Below, one piece after another: positions 1 through 64,000 of a stretch of DNA of 64,000 nt. Below the pieces are notes generated by a model, which searched no databases, had not been told where the DNA came from, and was given only the letters and a program-made list of their open reading frames with translations. A program made the position numbers and the translations under genes. Each line of letters opens with the position of its first letter. Positions within the stretch are counted from its first letter, which is position 1. The stretch comes from Williamsia serinedens (lineage in GTDB: Bacteria; Actinomycetota; Actinomycetes; Mycobacteriales; Mycobacteriaceae): contig NZ_JAMTCG010000007.1 in assembly GCF_024171725.1 (NCBI RefSeq), positions 186,001 to 250,000 on the forward strand, given 5' to 3'.

Positions 1-1
1 G

Positions 2-124
2 CTGATGGTGGCCGATCCGCCGGAGGAGCAGAAGCTCAACCGCGAGATCGAGCACGAGAACCATCGTGCCGAGCACGAGGCGCTCTCGAACCTGCAGTCG
101 AAGGGCGGGCGCATGCTCGAGTGA
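2..124 (+). CDS. qcrB: Cytochrome bc1 complex cytochrome b subunit, C-terminal end (partial)
   Basis: Only the last 40 codons are in the window; they end in a TGA at 122-124. The tail is charged (EEQKLNREIEHENHRAEHEA) and ends in KGGRMLE, which fits the cytoplasmic C-terminal extension of actinobacterial QcrB, the membrane cytochrome b of the menaquinol:cytochrome c reductase in the bcc-aa3 supercomplex. The assignment leans on context: ctaF and ctaC, subunits of the partner oxidase, lie just beyond on the other strand, as around qcrCAB in mycobacteria. No membrane segment or heme ligand is visible in the fragment, so the family call cannot be tested on the protein itself. A strong hairpin follows. 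Confidence 0.7.
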   Translation: MMVADPPEEQKLNREIEHENHRAEHEALSNLQSKGGRMLE

Positions 125-148
125 CCTGAGGTCACACGACGACACCGG

Positions 149-178
149 AGGCGGCGGATCCACACGGATCCGCCGCCT
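149..178 (+). terminator. Hairpin terminator after qcrB
   Basis: A perfect 12-bp stem (GGCGGCGGATCC, 150-161, with its complement at 166-177) and a 4-nt loop, extended by an A-T pair, lies 25 nt after the qcrB stop. There is no long T tract, which is usual for high-GC actinobacterial terminators. Confidence 0.75.
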
Positions 179-254
179 TCGTCGTCTCCGGTTGTGGCAG
201 AAAAGACTCCGCCACTCCCCTACCCCACCCGGCCCCCGACCCACCTTCACCCGC

Positions 255-428
255 CGTTCGTTGGGCACCCGGAACCCGTTGTTGGGCACTCGGAACCACC
301 CGTTGGGCGGTCGGAACCACCCGCTGGGCACCCGGAACCACCCGTTGGGCGGTCGGAACCACCCGTTGGGCATCAGGAACCGGTCGGTAGGCACTCGGAC
401 CTGGTCTCGTGGGCATCCACCACGATCG
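255..428 (+). repeat. Tandem array of 21-bp repeats, forward array
   Basis: Eight units with an exact 21-bp period: the core TTGGGC or a close variant starts at 261, 282, 303, 324, 345, 366, 387 and (degenerate) 408. The unit reads roughly GTTGGGCRSYCGGAACCACCC; the first and last copies are the most divergent. The 470-bp stretch between qcrB and the acetyltransferase gene holds the qcrB terminator, this array, the facing array at 508-590 and no convincing gene. Because 21 is divisible by three, open frames with 7-residue repeats run through it, but these are by-products of the period. Confidence 0.85.
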
Positions 429-507
429 GTGTGCCACCGGGGCCGCGGACTGGCAACGCGACATCGCGTGTGACGCGGACGTGTGAAGGCGGGACGCGGT
501 TCCTGCT

Positions 508-590
508 GCCCAACGAACGGTCCCAGCCGCCCAACGAACGGCTCCTGCCGCCCAACGAACGGTCCCTACCGCCCGACGAAGGGCGGTGGC
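508..590 (-). repeat. Tandem array of 21-bp repeats, inverted array
   Basis: Units GCCCAACGAACGG at 508, 529 and 550 and a variant (GCCCGACGAAGGG) at 571, again exactly 21 bp apart. Read on the minus strand the unit is CCGTTCGTTGGGCGGCAGGA, related to the forward array: CGTTCGTTGGGCACCCGGAACC near 256-277 and the complement of 499-520 match at 20 of 22 positions. The two arrays therefore face each other and could form a long cruciform or RNA hairpin. Confidence 0.8.
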
Positions 591-594
591 GGGG

Positions 595-1098
595 TCACCA
601 GGGGTCGCCGGGGCGATCGTCGACGACGAGGACGGCGGCGTCGTCGTCCGCGCGTCCCACGAGACGCCCGTCACCGTTCACCATCACCGCTCCGCGATCG
701 TCCGGGGTGGAGCGCACAGCCCCGTCGGCGTCCCGCACCGACAACTCCCCCGACCACCGCGTCCACCCCATCCCGGCGTAGAGGGGCGCGCCGACGTCCG
801 TAGCTGCGAGAGCCCCGCAGTCGTACGGGACGAGCAACCCGTCGATCTCGCGCATCAAGGCCGCCCCGACACCCCGACGACGCGCAGAGGCGGCAACAGC
901 GACGGCCTCGACGTATCCGCAGGACAGCTCGACGCCGTCGACCCACAGCCGGCGCGGGACGACAGCCGCGTGTCCGACGAGGACGTCGTCGAGCTCCGCG
1001 AGAACGTGGACGCCACCGAGGGCGTGGTCCCAGTCGTCGCCGGAGAAGTCACCCTCGAAGGCGTCGTCCAGAAGTGTCCGGAGACGGCGCCGCAGCAT
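595..1098 (-). CDS. Aminoglycoside 2'-N-acetyltransferase, AAC(2')-I family
   Basis: A 167-residue GNAT protein. Segments such as DDWDHALGGVHVL, CGYVEAVAV, the acetyl-CoA loop RRRGVGAAL, LYAGMGWTRWSG and the ending DDRPGDPW track the M. tuberculosis AAC(2')-Ic sequence, as I recall it, along nearly its whole length. That family transfers acetyl from acetyl-CoA to the 2'-amino group of gentamicin-class aminoglycosides; the native role of chromosomal copies is unsettled. ATG 1098 was chosen because GGAG lies 9 nt upstream and no other start occurs in frame below the hairpin at 1131-1154. This makes the N-terminus about 14 residues shorter than the mycobacterial enzyme. It stands alone after the ctaC-ctaF terminator. 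A related GNAT with another substrate remains possible. Confidence 0.8.
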   Translation of the reverse strand: MLRRRLRTLLDDAFEGDFSGDDWDHALGGVHVLAELDDVLVGHAAVVPRRLWVDGVELSCGYVEAVAVAASARRRGVGAALMREIDGLLVPYDCGALAATDVGAPLYAGMGWTRWSGELSVRDADGAVRSTPDDRGAVMVNGDGRLVGRADDDAAVLVVDDRPGDPW

Positions 1099-1130
1099 CT
1101 CGTCGAGCTCCGTGCTGGGGAGACGACGAA

Positions 1131-1154
1131 GGGCAGGTGCTGTGGCACCTGCCC
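1131..1154 (-). terminator. Hairpin terminator after ctaC-ctaF
   Basis: A perfect 10-bp inverted repeat (GGGCAGGTGC / GCACCTGCCC) with a 4-nt loop, 19 nt past the ctaF stop on the minus strand and just upstream of the acetyltransferase start. Confidence 0.75.
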
Positions 1155-1172
1155 CTCGTGAAGCGTCTGCGC

Positions 1173-1589
1173 TCAGTGCTTCTCGGGTCCGACGTGGTAC
1201 TCCATCACCAGTCCGCCGACCGTCGAGATGATCGCGACGGCACCGACGGCGACGAGCCAGAAGTTGCCCGTGGCCATCGCGACACCGATCAGCGCGGCGC
1301 TCGCGGCCATCGCGATCGGCCACCAGCTGCCCGGGCTGAAGAAGCCCAGTTCGCCGGCGCCGTCCTCGATCTCGGCCTCCTCGTAGTCCTCCGGACGGAT
1401 GTCGACGCGGCGGGCGACGAACCGGAAGTAGGTGCCGATGATCAGGGTCAGACCACCGGTCATCACCATGCCGGTCACGCCGACCCATTCGACGTTCTTG
1501 CTCGACAGGCCCGAGGCCACGCCGTAGATGATCGAGGCACCGAAGAAGAACACGGTCAGGACCTCGAAGAGCCGGGCTTCGATCTTCAC
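1173..1589 (-). CDS. ctaF: Cytochrome c oxidase subunit IV, actinobacterial type (CtaF)
   Basis: A 138-residue membrane protein with four hydrophobic segments (about residues 7-27, 37-57, 86-105 and 109-130) and an acidic linker (DIRPEDYEEAEIED) between the second and third. This is the layout of the actinobacterial aa3 oxidase subunit IV, an accessory subunit of the bcc-aa3 terminal oxidase. Its ATG overlaps the ctaC stop by 4 nt (ATGA), so the two are translationally coupled. The hairpin at 1131-1154 follows. Confidence 0.93.
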   Translation of the reverse strand: MKIEARLFEVLTVFFFGASIIYGVASGLSSKNVEWVGVTGMVMTGGLTLIIGTYFRFVARRVDIRPEDYEEAEIEDGAGELGFFSPGSWWPIAMAASAALIGVAMATGNFWLVAVGAVAIISTVGGLVMEYHVGPEKH

Positions 1590-2725
1590 GATTGCGCTCC
1601 TACCGTGCAGCCGGGGATGGTCGTGTTCGACGAGGTCCCACCGGTGGCGACTGCCTCAGCGCTGCCGTTCGTCGACCGACGGGTGTCGAACGGACGCGTC
1701 GTGACCGAGACCGGTGTCTCGCAGATGCTCTGCAGTGCCTGCGCGTTGGTGGCGTTCGGGTTCGCGGCGCGGTACGCGATGTACCGGTCGAAGTTCTCCT
1801 TCGACACCGCGCGCACCTCGAAGTTCATCATCGAGTGATACGTGCCGCACATCTCCGCGCACCGTCCGACGAAGGCGCCGGTCTTGTCGATCGAGCTGAC
1901 CTGCCACCGGTTGTCGGTGTGGTTCTGCTTCGGGAACGGGAACACGTCGCGCTTGAACAGGAACTCGGGCACCCAGAACGAGTGGATGACGTCGGCCGAG
2001 GCCTGTTCGAACTCGATCCGCTCCCCGACCGGGAGGACCAACACCGGGATCTCCTCGGACGTACCGACGGTCTCGATGCGGTCGAACTTCAGGTAGTTGC
2101 GGATGTCGTCGTCACGACCGTTGGCGGGGCCGGGGATCTCCTCGCCCTCCTTGTTGAGCTCCTTCTGCTGGAGCTCGTACGGGCTGCCGTCCCGCAGGAA
2201 GCCGTTGTAGGTCGTGCCGTCGGCCATCTGCACCGTGCGGTAGCCGAACTTCCAGTTCCACTGGAACGCCGTGATGTCGACGACGACCTTCGGGTCGGAC
2301 TTCTTCGTCTCGACACCGTTCTGCACGATGATCGTGAAGTAGAAGAGCACCGCGATGATCACGAACGGGATGGCCGTGTACGTGAGCTCGAGCGGCACGT
2401 TGTAGGCCGTCTGACGCGGGAACTCGTCCTCCGCGGTCGCCGGCGAGTTCCGCTTGCGACGGTGGAACGTGATCGTCCAGAACGTCAGCGCCCACACGAT
2501 GATGCCCATCACCAGAGCCGCGATCACCGACCACGTCCACAGGTGCCGCATGCTCTCGGCCTCGGGGGTGATGCCCTCCGGCCACCCGAACCGCATCGCC
2601 TCCTGGGCGGAGCACCCCGACATCAGCAGGGCGGTCAGCCCCAGCGCGACGACGGCCCCGATCTGCTTGAACCGGCGGCGGCCCGAGGCGTTCGCCTGCC
2701 GGGACCGATCTCCGTGAGTCACCAT
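1586..2725 (-). CDS. ctaC: Cytochrome c oxidase subunit II (CuA subunit), lipoprotein
   Basis: A 379-residue subunit II of the aa3 oxidase, which takes electrons from the bcc complex at its binuclear CuA centre. Visible in order: a positively charged N-terminus, a lipobox-like LLMSGC, two membrane helices (starting near HLWTWSVIAALVMG and YTAIPFVIIAVLFYF), then the periplasmic cupredoxin domain with FQWNWKFGY, a VIHSFWVPEF copper-ligand segment and the CuA loop CAEMCGTYHSMM. ATG 2725 was preferred to ATG 2740 because GGAAGG sits 5 nt upstream of it. Cotranscribed with ctaF; diverges from asnB. Confidence 0.97.
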   Translation of the reverse strand: MVTHGDRSRQANASGRRRFKQIGAVVALGLTALLMSGCSAQEAMRFGWPEGITPEAESMRHLWTWSVIAALVMGIIVWALTFWTITFHRRKRNSPATAEDEFPRQTAYNVPLELTYTAIPFVIIAVLFYFTIIVQNGVETKKSDPKVVVDITAFQWNWKFGYRTVQMADGTTYNGFLRDGSPYELQQKELNKEGEEIPGPANGRDDDIRNYLKFDRIETVGTSEEIPVLVLPVGERIEFEQASADVIHSFWVPEFLFKRDVFPFPKQNHTDNRWQVSSIDKTGAFVGRCAEMCGTYHSMMNFEVRAVSKENFDRYIAYRAANPNATNAQALQSICETPVSVTTRPFDTRRSTNGSAEAVATGGTSSNTTIPGCTVGAQS

Positions 2726-2949
2726 CCACGCCTTCCGCATGTGAAACCACCACTGCCGTGGGCAGACGCCACCCGTCGCCGGGGGCAGACACCCATGTAC
2801 TACGCAGCGTAGACCAACCGGGGCCGCGTTTCGTGATCGGGGTTTGACGCGCCCCGCGGCAGTCGAGAGCCCCCACCGCCGTGGGGCATACTCGACGACC
2901 GGCGGCGGTCGGACGAGCGCCGACATCGAACCGATCGGAGGACCGGCGC

Positions 2950-4875
2950 ATGTGCGGGCTCGTGGGACTGCTGACCGCCGACGGGACGGGTGAGGCCGCC
3001 GCGGCGCACCTCCCCGACGCCGTCCACTGCATGCGGCACCGGGGTCCCGACGACCCTGGGGTCTGGAACGACGCCGACCTCGCGGTCGGGTTCAACCGGC
3101 TGTCGATCATCGACATCGAGCACTCGCACCAGCCGTTGCGATGGGGTCCGCCGGAGTCCCCCGAGCGTTACGCCCTGGTCTACAACGGCGAGGTCTACAA
3201 CTACCTCGAGCTGCGCGAGCAGCTGCAGCGGGACGAGGGCGCGGTGTTCCACACCGAGGGCGACGGTGAGGCCGTCGTCGCCGCGTTCCACCACTGGGGC
3301 CCCGACAGCGTCGCCCGGCTGCGCGGCATGTTCGCCTTCGCCATCTGGGACACCGAGACCCGCAGCCTGTTCCTCGCCCGCGACCGCTTCGGCATCAAAC
3401 CGCTGTTCCTCGCGACCGGCCCCGGGGGGACGGTGTTCGCCAGCGAGAAGAAGAGCGCCCTGGGCCTCCTCGAGACGATCGGCGTCGGCACCGACCTCGA
3501 CCTGCGCGCCGTCGAGCACTACACGGTCCTGCAGTACGTCCCCGAGCCCGAGACGTTGCACCGCGGCATCACCCGCCTCGAATCGGGCTGCCACGCGACG
3601 GTGACCCCGGGCGGTTCGCCGAGCATCCACCGCTACTTCACGCCGCAGTTCGTCGCCGGCCCGACACCCGCCGCGGGCCCGCAGGGCTGGTACGACGAGA
3701 TCGCCGACGTGCTGTCGGACTCCGTCGCGAAGCACATGCGCGCCGACGTGACCGTCGGGTCGTTCCTGTCCGGCGGCATCGACTCGACGGCCATCGCCGC
3801 GCTGGCGATCCGGCACAACCCGGACCTGATCACGTTCACCACGGGCTTCGAGCGTGAGGGCTACTCCGAGATCGACGTCGCCGCGGAGTCGGCCGAGGCG
3901 ATCGGCGCGCGCCACGTCGTGAAGGTCGTCAGCCCGGCCGAGTTCGCCGCGTCGATCCCCGAGATCGTCTGGTACCTCGACGATCCCGTCGCCGACCCGG
4001 CGCTCGTCCCGCTCTACTTCGTGGCCAAGGAGGCCCGCAAGCACGTCAAGGTGGTCCTCTCCGGTGAGGGCGCCGACGAACTGTTTGGCGGGTACACCAT
4101 CTACAAGGAGCCGCTGTCTCTCGCGCCGTTCGACCGGCTGCCGGGCGGTCTCCGTCGCGCCGCGGGGCGGCTGTCCGAGCGCATCCCCGAGGGCACACGC
4201 GGCAAGAGTCTGCTGCACCGCGGGTCGATGACGCTCGAGCAGCGCTACTACGGCAACGCCCGCAGCTTCGACGACGCCCGACTGCGCGCGGTGCTGAAGA
4301 CCTATCGCCCGGAGTGGACGCACACCGACGTCACCGCCGACATCTACGCGACCACACAGGGGTGGGACCCGGTCGCACGGATGCAGCACATCGACCTGTT
4401 CACCTGGCTGCGCGGCGACATCCTCGTCAAGGCCGACAAGATGACGATGGCCAACTCCCTCGAGCTGCGCGTGCCGTTCCTCGACCCCGAGGTGTTCGAC
4501 GTCGCCCGGCGGCTGCCCACCGACGAGAAGATCGCGCACGGCACGACGAAGTACGCGCTGCGGCGGGCGCTGGAGCAGATCGTCCCGGCGCACGTGCTGC
4601 ACCGCAAGAAGTTGGGTTTCCCCGTCCCGCTGCGCCACTGGCTGGCCGGGACCGAACTCCACGACTGGGCGCGCGAGACGATCGCGGCGTCGGGCGCCGG
4701 ACACATCATCGACCTCGCGGCCGTCGGCCGCATGCTCGACGAGCACCGCGCGGGCACCGTCGACAACAGCCGCCGTCTGTGGACCGTGCTGGTGTTCCTG
4801 GTGTGGCACGGCATCTTCGTCGAGGGGTCGATCGTCCCCGACATCGCCGACCACACCTACCCCGTGCGGCTGTAG
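2950..4875 (+). CDS. asnB: Glutamine-hydrolysing amidotransferase, asparagine synthetase B family (AsnB/LtsA)
   Basis: 641 residues. The N-terminal class II glutamine amidotransferase domain begins with the catalytic cysteine right after the initiator Met (MCGLVGLL), followed by RHRGPDDPG and FNRLSIID; the C-terminal synthetase domain has the ATP pyrophosphatase loop SFLSGGIDST and LSGEGADELFGGY. The start is fixed by the need for an N-terminal Cys and by GGAGG just upstream. In corynebacteria, rhodococci and mycobacteria the homologue (LtsA/AsnB) is tied to cell-wall integrity and amidation of peptidoglycan diaminopimelate rather than simply asparagine synthesis. Divergent from ctaC and convergent with adoK. 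Confidence 0.93.
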   Translation: MCGLVGLLTADGTGEAAAAHLPDAVHCMRHRGPDDPGVWNDADLAVGFNRLSIIDIEHSHQPLRWGPPESPERYALVYNGEVYNYLELREQLQRDEGAVFHTEGDGEAVVAAFHHWGPDSVARLRGMFAFAIWDTETRSLFLARDRFGIKPLFLATGPGGTVFASEKKSALGLLETIGVGTDLDLRAVEHYTVLQYVPEPETLHRGITRLESGCHATVTPGGSPSIHRYFTPQFVAGPTPAAGPQGWYDEIADVLSDSVAKHMRADVTVGSFLSGGIDSTAIAALAIRHNPDLITFTTGFEREGYSEIDVAAESAEAIGARHVVKVVSPAEFAASIPEIVWYLDDPVADPALVPLYFVAKEARKHVKVVLSGEGADELFGGYTIYKEPLSLAPFDRLPGGLRRAAGRLSERIPEGTRGKSLLHRGSMTLEQRYYGNARSFDDARLRAVLKTYRPEWTHTDVTADIYATTQGWDPVARMQHIDLFTWLRGDILVKADKMTMANSLELRVPFLDPEVFDVARRLPTDEKIAHGTTKYALRRALEQIVPAHVLHRKKLGFPVPLRHWLAGTELHDWARETIAASGAGHIIDLAAVGRMLDEHRAGTVDNSRRLWTVLVFLVWHGIFVEGSIVPDIADHTYPVRL

Positions 4876-4888
4876 TCACCGCACGGGG
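4860..4888. terminator. Bidirectional hairpin between asnB and adoK
   Basis: CCCCGTGCGG (4860-4869) pairs perfectly with CCGCACGGGG (4879-4888) across a 9-nt loop containing the asnB stop codon. It sits between two convergent genes and can serve both. Confidence 0.75.
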
Positions 4889-4897
4889 CGGGGCGGG

Positions 4898-5872
4898 TCA
4901 GGGGACGATCGCGCCGATCTCCTGCGCGGCGTCGGCGCCGTAAGTCTCCTCGAGGCGGGCGAGCGCGGTCTCCCGGTTCCACGTCCAGTCCTGCGGCGCG
5001 ACGGTCTCGAGCACCGATGTCGCGATGAGGGCGCCGAGCTGGGCGCTGCGCTCGAACGACAGGCCCTTCTGCTGCGCGAAGAGGAACCCGGCGCGGAAGC
5101 CGTCGCCGACGCCCGTCGGGTCGACCTTCTCGGTGGCCGGCACGACGTCGACGTGGACGGTCTTTCCGTCCTTGCCGACGATGTCGGCGCCGTCGCCGCC
5201 GAGCGTGGTGACCCGCGTGGTCACCATCCCGGCGATCTCGTCGGGGCCGAGACCGGTCTTCTTCTGCAGCAGGCCCCACTCGTACTCGTTGGTGAGCAGG
5301 TACTCCGCGCCGTCGATGAGGGTGCGGATCTGGTCACCGTCGAGGAGCGCGAGCTGCTGCGACGGATCGGCCGCGAACGGGATGCCCAGGTCACGGCACG
5401 ACTGGCTGTGCTGGGTCATGGCGACCGGGTCGTCGGCCCCGATCAGGACCAGGTCGGGCTGTCCGTACTCGTCGGCGAGGTCCGACAGCGAGATCTGGCG
5501 CGCGTCGGCCATGGCACCCACGTAGAAGCTGGCCAGCTGGGCCATGTCGTCGTCGGTCGTGCACATGAACCGGGCGGTGTGCTTCGACGTCGATGTGCGC
5601 ACTCCGCGGCAGTCGACGCCGTTGGAAGTGAGCCACTCCCGGTAGTCGTCGAAGTCGGCGCCGACCGCGCCGACGAGCATCGGTGAGGCACCGAGCACGC
5701 CCAGGCCGTAGGAGATGTTGCCGCCCACGCCACCCCGTCGGACGACGAGGTCCTCGACCAGGAAGCTGAGCGAGATGTGGTGCAGGTGTTCGGCGAGGAG
5801 CTGCTCGCTGAACTTGCCCTTGAACCGCATCAGATGGTCGGTCGCGATCGAGCCGCAGATGGCGATGGCCAC
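4898..5872 (-). CDS. adoK: Adenosine kinase, PfkB/ribokinase family
   Basis: 324 residues, the length I recall for the M. tuberculosis AdoK (Rv2202c), with the same neighbours. Family marks are the N-terminal GGVGGNISYGLGVLG substrate-binding segment and the C-terminal PfkB signature DPTGVGDGFRAGF with the catalytic Asp. The mycobacterial enzyme phosphorylates adenosine with ATP for purine salvage; it resembles sugar kinases more than eukaryotic adenosine kinases, so a carbohydrate substrate cannot be excluded from sequence alone. The ribosome-binding site before ATG 5872 is weak; a GTG two codons upstream is an alternative. Confidence 0.85.
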   Translation of the reverse strand: MAIAICGSIATDHLMRFKGKFSEQLLAEHLHHISLSFLVEDLVVRRGGVGGNISYGLGVLGASPMLVGAVGADFDDYREWLTSNGVDCRGVRTSTSKHTARFMCTTDDDMAQLASFYVGAMADARQISLSDLADEYGQPDLVLIGADDPVAMTQHSQSCRDLGIPFAADPSQQLALLDGDQIRTLIDGAEYLLTNEYEWGLLQKKTGLGPDEIAGMVTTRVTTLGGDGADIVGKDGKTVHVDVVPATEKVDPTGVGDGFRAGFLFAQQKGLSFERSAQLGALIATSVLETVAPQDWTWNRETALARLEETYGADAAQEIGAIVP

Positions 5873-5929
5873 GGTGGGGGAACCCTTTCGTCGGGATCGG
5901 TCGACCGCTCACGCTACTGCAACGACCGC

Positions 5930-5954
5930 GGCCCCCACCGTCACGGTGGGGGCC
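5930..5954 (-). terminator. Hairpin terminator after the IscA-type gene
   Basis: A perfect 11-bp stem (GGCCCCCACCG / CGGTGGGGGCC) with a 3-nt loop, 45 nt downstream of the stop of the minus-strand gene at 6000-6374 and before the adoK start. Confidence 0.8.
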
Positions 5955-5999
5955 ACGGTCGTCGCCACTGGGACCCGTCACAGACGGGCCGGTGTCATG

Positions 6000-6374
6000 T
6001 CAGTTGAACGAGTCCCCGCAGGCGCAGCTGCCGGTCGCGTTCGGGTTGTCGATGGTGAAGCCCTGCTTCTCGATCGTGTCGACGAAGTCGATCGAGGCGC
6101 CCTGCACGTACGGCGCGCTCATGCGGTCGACCGCGAGCTTGACGCCGCCGAAGTCGGCGGTGAGGTCACCGTCGAGCGAGCGGTCGTCGAAGAAGAGCTG
6201 GTAACGCAGGCCCGCGCAGCCACCCGGCTGCACGGCGATGCGCAGCGCGAGGTCGTCGCGACCCTCCTGGTCGAGCAGGGCCTTGGCCTTGCCTGCGGCG
6301 GCGTCGGTCAGGATGACGCCGGTCGCGGGGGCGGTGGTCTCGGTGTCGGCGGTGACCTGGTTGTCGACGGTCAT
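6000..6374 (-). CDS. erpA: Iron-sulfur cluster insertion/carrier protein, HesB/IscA (ErpA) family
   Basis: 124 residues with the three invariant cysteines of A-type carriers: Cys53 in QPGGCAGLRY and Cys117 and Cys119 in GSCACGDSF at the C-terminus. These ligands hold or transfer a Fe-S cluster to target apoproteins. A disordered Thr/Ala-rich N-terminus of about 18 residues precedes the fold. GAGGAG stands 5 nt before ATG 6374. It is a single-gene unit with its own terminator. The position next to adoK matches the mycobacterial order. Whether it serves respiratory enzymes or LipA, encoded 12 kb away, cannot be told from sequence. Confidence 0.88.
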   Translation of the reverse strand: MTVDNQVTADTETTAPATGVILTDAAAGKAKALLDQEGRDDLALRIAVQPGGCAGLRYQLFFDDRSLDGDLTADFGGVKLAVDRMSAPYVQGASIDFVDTIEKQGFTIDNPNATGSCACGDSFN

Positions 6375-6567
6375 GCGTTCTCCTCGTGTTCTCGCGGTAC
6401 CGCGATCGTTCGCGGTCCGACGATCTCTCGTCGTGTCGACGTGCGTGCTTCTTCGGCGGTGTCGCGTCGATCAGGTGCCTGAGACGTCAACGGTACTCCT
6501 GCGGGCGCTGTTCCCGCCCATCGCGGGGCCGACGCACCGCCGGCGTGTGCACGGCGTCACGCGCTGA

Positions 6568-7689
6568 TCAGGACCAGTCGCGGGCCATCGGTTCGACGAG
6601 GTCGGACAGCAGCGGTCCGGCCTGGTCCATCGCGTGCTGGACCGAGTCCGCGACGTCGACGATGGCACGCGCGCCCACGATCCCGGCCGCCGCGAGCGCG
6701 TCCGCGTCGAGCTGCACCTGGCCGGCCACCACCGCCACGGGGACGGAGTGCCGCACCGCCAGCCGGGCGACGGCGGCGACGACCTTGCCGGCCAGGGTCT
6801 GCGCGTCGACCCTCCCCTCGCCGGTGACGACCACGTCCGCCCGGGACACCAGCCCGTCGAGACCGATCGCGTCGGCCACGACCTGCGCGCCCGACACCCG
6901 CCGACCCCCCAGCGCGAGCAGTCCTACACCGAGACCGCCGGCGGCACCGGCACCCGGCTCGTCGCCCCACGACCGTCCGGTCGCCCGGGCGAGCGCGTCG
7001 TCCCAGTCGCGGAGCCGGTCCTCGAGCGTCGTGACGGTCGCCGGGTCGGCACCCTTCTGCGGGCCGAACACCGCGGCGGCCCCGGCCGGGCCGAGCAGGG
7101 GGCTCTCGACGTCGGAGGCGACCACCACCTCGACGTCGGCCAGCATGTCCCGCGCGAGGGCGATCCACCGTTCGCGGTCGGCGTCGTCGGCCGCGCCCGC
7201 GGGGTCCTCGTCGGCCGCCGGGGCGGGGTGTCCCGCCAGTGCCGCGACCATCCCCGCGCCGCCGTCGGTGCTCGACGACCCACCGAGTCCGACGACGACG
7301 CGTCGGGCGCCGGCGGCGAGCGCGGCCGCGACGAGTTCGCCGACACCCCAGGTCGAGGCGGTGATCGCGGTGTGTGGGGTCGGGGTGCCGACGAGGTGCA
7401 GCCCGCAGGCCTGTGCGCACTCGACGTACGCGGTGGACGTCGGACCGGAGTCGTCGAGCAGCCATCGGGCGTCGACCGGGCTGCCGAGCGGACCCCGCAC
7501 GGTGGTCACCACGACCCTGCCCGTCCGCGTGGCCAGCACGTCGACGAACCCGGGGCCCCCGTCGGACTGCGGGGCGCAGACCACCTCGTCGCCCGGACGG
7601 GCACGCAGCCATCCCCGCGCGACGGCGTCGGCCGCCTGGACCGCGGTCAGGGTGTCGCCGAACGAGTCGGGCGCGACGAGGACCCGCAT
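6568..7689 (-). CDS. glxK: Glycerate kinase, GlxK/GarK type
   Basis: 373 residues starting MRVLVAPDSFGDTLTA, the typical start of class I glycerate kinases, with CAPQSDGGPGFVDVL, the conserved GLGGSSSTDGGAGM loop and, near the C-terminus, TGEGRVDAQTLAGK. The family phosphorylates D-glycerate with ATP to a phosphoglycerate. ATG 7689 is supported by the start of homologous structure and by a TATACT box ending 6 nt upstream, which suggests a leaderless transcript. The product of this branch (2- or 3-phosphoglycerate) cannot be fixed here. Confidence 0.92.
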   Translation of the reverse strand: MRVLVAPDSFGDTLTAVQAADAVARGWLRARPGDEVVCAPQSDGGPGFVDVLATRTGRVVVTTVRGPLGSPVDARWLLDDSGPTSTAYVECAQACGLHLVGTPTPHTAITASTWGVGELVAAALAAGARRVVVGLGGSSSTDGGAGMVAALAGHPAPAADEDPAGAADDADRERWIALARDMLADVEVVVASDVESPLLGPAGAAAVFGPQKGADPATVTTLEDRLRDWDDALARATGRSWGDEPGAGAAGGLGVGLLALGGRRVSGAQVVADAIGLDGLVSRADVVVTGEGRVDAQTLAGKVVAAVARLAVRHSVPVAVVAGQVQLDADALAAAGIVGARAIVDVADSVQHAMDQAGPLLSDLVEPMARDWS

Positions 7690-7781
7690 GGGCGAAGTAT
7701 AGGAACCGTTCCGTCCCCGGGTGGGGTGCGAGACATGACGCCGGGCCCATGCCGGGCGCGCGGTCGAATATCCTGGCGGGC

Positions 7782-8462
7782 GTGAAGTTGCCCTGGAAGA
7801 ACGAGACACCCGCCGAGACCGGTGAGGCGACCTCGTCGTCCGCTCGTGCGGCGGCCGACGCGACCGCCGACGGCACCACCGCCACCGCGACGCGCACCAC
7901 GCAGGGCAAGGGCCGACCGACCCCGAAGCGTCGCGAGGCGGAGGCACGGCGTCGCGGACCGGTGACCCCGGCGCCGCAGACCCGCGCGGAGGCCCGCGCC
8001 CGCCGCAAGGAGCTGAAGGCGACCAGGAGCCGCGCCGAGCGCAAGCAGGACAGCGAGGCCCGCAAGAACGCCCGCATCGAGCAGCGCCAGAAGATGATGG
8101 ACGGCGACGAGCGCTACCTGATGCCCCGTGACAAGGGTCCGGTGCGCAGGTACGCACGCGACGTCGTCGACTCCCGCCGCAACTTCGCCGGTCTCTTCAT
8201 GCCGTTCGCCGTGCTGCTGATCGTCGTCATGTTCCTCCCGGCCATCGCGGTGTACGCCACCCTGCTCATGCTCGTGTTCGCCGTCTTCCTGGTCATCGAC
8301 GGCGTCATCCTCGGGCGCCTGGTGAACAAGCGTGTGCGGGAACGGTTCCCGGACTCCACCGACGGCGGGTTCGGCCTCGGCTGGTACTCCTTCAGCCGGT
8401 CGATGCAGATGCGCTTCATGCGCGCGCCCCGCCCGCAGGTGAAGCCCGGCGACGCGGTCTAG
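7782..8462 (+). CDS. DUF3043 membrane protein
   Basis: 226 residues: about 120 hydrophilic residues rich in Arg, Lys, Ala and Glu (probable coiled coil around [20 protein letters not shown]), then two closely spaced membrane helices (near [20 protein letters not shown] and [20 protein letters not shown]) and a short basic tail. This is the actinobacterial DUF3043 layout; function unknown. GTG 7782 was chosen because TATCCT ends 7 nt upstream; ATG 7749 is possible but lies before that box. It is followed 4 nt later by the cobalamin gene. Confidence 0.85.
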
Positions 8463-8466
8463 GGGC

Positions 8467-10224
8467 GTGCGCACGCTGGTTCTGGGCGGTATCCGCTCGG
8501 GCAAGTCCGCGCTGGCCGAGGACCTGATCCGCGAGTCCGGCCACGCCGTCCGCTACGTCGCCACCGCGAGTCTGCCGCCCACGGGCGACCCCGACTTCGC
8601 CGCGCGCATCGACGCGCATCGCCGCCGCCGTCCGGCCGGGTGGTCGGTCGTCGAGGACGACGACGTCGCGACCGTGCTCCGCGACGACGCCGACTCCCCC
8701 ACGCTCGTCGACGACCTGGGCAACTGGGTGTCGTCGCACCTCGACCGTCTCGGCGGCTGGGAGGACCCCGACGTCGACCTGACCGATCGTGTCGCCGACC
8801 TCGCCGCCGCCGTCGCGGCCCACCGGGGTGACCTGGTTCTGGTGTCGCCGGAGGTCGGGTTGTCGCTGGTGGCCCCCGTCCCCTCCGGCCGTCGGTTCCA
8901 GGACGAGCTGGGGCGTGTGAACACCGCGGTGGCTGCCGTCTGCGACCGGGTGCTGCTCGTCGTCGCCGGTCGAGTGCTCGAACTCGACGCGCCGGTCGGT
9001 GCCGGTGCCGGTGGTGTCGCTTCGTCCCGTCCCGAGCCGACACCCGCCGTGCCCCCGGCCCCGGCCCCGGCCCCGGCCAACGCTCCGACCGCGGCGGAGA
9101 CCCCGCCCGCACCCCCGGCCCCACCGCTCACGCCGTCCGTCGGTGCCCACCGCGGGGCTCCCGACGAATTCGACGTGGTGGCCTCCCCCGACGCCGTCGT
9201 CGCCGAGGAGGCCCGCACCCGACAGCGGTCACTGACCAAGCCTGCGGGGTCGCTGGGGCGGCTCGAGGACCTGTCGATCTGGGCGGCGTCCTGTCAGGGC
9301 GTCTGCCCGCCCGCTCCGTTCGCCGACCCGGTGGTCGTCGTGTTCGCGGGCGACCACGGTGTCGCACGTGCCGGCGTCTCGGCCTACCCGCCCGAGGTGA
9401 CCGCGCAGATGGTCGCGAACATCGCAGCCGGCGGTGCTGCGGTGTCGGTGCTCGCGCAGCGCGTCGACGCCCGGGTCGTCGTCGAGGACATCGCGGTCGA
9501 CGCCGACACCGATCCCGCCCACTGCGCCCACAAGGTCCGTCGCGGCAGCGGCGACCTCCGGGTGGAGGACGCTCTCAGCGCCGACGAGGTGCGCACAGCC
9601 CTCGCAGCCGGGCGGGCGATCGCCGACGACCTCGTCGACTCGGGCGTCGACCTGCTGATCGCCGGCGATCTCGGCATCGGCAACACGACACCGGCCGCCG
9701 TGCTCGTCGGCACGCTCACCGGCACCGAGCCGGTGGTGGTCGTCGGCCGCGGCACGGGCATCGACGACCACGGCTGGATCCGCAAGACCGCCGCCATCCG
9801 CGACGGCATGCGCCGGGCCCGGAAGGTGTCGCGCTCACCGGTCGACCTGCTCGCGGCGGTCGCCGGCGCCGACATCGCGGCGATGGCGGGGTTCCTCGCG
9901 CAGGCCGCGCTGCGGCGCACACCGGTCATCCTCGACGGCGTCGTGGTCACCGCGGCGGCGTTGGTCGCCGAGGACCTCGCCCCGGGCGCGGTGCGGTGGT
10001 GGCTCGCGGGTCACCGCTCGGCGGAGCCGGCCCACACGATCGCCCTGCGCCAACTCGACCTGGACCCCGTCGTGGAGTTCGGCATGCGTCTCGGCGAGGG
10101 CAGCGGCGCGCTCACCGCCCTGCCCGTCGTGCAGGCCGCGGTCGCGACGCTCGCGTCGATGGCCACGTTCGACGACGCAGGCGTCTCGACCCGCGACGAG
10201 GTCGACGCGACCGAGCCGGTCTGA
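8467..10224 (+). CDS. cobUT: CobU-CobT fusion: adenosylcobinamide kinase/guanylyltransferase plus nicotinate-nucleotide:dimethylbenzimidazole phosphoribosyltransferase
   Basis: 585 residues in one uninterrupted frame. Residues 1-173 are CobU: P-loop GGIRSGKS (7-14), [13 protein letters not shown] with the His that accepts [12 protein letters not shown] and EVGLSLVAP. Residues about 174-232 are a Pro/Ala-rich linker. Residues about 235-585 are Cob[29 protein letters not shown] and [11 protein letters not shown] with the catalytic Glu. CobU activates adenosylcobinamide to its GDP form and CobT makes alpha-ribazole phosphate; CobS, next door, joins the products. So all three nucleotide-loop steps lie in two adjacent genes. 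GTG 8467 follows the previous stop by 4 nt. Confidence 0.93.
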
Positions 10225-10226
10225 CG

Positions 10227-11006
10227 GTGACCGCCGCCGAGCGGTCCCCGCGGCGTCCGTCGCCGGTACGCGCGGTCGCACTGGCGTTCTCCTGGCTCAC
10301 GGTGCTGCCGGTGCCCCAGCCGCGGTTCACGATCGACCGGGCCGCCGGTGGTTCGGCGATCGCCGCGGCGCCGGTGGTCGGTGTGGTGGTGGGCGCCGCC
10401 ACGGCCGGGATCGCGATCGGACTGGCACAGACCACCCTGCCCACCACCGCGATCGGGCTGCTCGCGGTGGGCTTCCTGGCCCTGGTGACCCGGGGCATGC
10501 ACGTCGACGGTCTGGCCGACACCGCCGACGGGCTCGGCAGCATGCGGCCACCGGAGGCCGCGCGGGAGATCATGCGGAGCGGCCCGGTCGGGCCGTTCGG
10601 CGCGGCGACGCTGGTCGTCGTCCTGGCCCTGCAGGCGATGCTGTTCGGATCGCTCGCCACGGACGGTCGATGGGGCGCGATCGTCGTGTCGGTGGCCCTG
10701 GGTCGCGTCGCGGTGGTGGTCGCCTGCCGGCGGTCCTTCCCGGCCACCGGCGACGGGTTCGGCGCGATCGTCGGTGCGACACAGGGACTGTCGGCGATCG
10801 TCTGGGTCGCCCTCGCCGTCGTCGCGTCGGCGACCGGCGATCCCGACCGGTGGTGGCGGGGGCCGATCGTCACCGTCGTCGTCCTGCTGGGCGTGTCTGT
10901 GTGGACCCGCCACTGCACGAGACGACTCGGCGGCGTCGGCGGCGACGTCCTCGGCGCCACCGTCGAACTCACGACGGTGGCGGCACTCGTCGGTCTGGCG
11001 CTGTAG
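10227..11006 (+). CDS. cobS: Adenosylcobinamide-GDP ribazoletransferase (cobalamin synthase)
   Basis: 259-residue polytopic membrane protein. It shows FSWLTVLPVP near the N-terminus and the conserved acidic segment HVDGLADTADGLG (metal and phosphate binding), followed by REIMRSGPVGPFGA. It joins adenosylcobinamide-GDP with alpha-ribazole (phosphate) at the membrane, the last assembly step of adenosylcobalamin. GTG 10227 lies 2 nt after the cobUT stop, so the pair is cotranscribed and probably coupled. A hairpin follows at 11031. Confidence 0.95.
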   Translation: MTAAERSPRRPSPVRAVALAFSWLTVLPVPQPRFTIDRAAGGSAIAAAPVVGVVVGAATAGIAIGLAQTTLPTTAIGLLAVGFLALVTRGMHVDGLADTADGLGSMRPPEAAREIMRSGPVGPFGAATLVVVLALQAMLFGSLATDGRWGAIVVSVALGRVAVVVACRRSFPATGDGFGAIVGATQGLSAIVWVALAVVASATGDPDRWWRGPIVTVVVLLGVSVWTRHCTRRLGGVGGDVLGATVELTTVAALVGLAL

Positions 11007-11030
11007 CCGCCCACTCGACGTCCACGACCG

Positions 11031-11047
11031 CCCACTCGACGAGTGGG
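11031..11047. terminator. Hairpin between cobS and ilvE
   Basis: CCCACTC / GAGTGGG with a 3-nt loop lies in the 59-bp gap between two convergent genes. The sequence CCGCCCACTCGACG occurs twice in this gap, about 22 bp apart, so part of the gap is a direct repeat. Confidence 0.6.
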
Positions 11048-11065
11048 TTCGGCCCGGCGGAGGTG

Positions 11066-12169
11066 TCAGGCGCCGTGCAGCGGGGTCATCCAGCCATGGG
11101 TGTCGGCGAACGTGCCGCGTTGGATCCCGGTGAGGGTGTCGCGCAGCGCGGTCGTGACCTGGCCGGGCTGACCGTCACCGATGGCGTAGTCGTCGGAGTC
11201 GCTCGCGACGCGTCCGATCGGTGTGATCACGGCGGCGGTGCCGCAGGCGAACACCTCGGTGATGTCACCGGACGCGACGCCCTTGCGCAGTTCCTCGACC
11301 GACACCTTGCGCTCCTCGACGGCGATGCCCGCGTCCACCGACAGCGACAGCAGCGAGTCGCGGGTGACACCGGGCAGCAGCGAACCGGTGAGCTCGGGGG
11401 TGACGAGGCGGGCGTCGGCGCCGGAACCGAAGACGAAGAAGAGGTTCATGCCGCCCATCTCCTCGATGAACCGGCGCTCGATCGCGTCAAGCCAGACCAC
11501 CTGCTCGCACCCGTGCTCGGCGGCCTGTGCCTGCGCGAGCAGCGACGCGGCGTAGTTGCCGCCCGTCTTCGCGTCGCCGATCCCGCCCGGGGCCGCGCGC
11601 ACGTACTCCGACGACAGCCACACGCTGACCGGCTTGAGGCCACCCGGGAAGTACGCGCCGGCCGGCGAGGCGATGACCACATACATGTAGGTGTTCGACG
11701 GCCGCACACCGAGCGCGGGATCGGTCGCGAACATGAACGGTCGCAGGTAGAGCGAGTCCTCGCCACCCGCGGCGGGCACCCACTCGTGGTCGGCGGCGAG
11801 CAGTGCCCGCAGCGACTCGAGGAAGTCCTCCTCGGGCAGCTCCGGCATGGCCAGACGTCGCGCCGACGAGTTGAGGCGGCGGGCGTTCGCGTCGGGCCGG
11901 AACGAGGCGATGGTCCCGTTCGGCTGCCGGTAGGCCTTCAGACCCTCGAAGATCTCCTGCGCGTAGTGCAGCACCATCGCCGAGGGGTCCAGCGCGATCG
12001 GTCCGTACGGCTCGACGCGCGGCGCGTGCCAGCCACGGTCGGCGTCGTAGTCGATCAGGACCATGTGGTCGGTGAAGAAATTGCCGAACCCCGGGGCCTG
12101 CAGGATCTCCGCACGTCGCGAGGCCGGGGTCGGCTGCGGGTGCTCGGCACGGGTGAACTGCATGGTCAT
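11066..12169 (-). CDS. ilvE: Branched-chain amino acid aminotransferase, class IV
   Basis: 367 residues of a PLP-dependent fold IV aminotransferase that interconverts Val, Leu and Ile with their 2-oxo acids using glutamate. Visible marks are [14 protein letters not shown] near residue 75, [12 protein letters not shown], the lysine region [12 protein letters not shown] expected to hold the PLP Schiff base, and the signature [12 protein letters not shown] with the later [14 protein letters not shown] 12169 has a TACGAT box 6 nt upstream (leaderless). Single gene, convergent with cobS. Confidence 0.95.
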
Positions 12170-12236
12170 GGGGCGATCGTAGACCCCGCACCGCTCGCCC
12201 CACCCGCCCCACACGGGCGCGGGACCGGGGACGAGG

Positions 12237-13349
12237 TCAGCGGGTGCGCACGTCCACGAACGGCGGCGCGACGACCTCGCACTCGAGGCCGCGACCGCGC
12301 ACGTCGACGAGGACGGTGTCACCGTCGGCGACGTCGGCGGCGGTGTCGACGAGCGCGAGCGCGATGCCCTGCTTGAGGCTCGGGGAGAACGTGCCCGACG
12401 TGCAGAGCCCGATGTCGGTGCCCGACGGGGTGGTGACGCGACAGTCGGCGCGCGGGACGCCACGGCCGGTCGCACGCAGGCCGCGCAGTCGCCGTGCGGG
12501 TCCGGCCTCCTTCTCCGCGAGGAGCGCCTCCCGACCGAAGAACTCGGGCTTCTTCCACCCGACCGCCCAGCCACAGCGCGCCTGGACGGGGCTGATGTCG
12601 AGCGACAGCTCGTGGCCGTGCAGCGGGTACCCCATCTCGGTGCGCAGGGTGTCGCGGGCGCCGAGACCGGCGGGCAGGCCCTGGGCGTCGGTGACCGCGG
12701 CGAGGATCGCGTCGAAGACCGCGGCGGTGTCGTCCCACGTCGGCAGCAGTTCGTAGCCGTGCTCGCCGGTGTAGCCGGTCCGGCAGACACGCACCCGGCA
12801 GGTGCGTCCGTCCGCCGCGAGGTCGGCGTCGGCGAAGGCCATGTAGTCCATGTCGGCGGGCAGACCGACCGCCTCAAGGACCTGCGCCGACCGCGGGCCC
12901 TGCACCGCGAGGACGCCGAACTCCCGGTGACGGTCGGTGACGGTGATGTCGTCGGGTGCCACGGCCTGCAGGGCTGCGACCACCGCCGCGGTGTTCGCCG
13001 CGTTGAGGACGAGGAAGATCTCGTCGTCGCTCACCCGGTACGCGATGAGGTCGTCGACGACCCCGCCCGACGCGTCGGCGCACAGGGTGTACTGCGCCTT
13101 GCCGGCCCCGATGCGGTCGAGATCGTTGGTGAGACAGCGGTTCACGAACGCCGCGGCGCCGGGGCCGACGACCGAGGCCTTGCCGAGGTGGCTCACGTCG
13201 AACAGTCCGACGGTCTCGCGGACGGCCGTGTGCTCGGCGACCGTGCCCGAGTACGAGACCGGCATCGACCACCCGCCGAACTCCGCGAACGTCGCCCCGA
13301 GGGCGGTGTGGACGTCGGTGATCGGACCCGGGATCGGCGCATCGGACAT
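12237..13349 (-). CDS. gcvT: Aminomethyltransferase, glycine cleavage system T protein
   Basis: 370 residues. [11 protein letters not shown] at the N-terminus, [30 protein letters not shown] and [12 protein letters not shown] are typical of GcvT, which takes the aminomethyl group from lipoylated H protein and hands the methylene to tetrahydrofolate with release of ammonia. Genes for the P and H proteins are not in the window. ATG 13349 has TATGGT ending 7 nt upstream, so the transcript is probably leaderless. Divergent from pepA; lipoate genes lie 5 kb away. Confidence 0.95.
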
Positions 13350-13450
13350 GCCCGACACCATAGAGGGAGCCGTCGCACCACGCGGGTCGCGCCGTCGCGT
13401 CACGCCCGTAGGCTGGGCGGTCGCAAACCGTTCGACCCGAAAGGCGCACC

Positions 13451-14956
13451 GTGACCACCTCTTCCGACGCCCGCCGTCTCGGCCCCGATCTCCGTGTGGC
13501 GCAGGATCTCGCCGCCGACGTGCTCGTCGTCGGGCTGCACACCGCGTCCGACGACGGCGGGTCCCCGCGCGTCGCGGGGACGGGGCTGTCGGAGGAGGTC
13601 GCCACCGCGATCGCGACGGCCGCCGCCGCGGTCGGCGCGACCGGTGCGGTCGGGCAGACGCACCGCGTACCCGCGCCGCAGGGTGTCGACACCACCAGCG
13701 TGGTCACGGTGGGACTCGGCGGCGACGGTGACGTCACCGGTGACGCCGTCCGCCAGGCCGCCGGCACGGCGGCGCGCGGACTCGACGGTGTCGCGAGCGC
13801 GGTCACCACCCTGTCCACGCTCGACCTGTCCGCCGCGGCCGAGGGCTTCTTCCTCGGGGCCTACCGCTTCGAGGACTTCCGGTCGGAGAAGTCACGGTCG
13901 TCCACGCACCCGCTCGGTGCGGTCTCGCTCGTCGCCGACGGTGTCGACGACGCAGACGCCGTCGTCGAGCACGCCCGCCACGTCGCGGAGGCAGTGACGA
14001 TCGCCCGCGACTTCGTGAACACCCCGCCGAGCCACCTCTACCCGGACGAGTTCGCGCGCCGCGCCGCCGACCTCGGTCGCGAGGCGGGCCTGGAGGTCGA
14101 GGTCCTCGACGACGAGGCCCTGCGTGCGGGCGGGTACGGCGGGATCATCGGCGTCGGCAAGGGCTCGTCCCGACAGCCGCGCCTGGTGCGGCTCGCCCAC
14201 CGCAGCGGCGTGGACGGCGCCCGCACGGTCGCCCTCGTCGGCAAGGGCATCACGTTCGACACCGGTGGCATCTCCATCAAGCCCGCGGCGGGCATGGAGA
14301 ACATGACGTCGGACATGGGTGGCGCGGCGGCGGTCGTCGCGACAGTCGTGCTCGCCGCGCGCCTGCGCGTCGGGGTGGACGTGATCGCGACCGTGCCGAT
14401 GGCCGAGAACATGCCGTCGTCGACCGCGCAGCGGCCCGGCGACGTCCTCACCCAGTACGGCGGCACCACCGTGGAGGTGCTCAACACCGACGCCGAGGGG
14501 CGGCTGATCCTGGCCGACGCGATCGTGCGTGCCCTCGAGGACGATCCGGACTACCTCATCGACACCGCCACGCTCACCGGCGCGCAGATGGTCGCGCTCG
14601 GCGCGCGCACGCCCGGCGTGATGGGCACCGACGACTTCCGCGACCGTGTCGCGGCGATCTCGCGTCGGGTCGGCGAGCACGGCTGGCCGATGCCGTTCCC
14701 GGAAGAGTTGCGGGCCGACCTGAAGTCGCGGGTCGCCGACCTGGCGAACGTCACGAACCACCGCAACGGCGGCATGCTCGCGGCGGGCATCTTCCTGCGG
14801 GAGTTCGTCCCGGCGGGGCTGGACTGGGCCCACGTCGACATCGCCGGGCCGGCCTTCAACACCGGCGGCCCGTGGGGCCACACGCCGAAGGGCGGGACGG
14901 GTGTGCCGGTGCGCACGATGATCGCCGTCATCGAGGACATCGCGGCGCAGGGCTGA
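13451..14956 (+). CDS. pepA: Leucyl aminopeptidase, M17 family
   Basis: 501 residues. The C-terminal catalytic half carries the M17 hallmarks: [16 protein letters not shown] (Lys and Asp metal ligands), [11 protein letters not shown], and the signature [14 protein letters not shown]. Two divalent metals remove N-terminal residues from peptides in the cytosol. The N-terminal part (about residues 1-170) is the poorly conserved macro-like domain. GTG 13451 is preceded by GAAAGG. Divergent from gcvT. Confidence 0.94.
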
Positions 14957-15153
14957 CGCTGCCGCGGTGACCTCGTCCACGGCCCCGACGCAGACGTGGC
15001 AGGGGTCACCGTCGGACAGGTCCCTACGGGTAGGGTTTTCCCCGAGGGCACGGCCGCACCATGTCGTGCCCGACCGCACGCCCGCGTCGCCTCACCCGTG
15101 GCGACCGGAACCGACGATCGCACACCGGATCTCGAGTCGAGGAGTCGACAGAC

Positions 15154-17034
15154 ATGGCCTTCTCCGTCCAGATGCCCGCTCTCGGCGAGAGCGTCACCGA
15201 GGGAACAGTCACCCGCTGGCTGAAGCAGGAGGGGGACACGGTCACCGAGGACGAGCCGCTGCTCGAGGTGTCGACCGACAAGGTCGACACCGAGATCCCG
15301 GCACCGGCCTCCGGCGTGCTGACCAAGATCATCGCCCAGGAGGACGACGTGGTCGAGGTCGGTGGCGACCTCGCCGAGATCGGCGAGGAGGGCGAGGCGC
15401 CCTCCGGCGGCGACGACGCCGGCAGCGACGACGCCGCCGACGACTCCTCAGACGACGAGGCCGGCGGCACCGCACCCGAGGACACCTCCGGCGATTCCCC
15501 CGCCGACGAACCCGAGCCGTCCGACGAGGCCGACGAGCCCGCGAAGAAGCCGTCCGCCGACACCGGGTCGAGCGACGGCGACAGCACCGACGTGACGATG
15601 CCCGAGCTCGGCGAGTCGGTCACCGAGGGCACCGTGACCAACTGGCTGAAGTCCGTCGGCGACGAGGTCGCCGCGGACGAGCCGCTGCTCGAGGTCTCCA
15701 CCGACAAGGTCGACACCGAGATCCCGTCGCCCGTGTCGGGCACCCTCCTCGAGATCGTCGCGAACGAGGACGACGTCGTCGAGGTCGGCGGCAAGCTCGC
15801 CGTGATCGGGTCGGGCAGCCCCTCGTCGTCGGGCGGGTCCACCCCGTCCTCCGACGACTCAGGCGCCGACTCCGCCGACGCCGACACCGATCCGGGCAGC
15901 TCCGACGCCGGCACGGAGTCGGTCGCATCGGAGTCCGACACCTCGCCCCAGCCCGAGCCCGACGCACCGGAGCAGGAGGCACCGAAGGCGGAGGAGCCGA
16001 AGGCCGCGCCGAAGCAGGAGTCGTCGGGCGGTGACTCGTCGCGATCGCAGCCGGACACGCTGTCGTCGACCCCGTACGTCACTCCCCTGGTGCGCAAGCT
16101 GGCCCAGGAGAACGGCGTCGACCTCGACTCGGTGAAGGGCACCGGCGTCGGTGGCCGCATCCGCAAACAGGACGTGCTGGCCGCCGCCGAGGAGAAGAAG
16201 GCGCCCGCCCAGGAGTCGGCACCGGCCGCGTCGTCCGCTCCGGCCGCGTCCGCGCCGTCGACGCCGAGCACCCCGTCGGCGCCGAAGGGTGTTCGCCCCG
16301 AGCTCGCCGCGCTGCGCGGGACGACCCAGAAGGTCAACCGGATCCGCCTCATCACGGCCAAGAAGACCCGCGAGTCGCTGCAGACCAGCGCGCAGCTCAC
16401 GCAGGTCTTCGAGGTCGACATGACCCGTGTCGTGGCGCTGCGGCGGGCCGCCAAGGAGTCGTTCAAGTCCTCCGAGGGCGTGAACCTCACCTACCTGCCG
16501 ATCATCGCCAAGGCGACCGTCGAGGCGCTCAAGGCGCACCCGAACGTCAACGCCAGCATCGACGAGGACGCCAAGGAGATCACCTACCACTCGTCGGTGA
16601 ACCTCGGCATCGCCGTCGACACCGAGCAGGGCCTGCTCTCCCCGGTGATCCACAACGCCGATGACCTGTCGATCGCGGGCCTGGCGCGTGCGATCGCCGA
16701 CATCGCGTCCCGCGCCCGCAGCAACGGTCTCAAGCCCGACGAGTTGGCCGGTGGCACGTTCACAATCACCAACATCGGCAGCCAGGGCGCGCTCTTCGAC
16801 ACCCCGATCCTGGTGCCGCCGCAGGCGGCGATGCTGGGTACCGGTGCGATCGTCAAGCGTCCCACGGTGATCACCGCCGAGGACGGGTCCGAGTCGATCG
16901 CGGTGCGCTCGATGTCGTTCCTGCCCTTGACCTATGACCACCGACTCATCGACGGCGCGGACGCCGGCCGGTTCCTGACCACGGTCAAGCACCGGCTCGA
17001 GGAAGCGGCGTTCGGGGCCGAGCTGGGGCTCTAG
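15154..17034 (+). CDS. sucB: Dihydrolipoamide acyltransferase E2 of 2-oxo acid dehydrogenase (SucB/DlaT)
   Basis: 626 residues. Two lipoyl domains, each with the lipoylation site [12 protein letters not shown] (about residues 38-52 and 180-193), are separated by long Asp/Ser/Glu/Pro linkers; then an E3-binding domain ([17 protein letters not shown]...[12 protein letters not shown]) and the acyltransferase core ending in the catalytic [16 protein letters not shown]. Mycobacterial homologues (DlaT) serve pyruvate dehydrogenase and the antioxidant peroxidase system, so the name SucB should be read broadly. GAGGAG lies upstream of ATG 15154; the 197-bp gap before it carries a TAGGGT box. lipB and lipA, which make and attach its cofactor, follow downstream. 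Confidence 0.94.
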
Positions 17035-17039
17035 TCCCG

Positions 17040-17927
17040 ATGCGCGTGGTGGTCGCCGGCTCGTCCGGCCTCATCGGCACGGCCCTCGTGGCCGCGTTGC
17101 GGGACGGTGGGCACGACGTGTCCCGGCTGGTCCGGCGTGAACCGCGATCGGCCGACGAGATCGGTTGGGCGCCGGAGACGTTCGGACTGACCGACGACGC
17201 GCTGACAGGTGTCGACGCCGTCGTGAACCTGTGCGGCGTCGGCATCGCGAGTCGGCCCTGGTCGGGCCAGTTCAAGCAGGAGCTGCGCGACAGTCGGATC
17301 ATCCCGACCCAGGTGCTCGCCGACGCGGTCGTCGAACACCGGGTCCCGATCTTCGTCAGTGCCAGCGCCACCGGGTTCTACGGGTTCACCGGCGACGACG
17401 AGCGCACCGAGAGCAGTCCCCGCGGCAGCGGCTTCCTGGCCGATCTCTCCGCCGACTGGGAACGGACGGCGTCGCTGGCGACGTCGGCGCGCGTGGTGCA
17501 CCTGCGCACCGCTCCGGTGTTCTCCCGCTCCGGCGGTCTCCTCGGGCCGCTGCGACCGCTGTTCAAGGCCGGTCTCGGCGCGAAGCTGGGCGACGGGAAG
17601 CAGTGGTTCCCGTGGATCACGCTGCCCGACCACGTCCGGGCCGTGCAGCACGTGCTGACAGGCGACATGACTGGCCCGGTCAACCTGACCTCCCCGCAGC
17701 CGGTCACCAACGCCGAGTTCACCGCCGCCTTCGGGCGCGCCGTGCACCGGCCCGCGTTCTTCAGGGCTCCCCGCGCGGTGTTGCGGGTGGCCGGCGGTGA
17801 GCTGGCCCTGGAGATGCTGCTCGGTGGTCAACGCGCGGTGCCGACGGTGCTGCAGGACACCGGTTTCACGTTCACCCACCCGACGATCGACGACGGCCTG
17901 CGGTGGGCGAACGGGAGCGACCGGTGA
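17040..17927 (+). CDS. TIGR01777-family epimerase-like NAD(P)-binding protein
   Basis: 295 residues of an atypical short-chain dehydrogenase: N-terminal nucleotide-binding [10 protein letters not shown], then [23 protein letters not shown] and a C-terminal DUF1731-like part ([18 protein letters not shown]). The family is widespread but its substrate is not established. It lies 5 nt after sucB and overlaps lipB by 4 nt (GTGA), so it is embedded in the sucB-lipB unit. A link to lipoate metabolism is suggested by position only. Confidence 0.88.
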
Positions 17928-18634
17928 GCGGCGCCCGCCGCGACACCTCCGCGCTCGAGGTCCGCGCACTGGGCGTCGTCGACTACGCCGAGGCGTTCGA
18001 GGCCCAGCACCGACTGGCGGGCGAGCGCGCCGACGGCACGCTGGACCATGACGTGCTGCTGCTGCTCGAGCACCCGCCGGTCTACACCGCCGGCAAGCGC
18101 ACCGAGCCCGGCGACCGCCCCGTGGACGGCACCCCCGTGGTCGAGGTCGACCGCGGCGGGAAGATCACCTGGCACGGTCCCGGTCAGCTCGTCGGCTACC
18201 CGATCGTGGCGCTGGCCGAGCCGCTCGACGTCGTCGACTACGTGCGCCGCATCGAGGAGGCCATGATCACAGTCTGCGCCGCGTGGGGCGTGGACGCCGG
18301 ACGGGTCGACGGCCGCAGCGGCGCCTGGGTCGCCGCCGACCTCGCGACCGGCCGCCCGGAGCGCAAGGTCGCCGCGATCGGCATCCGCGTCGCGCGCGGG
18401 GTGGCGCTGCACGGGTTCGCGCTCAACTGCGATCCCGATCTCGGCGCGTTCTCCTCGATCGTCCCGTGCGGCATCCCCGACGCCGGCGTCACCTCGCTGA
18501 GCGCCGAACTCGGTCGCCACGTCGGCGTCGACGACGTCCGCGACGCCGTGGCGACGGCGGTCGCCGACGCGCTCGACGGCCCCCGACCGCGGACCGATGC
18601 GCACGACCGGCCGCGCGTAGCATCGACGCAGTGA
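17924..18634 (+). CDS. lipB: Octanoyltransferase (lipoate-protein ligase B)
   Basis: 236 residues. The catalytic lysine segment [21 protein letters not shown] and the catalytic cysteine in [14 protein letters not shown] are both present, with [16 protein letters not shown] before them. LipB moves octanoyl from acyl carrier protein to the lysine of lipoyl domains. GTG 17924 was chosen over the in-frame GTG 17903 because it overlaps the previous stop and has GGGAG 6 nt upstream. The reading frame overlaps lipA by 4 nt. Confidence 0.95.
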
Positions 18635-19686
18635 CATCGCACTCGCCTGACACCGCCACCGCTTCCCCGGACAGCACCGGCGCTGCGCCCGGCGGTCGGA
18701 AGCTGCTGCGTCTCGAGGTGCGGAACGCGCAGACCCCGATCGAGCGCAAGCCGAAGTGGATCCGCACCCGCGCGACGATGGGCCCCGAGTACACCGAGCT
18801 GAAGGGCCTGGTGAAGCGCGAGGGCCTGCACACGGTGTGCGAGGAGGCGGGCTGCCCCAACATCTACGAGTGCTGGGAGGACCGGGAGGCCACGTTCCTG
18901 ATCGGCGGCGAGCAGTGCACCCGACGGTGCGACTTCTGCCAGATCGACACGGGCAAGCCCGCAGAGCTCGATCGTGACGAGCCGCGTCGCGTCGCCGAGA
19001 GCGTCCAGGCGATGGGTCTGCGGTACTCCACCATCACCGGCGTCGCGCGCGACGACCTGCCCGACGGGGGCGCATGGCTCTACGCCGAGACGGTCCGTCA
19101 GATCCACGCCCTCAATCCCGGCACCGGCGTCGAGAACCTGATCCCCGACTTCACCGGGAACGCCGACCAGCTCGCCGAGGTCTTCGACTCCCGTCCCGAG
19201 GTGTTGGCCCACAACCTCGAGACGGTCCCCCGCATCTTCAAGCGGATCCGCCCCGCGTTCCGCTACGACCGCAGCCTCGCCGTGCTGACCGCCGCCCGCG
19301 ACGCCGGGCTGGTCACCAAGAGCAATTTGATCCTGGGCATGGGCGAGACGCCCGAGGAGATCCGCGAGGCCCTGGCCGACCTCCACGAGGCGGGCTGCGA
19401 CATCGTCACGATCACCCAGTACCTGCGCCCCTCGCCGCGGCATCACCCTGTGGACCGCTGGGTCAAGCCGGAGGAGTTCGTCGAGCACTCGCAGTACGCC
19501 GAGGAACTCGGTTTCGCCGGTGTGATGGCTGGTCCGCTCGTGCGCTCGTCGTACCGCGCCGGGCGTCTGTACGCCCAGGCGATGCGCCGCCACGGGCGCG
19601 AACTGCCCGCCGCGATGGCCCACCTGGCCGACGAGTCCGGCGCGGCCCAGGAGGCCACCTCGGTGCTGGAGCGCCTCGCCCGCTGA
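18631..19686 (+). CDS. lipA: Lipoyl synthase, radical SAM
   Basis: 351 residues with both cluster motifs: [12 protein letters not shown] for the auxiliary 4Fe-4S cluster and CTRRCDFC for the radical-SAM cluster, plus C-terminal VRSSYRAG. It inserts two sulfurs into protein-bound octanoyl groups made by LipB. GTG 18631 overlaps the lipB stop. A TAGCAT box ends 7 nt upstream inside lipB, so lipA may also have its own leaderless transcript. Confidence 0.97.
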
Positions 19687-19739
19687 CGTCGTCTCCGGTC
19701 CGGTCGGAGGGCCGCGCCCGGTCCCCTATCCTGGGTGCC

Positions 19740-20477
19740 ATGGCGAAGGCAGATGCGTCGAAAGAGGCGAAGGCGGCGGCGAAGGCCGCCCGCAAGCAGG
19801 CGTCGCGCGAGCGGCGCACGCAGCTCTGGCAGGCGTTCCAGATGCAGCGCAAGGACGACAAGCTGCTGCTGCCGCTGATGATCGGCGCGCTGCTGGTCTC
19901 GACCGCCGTGTTCGTCGTCGTCGGCCTGATCGTCGGCCTGGTCTGGTTCCTGCTGCCGCTGGGCATCGTCCTCGGTGTGCTGATCGCCTTCATCATCTTC
20001 GGACGCCGTGTGCAGAGCAGCGTGTTCCGCAAGGCCGAGGGGCAGGCGGGCGCCGCCGGCTGGGCGTTGGACAACATGCGCGGCCGCTGGCGCGTGAAGC
20101 AGGCGGTCACGGGTACAGCGCATCTCGACGCCGTGCACCGCGTGATCGGCAAGCCGGGCGTCATCCTCGTCGGTGAAGGCGCCCCGGCCCGCGTCCGTCA
20201 GCTGCTGGCGCAGGAGAAGAAGAAGATCGCCCGCGTCGTCGGCGACACGCCGATCTACGACGTCGTCGTCGGCAACGACGAGGGCCAGGTCCCGCTGAAG
20301 CGTCTCGAACGCCACCTGAACAAGCTGCCGAACAACATCGACGGCAAACGCATCGACGCCCTCGAGGGTCGTCTCGCCGCGCTCGGTGGCCGTCAGGCCG
20401 GGCCTGGTGTGCCGAAGGGCCCGATGCCGGCGGGTGCCAAGATGCGCAACGTCGCCCGCACCGCCCGTCGGCGCTGA
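19740..20477 (+). CDS. DUF4191 membrane protein
   Basis: 245 residues: basic, Ala/Lys-rich N-terminus, two adjacent membrane helices (about residues 43-64 and 67-90), then a cytosolic domain (GWALDNMRGRWRVKQAV, VGEGAPARVRQLLAQEKK, VPLKRLERHLNKLPNNI) and a basic tail ending in RRR. The same arrangement follows lipA in mycobacteria (Rv2219). Function unknown. TATCCT ends 7 nt before ATG 19740, a leaderless signal. A hairpin terminates it. Confidence 0.9.
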   Translation: MAKADASKEAKAAAKAARKQASRERRTQLWQAFQMQRKDDKLLLPLMIGALLVSTAVFVVVGLIVGLVWFLLPLGIVLGVLIAFIIFGRRVQSSVFRKAEGQAGAAGWALDNMRGRWRVKQAVTGTAHLDAVHRVIGKPGVILVGEGAPARVRQLLAQEKKKIARVVGDTPIYDVVVGNDEGQVPLKRLERHLNKLPNNIDGKRIDALEGRLAALGGRQAGPGVPKGPMPAGAKMRNVARTARRR

Positions 20478-20484
20478 TGCGACA

Positions 20485-20512
20485 CGGCGTCAGGCCGTCG
20501 GTCCTGACGCCG
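20485..20512 (+). terminator. Hairpin terminator after the DUF4191 gene
   Basis: A perfect 10-bp stem (CGGCGTCAGG / CCTGACGCCG) with an 8-nt loop, 8 nt past the stop codon. Confidence 0.75.
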
Positions 20513-20544
20513 TCATCCGGCCGACGCCGGTGTTCCGGGATGCG

Positions 20545-20608
20545 AACCCGCGTCGATCACGCCGACCCGCGCGATGCACGACGCGGGTTTCCTGGCTCGA
20601 CGCGGGTT
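20545..20608. repeat. Two direct copies and one inverted copy of CGACGCGGGTT
   Basis: AACCCGCGTCG (20545-20555) is the reverse complement of CGACGCGGGTT, which occurs at 20579-20589 and 20598-20608. The inverted copy can pair with either direct copy. It lies between convergent genes and could terminate the RDD gene on the minus strand. Confidence 0.6.
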
Positions 20609-20624
20609 TCCGGGTTCCGCGGGC

Positions 20625-21089
20625 TCAGCGGGTGCGCACCAGTGCCGTCCCGGTGGCGCGGTCGTGCAGTCCGCGGCCGTCGGGGTCGTTCAGGAGCGGC
20701 GGGACGATGAACACGATGAGCAGCTGCCGGAAGAACGCACGGATGATGCCGACGCGGGCGGCCCCGTCGACACGCACGACACGCATCCCCACCACGAACT
20801 GGCCGGGGCTGAACGAGAACAGGGTGACCGTCAGCATGCCGACGACGAACCAGATCCCCAGCACGACGGTGGACAGCTGCTGCGCCAGGAACCCGACGAA
20901 CAGCAGCGACACGCCGTAACACATGACCCAGTCGACGAAAAGGGCGAGCACGCGCGGCCACGACGACGCGAGCGACCCGGGACCCGACTGCGGTAGACCG
21001 AGCTTCTCGCCCCGCCACGCACCCGTGTCGGTGTCGGGATCCATGCCCGCCTGGGGTCCCGACAGCCACGAACCGAGAGGTCTGCTCAT
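20625..21089 (-). CDS. RDD-family membrane protein
   Basis: 154 residues. A cytosolic N-terminus of about 40 residues is followed by the RDD domain: RVLALFVDW, two or three membrane helices and the terminal DPDGRGLHDRATGTALV. RDD proteins are small membrane proteins, some linked to ion transport, mostly uncharacterised. TATCAT ends 6 nt before ATG 21089 (leaderless). The same small gene precedes glnA1 in mycobacteria. Confidence 0.88.
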   Translation of the reverse strand: MSRPLGSWLSGPQAGMDPDTDTGAWRGEKLGLPQSGPGSLASSWPRVLALFVDWVMCYGVSLLFVGFLAQQLSTVVLGIWFVVGMLTVTLFSFSPGQFVVGMRVVRVDGAARVGIIRAFFRQLLIVFIVPPLLNDPDGRGLHDRATGTALVRTR

Positions 21090-21179
21090 ACCTCGATGAT
21101 AGGGAACGCGCAGGGGAAGCGGCCTGACGATAGTGTGAGGGCCGCATCATCCCGTCTGTAGTGAAGGAGCCACCGACAG

Positions 21180-22613
21180 GTGTACAGCTCAAAGGAAGAA
21201 CTCCTCGAGGGCATCAAGTCCGAGGGAGTCGAGTACGTCGACATCCGGTTCTGCGATCTGCCCGGTGTCATGCAGCACTTCTCGATCCCCGCGTCGGCCT
21301 TCGACGAGAGCGTGTTCGAGGACGGCCTGGCGTTCGACGGCTCGTCCGTCCGCGGTTTCCAGTCGATCGACGAGTCGGACATGATGCTCCTGCCCGACCC
21401 GGCCACCGCGCGGATCGACCCGTTCCGCAAGGCCAAGACGATGAACATCAGCTTCTTCGTGCACGACCCCTTCACCCGTGAGGCCTACAGCCGCGACCCG
21501 CGCAACATCGCGCGCAAGGCCGAGGACTACCTCGCCTCGACCGGCGTCGCCGACACCTGCTTCTTCGGCGCCGAGGCCGAGTTCTACATCTTCGACTCGG
21601 TGTCCTTCGGGTCGGAGATGAACGGCACCTTCTACGAGATCGAGTCGGAGTCGGGTTGGTGGAACACCGCCTCGCCCAGCGACCCCGACGGCAGCCCGAA
21701 CCTGGGCTACAAGGTCCGTCCGAAGGGCGGCTACTTCCCCGTCGCGCCGTACGACCACTACGTCGACCTGCGCGACGACATGGCCACCAACCTGCAGAGC
21801 GCGGGCTTCGTCCTGGAGCGCGGCCACCACGAGGTGGGCACCGCCGGTCAGGCCGAGATCAACTACAAGTTCAACACGCTGCTGCATGCCGCCGACGACG
21901 TGATGCTGTTCAAGTACATCATCAAGAACACGGCGTGGCAGCAGGGCAAGTCGGTCACCTTCATGCCGAAGCCACTCTTCGGTGACAACGGCTCGGGCAT
22001 GCACTGCCACCAGTCGCTGTGGAAGGACGGCAAGCCGCTGTTCCACGACGAGGCCGGCTACGCGGGCCTGTCGGACCTGGCGCGTCACTACATCGGCGGC
22101 ATCCTGCACCACGCGCCGTCGCTGCTGGCGTTCACCAACCCGACGGTGAACTCCTACAAGCGCCTGGTGCCGGGCTACGAGGCCCCGATCAACCTGGTCT
22201 ACAGCCAGCGCAACCGGTCGGCCTGTGTCCGCATCCCGATCACCGGCAACAACCCGAAGGCCAAGCGCCTCGAGTTCCGCTGCCCGGACAGCTCGGGCAA
22301 CCCGTACCTCGCGTTCGCGGCCATGATGATGGCCGGTCTCGACGGCATCAAGAACAAGATCGAGCCGCACGAGCCCGTCGACAAGGACCTCTACGAGCTC
22401 CCGCCGGAGGAGGCCAAGGGCATCCCGCAGGCCCCGACGCAGCTCTCCGCGGTCATCGACCGCCTCGAGGAGGACCACGAGTACCTCACCGCGGGTGGCG
22501 TGTTCACCGAGGACCTGATCGAGACCTGGATCAACCTCAAGCGGGAGAACGAGATCCTGCCGACGCAGATCCGTCCGCACCCGTACGAGTTCTCCCTCTA
22601 CTACGACTGCTGA
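21180..22613 (+). CDS. glnA1: Glutamine synthetase type I
   Basis: 477 residues, about the length of M. tuberculosis GlnA1. It shows [43 protein letters not shown] and [16 protein letters not shown]. The loop around Tyr405 ([10 protein letters not shown]) is the adenylylation site, the target of GlnE encoded 4 kb away. It makes glutamine from glutamate, ammonia and ATP as a dodecamer. GTG 21180 has AAGGAG 10 nt upstream; a TAGTGT box near 21131 may be the promoter. Confidence 0.97.
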
Positions 22614-22646
22614 GTCGTCTCCGACGACACGTTGCCGTCACCGGTT

Positions 22647-22677
22647 CCGCCCGCTCTGCGTCCCGCAGGGCGGGCGG
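22647..22677 (+). terminator. Hairpin terminator after glnA1
   Basis: A 13-bp stem (CCGCCCGCTCTGC with GCAGGGCGGGCGG, one G-U pair) and 5-nt loop, about 34 nt past the glnA1 stop. Confidence 0.75.
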
Positions 22678-22717
22678 GGTCGTCTTCGCACCTCCACACC
22701 TGCGAGAATCCCCCACC

Positions 22718-23314
<597 letters not shown>

Positions 23315-23326
23315 CGCGGTGGCCCG

Positions 23327-24055
23327 ATGACGACCTGGCGCGTGGGGACCGTGGTGGGTGCGGTCATGGAATCCCCGACCGCGCGGTCGATCTGGCTGGA
23401 GATCCCCGGTCTGCCGACGCCGCGGCCCGGTCAGCACATCGACATCCGGCTCACCGCACCCGACGGGTACTCGACGTCGCGGTCGTACTCGCTGTCCGAC
23501 GTCCGGGAGGGCGAGACCGTCGCGGTCAGCGTCGAGGAGCTCGACGACGGTGAGGTCTCGCCGTTCCTCGTGCACGATCTGGAGATCGGCGAACAGGTCG
23601 AGGTCGCCGGTCCTGTCGGCATGCAGTTCGTCTGGCCGCCCTCGGAGGCCGACGCCGACCGACCGGTGCAACTCGTCGCCGGCGGTTCGGGCATCGCCCC
23701 GCTGATGTCGATGATCCGTGCTCGCGAGACGACGCGACCCGACGTCGAGATGCGGCTGCTGTACTCGACCCGCTCCCCCGAGCACGCCTTCTACCGCGAC
23801 GAGTTCGCGCTCCTCACCTCGTCGGGCCGACTCCGCGTCGACTGGTTCTTCAGCCGTTCGGCGCCGGCCGACTCCGGGCGTCGGGCCGGACGGATCACCC
23901 GGGACGAGTTCCTCACCGCGGTGCTGCCTGTCGAGGACCATCCGCTGTTCTATCTGTGCGGTGGGAACGAGTACGTCGAGGTGCTCGGCGACTGGCTCCT
24001 GGATGCGGGGTACCCGATCGGTGACATCCGGATCGAGCGCTTTCTCGTCACCTGA
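23327..24055 (+). CDS. FAD/NAD(P)-binding oxidoreductase, ferredoxin reductase type
   Basis: 242 residues. RSYSLSD (FAD isoalloxazine binding), GGSGIAPLMSMI (NAD(P) pyrophosphate loop), YSTRSPEHAFYRDEF and the C-terminal FYLCGGNEYVEVLGDWLLDAGYPIGDIRIERF mark a ferredoxin-NADP reductase-like enzyme lacking a 2Fe-2S domain. It directly follows the molybdopterin gene with a 12-nt gap, so the two probably form an electron-transfer pair between NAD(P)H and the molybdenum centre. Direction and substrate are not shown by sequence. Confidence 0.88.
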   Translation: MTTWRVGTVVGAVMESPTARSIWLEIPGLPTPRPGQHIDIRLTAPDGYSTSRSYSLSDVREGETVAVSVEELDDGEVSPFLVHDLEIGEQVEVAGPVGMQFVWPPSEADADRPVQLVAGGSGIAPLMSMIRARETTRPDVEMRLLYSTRSPEHAFYRDEFALLTSSGRLRVDWFFSRSAPADSGRRAGRITRDEFLTAVLPVEDHPLFYLCGGNEYVEVLGDWLLDAGYPIGDIRIERFLVT

Positions 24056-24116
24056 CCGCCGGGGCGGATACGGTCGGATGCGAGGTTTGGCGCGCGACGA
24101 CGAAGGGTGGACGACC

Positions 24117-24278
24117 GTGGGTTTCGAGCAGGCAGCGGAGAAGGCCGACGAGGCCGCGGGCCTCGCGAGCATCGCGAAGACGCACCTCGAGGACGATCGG
24201 GGCCACAAGCTGCTCGCCGAGGCGGTGGAGACGCTGTCCCACGCGATCGCCGAACTCGCTCGCGCGCAGGAGGACTGA
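24117..24278 (+). CDS. Small hypothetical protein, helical, 53 residues
   Basis: GTG 24117 with GGGTGG upstream gives VGFEQAAEKADEAAGLASI..., an Ala/Glu-rich, probably all-helical acidic protein ending LARAQED. An in-frame ATG at 24078 would give 66 residues; the GTG is preferred for its ribosome-binding site. No family was recognised. It stands alone, convergent with the next gene with only 2 nt between the stops. Confidence 0.55.
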   Translation: MGFEQAAEKADEAAGLASIAKTHLEDDRGHKLLAEAVETLSHAIAELARAQED

Positions 24279-24280
24279 CC

Positions 24281-25231
24281 TCAGTCCAGGCGCACCGCGG
24301 CCAGCAGGCCGCGGTGGTCGGATCCCGGCAGCGGGATCGTCCGCACGCGCTCGGCACGGACGCCGCGCAGCAGCACGTGGTCGATGCCGATGAGCGGTGG
24401 AATCCACGTCTTGTGCGCCGGATAGGTCGGGAGCGGCCCCGACCGTGACGCCGCACCGGCGTCGACGAGGTCGTCGCCCAGCAGGTCGCGGAACGCGGCG
24501 TGGTCGTGGGTCGCGTTCAGGTCACCACCGACGACGACCGGCCCGTCCACGCCGTCGACCTCGTCTCTGATGCGACGGAGCTCGCCGAGCCACAGCTCGG
24601 GCGCGTATGGGTAGGGCGGCATCGGATGCACCGACAGCACCGTGACCGATCCGCCCGTCGGCAGCTCCATCCGGGCCGCGACCGCAGCCAGCGTGAACCC
24701 CGACAGCTCGCGACCGTCGGAGAGCGGGTGGCGCGACCACACCCCCGTCCCCGCACCCTCGGGGGCGGCGACGACGACCCGGTGCGGGAGCAGTTCGTCG
24801 ATCCCTGCGCGCGTCAACGCGTCTCGACAGGTCTCGGTGATCTCCTGCACGCACAGGAGATCCACTGCGTGCACACGGGCGGTCTCGACGACCGTCGCGG
24901 CGTCGGCCCGACCGAGCCAGAGGTTGGCCTGCATGACCGTGAGGTTTCCGACGTCGGCGGTCGCACGACCCCTCGCCGGGACGAGATGCCGACGATCCCA
25001 CCCGGCCAGGGCCGAGACCGCGACCCCGACCGCAGCGGCACCCCGCCGGCGTCGGAGGCCCGCCGCCATGACCGCGAGCGGTCCGCCCAGCGCCAGCCAC
25101 GACGCGAAACTCGCTGCCGCGACCGGCAGCTGCGCCGCTCCGCGGTAGCGGCGCAGCCCGGCCGCCGCGGTAGAGGCACCCACCGCGGCCGCCAGCACGA
25201 CGTCGGCCGATGAGCAGCGACGATGCTTCAC
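24281..25231 (-). CDS. Membrane-anchored endonuclease/exonuclease/phosphatase (EEP) family protein, second copy
   Basis: 316 residues. An N-terminal hydrophobic region (about residues 10-85) precedes an EEP domain with MQANLWLGRAD, LCVQEITE, SVHPMPPYPY, VVVGGDLNATHDH and the terminal GSDHRGLLAAV, the metal and catalytic residues of the DNase I/inositol phosphatase fold. GTG 25231 overlaps the previous stop (GTGA). It is a clear paralogue of the adjacent upstream gene. Such proteins hydrolyse phosphodiesters or phosphomonoesters; the substrate here is unknown. Confidence 0.85.
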   Translation of the reverse strand: MKHRRCSSADVVLAAAVGASTAAAGLRRYRGAAQLPVAAASFASWLALGGPLAVMAAGLRRRRGAAAVGVAVSALAGWDRRHLVPARGRATADVGNLTVMQANLWLGRADAATVVETARVHAVDLLCVQEITETCRDALTRAGIDELLPHRVVVAAPEGAGTGVWSRHPLSDGRELSGFTLAAVAARMELPTGGSVTVLSVHPMPPYPYAPELWLGELRRIRDEVDGVDGPVVVGGDLNATHDHAAFRDLLGDDLVDAGAASRSGPLPTYPAHKTWIPPLIGIDHVLLRGVRAERVRTIPLPGSDHRGLLAAVRLD

Positions 25232-26202
25232 GAGACGGCGAGGGTCGCGACCAGCGCCCGATGGTCGGAGCCGGCGACGTCCACGGTGTGCACGTCGGTG
25301 GCACGCAGGCCGCGGGCGATCACGTGGTCGATCCCGATGAGCGGACCGAACCACTCGTCGGCGGGATAGGTCGGCAACCACCGGCCACCGGCGGTCTCGG
25401 TCGCGTCGGAGAAGCCGTCGCGGAGGAGGTCGCGGAACTGCCGGTGGTCCCACGTCGCGTTGAAGTCGCCGCCGGCCAGCACGCGCGCGCCGCGCTGTCC
25501 GTGCAACTCGGCGCGGACCATGCCCATCTCGCGTACCCACCGTGACGAGTCGTACGGGTAGGGCGGGATGGGATGCAGTCCGTAGACGACGGTGTCACCG
25601 ACACCGGGCAGCGCGACGGTGGCCCGCAGCGAGTTCAGCGCGTACCCGTCGAGAAGGGCTGTGTCCGACAGCGGGAAGCGGCTGAGGATCGCCGCTCCCA
25701 CGCCGCCCGTCCCCGGTTCGACGTAGCGGTGGGGCATCAGTGTCGCCAGCGCCGACCGCTCGATCCGCTCGGCCGCGGCCGGGGTGACCTCGTTTAGCGT
25801 CACCAGGTCGGCGTCGGACTCCCGCACGATGTCGGCGACGGCGTCGACGTCGCCCGCGCCGAGCTTGATGTTGCTCTGCACCAGCGTGATCCGTGTCCCG
25901 GACGGCGCGGTGTCGGCGACCCAGAGCGGCAGCTGTGTCCAGACCCCGGCCGCGACGACGACCACACCGATGCCGGCGAGGATCCATCGACGCGCTGCGA
26001 GCGCGACGACCAGCGCCACCGCGGACCCCACCACCGTGATCGGGACGCCCGCGGTCAAAGCCGTCGAGAAGCGGCCGCGGCCGGGATACCAGTGCAGCCA
26101 GAGCCCGGTGACCGCGGCGGCGAGAAGCAGCGAGCACAGGAGGACGGCCAGCACTCGCAGGACGGTCGGCATCCGGTCGCGTCGCGCCGGCCGCGCTCTC
26201 AT
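25228..26202 (-). CDS. Membrane-anchored endonuclease/exonuclease/phosphatase (EEP) family protein, first copy
   Basis: 324 residues. Three hydrophobic segments lie in the first 105 residues, then the EEP domain: [58 protein letters not shown] and [12 protein letters not shown]. All expected catalytic positions (Asn, Glu, Asp-Asn, Asp-His) are present. The ATG overlaps the glnE stop (ATGA) and its own stop overlaps the next start, so three genes are coupled. An in-frame ATG at 26172 is an alternative start. Confidence 0.86.
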
Positions 26203-29200
26203 CCGCCGAATACCTTGAGCACGACGGCCTTCGCGCGCCGCGTCACCCGCAGGTAGTTGTCCAGGAACTCCGCGGCCTGGTCCTCCGGCCAGCCCGCCGC
26301 GTACGCGACGGCGCGGAGCTGCTGACCCGGTGCCGGGAGCTGGTCGATCGCCTTGCCGCGGACGAGCACGATCGCGTTGCGCGCCGCGGTCGCCGTCAGC
26401 CAGGCCTCCTTGAGCAGGGTCACGTCGGTCTCGCTGAGGATCTCGGCGGAGCCGATCGCGTCGAGCGTCTGGAGCGTCGAGGTGTTGTGCAGTGACTGCA
26501 GCCGATGGCCGTGGCGCAGCTGCAGGAGCTGCACGGTCCACTCGACGTCGGCGAGGCCACCGCGTCCGAGCTTGGTGTGGGTGTGCGGGTCGGCGCCGCG
26601 GGGCAGACGTTCGGCGTCGATCCGCGCCTTGATGCGCCGGATCTCGCGGACCGCGTCCGGTGACACCCCGCCCTCGGGATAGCGCGTCTTGTCGGCCATG
26701 TGCAGGAACGCGGTGCCCAGGTCCGGGTCCCCGGCGACCGGATGCGCCCGCAGCAGGGCCTGGATCTCCCACGGCTGCGCCCACTGTCGGTAGTAGGCGG
26801 CGTACGCGGCCAGGGTCCGGACGACCGGGCCGTTGCGCCCCTCCGGCCGCAGGCCGGTGTCGATCTCCAACGGCGGATCGGCGCTCGGAGTGCTCAGGAC
26901 GGTCCGCACACGCTCGGCGATCGTGTTCGCCCACCGCACGGCGCGGGACTCCTCGACGCCCTCGACGGGGTCGCAGACGAACAGGACGTCGGCGTCGGAG
27001 CTGTACCCGAGCTCGCCGCCACCGAGACGGCCCATCCCGATCACCGCGATCCGGGCGGGCGCCTCCTCGTCCCCCGGCAGCGAGTCGGCGATGACCACCT
27101 GCAGTGCGGCGTTGAGCACTGCCGCCCACACGCTCGACAGGGCCTCGCAGACCGCGGGGACGTCGAGCATCCCGAGGATGTCGGCGGACGCCACGCGCAC
27201 CAGTTCGGCGCGCCGCAGCGACCGCGCCGCGGCGATCGCCCGTTTGGGGTCCTTGTGTCGACGCGCGGAGGCGACGAGACCGTTCGCGACGTCACGCAGC
27301 GCCACCTCGACGAGCTTCGGGCCGGTCGCCGAGTCGGCGTAGAGCCGGATGACCTCCGGCGAGCGGATGACGAGGTCGGAGATGTAGGCCGACGTCCCGA
27401 GCACCCGCATGAGACGTTCCGCGACGACGCCGTCGTCCCGGAGGAGTCGCAGGAACCAGTCCTGGTCGACCAGTTCGTCGCACAGTCGCCGGTAGTTGAG
27501 CAGACCGGCGTCGGGGTCGGGGGTGTTGCTGATCCACTCCAGCAACGTCGGCAGCAACAGTTCCTGGATGCGGCCGCGTCGGCCCCGGACACCGGTCAGC
27601 GCGCGCAGATGGCTCAGTGCGTGCTCGGGTTTCGCGTACCCCAGAGCGGCCAGACGACGGGTGGCGGCCTCGTCGGACAGGCGCAGACCGTCGACGTCGA
27701 GGCGACTGACCGACTCGAGCAGCGGGCGGTAGAACAACTTCTCGTGCAGGCGCCGCACACGTTGCGACTGACGACGGATCTCGGCCCGCAACGAGTCGGC
27801 GGCGTCCAGGTCCCCGTCGGGTCGGATGTGGGCCGAGCGCGCGAGGAAACGCAGCGCCTCGGTGTCGTCGAACTCCGGGAGCAGGTGTGTACGTTTGAGT
27901 TTCGTCAGCTGCAGTCGGTGCTCGAGCAACCGCAGGAACTCGTACGACGCCGTCAGGTTCGCGGCGTCGTCCCGGCCGACGTAACCGCCGGCGTTCAGGG
28001 CGGCGAGCGCGTCGACGGTCGAGGCCACGCGCAGCGACTCGTCCGTGCGTCCGTGGACGAGCTGCAGCAGCTGCACCGCGAACTCGACGTCGCGGATGCT
28101 GCCGCGACCCAGTTTCAGTTCGCGCGAACGCAGTTCGGGCGGCACGTTGCTCTCGACGCGGCGACGCATCGCCTGGACCTCGTGCACGAAGTCCTCCCGC
28201 TCACAGGCCTCCCAGACCATCGGGGCGACCGCGTGCAGGTACTCCCAGCCGAGTTCCATGTCGCCGGTCATCGGCCGCGCCTTGAGCAGAGCCTGGAACT
28301 CCCACGTCTTCGCCCACCGCTGGTAGTAGGCGAGGTGCGAGGCGAGGGTGCGGGTGAGCGCACCCGCCTTGCCCTCGGGCCGCAGGGCCGCGTCGACCTC
28401 GAAGAAGGCCAGCGACCCGACGCGCATCATCTCGCCGGCGATCCGTGCCGACGTCCCGTCGGCGGGTTCGGCGACGAACACCACGTCGACGTCGCTGACG
28501 TAGTTCAGTTCGCGGGCACCGCATTTCCCCATCGCGATGACGGCCAACCGGACGGACACGTCGTCCTCGCCGCAGACGGTGCCGACGGCGACGGCCAGGG
28601 CAGCGGTGAGTGCGGCGTCGGCGAGATCGGCGAGGTAGCGACCGACCTCGGGGAACCACACGACCGGCTCGTCCTCGACGGCGGGCGCCACGTCGCGCGC
28701 AGCCATCTGCAGGAGCAGGTCGCGGTAGGCGGTCCGCAGCGCGACGACGGCCTGCGGACCGGTGACCCGCGCACGGAACACGCGACTGTCGGAGCCGACG
28801 TGCTCACCGGTGGCGGGCACGGCGTCGACGGCGGCGAGCATCGACCGCGTCATCTCCTCGGCGTCCGGCAGCCCGGAGCCCTGCAGCAGGTGCCAGGTGG
28901 ACGGCTCGGCGACGAGATGGTCGCCCAGCGCCTCGGACGCACCGAGCACCGCGAACAACCGTCCGCGCACGGTGGTGTCCTCGCGCAGGGCCTTCTCGAG
29001 GTCCGGCCAGTCGTCGACGGCGTCGCGCAACCGCATCAGCGTGCGCAGCGCGAGGTCGGGGTCGGGCGCACGCGACAGCGACCACAGGAGCGCGAGGTCG
29101 GCCGTCGTCGACCATCCGAGCTCGGCGAGCGCACCGGGCGCCGACTCGTCGAGCAGACCGAGGCGCGCCGGTCCCGGCACGACCGCCCGCGACACAGGAG

Positions 29201-29207
29201 AACTCAC
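26199..29207 (-). CDS. glnE: Bifunctional glutamine synthetase adenylyltransferase/adenylyl-removing enzyme
   Basis: 1002 residues with two nucleotidyltransferase domains: N-terminal [19 protein letters not shown] (deadenylylation half) and C-terminal [21 protein letters not shown] (adenylylation half), each followed by its helical bundle ([17 protein letters not shown] and [17 protein letters not shown]). It controls GlnA1 by AMP addition and removal at the tyrosine seen in GlnA1. GTG 29207 has TACCGT ending 7 nt upstream (leaderless). It leads the unit containing the two EEP genes. Confidence 0.97.
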
Positions 29208-29238
29208 GCCACAGACGGTAGCGGGAGCGCCGACGGGG

Positions 29239-30579
29239 CTACAGCGACAGGTAGCGACCGAGCTCGAACGGGGTGACCCGGCTGCGGTAGTCGCTCCACT
29301 CCGTCCACTTGTTGCGGAGGAAGTAGTCGAAGACGTGCTCGCCGAGGGCCTCGGCGACCAACTCGGAGGACTCCATCGCGTGCAGGGCCTCCGCGAGGCT
29401 GCCGGGCAGCTCGGTGTAGCCCATCGTGCGGCGCTCGGCCGACGTGAGGGCCCAGACGTCGTCCTCGGCCTCGTCGGGCAGCTCGTACTTCTCGGCGATG
29501 CCCTTGAGTCCGGCCGCGAGGAGCACCGCGAACGTGAGGTACGGGTTGCAGGCCGAGTCGGGGCTGCGGACCTCGATGCGACGCGACGACGCCTTGTTCG
29601 GCGTGTAGAGCGGCAGCCGGATGAGCGCCGACCGGTTCGCACCGCCCCACGTCGCGGCCGTCGGGGCCTCGCCGCCGTGGATGAGTCGCTTGTAGCTGTT
29701 GACCCACTGGTTGGTGACCGCGCTGATCTCGGGGGCGTGCGTCAGGATGCCGGCGATGAACTGCTTGCCGGTGTCCGACAGCTGCATCGGGTCGTCGGGG
29801 TTGTGGAACGCGTTGGTGTCGCCCTCGAACAAGCTCATGTGGGTGTGCATGGCCGAGCCGGGGTGATCCGAGAAGGGCTTGGGCATGAACGTCGCCCACA
29901 CGCCCTCACCGATCGCGACCTCCTTGACGAGGTACCGGAAGGTCATGACGTTGTCGGCCATCGACAGCGCGTCGGCGTAGCGGAGGTCGATCTCCTGCTG
30001 GCCGGGCGCGCCCTCGTGGTGGGAGAACTCGACGGAGATGCCCATGGACTCCAGGGCGTCGATGGCGTGCCGACGGAAGTTCGGCGCGCTGCCGTGGACC
30101 ACCTGGTCGAAGTAGCCGCCACCGTCGGCCGGCGTGGGCGGCGTCCCGTCCGTCGGGGCGTCCTTCATCAGGAAGAACTCGATCTCGGGGTGCACGTAGC
30201 AGGTGAAGCCCTGGTCGGCGGCCTTGTTCAGCTGGCGGCGCAACACGTGGCGGGAGTCGGCCCAGGACGGTGTGCCGTCGGGCATGGCGATGTCGCAGAA
30301 CATGCGGGCCGAGTGGTGCTTGCCCTGGCTCGTCGTCCACGGCAGGACCTGGAACGTGGACGGGTCGGGCTTGGCGATGGTGTCGGCCTCCGACACCCGC
30401 GAGAACCCCTCGATCGACGAGCCGTCGAAGCCGATCCCCTCGGCGAACGCACCCTCGAGCTCGGCCGGCGCGATCGCCACCGACTTGAGGTATCCGAGCA
30501 CGTCGGTGAACCAGAGCCGGACGAAGCGGATGTCCCGTTCCTCCAGCGTGCGGAGGACGAACTCCTTTTGGCGATCCAT
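29239..30579 (-). CDS. glnA2: Glutamine synthetase, GlnA2 type
   Basis: 446 residues, as in M. tuberculosis GlnA2, with [35 protein letters not shown] and [14 protein letters not shown]. The loop equivalent to the GlnA1 adenylylation site reads [15 protein letters not shown], without the LYELPPEE pattern, so GlnE regulation is unlikely. The paralogues in mycobacteria are less active than GlnA1 and their role is uncertain. TAGCCT ends 8 nt before ATG 30579. Confidence 0.93.
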
Positions 30580-30697
30580 ACCGTCAGAGGCTAGGAGCGC
30601 GCTGTTAAATCCGTGTTACGACGCCACGCCGATGTCGGATCCGCCGTTGTGAGATCCCGAAGCCCCGGCGGCATCGCGAACCCATCCCGTCATCCGA

Positions 30698-32299
30698 TCA
30701 ACAGGTCAGTCCCTCGGCGGGTGGGGTGAGGTCGAGAAGGTAGCGGGTGAGGGGCCCGTCGAGGCACTGGTCGCCCTCGAACGACGCGGTGTGCTGCGTC
30801 CCGCGGAACGTCACGAGACGGGCGTTCAGCTGCCTCGCCAGCGACACCCCCGCCGCGTACGGCGTGGCCGGGTCGTCGGTCGTCGACACGACGACGGTGG
30901 TCGCCAGACCCGGTGCGCTGATGCGGTGCGGCTGCGAGGTGGGCGGCACGGGCCAGAAGGCGCACTCGTCGGCCGCGCCCCGGCCCGACCCCCGGCCGTC
31001 GTCGCGGAACGGGGCCGTCCGGCGCAACTCGGTGTCGAGGCGGTCGAGGGTGGCGCGGTCGGTGATGGCCGGTCCGTCGACGCACCGGATCGCGGTGAAG
31101 GCGTCGGCGGTCGTGTCGTACCTGCCCGAGCGGTCCCGACCCTCGTACAGGTCGGCGAGCCGGAGCATCGTGTCCCCGCGTCCGTCGGTCAGCTCCGCGA
31201 GGCCGTCCCGCAGGTACTTCCACAGACTCGGGGCGTACAGCGCCTGACCGGTCGCGGTGATCGCGTCGCCGTAGGAGAGGCCGCGGGGGTCGCGGGTGCT
31301 CGCAGGGCGACCGATCAGCGAGCGCACCAGCGTGACGTAGCGCTCCGTCGCCCGCGCGGGATCGGTACCGAGCGCGCAGCCCCGCTGGGTCACGCAGTCG
31401 GCGGCGAAGTCGTCGAAGGCCCGCTGGAACCCGGTGTTCTGGGCGACGATGTCGTCGACGGGATCCGTCGACGGGTCGACCGCGCCATCGTTGATCATCG
31501 CCCGCACCCGCGTCGGGTGGCGCTCGGCGTAGCGCGCGCCGATGAGGGTGCCGTAGGAGTAGCCGAGATAGTTGACCTGCTGCTGACCGAGCGCGCCGCG
31601 CAGCACGTCGATGTCGTCGACGACGTCGCTGGTGCCGAGGTGTGCGAGGAAGTCACGGCCCATCGCGGCCAGGCACTCCTGCCCGACGGCGGCGTTGCGC
31701 TGCTCGGTCGCGGCGATCCCGGCGGGCGAGGTGTCGACCCAGTCCTTGGCGCGGACCTCGTCACGCTGCGCGTCGGTGCGGCAGCGCACCGCCGGCGTCG
31801 ACCGCCCGACACCGCGCGGGTCGAACCCGACGACGTCGAGGGAGTCCCCGACCGGTTCGCGGGCGAACTGCGCTGCGGTACCGGCCATGTAGTCGACGCC
31901 CGACACGCCCGGTCCCCCCGGGTTGGTGACGAGCACCCCGGTCGACTGCTTTGCCGCGCGCAGTCGGAACACGGCAAGCGACGCCGTCGCGCCATCGGGG
32001 CGGTTGTAGTCGATCGGCACGGTCACGCGGCCGCAGTCGCTCCGGTCGGGCGGGTAGTCGCCGTCGGGGGCCATCTCGGCGCAACTCCCCCACGCGATGC
32101 GCTGCGTGTAGAACCGCGCCAGCGGGCCGGACGTCGGGGATGGGCGCGTCGCGCTCACCGACGACGTCGTCGAGGAACCGACCGCGTCGGGACCGAGGCG
32201 CGCCACGTGAGAACTGCTGCATGCCGCGAGGAGACCGGCACCCACGACGACCACGACGGCGAGGACGAGCGGGACGCGGGCACGCGAGCGGGTCGTCAC
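30698..32299 (-). CDS. caeA: Secreted lipoprotein alpha/beta hydrolase, Hip1/CaeA-like (tripeptidyl aminopeptidase type)
   Basis: 533 residues. The signal peptide ends in a lipobox (GAGLLAAC). The hydrolase has [11 protein letters not shown] (oxyanion region), nucleophile Ser in [19 protein letters not shown] (Asp) and GTQHTASF (His), the layout of the mycobacterial cell-envelope serine protease Hip1 (Rv2224c), and lies at the same place before panB. Hip1 trims the GroEL2 chaperone and affects the cell wall; whether this copy does so is inference. GTG 32299 has CACGAT ending 6 nt upstream. Confidence 0.88.
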
Positions 32300-32481
32300 C
32301 CCGCCATCGTGACATGTGTGCGGTACCGGTCCGTCGCGGCGAGCGACCACGCCGGGCCCGCAGTGTGAGGCAGTCCACAATGCGCAGGTCTAGGGGTGCG
32401 ATCGGCGTGGTGCCACACTTGTCGGGTCAGCTTCCACCCGGGTACTCGCGACGCGAGACCCGAGGCACGAAAGGGACGACG

Positions 32482-33333
32482 ATGTCCGACAGCTCCGACG
32501 CGCCCGTGTACGGCTCCTCCTCCGCCGACACCCCGAAGCGCCGCATCACCCGCATCCACCACCTGGCCCAGATGAAGGCCGACGGTGAGCGCTGGTCGAT
32601 GCTCACCGCCTACGACTACTCCAGCGCGCGCATCTTCGACGAGGCCGGCATCCCGGTGCTGCTCGTCGGCGACTCCGCCGCGAACGTGGTCTACGGCTAC
32701 GACACCACGGTGCCGGTGACCACCGACGAGATGATCCCGCTGGTCCGAGGCGTCGTCCGCGGCGCCCCGCACGCACTCGTCGTCGCCGACCTCACCTTCG
32801 GCAGCTACGAGGGCGGCCCGGCCATGGCGCTCGCGTCGGCCACCCGCTTCTTGAAGGAGGCGGGCGCCCACGCGGTGAAGCTCGAGGGCGGTGAGCGCGT
32901 CGCCGACCAGATCGCGACGCTGACGGCCGCGGGCATCCCCGTGATGGCCCACATCGGGTTCACCCCGCAGAGCGTCAACGGCCTCGGCGGGTTCCGCGTG
33001 CAGGGCCGGGGCGACGCGGCCGAGCAGCTCGTCGCCGACGCGATCGCCGTCGCCGAGGCCGGTGCGTTCGCGGTCGTCATGGAGATGGTCCCGGCCGACC
33101 TGGCCGGTCAGATCACCCGCAAGCTGACCATCCCGACGGTCGGCATCGGCGCTGGCAACGAGACCGACGCGCAGGTGCTGGTGTGGCAGGACATGGCGGG
33201 CATGACCCACGGCAAGACCGCCAAGTTCGTCAAGCGGTTCGGTGACGTCGGCAGCGAGTTGCGCCGCGCCGCCGAGCAGTACGCCGACGAGGTCCGTCGC
33301 GGCACGTTCCCGGGACCCGAGCACAGCTACTGA
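32482..33333 (+). CDS. panB: 3-methyl-2-oxobutanoate hydroxymethyltransferase (ketopantoate synthesis)
   Basis: 283 residues of the PanB TIM barrel: [60 protein letters not shown] and the signature [20 protein letters not shown]. It transfers a hydroxymethyl from methylenetetrahydrofolate to the valine precursor, the first step to pantothenate and CoA. ATG 32482 follows an AAGGGACGACG leader. Single-gene unit. Confidence 0.97.
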
Positions 33334-33361
33334 CAGCCGGGGCGCCCGCGGGCGTTCTGTC
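33332..33361 (+). terminator. Possible hairpin terminator after panB
   Basis: GACAG and CTGTC bracket an inner GC-rich self-complementary core (CGCCCGCGGGCG). The outer and inner stems are separated by unpaired bases, so this is weaker than the other hairpins. Confidence 0.4.
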
Positions 33362-33396
33362 GGGATCGGCGCGCGGCACTTGGCATGATGGTGCCC

Positions 33397-34374
33397 ATGC
33401 GCGAGCTCTATCCCCCGATCGAGCCCTACTCGACCGAGATGCTCGACGTCGGTGAGGGACAACGGATCCACGTCGAGTGCAGTGGCTCCCCCGACGGCAA
33501 GCCCGTGGTGTTCGTGCACGGCGGTCCCGGTGGCGGCACCTCGCCGGAGCAGCGTCGCTTCTTCGACCCCGACGCCTATCGCATCGTGCTGTTCGACCAG
33601 CGGGGGTGCGGCCGGTCGACGCCGCACATCGCCGACGGCGCCGACCTGTCGGTCAACACCACCGACCGTCTCGTCGCGGACATGGAGCGGATCCGCACGC
33701 ACCTCGGCATCGAGCGATGGCAGGTCTTCGGCGGCTCGTGGGGGTCGACGCTCGGCCTGACCTACGCACAGACCCACCCCGAGCGCGTCACGGAGCTGGT
33801 GTTGCGCGGCATCTTCCTGCTGCGGCGCAGCGAGATCGACTGGTACTACAACGGCGGCGCGGCGAACCTCTACCCCGATCTGTGGGAGCAGTACCTCGCG
33901 CCGATCCCGGAGTCGGAGCGCGACGGCGACCTCGTCGCCGCCTATGCGCGTCTGCTCGCCTCCGACGACCAGGCGACGAGGGAGGGCGCGGCGACCGCGT
34001 GGACGAACTGGGAACAGTCGACGTCGCATCTCCTCCCCCGCCCCGACGACGGCGAGATCGACGTGCGCTTCGACCTCGCGTTCGCGCGGATCGAGAACCA
34101 CTACTTCACCCACGGCGGTTTCCTCGACGACGGCCAGTTGCTCCGCGACATCGACCGCATCGCACACATCCCCGGGGTGATCGTCCAGGGCCGCTACGAC
34201 GTCGTCTGCCCGGTGCGCAGCGCGTGGGATCTCCATCGCGCGTGGCCGTCGGCGCAGCTGCACATCGTCGACGACGCGGGGCATTCCTCGTTCGAGAAGG
34301 GCATCGTCCACCACCTCGTCGAGGCCACCGACGGCCTCCGCGACACCGGCACCCGGGAAGGGACTTCGGCGTGA
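33397..34374 (+). CDS. pip: Proline iminopeptidase-type alpha/beta hydrolase
   Basis: 325 residues starting MRELYPPIEPY, with HGGPGGGTSPEQRRFFDP (oxyanion loop), FDQRGCGRSTPH, nucleophile Ser in FGGSWGSTLGL, Asp in GRYDVVCPV and His in DDAGHSSFE. This is the S33 prolyl aminopeptidase pattern, which releases N-terminal proline from peptides. ATG 33397 is preferred to ATG 33385 and 33388 because a CATGAT box ends 7 nt upstream. The stop overlaps the next gene by 4 nt. Confidence 0.92.
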   Translation: MRELYPPIEPYSTEMLDVGEGQRIHVECSGSPDGKPVVFVHGGPGGGTSPEQRRFFDPDAYRIVLFDQRGCGRSTPHIADGADLSVNTTDRLVADMERIRTHLGIERWQVFGGSWGSTLGLTYAQTHPERVTELVLRGIFLLRRSEIDWYYNGGAANLYPDLWEQYLAPIPESERDGDLVAAYARLLASDDQATREGAATAWTNWEQSTSHLLPRPDDGEIDVRFDLAFARIENHYFTHGGFLDDGQLLRDIDRIAHIPGVIVQGRYDVVCPVRSAWDLHRAWPSAQLHIVDDAGHSSFEKGIVHHLVEATDGLRDTGTREGTSA

Positions 34375-35870
34375 GCGCCACCGAGCACCTCGAGATCGAG
34401 CTCAAGTTCGACGTCGACCCCGGCCGACCCGTCCCCGACCTCACCCGCCTGCCCGGGGTCGAGACCGTGACCGGTCCGATCGAGGAGAACCTCGACGCGA
34501 CCTACTACGACACCGAGAACCTCGACCTCACCGACCACCGGATCACGTTGCGTCGCAGGGAGGGCGGGCACGACGAGGGGTGGCACCTCAAACGTCCGGG
34601 TGACGCCGGCGGACGTCGGGAACTGCACGCCCCGCTCGCTCCCCCGGCCGAGGGCGCCGACCACGACACCACCGTGCCGAGCGATCTGCTCGACCCGGTG
34701 CGGGTGCACGTGCGTGCGCGACGGCTCGACCCGGTCGCGGCGATCGGGACCCGTCGGACGATCCACGAGGCGCGCGACGCCGACGACCGTGTCCTCGCGC
34801 TGCTGTGCGCCGACGTCGTGACGGCGCGGTCGCTGCTGCCCGGCGGGAGCTGCCACACGTGGGCGGAGTGGGAGTTCGAACTCGTCGACGGCGACACCGA
34901 CCTCCTCGACGAGGCCGACGCCCTGCTCCGTGAGGCCGGCGCCCGGACCGCGTCGGCCGCCTCCAAGCTCGCCCGCGCGATCGGCGCGACCCCCGGTCAC
35001 GGCGGTGCGCCGACCGTCCGTTCGACGGGGACCGCACTCGAACTCGTCGTCGCCGAACTCGCCCGGCATCGCGAACAGCTCGTCGAGTTCGACCCGCGCG
35101 TCCGCGCCGACGAGGAGGACGCCGTCCACCAGATGCGCGTGGCGACGCGCCGTCTGCGCAGTGTGCTGCGCGCGTTCCGCGGGGTGATCGACGGGCCGAA
35201 GGTCGACCGCCTCGACGCCGAACTGAAGGAGCTGGCCGCGATCCTCGGTGTCGTGCGCGACGCCGAGGTCACCGCCGACCGCTACCGGGAGTTGCTCGTC
35301 GACGAGGACGCCTCCGATGCCGTGAACGACAGGCTCGTCGGCGAGCAGATGCGGCGCCGGGCACGCGGGCAGCGGTCGGCGGTCGCCGCGCTGAACAGCG
35401 CGCGGTACTTCTCACTGCTCGACGCACTCGACGACCTGCTGGTGCGCCCGCCCGCCGGCGAGGACGCCGAGGTCGGCGCGAAGAAGGCACTGCGGGACGC
35501 CGTGCGCGGCAGCGCACGGAAGGTCCGGAAAGCCCAGAGAAAGGCCGACCGGATGGACACGGACTCGCCGGAGTGGGTCGAGCAGATGCACACCGTCCGC
35601 AAGCGGGCGAAGCGCCTGCGGTACGTCGCGGAGTCGGGCTCGGCACTCGGGACGAAGAAGTACGCGCAGACGGCGTCGGCGGCGAAGAAGATCCAGTCGG
35701 CCCTCGGCGACTCCAACGACGCGGCGCTGAGCCGCGACCTGATCGCCGAGGTGGCCCGCACGGTCACCGACCCCGCGGATGCGTTCGTCCTCGGTCGGCT
35801 CGACGCGCGGGAGCAGGCGGCCCACGACGAGGCGCTGCGCCAGTACGCACGTCACGCCGACGACCTGTAG
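34371..35870 (+). CDS. CYTH-CHAD domain protein
   Basis: 499 residues. The N-terminal CYTH domain starts EIELKFDV (ExExK metal-triphosphate motif) and runs to about residue 200 (WAEWEFELV); the C-terminal CHAD helical domain carries VHQMRVATRRLRSVLRAFRG and HTVRKRAKRLRYVAE with conserved His and basic residues that bind polyphosphate. CYTH-CHAD proteins are linked to triphosphate or polyphosphate metabolism. The same gene follows panB in mycobacteria (Rv2226). GTG overlaps the previous stop. Confidence 0.9.
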   Translation: MSATEHLEIELKFDVDPGRPVPDLTRLPGVETVTGPIEENLDATYYDTENLDLTDHRITLRRREGGHDEGWHLKRPGDAGGRRELHAPLAPPAEGADHDTTVPSDLLDPVRVHVRARRLDPVAAIGTRRTIHEARDADDRVLALLCADVVTARSLLPGGSCHTWAEWEFELVDGDTDLLDEADALLREAGARTASAASKLARAIGATPGHGGAPTVRSTGTALELVVAELARHREQLVEFDPRVRADEEDAVHQMRVATRRLRSVLRAFRGVIDGPKVDRLDAELKELAAILGVVRDAEVTADRYRELLVDEDASDAVNDRLVGEQMRRRARGQRSAVAALNSARYFSLLDALDDLLVRPPAGEDAEVGAKKALRDAVRGSARKVRKAQRKADRMDTDSPEWVEQMHTVRKRAKRLRYVAESGSALGTKKYAQTASAAKKIQSALGDSNDAALSRDLIAEVARTVTDPADAFVLGRLDAREQAAHDEALRQYARHADDL

Positions 35871-36291
<421 letters not shown>

Positions 36292-36335
36292 GTCATCGTA
36301 GACATGTGCGACGGCGCACCCTCTACCCTTGCCCG

Positions 36336-36854
36336 GTGGCCGAGTACGTCGCCCTCCTGCGCGGCATCAACGTGGGCGGGATCCGCATCCCGATGGCGGA
36401 CCTGCGCGCGCTGGTGACCGAACTCGGACACGCTGACGTCTCCACGGTGCTCGCGAGCGGGAACGTCCGGTTCACCAGCGATTCCGACGACGTCGCCGCA
36501 CTGCGGTCGCAGCTCGAGTCGGCCCTGTCCGATCGGTTCGGGTACGACGCGTTCGCCTTCGTGCACCGGCGCGACCACGTCGCAGCGGTGACCGACGCCT
36601 ACCCGTTCACCGAGCGCGACGGCGTCCACGCCTACGTGGTGTTCGTGGCCGACCCCGACGTCCTCGACGGCCTGCTCGCCGTCGAGATCGACGCCGAGAT
36701 CGAGTCCGTCGAACGGGGCGACGGCGTCGTCTACTGGTCGGTGCCGCAGAAGCAGACGCTCACCAGCGCGTTCGGCAAGGAGCTCGGCAAGCCGGGGTAC
36801 AAGGCGACGACGACCAACCGGAACCTGCGCACCCTGCGCAAGATCCTGGGCTGA
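36336..36854 (+). CDS. DUF1697 family protein
   Basis: 172 residues beginning VAEYVALLRGINVGG, with MADLRALVTELG, TVLASGNVRF and the C-terminal TTTNRNLRTLRKI, all typical of DUF1697. The family is soluble and of unknown function. GTG 36336 has a TACCCT box ending 6 nt upstream, so it is likely leaderless, with its promoter just outside the rnpB 5' end. Confidence 0.9.
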   Translation: MAEYVALLRGINVGGIRIPMADLRALVTELGHADVSTVLASGNVRFTSDSDDVAALRSQLESALSDRFGYDAFAFVHRRDHVAAVTDAYPFTERDGVHAYVVFVADPDVLDGLLAVEIDAEIESVERGDGVVYWSVPQKQTLTSAFGKELGKPGYKATTTNRNLRTLRKILG

Positions 36855-36873
36855 GGCACCGGGGACGACGGGG

Positions 36874-38100
36874 ATGGTCGAGGCGGGCGCGGTGGCGCTC
36901 ATGGTGCTGGCGCTCGCGTTCGCCGTGTGGCGACCGCGGGGGCTTCCCGAGGCGACCGTCGCGGTCCCCGCGGCAGCCGTCGCCATCGCTGTCGGCGCGG
37001 TGACCCTGGGCGAGGCGTTCGACGAGATCCGCACGCTGGCGACAACGGTCGCGACGCTCGCCGCCCTGCTCGCCCTCTCGCATGCGTGTGAGGTGCTGGG
37101 CGTCTTCGACTGGGTGTCCCGCCAGATCGGCAGGGCGGGTGCCGGCAACGGCCGACGACTGTTCGCTCTCGGATTCGTCGGCGCCGCGGTCACGACCGCC
37201 GCCCTGAACCTCGACGCGACCGTCGTCCTGCTGACCCCGGTCCTCATCGCCGTCACCCGTGGTCTGGGTGTTCGTCCACGCCCGCTGTCGGTCGCCACGA
37301 TCAGCCTCGCCAACGCGGCGTCGTCACTGATGCCGGTCTCGAATCTCACGAACCTGCTGGCGTTCTCGGCCACCGGGCTGAGCTTCGGACGGTTCACCGT
37401 CCTCATGGCGCTGCCCTGGCTCGCGACCCTCGTGGTGCAGTACGCGGTGCACCGCTGGTGGTTTCGCGCGGAGATCGCCGACGTCCCCGACCACGACCCA
37501 CAGGACCCCGGTCCGACGCCGGTGGCCGCGCTCTGCGTCCTCGGCGCCACCCTCGTCGGGTTCGTCCTGTCGTCTCAGGTCGGTGTCGAGCCGGTGTGGT
37601 TCGCGACCGCGGGCGCGGTCGTCCTGACCGTCATCGCGGTGGCGCGCAGGGCATCCGGTCCCGTCGGCGTCGTCCGCGCGATCAACCCGCTGTTCTTGCT
37701 GTTCGTGTTCGCGCTCGGCGTCCTCGTCGCCGCGATCGCCGACGGCTCGATCGGCCGGTGGCTCGGCGGGATCATCCCGACCGGCAGCGGCCTGCTGGCG
37801 CTGCTCGGCGTCGCCGCCATCGGCGCGGTCGTCGCCAACGTCATCAACAACATCCCCGCGACGCTGTTGCTGCTCGCCGCCATGTCGGGGGCACCGACCG
37901 TCGCACTGCTCGCGATGCTCCTCGGCGTGAACATCGGCTCGAACCTGACCTACGTCGGTTCGCTGGCGAACCTGCTGTGGCGCCGCATCGTGAGCCGCGA
38001 CGGCGTCGAGGTCTCCGCAGTCGGGTTCTCCGCCCTCGGACTGGTCGCCGGTCCCCCGTCGATCATCGCGGCCGTCGCTGCGCTCTGGCTGGTGAGCTGA
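36874..38100 (+). CDS. ArsB/NhaD-type permease (ion transporter superfamily)
   Basis: 408 residues with about ten membrane helices. Two halves each carry an unwound-helix motif: NLDATVVLLTPVLIA with NAASSLMPVSNLTNLLAF, and NNIPATLLLLAAM with GVNIGSNLTYVGSLANLLW. This is the ArsB/NhaD (IT superfamily) pattern. ArsB exports arsenite, but no arsR, arsC or other metal gene is nearby, so the substrate is open (arsenite, Na+/H+ or an organic anion). It lies 19 nt after the DUF1697 gene and may be cotranscribed. Confidence 0.8.
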   Translation: MVEAGAVALMVLALAFAVWRPRGLPEATVAVPAAAVAIAVGAVTLGEAFDEIRTLATTVATLAALLALSHACEVLGVFDWVSRQIGRAGAGNGRRLFALGFVGAAVTTAALNLDATVVLLTPVLIAVTRGLGVRPRPLSVATISLANAASSLMPVSNLTNLLAFSATGLSFGRFTVLMALPWLATLVVQYAVHRWWFRAEIADVPDHDPQDPGPTPVAALCVLGATLVGFVLSSQVGVEPVWFATAGAVVLTVIAVARRASGPVGVVRAINPLFLLFVFALGVLVAAIADGSIGRWLGGIIPTGSGLLALLGVAAIGAVVANVINNIPATLLLLAAMSGAPTVALLAMLLGVNIGSNLTYVGSLANLLWRRIVSRDGVEVSAVGFSALGLVAGPPSIIAAVAALWLVS

Positions 38101-38118
38101 AACCGATCGGCAGGTGAC

Positions 38119-38226
38119 TCAGACCGACCGGTTCTGCCGGGATCGCGACGCGAAGTCCAGTCCACCGCCTCCGGACAACAGGATGAATGCGATCGCACCG
38201 CACCCCACGACGAACATCGCGACCAT
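38119..38226 (-). CDS. Possible 35-residue single-pass membrane protein
   Basis: ATG 38226 follows AAGGGGTGG with a 5-nt gap, a strong ribosome-binding site. The product starts MVAMFVVGCGAIAFILLSGG, one hydrophobic helix, then a short polar tail with three Arg (ASRSRQNRSV). No family was recognised. It is convergent with the permease gene, 18 nt from its stop. The good ribosome site and clean helix favour a real gene, but length alone gives little support. Confidence 0.45.
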   Translation of the reverse strand: MVAMFVVGCGAIAFILLSGGGGLDFASRSRQNRSV

Positions 38227-38491
38227 CGGTTCCACCCCTTCGCTGCGAGACGACCTGACAACGGGCGTATCAGCTCGAACGTCGACAACAACGGTATGCG
38301 TCAGGCACGCCACCAGACCGGTTCCAGCGGTGCGAGTCTCACTACTCTGCGGGACCAAGAGTGGCTCGCTTCACGACTCGCCCGCGACGTGGTCCGCCTC
38401 CCCGGAGCCCACCTGATGAGCCCCACGCCACATCGCGAGCCCGCGGCACAGGTCGGCGTACATGCAGAACGATTGCGGGGAGCCGTCCCAC
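38227..38491. other. Intergenic stretch without a convincing gene
   Basis: Together with the small gene this makes 391 bp between the permease and the next regulator. Short frames occur on both strands, for example a 30-codon minus-strand frame from ATG 38463 starting MYADLCRGLAMWRG, but none has both a ribosome site and a family match. It presumably holds the promoter of the 35-residue gene and the 3' end of the regulator transcript. Confidence 0.5.
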
Positions 38492-39217
38492 TCAGGCGCG
38501 CGTTCGATCGCCGACCATCGCGCTGAGTCGACCGACGGACCCGACAGCGACAGCAGCGTCAGACCCGTCGAACACCGCGGCGTGGATGCCCCGCATCGCG
38601 CCGGTGATGATCTGCGCCGACGCACGGACATCGACCCCGGCCACGATCTGACCGGCCTCGACACCGGCCGCGATGAGCGCGGCCACGGCGTCGACGAACG
38701 CGGTGTGCCAGTTCTCCGCCGGCCCCTCGCCACGCGGGACACCGACATCGCGGAACAGCACGTGCGACGAGGGCGTCTCGTAGATGCTCCGGGCCGCGAT
38801 CGTGAGGAACACATCGAGTTGCTCGAGCGGGGTCGCAGGCCACGCGACGTCGTTCGCGGCGGTGCCGATGGAGTCGATCAGTCGCGCGGCCGCGTCGTCG
38901 ACAGCCGTCTGGAACAACTCCGCTTTACCGGCGAACGCGTGGAACGCGGTGCGCTGCGCGACGCCGGCGCGGGCGGCGACCGCCTCGACCGTGACCGTCG
39001 CATACATGTTGTCGCGCAACATGTCCTGTGCAGCGCCGATCAACCGCTCGCGCGTCGACCCGCCTGGGTCGTGACGCGACTCCCTGGCCCAGCGATACAG
39101 CGTCGCGCTGTGGACACCCAGTTCCGCTGCCACCGCGTCACTGTCCTCGTCCCCGCCGAAGGCACGGAGAACCGCCGAGTGCCGTTGGGCGGCGGTGAAC
39201 CTCGACTGACGAGCCAC
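38492..39217 (-). CDS. TetR-family regulator with an extra transposase-type N-terminal HTH
   Basis: 241 residues. Residues about 5-45 (RFTAAQRHSAVLRAFGG...ELGVHSATLYRWARE) form a helix-turn-helix of the IS3 OrfA/HTH_Tnp class. A short linker leads to a second, TetR-type HTH (TRERLIGAAQDML...VEAVAARAGVAQRTAFHAFAGKAELF) and a ligand-binding domain. Two DNA-binding heads on one chain are unusual. It starts at GTG 39217 and diverges from an SDR gene, its likely target, across a 122-bp gap with a TTGCAC direct repeat. A plain TetR start further in would lose the first HTH. Confidence 0.82.
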   Translation of the reverse strand: MARQSRFTAAQRHSAVLRAFGGDEDSDAVAAELGVHSATLYRWARESRHDPGGSTRERLIGAAQDMLRDNMYATVTVEAVAARAGVAQRTAFHAFAGKAELFQTAVDDAAARLIDSIGTAANDVAWPATPLEQLDVFLTIAARSIYETPSSHVLFRDVGVPRGEGPAENWHTAFVDAVAALIAAGVEAGQIVAGVDVRASAQIITGAMRGIHAAVFDGSDAAVAVGSVGRLSAMVGDRTRA

Positions 39218-39269
39218 GACGTCAACCTACGAGACCGGCGGCACCGGCGCCACCGTAATACGCGATCGC

Positions 39270-39301
39270 TTGCACAATGACTGCGAGTTTTGCACTATAG
39301 G
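39270..39301 (+). promoter_or_regulatory. Candidate promoter with a TTGCAC direct repeat
   Basis: TTGCAC occurs at 39270-39275 and again at 39290-39295, 20 bp apart, followed by TATAGG (39296-39301) as a -10 box for the SDR gene at 39340. The repeats (TTGCACAAT and TTGCACTAT) are candidate binding sites for the divergent TetR-like regulator. Confidence 0.45.
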
Positions 39302-39339
39302 GCGACCGACCCCGCACGACCGCCGGACAGGGAGGACCC

Positions 39340-40119
39340 ATGGCCTTCACGCCGTCGCGATCACTCATCACCGGTGCGAGCGCCGGGATCGGCACGGCCC
39401 TGGCGCGGCGACTCGCCCAACGCGGCTCCGACCTGGTGCTGGTCGCCCGCCGCGAGGATCGGTTGAGCGCGTTGGCATCCGAGCTGGAGGCCGCACACGG
39501 GGTCACATGCGAGGTCATCTCCCTGGACCTCTCGGGCGACCGCCCGGGCGCGACGTTGCGGGAACGCGTCGAGGGCGACGTCGACCTGGTGGTCAACAAC
39601 GCCGGGATCGCCACCCAGGGGTCGTTCCTCGACGCCGACGCCGCCGACCTCGACCGTGTCATCGCGGTCGACATCGCCGCGCTGGTCGACGTGTGTCACG
39701 CGTTCCTGCCGGACATGGCCGCGCGTCGTTCCGGCACCATCCTCAACGTGTCGAGCACCACAGCGTTCCAGCCGGTGCCGACCCTCGCGGTCTACGCGGC
39801 GGCGAAGTCGTTCGTGCTCAGCTTCACCCAGGCCCTGTGGTGCGAGGCCCGCGAACACGGCGTGCGGGTGATGGCCCTGGCACCCGGACCGACCGAGACC
39901 GAGTTCTTCGACGTCATCGGCGAGAACGCCGCCATCGTCGGGGCCATGCAGACCGCCGACCAGGTGGCGCACACGGCACTGTCGGCACTCGACCGGCGAT
40001 TCCCTCCGCTCTACGTCGTCTCGGGACGACGCAACACCCTGGCCACCGTCGGCGCCCGTGTCGCACCCAAGCGGGTGCTGCTGCCCATCCTCGCGCGGTC
40101 GATGCGCGAGTCCACCTGA
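39340..40119 (+). CDS. Short-chain dehydrogenase/reductase (classical SDR)
   Basis: 259 residues: cofactor loop TGASAGIGTAL, VVNNAGIATQG, catalytic Ser in LNVSSTTAF, and YAAAK with the catalytic Tyr and Lys. The Arg-rich LVLVARREDRL after the second strand suggests NADP(H). C-terminal residues (about 210-259) extend into a basic hydrophobic tail (RRNTLATVGARVAPKRVLLPILARSM), as in SadH-like membrane-associated SDRs. GGGAGGA is 6 nt before ATG 39340. Probably cotranscribed with the NmrA-like gene 50 nt downstream. Substrate unknown. Confidence 0.88.
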   Translation: MAFTPSRSLITGASAGIGTALARRLAQRGSDLVLVARREDRLSALASELEAAHGVTCEVISLDLSGDRPGATLRERVEGDVDLVVNNAGIATQGSFLDADAADLDRVIAVDIAALVDVCHAFLPDMAARRSGTILNVSSTTAFQPVPTLAVYAAAKSFVLSFTQALWCEAREHGVRVMALAPGPTETEFFDVIGENAAIVGAMQTADQVAHTALSALDRRFPPLYVVSGRRNTLATVGARVAPKRVLLPILARSMREST

Positions 40120-40169
40120 CCCGCCGCCGTTCTCCCGTCTCTAACCACCTCTTCCCAGGAGCATCTCTC

Positions 40170-41159
40170 ATGACCACCGTGCTCGTCACCAGCGCCGCCG
40201 GCGGAGTCGGCCGCCCCCTCGTCCGCGGTCTCAGCGCCCGTGGTGTCACCGTCCGCGCCCTCGTCAAGAACGACGCGCAGGCCTCGTTGGCACGGCGTGA
40301 CGGGGCGACCGAGATCCGCGTGGGCGACATGCGCGACATCGCGGTCCTCGACGAGGCCATCCGCGGCGCCGACGGCATGTATCACGCGGCGCCGACGCAG
40401 ATCATCGACGAGGGCCCGATCGCGGAGCACATCATCGAGCTGGGCACACGACACGGACTGTCCCACCTCGTCTTCCACTCGGTCATCCACCCGGAGATCA
40501 CCGAGCTGCCACACCACACGCAGAAGGAGTCCGTCGAGAAGCTGCTCGCGACGCAGTCCATCCCCACGACGATCCTGCGGCCGTCGCACTACATGCAGAA
40601 CTATCTCGACTTCTGGGAGTTCATCCGGGGCGGTCTGATGCCCTACCCGGTCTCGACCACCAGCCCCATGGGCGTGGTCGACGTCGAGGATGTCGCCGAC
40701 GCCGCCGCGGTCGTGCTGTCCGCACCCGACGAGCACGTCGGCACGACCTACGACCTGTCGACCGAGACGATCACCCGCGACGAGATGGCGACGGCGTTCG
40801 CCGACGCGCTCGGCCACCCGGTGACCGCGTTCCGCCTGCCTCCGACCGCTGTCGTGAACCAGGTCGGTGCCGCCGGCGCCGTTCTCGGCGGGGTGGCGCG
40901 TGCGATCCCGACGCTGTCGCCGCGACGCGCGATCCACGTGCTGACGGGGATCAGGGAGGCCCCGAACGCGCGCGGGATCCGGTCCTGGTCGCCGCAGGCG
41001 CGGGAGAACTACGTGCAGATGATGACGTACTACGACACCCATGGCCTGCCCGTCGGCGACCTGACGCACCTCCCGGCGCTGCTCGATCGTGCCCCGACCA
41101 GCTACCGCGAGTTCGCTCGCCGGGAGGTCGCGCGGCGCGTGGACGGCACCCGTCGCTGA
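40170..41159 (+). CDS. NmrA/NAD(P)H-azoreductase-like NAD(P)-binding protein
   Basis: 329 residues. The Rossmann start VTSAAGGVGRPLVRGLSARG, RALVKND, VGDMRD and LRPSHYMQNYLDF place it in the atypical SDR/NmrA group, whose members sense redox state or reduce quinones. AGGAG lies 9 nt before ATG 40170. It is longer than usual, with about 60 extra C-terminal residues (NARGIRSWSPQARENYVQMM...). Function in the block is unknown. Confidence 0.85.
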   Translation: MTTVLVTSAAGGVGRPLVRGLSARGVTVRALVKNDAQASLARRDGATEIRVGDMRDIAVLDEAIRGADGMYHAAPTQIIDEGPIAEHIIELGTRHGLSHLVFHSVIHPEITELPHHTQKESVEKLLATQSIPTTILRPSHYMQNYLDFWEFIRGGLMPYPVSTTSPMGVVDVEDVADAAAVVLSAPDEHVGTTYDLSTETITRDEMATAFADALGHPVTAFRLPPTAVVNQVGAAGAVLGGVARAIPTLSPRRAIHVLTGIREAPNARGIRSWSPQARENYVQMMTYYDTHGLPVGDLTHLPALLDRAPTSYREFARREVARRVDGTRR

Positions 41160-41308
41160 CCTCCCCGCGCATCGCCCTCGGTCCTCGTCGCGACCCCTAC
41201 TGAATCACTGTCAAATACTGCTACCCTCGCGGTGGCCCACCAGACAGCCTCTGACGGCGGGGAGCCACAGCCGGGTCAGAGGGTGATCACACCCGGAGGA
41301 GGCAGCCG

Positions 41309-42616
41309 ATGTCGTTTGCCCTGGAGTCCGCTCGCAGACGTACCCACTGGATGGCCACACACGGTCTCGTGCGAGCCGTCGCGCCACTCGGTGCGCGGGT
41401 GGGCGACCTGCAGGCCCGTCTGATCAGCGACCCGCAGGTCCGTGTCGACCCGGGCCCGGTACACCGCGAGATCCGCGCACGCGGACCGGTTGCCCGGGGC
41501 AGGTTGGCCGATGTCACCGTCGATCACGGCGTGGTGCGAGACGTGTTGCGCTCCGACGATTTCCGTACCACCGGATCGGGTCCGCAGGGGCCGAAGATCA
41601 TCGACGCCATCGTGCGGCGGACGCGGTCGGACGGCCTGCATCCTTTGCGGCCACCGTCGCTGCTGGCCACGGAACCCCCGTCGCACACGACCTATCGGAG
41701 GCTGGTGTCGTCGGTGTTCACCGCGCGGGCGGTCACCGCGATGCGGGACAACGTCGAGCAGACCGCGCACCGGCTCCTCGACGACCTCGACGGCGAGACA
41801 GGCGTCGTCGACATCATCGACCGGTACTGCGCACGACTCCCGGTGGCGGTGATCGGTGACATCCTCGGTGTCCCGGAGGACGAGCGCGACCTGGTCCTCC
41901 ATTTCGGCGAACTCGCCGCCCCCAGCCTGGATCTCGGCCTGTCGTGGTCGGAACACCGCCGCGTCGAGGACGGGCTGACCAAGTTCGTCGAATGGCTTCG
42001 CGACCACCTCGCGCGGCTGCGGGACACGCCCGGCGACGACCTCATGAGCCAGCTCATCGCCGCCCGCGACGAGGGGGTCGCACTCACCGAGGAAGAACTG
42101 CTGGCGACGGCCGGGCTCGTCCTCGCCGCGGGGTTCGAGACCACGGTGAACATCCTCGGCAGCGGCATCGACCTGTTGACGACACACCGGGACCAGCTCG
42201 AGATCCTCACCGCGCAGCGCGATCTCTGGGCCAATGCCGCCGACGAGATGCTCCGCCTCCGAGCACCGGTACAGATGACGGCCCGGTCGGCCGTGCGACC
42301 GACCGAGGTCGGCGGGAGGACCCTACCGGCCGACCGGCTCATCCTGCTCGTGCTGGCCGGAGCCAACCGCGACCCGGCCGTGTTCACCGACCCGGACCGC
42401 TTCGACGTCACGCGCGAGAACGCGAACAAGCACCACTCCTTCTCCGGGGGTCGACACTTCTGCCTCGGGGCAGCCTTGGCGCGCGCCGAGACCGAGGTCG
42501 GTCTGCAGACCCTCTTCGAGCGGTATCCCGACATCGTCCGAGCCGGAGAACCGGTCCGCCGCAACACCCGTGTGTTGCACGGGTACTCGTCGTATCCGGT
42601 TCGCCTCCACGGCTGA
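41309..42616 (+). CDS. Cytochrome P450
   Basis: 435 residues with complete P450 marks: EPPSHTTYRRLVSSVF (C helix), the I-helix oxygen-activating AGFETT (about 274-279), EMLR (313-316) and the heme loop FSGGRHFCLGAALAR with axial Cys385. No membrane anchor, so a soluble bacterial class I enzyme needing a ferredoxin and reductase, neither of which is encoded nearby. GGAGGAGG is 6 nt before ATG 41309. The upstream gap of 149 bp holds a TACCCT box near 41221. Substrate unknown. Confidence 0.95.
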   Translation: MSFALESARRRTHWMATHGLVRAVAPLGARVGDLQARLISDPQVRVDPGPVHREIRARGPVARGRLADVTVDHGVVRDVLRSDDFRTTGSGPQGPKIIDAIVRRTRSDGLHPLRPPSLLATEPPSHTTYRRLVSSVFTARAVTAMRDNVEQTAHRLLDDLDGETGVVDIIDRYCARLPVAVIGDILGVPEDERDLVLHFGELAAPSLDLGLSWSEHRRVEDGLTKFVEWLRDHLARLRDTPGDDLMSQLIAARDEGVALTEEELLATAGLVLAAGFETTVNILGSGIDLLTTHRDQLEILTAQRDLWANAADEMLRLRAPVQMTARSAVRPTEVGGRTLPADRLILLVLAGANRDPAVFTDPDRFDVTRENANKHHSFSGGRHFCLGAALARAETEVGLQTLFERYPDIVRAGEPVRRNTRVLHGYSSYPVRLHG

Positions 42617-42630
42617 GCCGACCCGACTCG

Positions 42631-42659
42631 GTTGACCGGAAGTCAACGACTGCTAAGGT
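42631..42659 (+). promoter_or_regulatory. Promoter with palindromic operator GTTGAC-N5-GTCAAC
   Basis: The perfect palindrome GTTGAC-CGGAA-GTCAAC (42631-42647) overlaps the -35 hexamer TTGACC (42632-42637); a -10 box TAAGGT (42654-42659) follows with 16-bp spacing. The core TTGA-N7-TCAA recurs at 46711 and 52578 in the same position relative to the promoter. This suggests repression by a TetR-family protein. Confidence 0.7.
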
Positions 42660-42690
42660 GATGGCCCAGGGGCGGGAGGTCGCTCCGACA

Positions 42691-43512
42691 ATGTCGTCGA
42701 TCAGTGAGGTCCCCGTGCGAACCGCAGTTGTCACCGGCGCATCGTCCGGGATCGGCAGGGCGACAGCCGCAGCGCTGACCGCCGCCGACTTCAGGGTCAT
42801 CGGGACCAGCCGCGACAGCCGTTCGGTCGCGGACCCTCTGCCCGGAGTCGAGTACCGCGACCTGGATCTCGCGTCGTCGGAATCGATCAGGTCGTTCGCG
42901 GCGGCAGTGTCCGACCTCGAGGTGGACGTCCTGGTGAACAACGCCGGCGAGAGCCAGTGTGGCCCGCTGGAGGAGCTGCCCGCCGACGCGCTCGAGCGGC
43001 TCTTCCGGCTGAACGTGCTCGGGCACATCGAGTTGACCCAACTGCTCCTCCCGTCGATGCGTGCGCGCGGGGAGGGGCGGGTGGTGTTCGTCGGCTCGAT
43101 GCTCGCCAGCTTCCCGCTAGCGTTCCGATCGTCGTACGTGGCGAGCAAGGCCGCCCTGAAGGGTTTCGCGACAGCCGCCCGACTGGAGCTGGCGCCGTTC
43201 GGGGTTCACCTCACCACCGTCGAACCCGGCTCGATCGACACGGGCCTGTCCGATCGTCGCACCAAGTACATCGCCGACGACTCGCCGTACCGGCGGGCGT
43301 TCACGACCACCGTGGCCGCCCTGGACACCAAGGAATCGCAGGGGATCTCCGCCGATCGCGTCGCGCAGACCATCCTGCGAGCCGCCACCGCACGGCGACC
43401 GGAGCCCCTCTACGCGGTCGGCAGCCGAGCGCCTCTGGTCTTCGCCGCGCGCCGCCTGCTCCCCCGCCGGGTCATCGAGTCGGTCATGGCCCGTTCCTAC
43501 GGCCTGAGCTGA
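42691..43512 (+). CDS. Short-chain dehydrogenase/reductase (classical SDR)
   Basis: 273 residues: TGASSGIGRATAAAL, LVNNAGESQCGPLEEL, Ser in VFVGSMLAS and SYVASKAALKGF with the catalytic Tyr and Lys. ATG 42691 was chosen because the promoter -10 box lies at 42654-42659, which rules out ATG 42661; GTG 42715 with GAGG upstream is an alternative. It heads a unit with the acyltransferase (21-nt gap) and an alpha/beta hydrolase, under the GTTGAC operator. Confidence 0.87.
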   Translation: MSSISEVPVRTAVVTGASSGIGRATAAALTAADFRVIGTSRDSRSVADPLPGVEYRDLDLASSESIRSFAAAVSDLEVDVLVNNAGESQCGPLEELPADALERLFRLNVLGHIELTQLLLPSMRARGEGRVVFVGSMLASFPLAFRSSYVASKAALKGFATAARLELAPFGVHLTTVEPGSIDTGLSDRRTKYIADDSPYRRAFTTTVAALDTKESQGISADRVAQTILRAATARRPEPLYAVGSRAPLVFAARRLLPRRVIESVMARSYGLS

Positions 43513-43533
43513 GCAGGAAGACGACAGCTCGCG

Positions 43534-44292
43534 ATGGACGAGGGCGCGCGGAAGGTGCTCGACGCGACGATCGCGGTCGGTCGGCTCTACCACCGGATCA
43601 CCGCCGAGCAGCGGGCGCCCATGCCCGACGGACCCGTGCTGTTCGTCGCCAACCACGGCTTCGGCGGCGTGTTCGACCTCAACGTGCTCGCCTTCGCGTC
43701 GGCCTACGACCAGCTCGACGATCCTCGCGACGTCGCGGTCCTCACCCATCAGATCGCGTGGACACTCGGCGTCGGGCCGCTCCTCGAGAGGCTCGGTTCC
43801 GTCCCCGCGAACCACGGCTCCGGACTGCGCGCCCTGCGATCGGGCAAGCACGCGCTGGTGTTCCCCGGCGGCGACATCGACGGGTTCAAATCGTGGACCG
43901 ATCGGAACAAGGTCCTCTTCGTCGGCCGGACGGGATTCGCGAGGCTCGCGATGGACGCCGACGTACCGATCGTGCCGGTCGTCACCGCCGGTGCGGGCGA
44001 GTCCCTCCTCGTGTTGGGCGCCGGCCGACGACTCGCCCGCCTCGCCCGACTCGACCGCCTTCTGCGGGTGAAGACCTTCGCCCTCACGGTGTCACTGCCG
44101 TGGGGCATCAACGCCGGCCTGGTGGGGCTGCTGCCCTACCTCCCGCTCCCGACGAAGTTGACGACGACCATCCTCCCGCCGATGCGACACGAACCCGGCG
44201 AGTCGGTCGCCGACTACGCAGAGCGTGTCCACTCTGCGATGGCAGTGGAACTCACAGCCCTCACGGCAGAACGGTTGCCGGTGATCGGATGA
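43534..44292 (+). CDS. PlsC-type lysophospholipid acyltransferase family protein
   Basis: 252 residues. The acyltransferase block I reads VANHGFGGVFDLN: His and Asp are separated by six residues instead of the usual four. Block III appears as LVFPGGDIDGFKSW (FPGG in place of FPEG) and block IV as ADVPIVPVVTAGAGES. These are variants seen in the DGAT/TMEM68-like wing of the family, which transfer acyl groups from acyl-CoA to alcohols or glycerolipids. The stop overlaps the next ATG by 4 nt. The acceptor is unknown. Confidence 0.75.
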   Translation: MDEGARKVLDATIAVGRLYHRITAEQRAPMPDGPVLFVANHGFGGVFDLNVLAFASAYDQLDDPRDVAVLTHQIAWTLGVGPLLERLGSVPANHGSGLRALRSGKHALVFPGGDIDGFKSWTDRNKVLFVGRTGFARLAMDADVPIVPVVTAGAGESLLVLGAGRRLARLARLDRLLRVKTFALTVSLPWGINAGLVGLLPYLPLPTKLTTTILPPMRHEPGESVADYAERVHSAMAVELTALTAERLPVIG

Positions 44293-45254
44293 TTCGCGGC
44301 GATGGACCCCGGGCCGGCGACGTGTGGGACGGCTATGGCGAAACCCTGACCGGGGCCGTGTCGACGGGCGACTGGATCGCGTCGGTCCGTACCGTCACGA
44401 CCAGGACGGCGCGGGTGAGGTGTGTCGACGTACCCCACGAGAACGGTCCGACGATCGTTCTCCTACATGGCATCTCGGCGAGCTGGAAATGGTTCGTCCA
44501 CCTCTTTCCGGCCCTGTCGCAGCGGTATCGGATCCTGGCGGTGGACCTCCCGGGATTCGGCGGGTCGTCGTTCTCGCGGTACCACGTCACCGTCGACCGG
44601 CTCGCAGATGCGGTCGTCGACGTGTGCGACGCGCTCGATGTCGAGGCGCCCGTCGTCCTGGGCCACTCGATGGGATCGATGGTGGCCACGCGGGTGGCGG
44701 TGCGACACCCGGACCGGTTGGGAAGCCTGATCATCACCGGCGGGCCGATCCTGTCGCTGGTGCACCTCATCCGACAGCCGGTCGAGACGTTCCGCCGCAA
44801 CCCTCGGGCCGTGGCGACACTGGTGGCCGAGTCCGCGGTGGTGGGTCTGCCACTCCCCCAGCCTGTCGCCTCCCTCATCGCCGGATCAGTGCGCCTGCGC
44901 CGAGTTGCGCTGGGCGCTTTCGTCGCTCGGCCCGACCTCCTCGACCCCGACGTCGTCCGCGCCACCATGCAGGATCTGGGTGCGCCCGCGACCTTTCCGG
45001 TCCTGGCGTCGACGGTGACCGGCGATCCCGGCCGTGAGCTGGAGAAGGTACGGTGCCCGACGCGGATCCTGCGTGGTGCGGAGGATGCTCTCTCGCCTCG
45101 AGACGACGTCGCGCTGTTCCTCTCGAGAGTCCCCACTGCCGACGAGGTCCGATTCGACCACACCGGCCACTGGCCCCACATCGAACGCCCACGCCGGTTC
45201 GTGGAGGAGGTGCACCGGTTCGTGTCCCCCGGCGTCGCCCCGATGGAGCTCTGA
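44289..45254 (+). CDS. Alpha/beta hydrolase
   Basis: 321 residues: LLHGISASWKWF (oxyanion), VDLPGFGGSS, nucleophile Ser127 in GHSMGSMVA, Asp in LRGAEDALSPRDD and His in DHTGHWPHIE. Similar folds include esterases and the C-C hydrolases that cleave ring-opened aromatics; nothing seen separates these. The ATG overlaps the acyltransferase stop (ATGA), so the two are coupled. An N-terminal extension of about 45 residues precedes the fold. Confidence 0.85.
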   Translation: MIRGDGPRAGDVWDGYGETLTGAVSTGDWIASVRTVTTRTARVRCVDVPHENGPTIVLLHGISASWKWFVHLFPALSQRYRILAVDLPGFGGSSFSRYHVTVDRLADAVVDVCDALDVEAPVVLGHSMGSMVATRVAVRHPDRLGSLIITGGPILSLVHLIRQPVETFRRNPRAVATLVAESAVVGLPLPQPVASLIAGSVRLRRVALGAFVARPDLLDPDVVRATMQDLGAPATFPVLASTVTGDPGRELEKVRCPTRILRGAEDALSPRDDVALFLSRVPTADEVRFDHTGHWPHIERPRRFVEEVHRFVSPGVAPMEL

Positions 45255-45323
45255 CGTGGCCGGTGGTCCCGGACGGACGCGGCGATAGGATCGCACCGAT
45301 CAGTCATCAGTGAGGAGCGCGCC

Positions 45324-45971
45324 GTGCCGAGCCCTTCGCGCAAACCCACGAAGCGGGCAGCGCAGGCGGCCGAGACCAGGGCCCGCCTGATCGACGTCGC
45401 CATCGAGGTCTTCTCCGACACCGACTACGAGCAGGTCGCGGTGGCGGAGATCGCGGCCCGCGCGAAAGTCGCGCACGGCCTTCTCTTCCACTACTTCGGC
45501 AACAAGCGCGGCATCTACCTCGCCGCGGTCCGAGCCACCGCCGAACAGCTCAACGCCGCGTTCACCTTCGAGCCCGGGGCGACCCCACGGGAGATGATCC
45601 GTGGTGCGCTCGGACAACACCTGGCCTATCTTCACCAACATCGCGGCCTCGCATTGCGACTCGTGCTCGGTGGCCGCGGTGTGGACGCCGAGGCCTGGGA
45701 GATCTACGAGGCGGGCAGATGGCAGGCCCTCGAGGCGTTCGCCGGGCTCCTCGGGCTGGAGACCACCAACCCGGCGCTGCGCGTCGTGGGTCGTGCGGCC
45801 GTCGGCGCCATCGACGAGGCCGTGGTGCAGTGGCTCGACGACACCGACACGGTCGACGCGAACCGGCTCCTGGCGTGGATGGAGGCCCTGATCGTCGCGT
45901 GTCTGGGCACCGCGTCGGTCCTCGACGAGACGTTCGACCTCGACGGTGCGCTCCGCACGCTCGACGGCTGA
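45324..45971 (+). CDS. TetR-family transcriptional regulator
   Basis: 215 residues. HTH: TRARLIDVAIEVF...VAEIAARAKVAHGLLFHYFGNKRGIYLAAV. It is a close paralogue of the convergent regulator at 46000-46656; both contain AHGLLFH-FG-K in the recognition helix, so they may read similar sites. A TAGGAT box near 45284 suggests its own promoter, though it could also be read from the upstream unit (69-nt gap). GAGGAG lies 7 nt before GTG 45324. Confidence 0.9.
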   Translation: MPSPSRKPTKRAAQAAETRARLIDVAIEVFSDTDYEQVAVAEIAARAKVAHGLLFHYFGNKRGIYLAAVRATAEQLNAAFTFEPGATPREMIRGALGQHLAYLHQHRGLALRLVLGGRGVDAEAWEIYEAGRWQALEAFAGLLGLETTNPALRVVGRAAVGAIDEAVVQWLDDTDTVDANRLLAWMEALIVACLGTASVLDETFDLDGALRTLDG

Positions 45972-45999
45972 TCCGGGTCACGCACGTCCGACACGGGTC

Positions 46000-46656
46000 T
46001 CAGGGTCGTGGGCGGAGCACCGCGAGGACCCCATCGACGTCGAGCTTCGGATCCAGCAGGCGCGCTGCGCGCATGGCGGCTGCCGCGGACTCGATCAGCC
46101 ACTCGACGAGGGTGTCGAGGGGAAGCGACTGTTCACCGAGCACCCACTGCACCGACGCCTCGTCGACGGCGGCGAACGTGCGCGCGACCAGCACGACGGT
46201 CGGGTTGTCGACCTCCACGCCGAGGCGTGAGGACAGGACACCGACGACGCGGTCACGACCGGCCTGCGACGACTCGCGGACGTCGGTGTCCGCTGATCTG
46301 CTGCCGGCGACCAGCTGCAGCGCGAGCGTGGGGTTCTCGGCCCCGTAGCGGAGGTGCCCGCGCAGTCCACCGCGGATGACGTCCTCCGGTGCAGCGCCCG
46401 CCCCTGCGAGGAACGCGGCATCCATCTCCGCGACGACCTCGTCGAGCACCGCCCGGTACAGACCGTGCTTGGAGCCGAAGTGGTGGAACAGCAGTCCATG
46501 CGCCGTCCCCGCCCGCCGCGCGATGGCGGCGACCGTCGTGTCGTCGAAGCCGTTCTCCGCGAACAGTTCTCTGGCCGCCCAGAGGAGTCGCCCGCGCGTC
46601 GCCGTCCTCCGACGGGCGCGTGGGGTCGTATCGCAGCCGTGCTCCGCGGCCGACAT
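46000..46656 (-). CDS. TetR-family transcriptional regulator
   Basis: 218 residues, HTH: TRGRLLWAARELFAENGF...VAAIARRAGTAHGLLFHHFGSKHGLYRAV. ATG 46656 is preferred to the adjacent GTG 46659 because GGAGG sits 7 nt upstream. It diverges from the ring-cleavage operon across a 116-bp gap holding the GTTGAC-N5-GTCAAC palindrome, so it is the best candidate for the regulon repressor. Its stop is 28 nt from that of its paralogue. Confidence 0.9.
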   Translation of the reverse strand: MSAAEHGCDTTPRARRRTATRGRLLWAARELFAENGFDDTTVAAIARRAGTAHGLLFHHFGSKHGLYRAVLDEVVAEMDAAFLAGAGAAPEDVIRGGLRGHLRYGAENPTLALQLVAGSRSADTDVRESSQAGRDRVVGVLSSRLGVEVDNPTVVLVARTFAAVDEASVQWVLGEQSLPLDTLVEWLIESAAAAMRAARLLDPKLDVDGVLAVLRPRP

Positions 46657-46709
46657 CACAGCACCTCCGCCATCCGACGCACTCTACGTCCAGTGATTGA
46701 CCGCAATTC

Positions 46710-46739
46710 GTTGACTTGCAGTCAACGTGTCCGTAGCGT
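46710..46739 (+). promoter_or_regulatory. Promoter and operator of the ring-cleavage operon
   Basis: GTTGAC-TTGCA-GTCAAC (46710-46726) overlaps the -35 TTGACT (46711-46716); -10 is TAGCGT (46734-46739), 17-bp spacing. A degenerate second copy, TTGACCGCAATTCG, starts at 46697, exactly 14 bp upstream, so two dimers may bind side by side. TAGAGT on the minus strand at 46681-46686 could be the -10 of the divergent regulator. Confidence 0.72.
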
Positions 46740-46772
46740 CGACGTCGACAGGCATCCGATCGAGGAGGACGC

Positions 46773-47750
46773 ATGGCGATTCGGGTCATCCGGTACACCG
46801 ACGACGGGGCGACGCACTGGGGGGTCGTGAACGGCCCGGACGTCACGGCACTCTCCGACGACTACCCGACCACCGGAGCGCTGCTCGAGAGCGGGCGAGC
46901 CGACATCGACGACGCCCGTCGCCGCGCCCCGAGCCATTCGCTGCCCGAGGTCGACGTGCAGTCGCCGATCACCGTCCCGTGCCGCGTGATGTGTCAGGGC
47001 GCGAACTACCGGCAGCACGCCATCGAGTCCGGGATGGACCCCGACAATCGCGCCTTCAACCTGTTCTTCGACAAGACCGATGCATCGGTCACGGGTCCCT
47101 ACGACCCCGTCGAGCGACCTCGCCACGTGCGCCTGCTCGACCACGAGATCGAACTCGCATTGGTGATCGGCGCCCCGATCGACCGGCCCGTGACCATCAC
47201 CGACGCCGATCTGCCCAGGTACGTCGCCGCGGTCACGATCGGCAACGACCTGTCGGCGCGCGATGTGCAGCTGCCCCAGGGGCAGTACCTGAAAGGCAAG
47301 AGCTACCGCGGTTTCTGCCCACTGGGACCGGAGCTCGTCCTGTTGGAAGAGGACGACTACCCGCTGCTGGACGACCTCGACCTCGAGTTGCGCGTCAACG
47401 GCGAGCTGCGCCAGACCGACAACACCTCGAACGTCGTCTACCGACCCGCCGAGTCGTTGACCGAACTCAGCACGTTCTCCAACCTGTCGCCCGGGGACGT
47501 CGTCCTCACGGGGACCCCGCACGGCACCGCCGCGAAATCACCGCCGGCGCTGGTGCGCCGCCTCGCCACGGCGCTCCTCCCTGAGCACGTGATGTGGAAG
47601 GCGTTCATCCGCCGCAACGTGTCCGGACCGTTCCTGCGGCCCGGTGACACCGTGACCGCCTCGATCCGAACACCCGACGGGGCTCTCGACCTGGGAACCC
47701 AGAGGACACCCATCGTCGCCGCGACCGCACCGGAAGGCGTTCCCGCATGA
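46773..47750 (+). CDS. Fumarylacetoacetate hydrolase (FAH) family protein
   Basis: 325 residues. The FAH catalytic domain spans about residues 75-315: CQGANYRQHAIE, the metal-binding acidic pair in LLDHEIELALVIG, NDLSARDVQ and VLTGTPHG. Members cleave C-C bonds in acylpyruvates or decarboxylate and hydrate ring-opened aromatics (HpcE type). GAGGAGG precedes ATG 46773. First gene of a four-gene operon in which every junction overlaps; followed by a ring-cleaving dioxygenase, so it most likely handles the ring-opened product. Confidence 0.9.
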   Translation: MAIRVIRYTDDGATHWGVVNGPDVTALSDDYPTTGALLESGRADIDDARRRAPSHSLPEVDVQSPITVPCRVMCQGANYRQHAIESGMDPDNRAFNLFFDKTDASVTGPYDPVERPRHVRLLDHEIELALVIGAPIDRPVTITDADLPRYVAAVTIGNDLSARDVQLPQGQYLKGKSYRGFCPLGPELVLLEEDDYPLLDDLDLELRVNGELRQTDNTSNVVYRPAESLTELSTFSNLSPGDVVLTGTPHGTAAKSPPALVRRLATALLPEHVMWKAFIRRNVSGPFLRPGDTVTASIRTPDGALDLGTQRTPIVAATAPEGVPA

Positions 47751-48373
47751 CCACACCGGCTCCCAGCACCACCGCACTCGCGCCCGAGATCCTCGCGCAC
47801 TACGTCATCAAGACCCCGCGTGCCGCGGAGATGATCGACTGGTACGGAAAGGTCCTCGGCGCTCGTGTCGTCCACGAGGACTCGCAGATCGCCTTTCTGA
47901 CCTGGGACGAGGAGAGTCACCGTCTCGCCCTGGTGAAGATCCCCGGGCTCGTCCGACGGCTCTTCCCCCTCGCGCGGTTCCGACGCAAGGTGGTGGGCGT
48001 CGACCACCTCGCGTTCACCTACAGCTCCCTCGAGCGGTTGCTGCTCAACCACGAGCGTCTGACCGCGCTCGGGATCGACCCGGTGTGGTCGATCAACCAC
48101 GGCCCCACCACCTCCCTGTACTACGAGGACCCCGACGGCACACGTCTGGAGTTCCAGGTGGAGAACTTCGCGACCCCGGAGGAGACCGCCGCGTTCTTCG
48201 ACAGCGAGGAGTTCGCCGAGAACCCCATCGGCGTGACGATCGACCCCGCCTACCTCCTCGAACGTCTGCGCGCGGGCGAACCGCCGCACGCGCTGACCGG
48301 CCGCTACGCCGGAGTCCGGCCCGGAACACGGCCGCGTGTCAACAAGCGCGCCATCACCTTCCGCACGCTGTGA
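47747..48373 (+). CDS. VOC-family protein, probable one-domain type I extradiol dioxygenase
   Basis: 208 residues. The vicinal-oxygen-chelate fold shows the 2-His-1-carboxylate iron site: His18 (ILAHYVIKT), His87 (VGVDHLAFTY) and Glu135 (RLEFQVENF), with SLYYEDPDGTRLEF matching the extradiol signature. One-domain enzymes of this kind open catechols next to the hydroxyls. A glyoxalase or other VOC activity cannot be excluded. The ATG overlaps the FAH stop by 4 nt; the last 60 residues are a family-atypical tail. Confidence 0.82.
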   Translation: MTTPAPSTTALAPEILAHYVIKTPRAAEMIDWYGKVLGARVVHEDSQIAFLTWDEESHRLALVKIPGLVRRLFPLARFRRKVVGVDHLAFTYSSLERLLLNHERLTALGIDPVWSINHGPTTSLYYEDPDGTRLEFQVENFATPEETAAFFDSEEFAENPIGVTIDPAYLLERLRAGEPPHALTGRYAGVRPGTRPRVNKRAITFRTL

Positions 48374-50205
48374 TGATCACGCCACCGCACACCCCGGTGG
48401 TGATCTGCGGAGCGGGTGCCGCCGGGTCGACCCTGGCCCTTCTGCTCGCATCCCGCGGGATCCCGTCGACCGTCCTGGATCGGCGGCGTGACCCACTGGG
48501 ACATCCTGCAGCGCACGTGATCAACGCGCGGTCGTTGGAGATCTGGCGTGAGGTCGACCCCGACCTCGCGGCGCAGATCGCCGCGCTGTCCCCGCCCATC
48601 TCCGAGATCAACCTCATCCGGTGGTGTTCGACGATCGGCGCGACCCCGCTCGGCGAGATCGACCTCCTCTCCGAACCCGAGCAACTCGCGAGGGTGCGGT
48701 CACACAGCGACTTCCTCATCTCCCACGTGGGTCAGCACCTGCTGATGCCACTGCTGTGGCAGCACCTCGACGACGAGCCGCTGGTCTCGTTCCACCGCGG
48801 CGTCGCCGTCACCGATCTCGTGACCGACCGGTCAGGTGCGACCCTCCGCACCGGATCAGGCTCGGACACCGCACCGTTCGTCATCGCAGCCGACGGTGCG
48901 AACAGCGTCGTCCGGGACCTGCTCGGCATCACCATGCAGGGACCGGTGCTGGCACGGATGGCGAGTGCGTTCTTCCGCTCCCCCGACCTGCACCCTCACG
49001 AACGCCCGCTGCTGACGTGGATCTACCAACCCGGTTTCGCCGGGGTCCTGATCGCCCACGCCGACGACCACTACATCCTGATGGGCACGTATGTCCATCC
49101 AGGCCAACCGATCGCGTCTGACCCCGATCGGTACTGGCGCGACGCCCTGCCTCGGGTCCTGGGCGCCGACAACACCTACGACATCCGGTCGACCGGTACG
49201 TGGACGATGACGTCGCAGACCGCGTCGTCGTTCCGAAGCGGTCCCGTCCTGCTCGTCGGTGACGCCGCCCATCGCTTCCCGCACACCGGCGGGTACGGGC
49301 TCAACAGTGGTGTCCAGGACGCCCACAACCTGGCGTGGAAGCTCGACGCGGTGCTCAACCACCGCGCCGACGACGCCCTGCTCGACACCTACGAGATCGA
49401 ACGCCGGCCGGTGGTGGAACTCTTCGCCGACCACAGCGTGCGCAACCACTTCACCCTCGACGCGGTGACGAAGCACTTCGGCGCGACCAACCGGGCGCTG
49501 CAGACCGTCACGTCCCTGATGGGACGGGCACCGCTGACCTGGGTACCCGACGCCCTCGCGGCGCGGGCCTCGGATCACCTCATCCGTGCCGGCCTGGCCC
49601 GCACGGCCATCCTGGGCCGAGACACGGCTCGCGCCCGACGGATCCGCGACCGTGCCGCCCTCGCGATCCCCGACCAGGCGCCCCATTTCGTGTCCACGGG
49701 GCTGGAGTTCGGCTATCGCTACTGTGGTCCGCTCATCGCCGACGACGGCACGCCGCCGGGATCGACGGATCCGGAAGAGGTGATCGAGTACTTCCCGTCC
49801 GTCGTCGCCGGGGGCCGGTTGCCGCACGTCCCCGTCGACGTCGGCGACGACCGTCGATCGATCCTCGAACTGGTCGACCGATCACCGGTCGTGCTGACCG
49901 TCGTGACCACCGACCCCGTGGCCTGGCTCGAGCGCCTCGACGCCGATCTGATCAGTCCACTCGAGGTCACGACGGTGGACGTCGGAGCGGTCTGCGTGGC
50001 GCCCGAGTCGGCCGCCGAGCTGTACCGCCTGACCCGCGGCGGCGCCGTGATCGTCCGCTGCGACGGCCACATCGTCTGGCACGACGACCGTCCCGCCGAC
50101 CAGTCCGCCGACGCGCTGCACGCCTTCCTCGCTCAGGGGTGGGCGCAGCTCGTCCCAGCCCGTGCCGCGACCGCCGACGCCCGCACCTCCAGGAGCACCG
50201 AATGA
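48373..50205 (+). CDS. FAD-dependent aromatic monooxygenase (PHBH/MhpA type)
   Basis: 610 residues. Dinucleotide fold VVICGAGAAGSTLALLLA (8-25), the DG motif IAADGANSVVRDLLG (about 174-188) and the GD motif LLVGDAAHRFPHTGGYGLNSG (about 292-312) define class A flavoprotein hydroxylases. The C-terminal 150 residues resemble the thioredoxin-like extension of phenol hydroxylase and MhpA. It should hydroxylate a phenolic ring with NAD(P)H and O2, making the diol for the dioxygenase. Its ATG overlaps the previous stop by one base; its stop overlaps the next start. Confidence 0.9.
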   Translation: MITPPHTPVVICGAGAAGSTLALLLASRGIPSTVLDRRRDPLGHPAAHVINARSLEIWREVDPDLAAQIAALSPPISEINLIRWCSTIGATPLGEIDLLSEPEQLARVRSHSDFLISHVGQHLLMPLLWQHLDDEPLVSFHRGVAVTDLVTDRSGATLRTGSGSDTAPFVIAADGANSVVRDLLGITMQGPVLARMASAFFRSPDLHPHERPLLTWIYQPGFAGVLIAHADDHYILMGTYVHPGQPIASDPDRYWRDALPRVLGADNTYDIRSTGTWTMTSQTASSFRSGPVLLVGDAAHRFPHTGGYGLNSGVQDAHNLAWKLDAVLNHRADDALLDTYEIERRPVVELFADHSVRNHFTLDAVTKHFGATNRALQTVTSLMGRAPLTWVPDALAARASDHLIRAGLARTAILGRDTARARRIRDRAALAIPDQAPHFVSTGLEFGYRYCGPLIADDGTPPGSTDPEEVIEYFPSVVAGGRLPHVPVDVGDDRRSILELVDRSPVVLTVVTTDPVAWLERLDADLISPLEVTTVDVGAVCVAPESAAELYRLTRGGAVIVRCDGHIVWHDDRPADQSADALHAFLAQGWAQLVPARAATADARTSRSTE

Positions 50206-52529
50206 GCATCGACGTCCCCGAGATCGCTCCGGCCTCACCGGACATCCGCACGCTCGACACGATCGCCCGCCGTGTCCTGTGGACCTCGACGGCGATCATC
50301 CACCATGCCAACCGGGTTCGCCCCAACCCGAGCGGGCTGAAGGTCGGTGGCCATCAGGCCTCGAGTGCGTCGATGGTCCACATCATGACGTCGCTGTGGT
50401 TCGGTCAGCTGGGTGCCGGTGACCGGGTCTCGGTCAAACCCCATGCCTCACCGGTCCTGCACGCCATCAACCACCTTCTGGGAGAACTCGACGAGCGGTG
50501 GCTCACGACGCTGCGGGAGTACGGCGGCCTCCAGTCGTATCCGAGCCGGTCGAAGGACCCCGACCCCGTCGACTACTCCACGGGATCGGTCGGCATCGGC
50601 GCGACCGCACCGATCTGGGGGGCGATCGCGCGCCGCTACGTCGACACGACGTTCGGCAGCACGGGGACGGGTCGGCAGTACTCGCTCGTCGGTGACGCGG
50701 AACTCGACGAGGGCGCGATCTGGGAGGCCGTGCTCGACCCCAGCGTCGCCGACCTCGGGGAGATCGTCTGGATCGTCGACCTGAACCGCCAGTCGCTTGA
50801 CCGGGTGGTCCCGAACATCGCCGCCCGCCGGCTCGAGCAGATGTTCACCGCCGCCGGCTGGCAGGTCATCACCGTCTCGTTCGGACGCATCCTGGAGAGC
50901 CTGTTCGCCCGTCCCGGAGGCGACGCACTGCGTCGTCGCATCGTCGAGATGCCCAACCCCGAATACCAACGACTCCTGCGGTGCTCGGCCGAGGAGGTGC
51001 GTACCCGTCTGCCCGGAGTCGGACCCGACGCCGACGCCATCACCGGTGTCATCGGCGATCTCGACGACTCGACGCTGCTGGCGGCCGTGGCGAACCTCGG
51101 CGGGCACGACATCGGGGCGTTGCAGGCCGCCTACGCCCAGATCGACGACACACGGCCGACGGTCGTCATCGCCTACACCGTGAAGGGGTTCGGCCTTCCG
51201 ATCCAGGGCCACCCGCAGAACCACTCGTCGCTGCTCAGCGTGGAGCAGTTCGACGACCTCGCCGTCACGCTCGGCGAGGACGCCCGGAACCCCTGGCGAC
51301 GGTTCCCGTCGGAGTCCCCGGAGGGACAGCTCTGCGAACAGGTCTCGGCGCGACTCCGACGCGACCCGGTCCCACCGCTGCCCCGACTCTCGGTGCCGCG
51401 CGACGTCGACCGCACTCCCTCCGCGACGTCCACCACCCAGGCCGCACTCGGTCGGGTCCTGTTGGACCTCTCCCGTGAGGCGCCGGAGATCGCCGACCGG
51501 GTGGTGACCGTCAGCCCCGACGTCAGCTCGACGACGAATCTCGCCGGGTGGTTGAACAAGGTCGGCGTGTGGTCCCCGGCCGAACGACACAACTGGTTCG
51601 CCGACGACGCCGAGACGATCATGCACTGGCGTGAGCGACCCACCGGCCAGCACATGGAACTCGGCATCGCCGAGACGAACCTCGTCGGCCTCCTCGGTGA
51701 ACTGGGCGCGACGTGGAGCCGGTGGGGTCAGCCGTTGCTGCCGATCGGTGTCCTCTACGACCCGTTCGTCGAACGCGCACTGGAGCCGTGGTCGTTCGGC
51801 GTCTACGCCGGCGGCCAGTCGATCCTCGTGGGTACACCGTCGGGTGTCACGCTGGCCTCCGAAGGCGGTGCGCACCAGTCGATCACGACGCCCTCGGTCG
51901 GTCTGGAGCAGCCCGGCTGCGTCACCTATGAGCCCGCGTTCGCCATCGAGGTTCAGTGGGTCCTGCTCGACTCCCTGGCCCACCTCGGCCGACCCGACGG
52001 CCGCTCCGCCTACCTGCGACTGTCCACCCGTCCCGTCGAGCAGGGCCTGGCCGAGGTCCCGTCCGACCCCGCTGCGCGGGAGCGGCGGAGACGCCAGGTG
52101 GTGGCCGGCGCGTATCCCCTGCGTACCGCGGAGATCACGCCGGCCGCGACCATCGTCACGATGGGCGCGATGGCGACCGAGGCGATCCGCGCCGCGGAAC
52201 GCCTACGGGACATGGACATCGACGCCGACGTCGTCTGCGTCACCAGTCCGGGACTGCTCTTCGATGCGACCCAGGCCCGCGCCGGCAGACAGGACGCGCC
52301 GACCTGGATCCTCGACAGCGTGTTCCCGGCGGACCGCGCCGCGCCGATGGTGACCATCCTCGACGGCCACCCACACACGCTGGCGTTCCTCGCGACCATC
52401 AACTCGGTGCCGCTGCGGGCGCTCGGCGTCACCTCGTTCGGCCAGGCCGGATCTCTCGACGACACGTACCGGCACCACGAGATCGACGCCGACAGCATCG
52501 TCCGCGCGACGCTCGACGTCCTCGGGTGA
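50202..52529 (+). CDS. AceE-like thiamine-diphosphate enzyme (transketolase superfamily)
   Basis: 775 residues, shorter than AceE (about 890-930). N-terminal half: GLKVGGHQASSASMVHIMT, YSTGSVGIGATAPIWGAI, ThDP/Mg motif GDAELDEG (from about 163) ending in Asn of VDLNRQ about 28 residues later, and YTVKGFGLPIQGHPQNHSS. C-terminal half: HMELGIAETN with the likely activating Glu491, and LPIGVLYDPFVERALEPW. This matches homodimeric pyruvate dehydrogenase E1. No E2 or E3 gene accompanies it, so it may decarboxylate a 2-oxo acid or transfer a ketol unit on its own, or borrow the SucB-type E2. It is translationally coupled to the monooxygenase. Confidence 0.85.
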   Translation: MSIDVPEIAPASPDIRTLDTIARRVLWTSTAIIHHANRVRPNPSGLKVGGHQASSASMVHIMTSLWFGQLGAGDRVSVKPHASPVLHAINHLLGELDERWLTTLREYGGLQSYPSRSKDPDPVDYSTGSVGIGATAPIWGAIARRYVDTTFGSTGTGRQYSLVGDAELDEGAIWEAVLDPSVADLGEIVWIVDLNRQSLDRVVPNIAARRLEQMFTAAGWQVITVSFGRILESLFARPGGDALRRRIVEMPNPEYQRLLRCSAEEVRTRLPGVGPDADAITGVIGDLDDSTLLAAVANLGGHDIGALQAAYAQIDDTRPTVVIAYTVKGFGLPIQGHPQNHSSLLSVEQFDDLAVTLGEDARNPWRRFPSESPEGQLCEQVSARLRRDPVPPLPRLSVPRDVDRTPSATSTTQAALGRVLLDLSREAPEIADRVVTVSPDVSSTTNLAGWLNKVGVWSPAERHNWFADDAETIMHWRERPTGQHMELGIAETNLVGLLGELGATWSRWGQPLLPIGVLYDPFVERALEPWSFGVYAGGQSILVGTPSGVTLASEGGAHQSITTPSVGLEQPGCVTYEPAFAIEVQWVLLDSLAHLGRPDGRSAYLRLSTRPVEQGLAEVPSDPAARERRRRQVVAGAYPLRTAEITPAATIVTMGAMATEAIRAAERLRDMDIDADVVCVTSPGLLFDATQARAGRQDAPTWILDSVFPADRAAPMVTILDGHPHTLAFLATINSVPLRALGVTSFGQAGSLDDTYRHHEIDADSIVRATLDVLG

Positions 52530-52574
52530 CCGACCGGATGAGGCTGACCGCGCACCGACAGGGCTCGACACCGT

Positions 52575-52605
52575 TCTTGATTGCCCCTCAAGACGCTGCT
52601 AGCGT
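52575..52605 (+). promoter_or_regulatory. Promoter with TCTTGA-N7-TCAAGA operator
   Basis: TCTTGA (52575-52580) and TCAAGA (52588-52593) form a palindrome that contains the TTGA-N7-TCAA core seen at 42632 and 46711. TTGATT at 52578 serves as -35 and TAGCGT (52600-52605) as -10, 16-bp spacing. The SDR gene starts at 52647. Confidence 0.65.
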
Positions 52606-52646
52606 GGCGTGGTCCGCAGTGCAGTCCGTAGAGGGAGAACACAGTC

Positions 52647-53450
52647 ATGTCTGTTCCGACCACGTCGCGGACCGCGCTGGTCACGGGTGCCTCGGCCGGG
52701 ATCGGCGCCGCGTTCGCGCGGCACCTGGCTGCTCAGGGCAACAACGTCGTCCTGGTGGCCCGTCGCGAGGACCGGTTGGTCGCCCTCGCCGAAGAGCTCC
52801 GCCGCGGGTACGGCGTCACCGCGACGGTGATCGCCGCAGATCTGAACGACAATGCGGGGCCGCGAAGCATCGTCGATCAGTGCACGTCGCAGGGCATCGA
52901 CATCGACATCCTGATCAACAACGCCGGCTTCTCCGGCAACGGCGCTTTCGCGGACACCCCGTTCGAGGACCTGGCCCGCGAGATCCAGGTGATGGTCACC
53001 GCGGTGACGGAACTGGCCCACCTCGTGATCCCGGGGATGAAGGAGCGCCGGTACGGCCGGATCGTCAACCTCTCGTCGCTGGCCGCACTCCTGCCCCCGG
53101 CGGCCAGCCTGCTGTACACCCCGATCAAGTCCTACGTGCTCAATCTCTCGCAGGCCCTGGACATGGAGCTCAAGCCACATGGAGTGAACGTCACCGCGCT
53201 GTGCCCGGGGTTCACCCACAGCGAGTTCCACGACGTCATGGGCACCCGTGACGCCGCGTCGACGAAGCTGCCCGGGATCCTCTGGCAGTCGGCCGAGGAC
53301 GTGGTCCGCGAGGGATGGGACGCCGTCGAGGCCGGGAAAGCGGTGTGCGTCCCCGGGACCGTCAACAAGCTCACGGCCGCGGGAGCGAAGCCGATCCCCA
53401 CGCGGCTCGGCTACGTGCTGGGCAGGACGTTCAACCCCTTCAAGAACTGA
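52647..53450 (+). CDS. Short-chain dehydrogenase/reductase (classical SDR)
   Basis: 267 residues: TGASAGIGAAFARHLAAQG, ARREDRL (NADP preference), LINNAGFSGNG, Ser pair in VNLSSLAALLPPAAS and YTPIKSYV with catalytic Tyr and Lys. It closely parallels the SDR at 39340 (same ARREDRL and tail with basic residues), so the two are probably paralogues. It has its own operator-bearing promoter and is convergent with the desaturase-like gene, 26 nt away. Confidence 0.88.
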   Translation: MSVPTTSRTALVTGASAGIGAAFARHLAAQGNNVVLVARREDRLVALAEELRRGYGVTATVIAADLNDNAGPRSIVDQCTSQGIDIDILINNAGFSGNGAFADTPFEDLAREIQVMVTAVTELAHLVIPGMKERRYGRIVNLSSLAALLPPAASLLYTPIKSYVLNLSQALDMELKPHGVNVTALCPGFTHSEFHDVMGTRDAASTKLPGILWQSAEDVVREGWDAVEAGKAVCVPGTVNKLTAAGAKPIPTRLGYVLGRTFNPFKN

Positions 53451-53476
53451 CGGTCGCCGACAGAGCCGACTTGTGG

Positions 53477-54889
53477 TCATCTCGCCACGTGCCGAAGCGC
53501 GCTGAGCGCCGCGTTGTGACCGTTCATCCCGTGCACTCCCCCTCCGGGAGGCGTTGCGGCCGAACAGATGTAGACCCCGTCGATGCCGGTGGCGTACGGG
53601 TCGAACGCCACGCGCGGTCGCATGAGGACCTGGCGGGGCGAGTTGAGGCCGGTGATGATGTCACCGCCGACGTAGTTCGGGTTGTACGAGGGCATCTCGC
53701 GCGGGCTGCGGGAGTGGATCGCGGCGATTCGCTCCCGGAAGCCGGGGGCGAAGCGTTCGATCTGGTCGAGGATGAGCCCGGTCGCGTCCCCGGTGTAGCC
53801 GTGAGGCGTGTGGGCGTACGCCCAGATCGGGTGGATCGATCCCGCCGACCGTGACGGATCCGCCAGATACTGCTGCGCGAGCAGCACATACGGACGCTGC
53901 GGCATGACGCCCCGGTGGACGTCGCGTTCCGCGGCGACGATCTCCTCGAACGACCCACAGACATGCACGGTCCCGGCGTACCGCGCCGCCTCGTTGGTCC
54001 ACGGGATGTGATCGTCGACGGCGATGTCGAGTTTGAACGCGGCAGGGCCGTATCGGTATCTGCGATAGGCCTTGGCAACGCGCGCGGGCAGCCGGTGGCC
54101 GGCGAGGTCGACGACGGCGGTCGGTGAGAGGTCCATCATGACGATGTCCGACGTCACCTCGTCGAGATGGGTGACCTCGACGCCCGTGTGCACGGTGCCA
54201 CCGAGCTCGGCCAACAGCTTCGCCATCGCGGTGGTGATCGCCTCGGAGCCACCTTCGGCGACCGGCCACCCGTGGTTGTGACCCGCCGCGATCATCATCG
54301 CGCCGATCGCCGACGTCGTCGGTCGGCTCAGTGGGTAGACCGCATGCGCGGCAACACCCCCGAAGAGGGCTCTGGCCTCGGGGGTCTGCAACCGCGACGC
54401 GGTCAGCGTCGCCGGCGACAGCGCCGTCGGCCCGAATCTCGCCATCGGCACCAGATGTCGCGGTATGTGCGTGATCGGCTGGAAGAACTCGTCGGCGAGG
54501 TCCTCGAACGTCCGCACCAACGGCCCGAACACGCGCCGCCACCGGGCGCCGTCCGCACCGAGACCCTCGACGGTGTCGGACAGCGAGGTCTGCAGGACCC
54601 CGGCCCGGCCCCCGTCGAGCGGATGGACGACGTCGATGGGCGCCCTGAGCCATCGCAACCCGTACCGATCCAGGCCCGCCGAACGGAAGAACGCCGATGC
54701 CACGCCCATCGGGTGTACCGCCGAGCAGTCGTCGTGCAGCACGCCGGGGACCGTGAGTTCCGATGTACGGGTACCGCCCCCGATCCGGTCGGCCATCTCG
54801 AGGACGGTGACCGACACGCCTGCTCGGGCCAGGGTGACCGCGGCGGCGAGCCCGTTGGGCCCGGAGCCGACGACCGTCGCGGTGGTCAC
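53477..54889 (-). CDS. FAD-dependent oxidoreductase, phytoene desaturase/RetSat-like
   Basis: 470 residues. VVGSGPNGLAAAVTLARAG and the following GGGTRTSEL are the FAD-binding start of phytoene desaturase-like enzymes; AVHPMGVASAFFRSAGL, GGSEAITTAMAKLLAELGG and the C-terminal GVYICSAATPPGGGVHGMNGHNAA complete the pattern. Relatives desaturate, saturate or isomerise polyenes and hydrophobic lipids. GTG 54889 overlaps the stop of the DUF3556 gene. Last gene of the three-gene minus-strand operon. Substrate unknown. Confidence 0.88.
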   Translation of the reverse strand: MTTATVVGSGPNGLAAAVTLARAGVSVTVLEMADRIGGGTRTSELTVPGVLHDDCSAVHPMGVASAFFRSAGLDRYGLRWLRAPIDVVHPLDGGRAGVLQTSLSDTVEGLGADGARWRRVFGPLVRTFEDLADEFFQPITHIPRHLVPMARFGPTALSPATLTASRLQTPEARALFGGVAAHAVYPLSRPTTSAIGAMMIAAGHNHGWPVAEGGSEAITTAMAKLLAELGGTVHTGVEVTHLDEVTSDIVMMDLSPTAVVDLAGHRLPARVAKAYRRYRYGPAAFKLDIAVDDHIPWTNEAARYAGTVHVCGSFEEIVAAERDVHRGVMPQRPYVLLAQQYLADPSRSAGSIHPIWAYAHTPHGYTGDATGLILDQIERFAPGFRERIAAIHSRSPREMPSYNPNYVGGDIITGLNSPRQVLMRPRVAFDPYATGIDGVYICSAATPPGGGVHGMNGHNAALSALRHVAR

Positions 54890-56667
54890 CGGTTGCCGAC
54901 CGTGCCGGGATCCGAGCGACGGGTACCGTTCGCGCTCACGGACGTCGCCCGACGCGTCACCGTGACGGGGATGTCCCCGCTCTCGTCGAGCCACGGCTGT
55001 CGGGCGATGGTGTCCGACACGGACACGGTGCCCTCCTCGATGAGACCCGCTGCGGCGTCGACGATGCGGTAGCTCTGTGTTCCGCGGTGGAACGGCTGCC
55101 CCTCGATCATCACGGCCATCAGATCGCCCGGGGCCAGGTGGAGCCGATTGTGCACAGCCGCGAGGAGCTGCTCGTTGTGCAGATGTCCCTCACCGAAGTT
55201 CCACCCCAGGAGGCCACCGGCCATGAACTCGCCCTCGCGGATGACGTGGTCCTCACGGTTCGCGACGGCACGGGAGATGAGGCCCATGTGCGCGCGTCCA
55301 TGACTGTGCATCGCCCGCCACGCCGAGAACTTCTGCATCATGAACTCGCTGGTGTCCTCGTCGTACAGCTTCAGCAGCTGCATCTTGGTCATCGGCGCAG
55401 ACGTGATGATCTCCTCGTTCATCCGCTCCTCAAGGCCGGGCCTGAGGATCCAGGTGTCGGTGGCCCAGTTGCCCGCGTAGTACCGCATGCCGACGAGGAA
55501 CGACACCCACTGCGGTCGGAAGCCCCCGACCACGATGCCGGCGACGAGGAGGGCCGCGACGACGAACGGCCAGGCGGTCGTCGCATCCCACACGGCGTAG
55601 TCCGCATTCGTGTAGTGCCCGAACAGGAACCACGAGCCGAGGATCACGAAGACGTTCCACTCGAGCGGGACACCGGCGGGGAACGTCGAGATGATGAACA
55701 GGTGGAAGATCGTGAACCCGATCAGCACCACGGTCGTCAGAACGGTGTTCGTCGAGAACAACAGGATCGCAGGCAACACGAACTCGACGACGGTCCCCTG
55801 GTGCGCGGTGAACTTCGCGAAGGTGGAGGGCCGCATGTCCTCGGGGAAATCTCGGTAGAGCGTGCGCTTGAGGCGCGTGCTGCGGATGAGCGGGCTGTTG
55901 GAGATCATCACCGCGACCACGAACGGGAAGTGGTGGTTGATCTTCGACGTCGCAGCACCCCACCAGACGGCGACCATGATCAGCTTCAGCGCGATGATCA
56001 TGTCGACGAACGGGAACAGGAACGCGACGGCCATCAGGAAGTACTGATCGGAGCGCGCCGCGAGGAAGATCGCCTTGTCCCGCAGACCCACGACGGCGAG
56101 CAGGACGACCGTGGCGAGCGGGAACGCCCAGTTCATGATCCCGGCACCCCCCGGCCCCCCGCTGACGCCGTCGGACGCCAGCGACCAGCCCAGGGTCACC
56201 AGCAGACCGGCGTAGAGAGCCACGTCGACGACCGTTCGGGTGTCACCCCCGGTGAAGGGCACCTTGGTCGGCCAGGGTGCGAGCCGGATCGTCCCGGGCC
56301 GCAACCAGTAGGTGAACCCACCCACCGGCGGGAAGAACCGCATCGTCAACGGGCCGGAGCCACAGCCGAACCCGAGCACCTCGAACAACACGGTGAACAT
56401 GACGAACTTCTGGTAGACGATCGGCTCGGTCCACCACTCCCCGATCTGTCCCCACCCTCCGATGCCGGGGGTGGTCGCGATGATGATGGCCAGCGGGATC
56501 ACCAGGTAGGCAACCATCTTCACGACGTAGAACAGGTAGGCACCGGCGGGTGTGCCGAAACCCTGTTCTCCCCAGTGCTGTACCTGCAGCTTGATGCGGT
56601 CGAGATGGGGACGACGACGCCACTCGGCGAGGTCGACGTCGGGAAGGGTGGGTGAGAGCAGGCCCAT
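54886..56667 (-). CDS. DUF3556 polytopic membrane protein
   Basis: 593 residues. The start GLLSPTLPDVDLAEW, VVKMVAYLVIPLAIIIATTPG, FEVLGFGCGSGPLTMRFFPP, YWLRPGTIRLAPWPTKVPFT and HYTNADYAVWDAT match the actinobacterial DUF3556 family. About nine to ten membrane helices occupy residues 45-410; the last 180 residues are soluble (EGEFMAGGLLGWNFGEGHLHNEQLLAAVHNRLHL). Function unknown; the position between a CoA ligase and a polyene-type oxidoreductase suggests lipid or hydrophobic-substrate handling. GAGAAAG precedes ATG 56667. Confidence 0.88.
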   Translation of the reverse strand: MGLLSPTLPDVDLAEWRRRPHLDRIKLQVQHWGEQGFGTPAGAYLFYVVKMVAYLVIPLAIIIATTPGIGGWGQIGEWWTEPIVYQKFVMFTVLFEVLGFGCGSGPLTMRFFPPVGGFTYWLRPGTIRLAPWPTKVPFTGGDTRTVVDVALYAGLLVTLGWSLASDGVSGGPGGAGIMNWAFPLATVVLLAVVGLRDKAIFLAARSDQYFLMAVAFLFPFVDMIIALKLIMVAVWWGAATSKINHHFPFVVAVMISNSPLIRSTRLKRTLYRDFPEDMRPSTFAKFTAHQGTVVEFVLPAILLFSTNTVLTTVVLIGFTIFHLFIISTFPAGVPLEWNVFVILGSWFLFGHYTNADYAVWDATTAWPFVVAALLVAGIVVGGFRPQWVSFLVGMRYYAGNWATDTWILRPGLEERMNEEIITSAPMTKMQLLKLYDEDTSEFMMQKFSAWRAMHSHGRAHMGLISRAVANREDHVIREGEFMAGGLLGWNFGEGHLHNEQLLAAVHNRLHLAPGDLMAVMIEGQPFHRGTQSYRIVDAAAGLIEEGTVSVSDTIARQPWLDESGDIPVTVTRRATSVSANGTRRSDPGTVGNR

Positions 56668-56705
56668 GGCAGAACTTTCTCGGTGGGTGCGGATGGAGTA
56701 CGGGA

Positions 56706-58178
56706 TCAGGCGACGGGGGCGACCTGGCGTCGCAACGATGGTTTGTCGATCTTGCCGACGGGGTTCTTGGGGATGTCGTCCACGACCGTGATCGTCACCG
56801 GGCGCTTGTATCGGGCGAGGTGCTCGGCGATGTGTGCGTCGATCGCGTCCTCGGTGAGCGACGCGTCGCGGTTGAGCGAGACGAACAGGACCGGTTCCTC
56901 GCCGCGCGTCGGATGCGGACGGCCGACCACCGCGGCCTCGCGAACACCGTCGAGCAGGTACACGACGGACTCGATCTCGCGGGGATAGATGTTCTCGCCG
57001 TTGCGGATGATCATGTCCTTCGAGCGGTCGACGAGGGTGAGATACCCCTCGTCGTCGAGGAACCCGACGTCACCGGTGTGCAACCATCCGTCGACGAGGG
57101 TCTTGGCGGTCTCCTCGGGGCGTCCGAGGTAGCCGCGCATGACGTTCGGTCCCTGGATGAGCACCTCGCCGGGCCGTCCGTCGGTGATCGTCTCCCCGTC
57201 GGCGTCGACGATGCGGACCGTCTGACCGGGCATGGCACGTCCGACGGTGCCCGGCTTGCGCGGACCGTCGACGGGGTTCAGCGTCGACGCGCACGTCCCC
57301 TCCGACAGCCCGTAGCCCTCGATCACCGGGACGCCATAGCGGCTCTCGAAGCGCCGCAACACCTCCGCGCTCGCCGGCGCGGCGCCACAGATGACGTACC
57401 GCAGCGACGAGGTGTCCGGGGTGACCGTCTCCGGCAGGTCGACGAGCATCGCGTAGATCGCGGGCACAGCCGAGAAGAAGGTGGGCCGCGCCGCCTCGAC
57501 ACGGTCGAACAGAGTCCGCGGGTCGAAACGCCCGGCGATCGTGGTCCGGCCCCCTGCCGCGAGCGCGGACATCACACCGGCGACGATGCCGTTCACGTGG
57601 AACAGCGGCAGGATCAGCAGGCTGTGGGCGGTGGAGTCCATCGACATCTCGGCGATGCTGGACGAGACCATCGCGCTCAGATTCGCGTGATCGAGCATCA
57701 CGCCCTTGGGTTTCCCCGTGGTCCCACTGGTGTAGATGAGCAATGCGAGGTCGTCGGGTTCGGCCAGGACGTCGGAACCCACCGGGGGATCGCCGGCGTC
57801 GGCAGCGGCATGCAGGTCGGTCACGACCCGGAAGCCCTCCGGTATCGCGGCCGTCAGCTCCGGGATGGTGACGACCACCCGCGCTGCGCAGTCGCCCAGC
57901 TGGTAGGCGATCTCGTGTCTGCCCAGGGCGGGGTTCACCGGCGTGGCCGCGGCCCCCAGTCGCCACGCCGCGAACAACGCCACCACCAGATCCGCGGTGT
58001 TCGGCACCACGACCGCCACCACGGTCCCCCGCGTGAGACCGGCGGCGGCCAACACGCGTGCAGCCCGGACCACGGCCGCGTCGAACGTGGCCGCGGTGTA
58101 GACGGTCGTGTCGTCGGCGACGATCGCCGCATCGGGGTCCTGCATGGCGCGGCGGCCGGGGATGTCGGGCAGGTGCAT
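56706..58178 (-). CDS. Acyl-CoA ligase (AMP-binding, FadD13-like length)
   Basis: 490 residues: P-loop-like YTSGTTGKPKGVMLDH, FHVNGIVAGVM, GYGLSEGTC, HTGDVGFLDDEGYLTLVDR, KDMIIRNGENIYP and C-terminal catalytic Lys in NPVGKIDKPSLR. It adenylates a carboxylic acid and loads it on CoA. It is short for a long-chain ligase, similar in length to FadD13 and aromatic-acid ligases, so chain-length preference is open. GGAG lies 5 nt before ATG 58178. First gene of the operon with DUF3556 (38-nt gap); divergent from the PucR-type regulator. Confidence 0.92.
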   Translation of the reverse strand: MHLPDIPGRRAMQDPDAAIVADDTTVYTAATFDAAVVRAARVLAAAGLTRGTVVAVVVPNTADLVVALFAAWRLGAAATPVNPALGRHEIAYQLGDCAARVVVTIPELTAAIPEGFRVVTDLHAAADAGDPPVGSDVLAEPDDLALLIYTSGTTGKPKGVMLDHANLSAMVSSSIAEMSMDSTAHSLLILPLFHVNGIVAGVMSALAAGGRTTIAGRFDPRTLFDRVEAARPTFFSAVPAIYAMLVDLPETVTPDTSSLRYVICGAAPASAEVLRRFESRYGVPVIEGYGLSEGTCASTLNPVDGPRKPGTVGRAMPGQTVRIVDADGETITDGRPGEVLIQGPNVMRGYLGRPEETAKTLVDGWLHTGDVGFLDDEGYLTLVDRSKDMIIRNGENIYPREIESVVYLLDGVREAAVVGRPHPTRGEEPVLFVSLNRDASLTEDAIDAHIAEHLARYKRPVTITVVDDIPKNPVGKIDKPSLRRQVAPVA

Positions 58179-58276
58179 CGGTTCTCCGGATCATGTGACG
58201 ACGGTGGGCGCACCCACGGTACGAAGCGCCGTGTGACGCAGGCCATATCCCGGGACGACACAGTTTCGATCGGTAT

Positions 58277-58293
58277 TTGTCCCCGCAAGACAA
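58277..58293. promoter_or_regulatory. Inverted repeat TTGTC-N7-GACAA in the ligase/PucR divergent region
   Basis: A perfect 5-bp inverted repeat in the 229-bp gap between the ligase operon and the PucR-type gene, about 100 bp from the ligase start. It is a candidate site for the adjacent regulator. A TACCGT box (58395-58400) ends 7 nt before the regulator GTG. Confidence 0.4.
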
Positions 58294-58407
58294 CTGCGCG
58301 ACATCGACCCCTGGCGCCCGTCGGTCCAGACCGGACGACGCGCACCGGTGTGAACTGCAGATCTCGATCAGCACCGCGGGCGATGATCAACCGCTACCGT
58401 CAGCGGC

Positions 58408-59679
58408 GTGACCGACGACGTTGTGCCCGCCGACGATCTCGACGGCGCGGCCGCGTTCGTCGTCGACCAGGTGCACGCCGATCTGGCCCGCGACATCACC
58501 GGCGAGGCACGACTGATCCGCGACGTCCTCGAACACGAGATCTCCGAGCTGCGGGGCGACCCGCAACTGCTCGAGCTCCTCGGGGCGAGCGTGGAGGGGA
58601 ACGTCACCACCTTCCTGCAGGTCGTCCACGACGGGGTGTCCACGGCGCAGCTGCAGGCGCCGACCGCCGCGATCGACTACGCCCGCCACCTGGCGAGGAC
58701 GGCCGCGCCGGTCACCGCCCTGGTGCGCGCCTATCGCCTCGGCTACAACACGTTCATGGACCGCGTCTACGGGCGGATGGCCCTCCTCGACGTCGATCCC
58801 GCCCTTCGACTGCCCGTGTTCCACCGGATCCACCAGGTCGGATCGTCGTACATCGACTGGGTGTCCGAGACCGTGGTCCGCGAGTACCAGGAGGAGCGCG
58901 AGCGCTGGCTGTCGCACCGCGACGCTCAACGCGCACACCACATCCGGCAGATCCTGACCGGCCCTGACGACATCGACCCGACGACCGCGTCGGCGACACT
59001 CGACTACGGCCTCGACCGAACCCACCGCGCGGTCATCGCCTGGATCACCGACACCGCGGTCCGCGAGGCGCACAACCTGACCCGGGAGGTCCGTTCCCAC
59101 GCGGAGCGCAGCGGAGCAACGGCGGCCGCGCTGGTCGTCCCCGTCGACGACCGCACCGTCTGGGCCTGGTTCCCGGTCGCAGGCGACCATCGCGGTCCGC
59201 ACGACGGCGCCGGTCCGGTGCCCGGCCCACCGGCGACCCCGGGCATCCGCCTGGCGCTGGGCGCGGCGCACGCGGGTCTGGCCGGGTTCCGCCGGTCGCA
59301 TCGGGAGGCGACCGAGGCGCGTCGGATCGCGTCGCTCGCCGGCGGGGACGGTGCGGGGACAGTCGACTACACCGCGCCCGGGGTGGCGATCGCCGCACAG
59401 CTCACGCGCGAACCGACCGCCGTCGACGACTGGGTGGCCCGCGTCCTGGGCGACCTCGCCCGACCCAGCGAGCAGGCAGAGCGACTCCGTGTCACCCTGC
59501 GAGAGTTCCTGCGGCGCAACGGTAGTCACAAGGCGACAGCAGCCGCGCTGCACCTGCATCCGAACACCATCAAGTACCGCGTCGCGGCGGCGGAGCGTGC
59601 ACTGGGCGCACCACTGCCGTCCCACCGCCTCGACGTCGAGGTGGCGCTCCTCGTGACGCAGTGGAGACGGCCGGGCTGA
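58408..59679 (+). CDS. PucR/CdaR-family transcriptional regulator
   Basis: 423 residues. N-terminal helical sensor (about 1-160, with YARHLARTAAPVTALVRAYRLGYNTFM), a central GGDEF-like PucR middle region (about 190-310) and the C-terminal PucR HTH: REFLRRNGSHKATAAALHLHPNTIKYRVAAAERALG. Such regulators usually activate adjacent catabolic operons on binding a metabolite. It diverges from the ligase-DUF3556-desaturase operon, its likely target. GTG 58408 appears leaderless. Confidence 0.9.
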   Translation: MTDDVVPADDLDGAAAFVVDQVHADLARDITGEARLIRDVLEHEISELRGDPQLLELLGASVEGNVTTFLQVVHDGVSTAQLQAPTAAIDYARHLARTAAPVTALVRAYRLGYNTFMDRVYGRMALLDVDPALRLPVFHRIHQVGSSYIDWVSETVVREYQEERERWLSHRDAQRAHHIRQILTGPDDIDPTTASATLDYGLDRTHRAVIAWITDTAVREAHNLTREVRSHAERSGATAAALVVPVDDRTVWAWFPVAGDHRGPHDGAGPVPGPPATPGIRLALGAAHAGLAGFRRSHREATEARRIASLAGGDGAGTVDYTAPGVAIAAQLTREPTAVDDWVARVLGDLARPSEQAERLRVTLREFLRRNGSHKATAAALHLHPNTIKYRVAAAERALGAPLPSHRLDVEVALLVTQWRRPG

Positions 59680-59686
59680 CCGCCTG

Positions 59687-60229
59687 TCAGCTGTCGCCGA
59701 CCATCGCGGCGAGGGTGCTCGCCATCTCACGGACAGCAGCGTCCGGCGGCCGATGGGTGACGATGCCCTCGATGACGAAGGTCATCATGCGACACAGCGC
59801 GTCGACGCGATCGGCGTCCATCGTCGACGGCAGCGCCGCCCGCGTCACCGTCTCGGCCAACCCGTGGAAGTTGTCGTGCCATTCGTCGACGGCCGGCGAG
59901 GACAGACGCCGCGTGTGGACGGCGTCGACGAGGGATCCCAGCTCCGTCAACCGGGTGGCCGCCAGCAGGAAGAGGTGCTCGATGGACGAGTCGTCCAGCG
60001 ATCCGATCTCGGCCAGTGCCGATTCCAGCAGCTCGTCGAGAACCGCGACCAGCAGCTCGTCCTTGTCGGTGAAGTACCAGTAGACCGTCGTGGAGGTCAC
60101 GTCGGCCCGTCGCGCGATCCGCGCCACGGACACGTCCGCGTACCCCTCTGCGATGAACAGTTCCCGGGCTGCGGCGACGATCTCACCACGCTTCTCGTCC
60201 CGGTCGCGGGCGCGGCGGTTCCGTGGCAT
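59687..60229 (-). CDS. TetR-family transcriptional regulator
   Basis: 180 residues: KRGEIVAAARELFIAEGYADVSVARIARRADVTSTTVYWYFTDKDELL is a TetR HTH of the class with TTVYWYF. ATG 60229 has a TACGAT box ending 6 nt upstream (leaderless). It diverges from an alpha/beta hydrolase gene, and the 73-bp gap contains a perfect 8-bp inverted repeat, so it likely represses both genes. Convergent with the PucR-type gene, 7 nt between stops. Confidence 0.9.
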   Translation of the reverse strand: MPRNRRARDRDEKRGEIVAAARELFIAEGYADVSVARIARRADVTSTTVYWYFTDKDELLVAVLDELLESALAEIGSLDDSSIEHLFLLAATRLTELGSLVDAVHTRRLSSPAVDEWHDNFHGLAETVTRAALPSTMDADRVDALCRMMTFVIEGIVTHRPPDAAVREMASTLAAMVGDS

Positions 60230-60243
60230 GTCCCGATCGTATC

Positions 60244-60279
60244 TTGACCGCTTGACAAGAAGTGGGCTAGTTTCTTGTC
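60244..60279 (+). promoter_or_regulatory. Promoter and operator between TetR and hydrolase genes
   Basis: GACAAGAA (60254-60261) and TTCTTGTC (60272-60279) form a perfect 8-bp inverted repeat with N10 between. It straddles the hydrolase promoter: -35 TTGACC (60244-60249), -10 TAGTTT (60268-60273). TTGT-N7-TCAA (60275-60289) next to it differs by one base from the TTGA-N7-TCAA core of the other operators. Confidence 0.65.
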
Positions 60280-60302
60280 GAGCATTCAAGAGAGAGGCTG
60301 CC

Positions 60303-61223
60303 GTGAGCGGAGAAGTGACCGTCGACACGCGTGACTTCCTGTCGTCGGGGGTTCGGTGCACCGCCGACGTGCACATCCCGGCCGTCGGGGACGGAGGCGG
60401 CCGGGTCCCCGTGATCGTCATGGCGCACGGGTTCGGGTCCCCGCGGACACTCAGCCTCCCGAGGTACGCCCGCGAGTTCGCCGCTGCCGGCTACGCGGTC
60501 GTGCTGTTCGACTACCGGTACTTCGGCGACAGCGACGGCGAACCGCGACAGCTCCTGGACATCCCCTCCCAACTCGCCGACTGGCGGGCAGCGATCTCCT
60601 TTGCCCGGTCCCTGCCCGAGGCCGACCCCGACCGGGTCGTCGGCTGGGGCACCTCGTTCGCCGGCGGGCACGTCCTCACCCTCGCCGCCGAGGGTCAGCC
60701 GTTCGCCGCGGTGGTCGCCCAGGTGCCTCATCTGAGCGGACCGGCCGCCGTGCGGGCGACCGGTCTGCGCTCCGCGCTCCGGCTCGCACCTGCCACCGTC
60801 GTCGACGTCGTCCGAGCCCTGCGCGGTGCGCCCCCGCGCTATGTGCACTCGATCGGCGCGCCGGGCACCACAGCGGTGATGACCGCGCCCGGTGCGGAGC
60901 AGGCGTTCGAGGAGATGGCCCGCCAGTCCGGTTTCGTCCGTGGCACCGTCCCCGAGACGGTCGCGGCCCGGATCCTCCTGCACATCGGCCGTTACTCACC
61001 CATCAGGACCGTTGCCCGCATCGCGTGCCCGGTGCTGATCCAGGTCGCCGACGGCGACGACATCGCGCCGGCCGCGGCCGCCCGTGCCGCGGCCGCGAAG
61101 ATTCCTCGCTCGACGGTGCGCGAGTACACCGGAGGGCACTTCGACCCCTACAACGATCCCCTGTTCCCGCAGGTGATCCGCGACGTCCTCGATTTCCTGT
61201 CCGCGACCGTCCGGGCCACCTGA
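60303..61223 (+). CDS. Alpha/beta hydrolase, dienelactone hydrolase/xaa-Pro type
   Basis: 306 residues: IVMAHGFGSPRTLSL (oxyanion), LFDYRYFGDSDGEPRQ, nucleophile Ser118 in WGTSFAGGHVL, Asp in QVADGDDIAP and His in YTGGHFDPYND. The family includes acetyl-xylan-type esterases and dienelactone-like hydrolases; the substrate is unknown. GTG 60303 is preceded by AGAGAGG. Under the TetR operator at 60254-60279. It is the last gene of the accessory block; the conserved backbone resumes 16 nt later, on the other strand. Confidence 0.87.
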   Translation: MSGEVTVDTRDFLSSGVRCTADVHIPAVGDGGGRVPVIVMAHGFGSPRTLSLPRYAREFAAAGYAVVLFDYRYFGDSDGEPRQLLDIPSQLADWRAAISFARSLPEADPDRVVGWGTSFAGGHVLTLAAEGQPFAAVVAQVPHLSGPAAVRATGLRSALRLAPATVVDVVRALRGAPPRYVHSIGAPGTTAVMTAPGAEQAFEEMARQSGFVRGTVPETVAARILLHIGRYSPIRTVARIACPVLIQVADGDDIAPAAAARAAAAKIPRSTVREYTGGHFDPYNDPLFPQVIRDVLDFLSATVRAT

Positions 61224-61239
61224 GAGGTCATGGAGACCG

Positions 61240-62379
61240 TCAGGACAGGTGGTTCGTGTCGTTGACCAGCCGCACCGAAGTCCCGCCGTCGGCGTAGAAC
61301 TCGGCCATCGACAGGGACGCAAGGTCCAGGTGCAGCTTGAAGAGGATCGACGGGCCGACGTCGAGGGCATGGCGCAGAACGGTTTTGATCGGCGTGACAT
61401 GGCTGACCACCACGACGTTGCCGGGACCGTACTGCGAGACGACCTCCCGGGTCGCCTCGCGCACACGCTCGGTGACGGCCTCGAAGCTCTCGCCGCCGGG
61501 CGGGGCGACGGTGACGTCGGACATCCACGCGCGGTGCAGGTCCGGGTCCCGCTGCGACGCCTCGGTGAAGGTCAGGCCCTCCCACTCACCGAAGTCGGTC
61601 TCGGTGAAGCCCTCCACCTCGTGCACCGGCAGTCCGACACGGCGGGCGATCGCGTCGGCCGTCGCCCGCGCACGGGACAGCGGGCTCGACACGATGGCGG
61701 CGATACCGCCCTTCGACGCGATGCGGTGGGCGACCCGATCGGCCTGCTGCACACCGAGTGCGGTGAGCTCGGGGTTCCCGCGGCCGCTGTAGCGACGGTC
61801 CACCGACAGTGCGGTCTGGCCGTGACGCACCAGCAGGAGGCGTGTCGGCGTGCCGGTGGCCCCGGTCCACCCGGGTCCCGTCCCTGCGGGCTTCGCTGTG
61901 GTCGTCGCGGGAGCAGCTGAGTCGCTTGCCTTCTCGATCGGCGCCGACCGCTCGGGCGTGGTCGCCACCTGCCCCTCGGTCTGGGCGTCCATGGCCTCGT
62001 TGGCGAGCCGGTCCGCGTGGGAGTTCTTCGCCCGGGGGATCCAGGCGAAGTCGACGCGCGAGAACTCGACGACGAGATCCCGGGCCTGCTCGGCGAGCGG
62101 GATCATGTCCGGGTGCTTGACCTTCCACCGACCCGACATCTGTTCGACGACGAGCTTGGAGTCCATCCGCACCCAGACCTCGTCGGCGTCGAGGTCCCTC
62201 GCGGCACCCAATCCGGCGATGAGGCCGCGATATTCGGCGACGTTGTTGGTGGCCCGGCCGATGTACTCCTTGCGCTCGGCGAGCACCGACTCGTGGTCGG
62301 CGTCCCACACCACCGCGCCGTACCCGGCGACGCCGGGGTTGCCCCGCGATCCCCCGTCGGCCTCGACGATGACCCGCAC
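61240..62379 (-). CDS. Bifunctional RNase HI and alpha-ribazole/acid phosphatase
   Basis: 379 residues. N-terminal RNase HI domain: EADGGSRGNPG, ATNNVAEYRGLI, VRMDSKLVVEQM and SHADRLANEAM supply the acidic active site. A linker of about 45 residues (160-205) leads to a histidine phosphatase domain: LLLVRHGQTALS, SGRGNPELTALG, ETDFGEWEGL and VSHVTPIKTVL. The mycobacterial homologue (Rv2228c) has both activities and is related to CobC. GTG 62379 is 2 nt after the zinc-ribbon gene stop, so they are cotranscribed. Confidence 0.94.
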   Translation of the reverse strand: MRVIVEADGGSRGNPGVAGYGAVVWDADHESVLAERKEYIGRATNNVAEYRGLIAGLGAARDLDADEVWVRMDSKLVVEQMSGRWKVKHPDMIPLAEQARDLVVEFSRVDFAWIPRAKNSHADRLANEAMDAQTEGQVATTPERSAPIEKASDSAAPATTTAKPAGTGPGWTGATGTPTRLLLVRHGQTALSVDRRYSGRGNPELTALGVQQADRVAHRIASKGGIAAIVSSPLSRARATADAIARRVGLPVHEVEGFTETDFGEWEGLTFTEASQRDPDLHRAWMSDVTVAPPGGESFEAVTERVREATREVVSQYGPGNVVVVSHVTPIKTVLRHALDVGPSILFKLHLDLASLSMAEFYADGGTSVRLVNDTNHLS

Positions 62380-62381
62380 GC

Positions 62382-63119
62382 TCAGACCCCGGACTCGTGC
62401 GTGCGGACGATCACCGCACCGCACTCCTCGCATCGGAGGACCTCGTCGGCATCGGCCTTGCCGTAGCGGGCGAGGGTGCCACGGTCGATCTCCATGCGGC
62501 ACGCGCCGCACCGCGCCTGCCGCAGCAGGCCGGCGCCCACCCGCCCGCGCGCCACCTGCTGGTCGTAGATCGCGAGCAGCGCGGGATCGACACGCGCGCG
62601 GATCTCGTCGCGGTGCCGCGCCGCCGACGCCGCCTGGACGTCGATGTCGCCGACGGCGGCGTCGGCCTTCTCCCGTGCCTGCGCCAGCTCGACCTCGGTG
62701 TGCGTGACGAGCGCTCCGCAGCGCAGCTCCTCGGCGGCGGTGGCCTCCTGGCGTTCCATCACCTCGAGCAGCTCCTCCTCGAGGATGCCCCGGCGACGGG
62801 ACAGCCCGGCCAACTCGTGCCCGATCTCGACGAGCGCCTTGCCCTGCAGGGTCCCACCGTCACGCAGCGCGGTGTCCTTCTGCTCGCGGGTGGTCAGCAC
62901 GGCGATCTCGTTCTCCAGCCGGCGCACCTCCCGCTCCTGGTCCTCGGCCGCGATCTGTGCGGCGACGGCCGCGTCGCGATGGACGCGGAGTGACTCGACC
63001 AACTGGTCGACGGCGGCGACCTCCGGTGCGGTGGTACGACGGTGCGCGGCGCGGGCCACCTCGGCGTCGGCGTCGGCCAACTCCAGGAGCAGGCGCTGGG
63101 CGGCGGGATCAGCCCTCAT
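62382..63119 (-). CDS. Zinc-ribbon coiled-coil protein (Rv2229c type)
   Basis: 245 residues. A long antiparallel coiled coil (about 1-180, with DQEREVRRLENEIAVLTTREQ) ends in a C4 zinc ribbon: CGACRMEIDRG and LRCEECGAVIVR. The family is conserved beside nif3 and rnhA-cobC in this order and often beside nif3 elsewhere; its role is not established. Lies 49 nt after the nif3-type gene and 2 nt before the RNase H gene. Confidence 0.92.
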   Translation of the reverse strand: MRADPAAQRLLLELADADAEVARAAHRRTTAPEVAAVDQLVESLRVHRDAAVAAQIAAEDQEREVRRLENEIAVLTTREQKDTALRDGGTLQGKALVEIGHELAGLSRRRGILEEELLEVMERQEATAAEELRCGALVTHTEVELAQAREKADAAVGDIDVQAASAARHRDEIRARVDPALLAIYDQQVARGRVGAGLLRQARCGACRMEIDRGTLARYGKADADEVLRCEECGAVIVRTHESGV

Positions 63120-63168
63120 CGACAGCTGGGGTCCTCTCGGGGTTCGGCGTCACGGCAGACTCGCGACC

Positions 63169-64000
63169 CTACTCGCCGGACCCGCCGTCACCGGCGGCGT
63201 GCACGGTGAACGGGTCGGTCGGGGCCTCGAAGACGTCCACGACGAGCGAGGGGTCCCAGGCCGAGACGACGCCGGCGACCTGTGCGCACCACGGGAACTC
63301 GGTGGCCCAGTGACCCGCGTCGACGAGTGCGGGCCCTCCGGTGCGCAGGTGTTCGTCGGCGGGGTGGTGGCGCAGGTCCGCGGTGACGAACACGTGGGCG
63401 CCCGAGGCGGTGGCCGCGTCGAGGAGCGAATCCCCCGCCCCGCCGCACACGGCGACGGTCGCGACCTCGGCGTCCGGATCCCCGGCCACACGCACGCCCC
63501 ACGGCGCGAGGTGCAGTGCCGATGCGACGTGATCGGCGAACGCCGACAGCGTCGTCGGTTCGGCGAGACGCCCCACCCGGCCCAACCCGCGGTCCTCGGC
63601 GAGCGCCGCCTGCACGAGCACGTCGAACGCCGGCTCCTCGTAGGGGTGCGCGTCGCGGAGAGCGGCGAGGACGGCGTCACGACGCGAACGCGGCGCGACC
63701 ATCTCGAGCCGGTCCTCGACGACCGTCTCGATCTCGCCCCGGGTGCCGATGTGCGGCGTGGCGGCGTCGCCGGGGAGGAACTGACCGCTGCCCGTCACCT
63801 GCCAGCGGCAGCGACTGTAGTCCCCGATCGCCCCGGCGCCCGCGCGGAACATCGCGTCGGCCACGGCGTCGGTGTCCCCGACGGGGACGAACACCACCCA
63901 CTTGTCGAGGGCGGGTGCGGTGGTCGGCTGCAGCGGACGGGTGTCGAGCACGCCCAGCGCGTCGGCGAGCGCGTCGGAGACGCCGGGACGGGCGATGTCG
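63169..64000 (-). CDS. Nif3-like dinuclear metal centre hexameric protein (5' end outside window)
   Basis: 277 codons in frame to the window edge. It includes the inserted CutA-like domain of the YqfO type (KWVVFVPVGDTDAVADAM...GDYSRCRWQVTGSGQF) and the C-terminal Nif3 half with AVCGGAGDSLLDAA, TADLRHHPADEH and DAGHWATEFPW, whose His and Asp residues hold the two metals. The N-terminal Nif3 part is beyond 64000. The family is widely conserved; functions from GTP cyclohydrolase-like activity to metal binding have been proposed. First gene of the nif3-zinc ribbon-rnhA unit. Confidence 0.92.
   Translation of the reverse strand, partial: DIARPGVSDALADALGVLDTRPLQPTTAPALDKWVVFVPVGDTDAVADAMFRAGAGAIGDYSRCRWQVTGSGQFLPGDAATPHIGTRGEIETVVEDRLEMVAPRSRRDAVLAALRDAHPYEEPAFDVLVQAALAEDRGLGRVGRLAEPTTLSAFADHVASALHLAPWGVRVAGDPDAEVATVAVCGGAGDSLLDAATASGAHVFVTADLRHHPADEHLRTGGPALVDAGHWATEFPWCAQVAGVVSAWDPSLVVDVFEAPTDPFTVHAAGDGGSGE

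Follow-up and report, generated by a model that had tools for sequence, protein, structure and literature searches.

The question raised by this locus is why a putative ring-opening operon of Williamsia serinedens, a soil actinobacterium, should end in a gene for a thiamine-diphosphate (ThDP) enzyme of the pyruvate dehydrogenase E1 type. In the reading which we consider probable, the operon is a ring-opening module with a 2-oxo acid dehydrogenase E1 of its own, which would convert 2-oxobutyrate to propionyl-CoA. Within the window (the whole stretch of 64,000 nucleotides analysed), the operon consists of four genes:

46773..47750, + strand, FAH-family hydrolase, 325 aa (Pfam FAA_hydrolase, 165 bits)
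47747..48373, + strand, one-domain type I extradiol dioxygenase (VOC), 208 aa (Pfam Glyoxalase/dioxygenase, 46 bits)
48373..50205, + strand, class A FAD ring hydroxylase, 610 aa (Pfam FAD_binding_3, 213 bits; Rng_hyd_C, 33 bits)
50202..52529, + strand, homodimeric-type ThDP E1 of a non-AceE clade, 775 aa (Pfam Transketolase_N, PDH_E1_M and TK C-terminal)

Reading of the sequence revealed overlaps at all three junctions. The dioxygenase start at 47747 and the FAH stop share four bases (ATGA), the hydroxylase ATG at 48373 lies one base inside the dioxygenase stop (TGATG), and the ThDP enzyme ATG at 50202 forms another ATGA overlap with the hydroxylase gene. The four genes and overlapping junctions of the original prediction were thus confirmed by sequence reading and Pfam families. 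The gene overlap backs a single transcription unit, in line with the suggestion that the genes are expressed together, and the families found support a ring-hydroxylating and ring-opening gene set. Also as predicted, no hydratase, 4-hydroxy-2-oxovalerate aldolase or acylating aldehyde dehydrogenase was found among the neighbour proteins scanned (39 to 55 kb). The operon also contains no acid:CoA ligase gene, which tells against the reading given above. The accompanying statement that known meta-cleavage routes end in these three enzymes was too strong, since FAH endings without an aldolase are known (hcdABC; available sections of PMC6222606), and a ThDP-type oxidoreductase, EdcC, acts on a meta-cleavage product of estrogen (available sections of PMC7793797).

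Upstream of the operon lie two regulator genes and possible accessory genes, with homologues in other loci of our collection:

39340..40119, + strand, SDR, tentatively accessory (homologues in L088, L091, L094 and L109)
about 40215..41159, + strand, NmrA-like reductase, tentatively accessory (homologues in L088, L091, L094 and L109)
41309..42616, + strand, cytochrome P450, tentatively a candidate upstream hydroxylase (p450, 95 bits; 59-91% homologues in the related dioxygenase loci L022, L085, L096, L099, L100 and L105)
42745..43512, + strand, SDR, tentatively accessory (adh_short; 60-92% homologues in L022, L085, L099, L100, L102 and L105)
43534..44292, + strand, PlsC-like acyltransferase, tentatively accessory (Acyltransferase, 42 bits; 58-93% homologues in L022, L085, L099, L100, L102, L105, L107, L110 and L111)
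44289..45254, + strand, alpha/beta hydrolase, tentatively accessory (Abhydrolase_1, 106 bits; 46-85% homologues in L022, L085, L088, L091, L094, L110 and L111)
45324..45971, + strand, second TetR regulator (TetR_N, 51 bits; 62-91% homologues in L022, L085 and L099)
46000..46659, - strand, divergent TetR regulator adjoining the operon (TetR_N, 64 bits; L024 and L025 have a divergent homologue in the corresponding position)

Locus L025 comes from the same genus as the Dietzia locus L086.

The FAD hydroxylase, whose PDB relatives include 2,4-dichlorophenol 6-monooxygenase and 2-hydroxybiphenyl 3-monooxygenase, would introduce an ortho hydroxyl into an alkyl- or methyl-substituted phenol, hydroquinone or resorcinol. 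The dioxygenase would then open the ring next to the diol to give a 3-methyl-2,4-dioxo (2,4,6-trioxo) acid. This VOC-fold protein has the 2-His-1-Glu metal site (H18, H87, E135) and the signature of type I extradiol dioxygenases. Its residues His18, His87, Glu135, His118 and Tyr125 are identical in 55 of 55 aligned sequences, five genes having been entered twice with different starts, and 52 of the 55, including the window protein, carry the extradiol signature. The best PDB matches of the predicted structure (pLDDT 82.6) were a Mn-bound glyoxalase and then the extradiol dioxygenases LapB, HPCD, BphC and AphC (TM about 0.5 on the query), and this fold similarity links the protein to its predicted ring-cleaving activity.

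For the FAH enzyme we propose an acylpyruvase-like hydrolysis of the ring-cleavage product, by which the 3-methyl-2,4-dioxo acid would be split into 2-oxobutyrate and a carboxylic (3-oxo) acid. The FAA_hydrolase domain and the residues expected of a 2,4-dioxo acid hydrolase of this family are present: His82/Glu85, Glu125/Glu127 and Asp159, which we take by analogy with FAHD1 to be the acid/base dyad and metal ligands, are identical in all four sequences aligned. In the named-model scan, no equivalog model reached its cut-off, the best being 2,4-didehydro-3-deoxy-L-rhamnonate hydrolase (123 bits, under the cut-off of 500). A close precedent is hcdABC, the 3-(2,4-dihydroxyphenyl)propionate breakdown operon of Pseudomonas mandelii 7HK4, in which a FAD hydroxylase, a type I extradiol dioxygenase and a FAH-family hydrolase are likewise encoded together; the authors hold that the last enzyme hydrolyses the cleavage product, 2,4-dihydroxy-6-oxo dienedioic acid, the products not having been identified (available sections of PMC6222606). 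The system differs from ours in substrate and bacteria, and the same sections do not mention an E1, an E2 or an Lrp gene.

The ThDP enzyme is closest in fold and sequence to E. coli pyruvate dehydrogenase E1. Its earlier description as AceE-like held as a resemblance (232.0 bits with the AceE model TIGR00759) but not as an assignment, the score being far under the cut-off of 859.9, whereas most of the genome's own AceE protein scored 1372.3 bits. The positions H106, H142, Y177, D230, N260, K392, E571, Y599 and H640 (E. coli numbering), presumably responsible for ThDP/Mg binding and catalysis, are all kept and are identical in 61 clade members, save one gap at H106. At positions 140, 179, 194, 258, 261, 522, 526 and 600, all 61 members have K, S, V, D, R, V, T and D, whereas the genome's own AceE has Q, H, M, N, L, E, F and S; we assume that Q140, M194, N258, E522 and S600 of AceE, replaced by K, V, D, V and D, lie near the substrate. 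Because these eight residues of the active-site region differ from those of the host AceE and are identical throughout the clade, the clade is, by its sequence, separate from AceE. Its members are currently annotated as 'pyruvate dehydrogenase', 'transketolase' or 'DXP synthase N-terminal domain'.

The kinship to pyruvate dehydrogenase E1 and the acylpyruvases (FAHD1 entries) among the PDB relatives of the FAH protein would both fit a release of plain pyruvate, with the E1 as an extra, pathway-induced pyruvate dehydrogenase E1 supplying acetyl-CoA. We regard this as unlikely, in view of the AceE already present in the genome, the eight AceE-kept residues swapped in the clade, and E1 relatives which adjoin genes for the 2-oxobutyrate-making ACC deaminase and methionine gamma-lyase.

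The association of the E1 clade with the dioxygenase was examined in 301 genomes of the family. The clade was present in 48 of 55 genomes with the dioxygenase (absent from seven) and in 38 of 246 without it (Fisher p 1.7e-24, the genomes not being independent). An E1 gene lies within 20 kb at 28 of 59 dioxygenase places, and 32 of 34 dioxygenases with at least 54% identity occur in an E1-bearing genome. The search for a conserved gene order suggested with the original prediction was successful: the same-strand FAH-VOC-FMO-E1 order occurs at 6/108 distinct E1 loci, the window counted, and again in Mycolicibacterium sediminis (L219), and VOC-FMO-E1 is found on a Dietzia contig which begins inside VOC (L086/L212). 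The order is thus shared by genomes of Williamsia, Dietzia and the Mycobacterium type. This co-occurrence and linkage is beyond chance. That the E1-like gene is a chance neighbour with no role in the ring pathway could be suggested by the 83 of 108 E1 loci without such a dioxygenase within 9 kb, but the overlapping frames, the genome-wide co-occurrence, the repeated linkage and the similar placement of a second E1 lineage make this highly improbable. Since 38 genomes with the E1 clade lack the dioxygenase and 83 E1 loci lack it nearby, the clade has other jobs too; its tree shows no fewer than 16 changes in ring linkage.

An E2 gene lies within 9 kb of E1 at 28 of 108 distinct loci, 27 of these E2 genes being downstream within 640 bp, and at none of 25 control dioxygenase loci without E1. 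The window E1 is thus kin to E1s adjoined by a lipoyl E2 gene, which supports the predicted action of an E1-type enzyme on a 2-oxo acid. With E2 and E3 encoded elsewhere, it would oxidatively decarboxylate 2-oxobutyrate to propionyl-CoA. No cluster-type E2 was found in the window's genome, where the best relative (50% identity) is a tentative partner:

15154..17034, + strand, general E2 with two lipoyl domains, an E3-binding domain and a catalytic domain (Pfam), possibly the partner of E1

Such a lack of a dedicated E2 would suit a transketolase-like carboligase or non-oxidative decarboxylase working without E2. Some clade members are annotated as transketolase, the E2 genes beside E1 in L108 and L111 seem stripped of most of the lipoyl domain, and the window E1 has 50 residues ahead of the equivalent of active-site His106 against 106 in E. 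coli AceE, i.e. about 55 fewer; the missing AceE-type segment is presumably the E2-binding one. We nevertheless attach little probability to this alternative, given the 28 loci with E2 and the PDB matches of the E1 model (low confidence, pLDDT 69.5), the first eight of which, from five entries, are chains of E. coli E1 and come ahead of any transketolase. The two-carbon transfer originally envisaged found no support, no context examined containing a pointer to a carboligase. The E2s of all four actinobacterial loci tested have lipoyl and catalytic domains without an E3-binding domain, which is present in the Sphingobium E2. Together with the lack of the AceE-type N-terminal segment in the actinobacterial E1, this poses the question of how such a complex is assembled.

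The substrate is suggested by other neighbours of E1. ACC deaminase and methionine gamma-lyase both release 2-oxobutyrate. Genes for ACC deaminase, lipoyl synthase and RidA precede E1-E2 at three of 108 loci (two independent), and a methionine gamma-lyase gene is directly upstream of E1 in three of eight annotated proteobacterial plasmid regions examined; the one lyase checked scored 747 against the curated cut-off of 666. Such neighbours are few. A lyase-like gene in L165 scored 318, below the same cut-off, and one lyase-like match also occurred among the 25 control loci. A divergent Lrp gene lies within 600 bp upstream of E1 at 36 of 108 loci, and acyl-CoA carboxylase neighbours were not enriched (4/108 E1 loci vs 3/25 controls). 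Judging from the ACC deaminase and methionine gamma-lyase neighbours, 2-oxobutyrate is most likely the E1 substrate.

Alternatively, E1 might take the unhydrolysed meta-cleavage product and yield an acyl-CoA for beta-oxidation, with the FAH protein acting as an isomerase or hydratase. The precedent is EdcC of estrogen breakdown, a 2-oxo acid oxidoreductase which acts on the meta-cleavage product and is held to give a CoA ester, but it belongs to the indolepyruvate ferredoxin oxidoreductase family rather than the lipoyl-dependent E1s and acts on a steroid ring, and a FAH step is not mentioned in the available sections of PMC7793797. Genes which on visual inspection resemble those for an acyl-CoA dehydrogenase and an enoyl-CoA hydratase also follow E1 in L025 and L086. 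On the other hand, the E1 of L119, near VOC-FAH-FMO-acetoacetate:CoA ligase, and that of the ACC deaminase locus L135 share 96.1% identity over 773 aa (E2s, 87%), and no aromatic genes were recognised in an 18-kb stretch around the latter; this argues for a small substrate common to both. The eight-residue set is also constant whatever the gene context, the 61 aligned members including E2-, ACC deaminase- and lyase-linked ones. Direct use of the cleavage product is therefore quite doubtful, and we retain the release of 2-oxobutyrate by the FAH enzyme.

The same dioxygenase family (40-58% identity) adjoins a different E1 lineage in Aquabacterium, Pseudomonas cyclaminis, Alloalcanivorax and a lichen Paraburkholderia. 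The E1 is annotated mdeB in Paraburkholderia, three of three tested (L243, L246 and L235) passed TIGR03186, and the clusters carry an E2 except for the short Alloalcanivorax stretch. In work on Pseudomonas putida, mdeB, a homodimeric AceE-like E1, was reportedly linked to methionine gamma-lyase, with 2-oxobutyrate as the presumed substrate. Members of the window's clade likewise have Lrp and methionine gamma-lyase neighbours, but the window E1 is of another lineage, with 25-26% identity and only 206.2 bits with TIGR03186 (cut-off 1408.3). We count as support the apparent convergence of two E1 lineages, as judged from their sequences, beside one dioxygenase family.

Among other known systems, the ipp cluster for 2-isopropylphenol breakdown in Rhodococcus sp. 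D-6 encodes a one-domain dioxygenase (IppB, BphC2-like), a FAH-family protein, an acetoacetyl-CoA synthetase and an HsaA/HsaB-like monooxygenase, like relatives around L115, L117 and L119. Its authors propose a lower pathway to 2,3-dimethylbutanoic and malonic acid; in the available sections, neither an E1 nor a class A FAD hydroxylase is named among the eight genes, two of which are hypothetical without a clear match (PMC12442392). The fde/ifc flavonoid clusters share a FAD hydroxylase and a glyoxalase-family dioxygenase acting on the phenolic A ring, but the substrates are flavonoids and an E1 is unreported in the available sections (PMC11069340, PMC11303751). The thiamin-dependent heterocycle decarboxylase LumK/LumL is a ThDP enzyme in an aerobic ring-breakdown set ending in pyruvate and acetoacetate, but has two small subunits (20 and 23 kDa) and another reaction and substrate (available sections of PMC12746152). 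The four-family gene set was not found as a described pathway in the open-licence literature searched, in agreement with the original prediction.

The ring degraded may be thymol- or carvacrol-like or another C-methylated phenol. Chamberlain and Dagley reportedly found in 1968 that thymol breakdown yields 2-oxobutyrate, and the operon would supply genes for this old biochemical finding. On a wider scale, we give an even chance to a widespread lower pathway, as yet unnamed, for phenolic rings with C-methyl groups, in which extradiol cleavage, a FAH enzyme and a lipoyl-dependent 2-oxobutyrate dehydrogenase would have been assembled repeatedly with at least two E1 lineages, the window's in Actinobacteria and sphingomonads and that of mdeB in other Proteobacteria. 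If this is true, the bacterial catabolism of aromatics would gain an exit by way of propionyl-CoA, and a protein family now under mixed annotations would gain a function that can be tested. The E1 gene of a genome would then tell where the ring bore its methyl group and would serve as a marker for the breakdown of methyl-substituted phenols such as thymol, carvacrol, lichen phenols and xylenols.

The four genes of the original prediction were borne out: their coordinates were read from the sequence and their families were backed by both Pfam and NCBIfam. Window coordinates are as follows.

46773-47750, + strand, FAH-family hydrolase
47747-48373, + strand, one-domain extradiol dioxygenase of the VOC family
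48373-50205, + strand, FAD hydroxylase (FMO)
50202-52529, + strand, ThDP enzyme (AceE-like E1)

Successive genes overlap by 4, 1 and 4 bases, and two TetR genes, one of them divergent, lie upstream. An Rfam scan of positions 39000-56000 gave no match, and the window contains no tRNAs. Directly past the operon, on the - strand, the gene of a CrtO-like FAD oxidoreductase overlaps that of a large membrane protein (53477-54994 and 54886-56667).

Judged from its sequence, the ThDP enzyme resembles the homodimeric pyruvate dehydrogenase E1 and fails the aceE model (232 bits vs the cut-off of 860), on which AceE of the same genome, over most of the protein, scores 1372 bits. ThDP- and metal-binding residues are retained. 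At E. coli positions 140, 179, 194, 258, 261, 522, 526 and 600, all 61 aligned members of the clade, which span 40% to 100% identity to the window's E1, carry K, S, V, D, R, V, T and D, and AceE of both E. coli and the window's genome carries Q, H, M, N, L, E, F and S. Positions 140, 194, 258, 522 and 600 lie near the substrate in E. coli AceE. Ahead of the first active-site His there are 50 residues vs 106 in the E. coli E1, whose N-terminus is the E2-binding region. The predicted fold matched E. coli E1 chains first and transketolases next, in a weak model (mean pLDDT 69.5) with long parts of the active-site region below 50.

The neighbours of related enzymes suggest that this clade is the E1 type of a lipoyl complex. 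We compiled 108 distinct E1 loci from searches with the window's family and gene order and from annotated plasmids; stretches below 9 kb were excluded and identical genes were merged via a 300-base tag. Neighbours were found by tblastn within 9 kb, contig ends concealing some, and ORF calls outside the window are approximate. In 28 loci the E1 has an E2 gene within 9 kb, which is directly downstream in 27 (23 to 640 bp) and 8.6 kb upstream in the remaining one (L162); a divergent Lrp-type regulator is found within 600 bp in 36/108. The 25 controls, a small set in which, to judge from the list, every member is a dioxygenase locus of at least 13 kb without an E1 on the stretch rather than a random stretch, gave 0/25 for E2 and 1/25 for Lrp. 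The four actinobacterial cluster E2s examined each combine a lipoyl domain with a catalytic one and lack the E3-binding domain, which is present in the Sphingobium E2 adjoining a clade member (L248). A search of the window's genome for the cluster-type E2 gave nothing close, the best match being the general E2 (15154-17034) with two lipoyl domains and an E3-binding domain. In two genomes of one genus, the E2 genes adjoining the E1 (L108:13871-14656 and L111:13065-13616, approximate ORF calls) lack most of the lipoyl domain, probably through decay or an assembly effect.

Since relatives of the E1 neighbour genes of ACC deaminase or methionine gamma-lyase, both of which produce 2-oxobutyrate, the gene neighbours point to this 2-oxo acid as the probable substrate. 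ACC deaminase, lipoyl synthase and RidA lie upstream of the E1-E2 pair in two genomes, one of them that of Rhodococcus pseudokoreensis; the ACC deaminase of one such locus, L135, scores 543 bits vs a cut-off of 392. Over 773 aa, the E1 of L135 shares 96.1% identity with that of L119, near a cluster of VOC, FAH, FMO and acetoacetate:CoA ligase genes, which suggests that practically a single enzyme is used in both settings. An Lrp gene and methionine gamma-lyase precede the E1 in three of eight alphaproteobacterial plasmid regions (Leisingera, Sulfitobacter and Ruegeria, all Roseobacteraceae); in the remaining five, Lrp occurs without the lyase. These eight come from 18 such proteobacterial rows among 123 plasmid records below 60% identity. 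The candidate methionine gamma-lyase of L165 scored under the curated cut-off and was not counted, and one lyase-like match also occurred among the controls. Acyl-CoA carboxylase and methylmalonyl-CoA mutase neighbours were considered as a sign of propionyl-CoA and rejected, the carboxylase not being enriched (4/108 E1 loci vs 3/25 without E1). A DUF3263 protein and the large subunit of acetolactate synthase, an enzyme that also accepts 2-oxobutyrate, follow E1-E2 in several Rhodococcus-type loci (L132, 15522-17650; L134; L039); acetolactate synthase was near the E1 in 11/108 loci vs 0/25 controls.

When named genomes were scanned with the alignment of the dioxygenase, 63 loci came up, 24 of which carry an E1-type gene on the stretch. 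Aquabacterium (two loci), Pseudomonas cyclaminis and Alloalcanivorax combine the dioxygenase with an E1 of another lineage. Three of these enzymes were compared; they are 25-26% identical to the window's E1 and 52-53% to E. coli AceE and have the E. coli residues at at least seven of the eight distinguishing positions, and all three tested pass the model TIGR03186. An E2 with an E3-binding domain lies downstream of the E1 in Aquabacterium and P. cyclaminis; Alloalcanivorax has no E2 on the stretch, which stops within the gene after the dioxygenase. The row in Paraburkholderia sp. D15, a lichen isolate, is, in order, an acyl-CoA-dehydrogenase family gene, flavin reductase, mdeB, E2, VOC, FAH, an NTF2 family gene and an FAD monooxygenase. 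In Sphingobium and Sphingopyxis, an E1 of the window's clade (39-40% identity) with an E2 lies near the dioxygenase. In Pseudomonas putida, mdeB was reportedly tied to methionine gamma-lyase by Inoue in 1997. The presence of both the window's clade and the mdeB type beside the dioxygenase suggests that two E1 lineages, each tied elsewhere to 2-oxobutyrate, joined the same ring-opening set. The Acidimicrobiia-type locus L265 (10775-12304, 14353-15345) has a related dioxygenase, an acyl-CoA dehydrogenase (by eye) and an E2 on the opposite strand; L262-L264, L266, L268 and L269 have a similar layout, an E3-binding domain and an E1_dh gene being confirmed in L265 only. In these loci a third type of E1 may have been combined with the dioxygenase.

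The four-gene order is conserved beyond the window. FAH-VOC-FMO-E1 on the same strand recurs in 6 of the 108 loci (the window, L022, L024, L025, L095 and L096) and in Mycolicibacterium sediminis (L219). L022 and L024 are from Williamsia, L095 and L096 from one genus, and L025 shares its genus with a Dietzia contig (L086/L212) that begins within VOC and continues FMO-E1. In 19/108 loci the E1 has members of all three partner families within 9 kb, in variable order. Among 301 genomes from the family, 55 have the dioxygenase and 86 the E1 clade; the E1 accompanies the dioxygenase in 48 of the 55, the other seven having no E1 of this clade, vs 38 of the 246 genomes that lack the dioxygenase (Fisher p 1.7e-24, uncorrected for kinship). 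At 28 of the 59 dioxygenase places in these genomes the E1 lies within 20 kb, and at the remaining 31 it does not. Dioxygenases of at least 54% identity are in E1-bearing genomes in 32/34 cases. On the E1 tree the link to the dioxygenase requires at least 16 changes, against a mean of 21 and a minimum of 16 in 500 label shuffles. The link thus tracks kinship only loosely and has arisen or been lost repeatedly, and the count cannot separate gains from losses. The tree holds 114 sequences, including two AceE and 22 with the dioxygenase near; those with internal stops or below 690 aligned residues were left out.

The window's genome (G000) also has a solitary second E1 copy (L021, G000:C1:670463-672754), 86% identical, beside phenolic acid decarboxylase, DUF3237, MarR and carboxylesterase genes. 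It may be a leftover of an operon, since in Williamsia deligens a complete four-gene operon occupies this site. In L087, L089, L090, L093, L095 and L097, a second ring-breakdown cluster adjoins the FAH-VOC-FMO set, with P450, FAD hydroxylase, FAH and a larger dioxygenase-like gene (partly by eye).

L115, L117 and L119 contain an HsaA-like protein (269 bits vs a cut-off of 450 in L119), VOC, FAH, FMO, acetoacetate:CoA ligase (820 bits vs 521 in L052), Lrp, E1 and E2; the L132 annotation additionally lists flavin reductase. In the proposed route, a 2-alkyl-5-methylphenol would be hydroxylated in para and then in ortho position, the ring would be opened next to the diol, FAH would split the opened product by hydrolysis into 2-oxobutyrate and a 3-oxo acid, and the halves would be activated by E1-E2 and by acetoacetate:CoA ligase. 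A ligase gene is missing from the window's operon. The upstream alpha/beta hydrolase, P450, SDRs, NmrA-like protein and acyltransferase, which are retained in several relatives, may prepare the substrate or process the other half. The idea of 4-vinylphenol as a substrate was set aside, since phenolic acid decarboxylase, adjoining the second E1 copy (L021, L023) and the operon in L024, was seen in no more than three Williamsia genomes, at a single syntenic site. Chamberlain and Dagley are said to have found 2-oxobutyrate, isobutyrate and acetate as Pseudomonas thymol products in 1968. The route would fit these products and the gene content of the ipp cluster, whose substrate 2-isopropylphenol has no methyl group on the ring. 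The eight listed ipp genes include FAH and a ligase gene and no E1 (PMC12442392). This agreement is our reading only, because the authors there propose another lower pathway.

The interpretation given in the original prediction held in part. A pathway uniting FAH, one-domain extradiol dioxygenase, FAD hydroxylase and E1 was not found in the open-licence literature searched, and a subscription paper could have it; the first three families are already together in hcdABC (PMC6222606), and EdcC is a known 2-oxo acid oxidoreductase acting after ring cleavage (PMC7793797). Riboflavin/lumichrome catabolism, with its P450, ThDP enzyme and the products pyruvate and acetoacetate, was considered and rejected: its ThDP enzyme is another protein, made of two subunits, and nothing among the genes scanned at the window corresponds to its Rieske and xanthine oxidase genes (PMC12746152). 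The flavonoid fde/ifc clusters (PMC11069340) and the ipp cluster (PMC12442392) overlap with the operon only partially. The gene content predicts a meta-cleavage pathway ending in a 2-oxo acid dehydrogenase. Every single step of the proposed pathway has a precedent; an AceE relative in a ring-cleavage operon is unexpected to a specialist.
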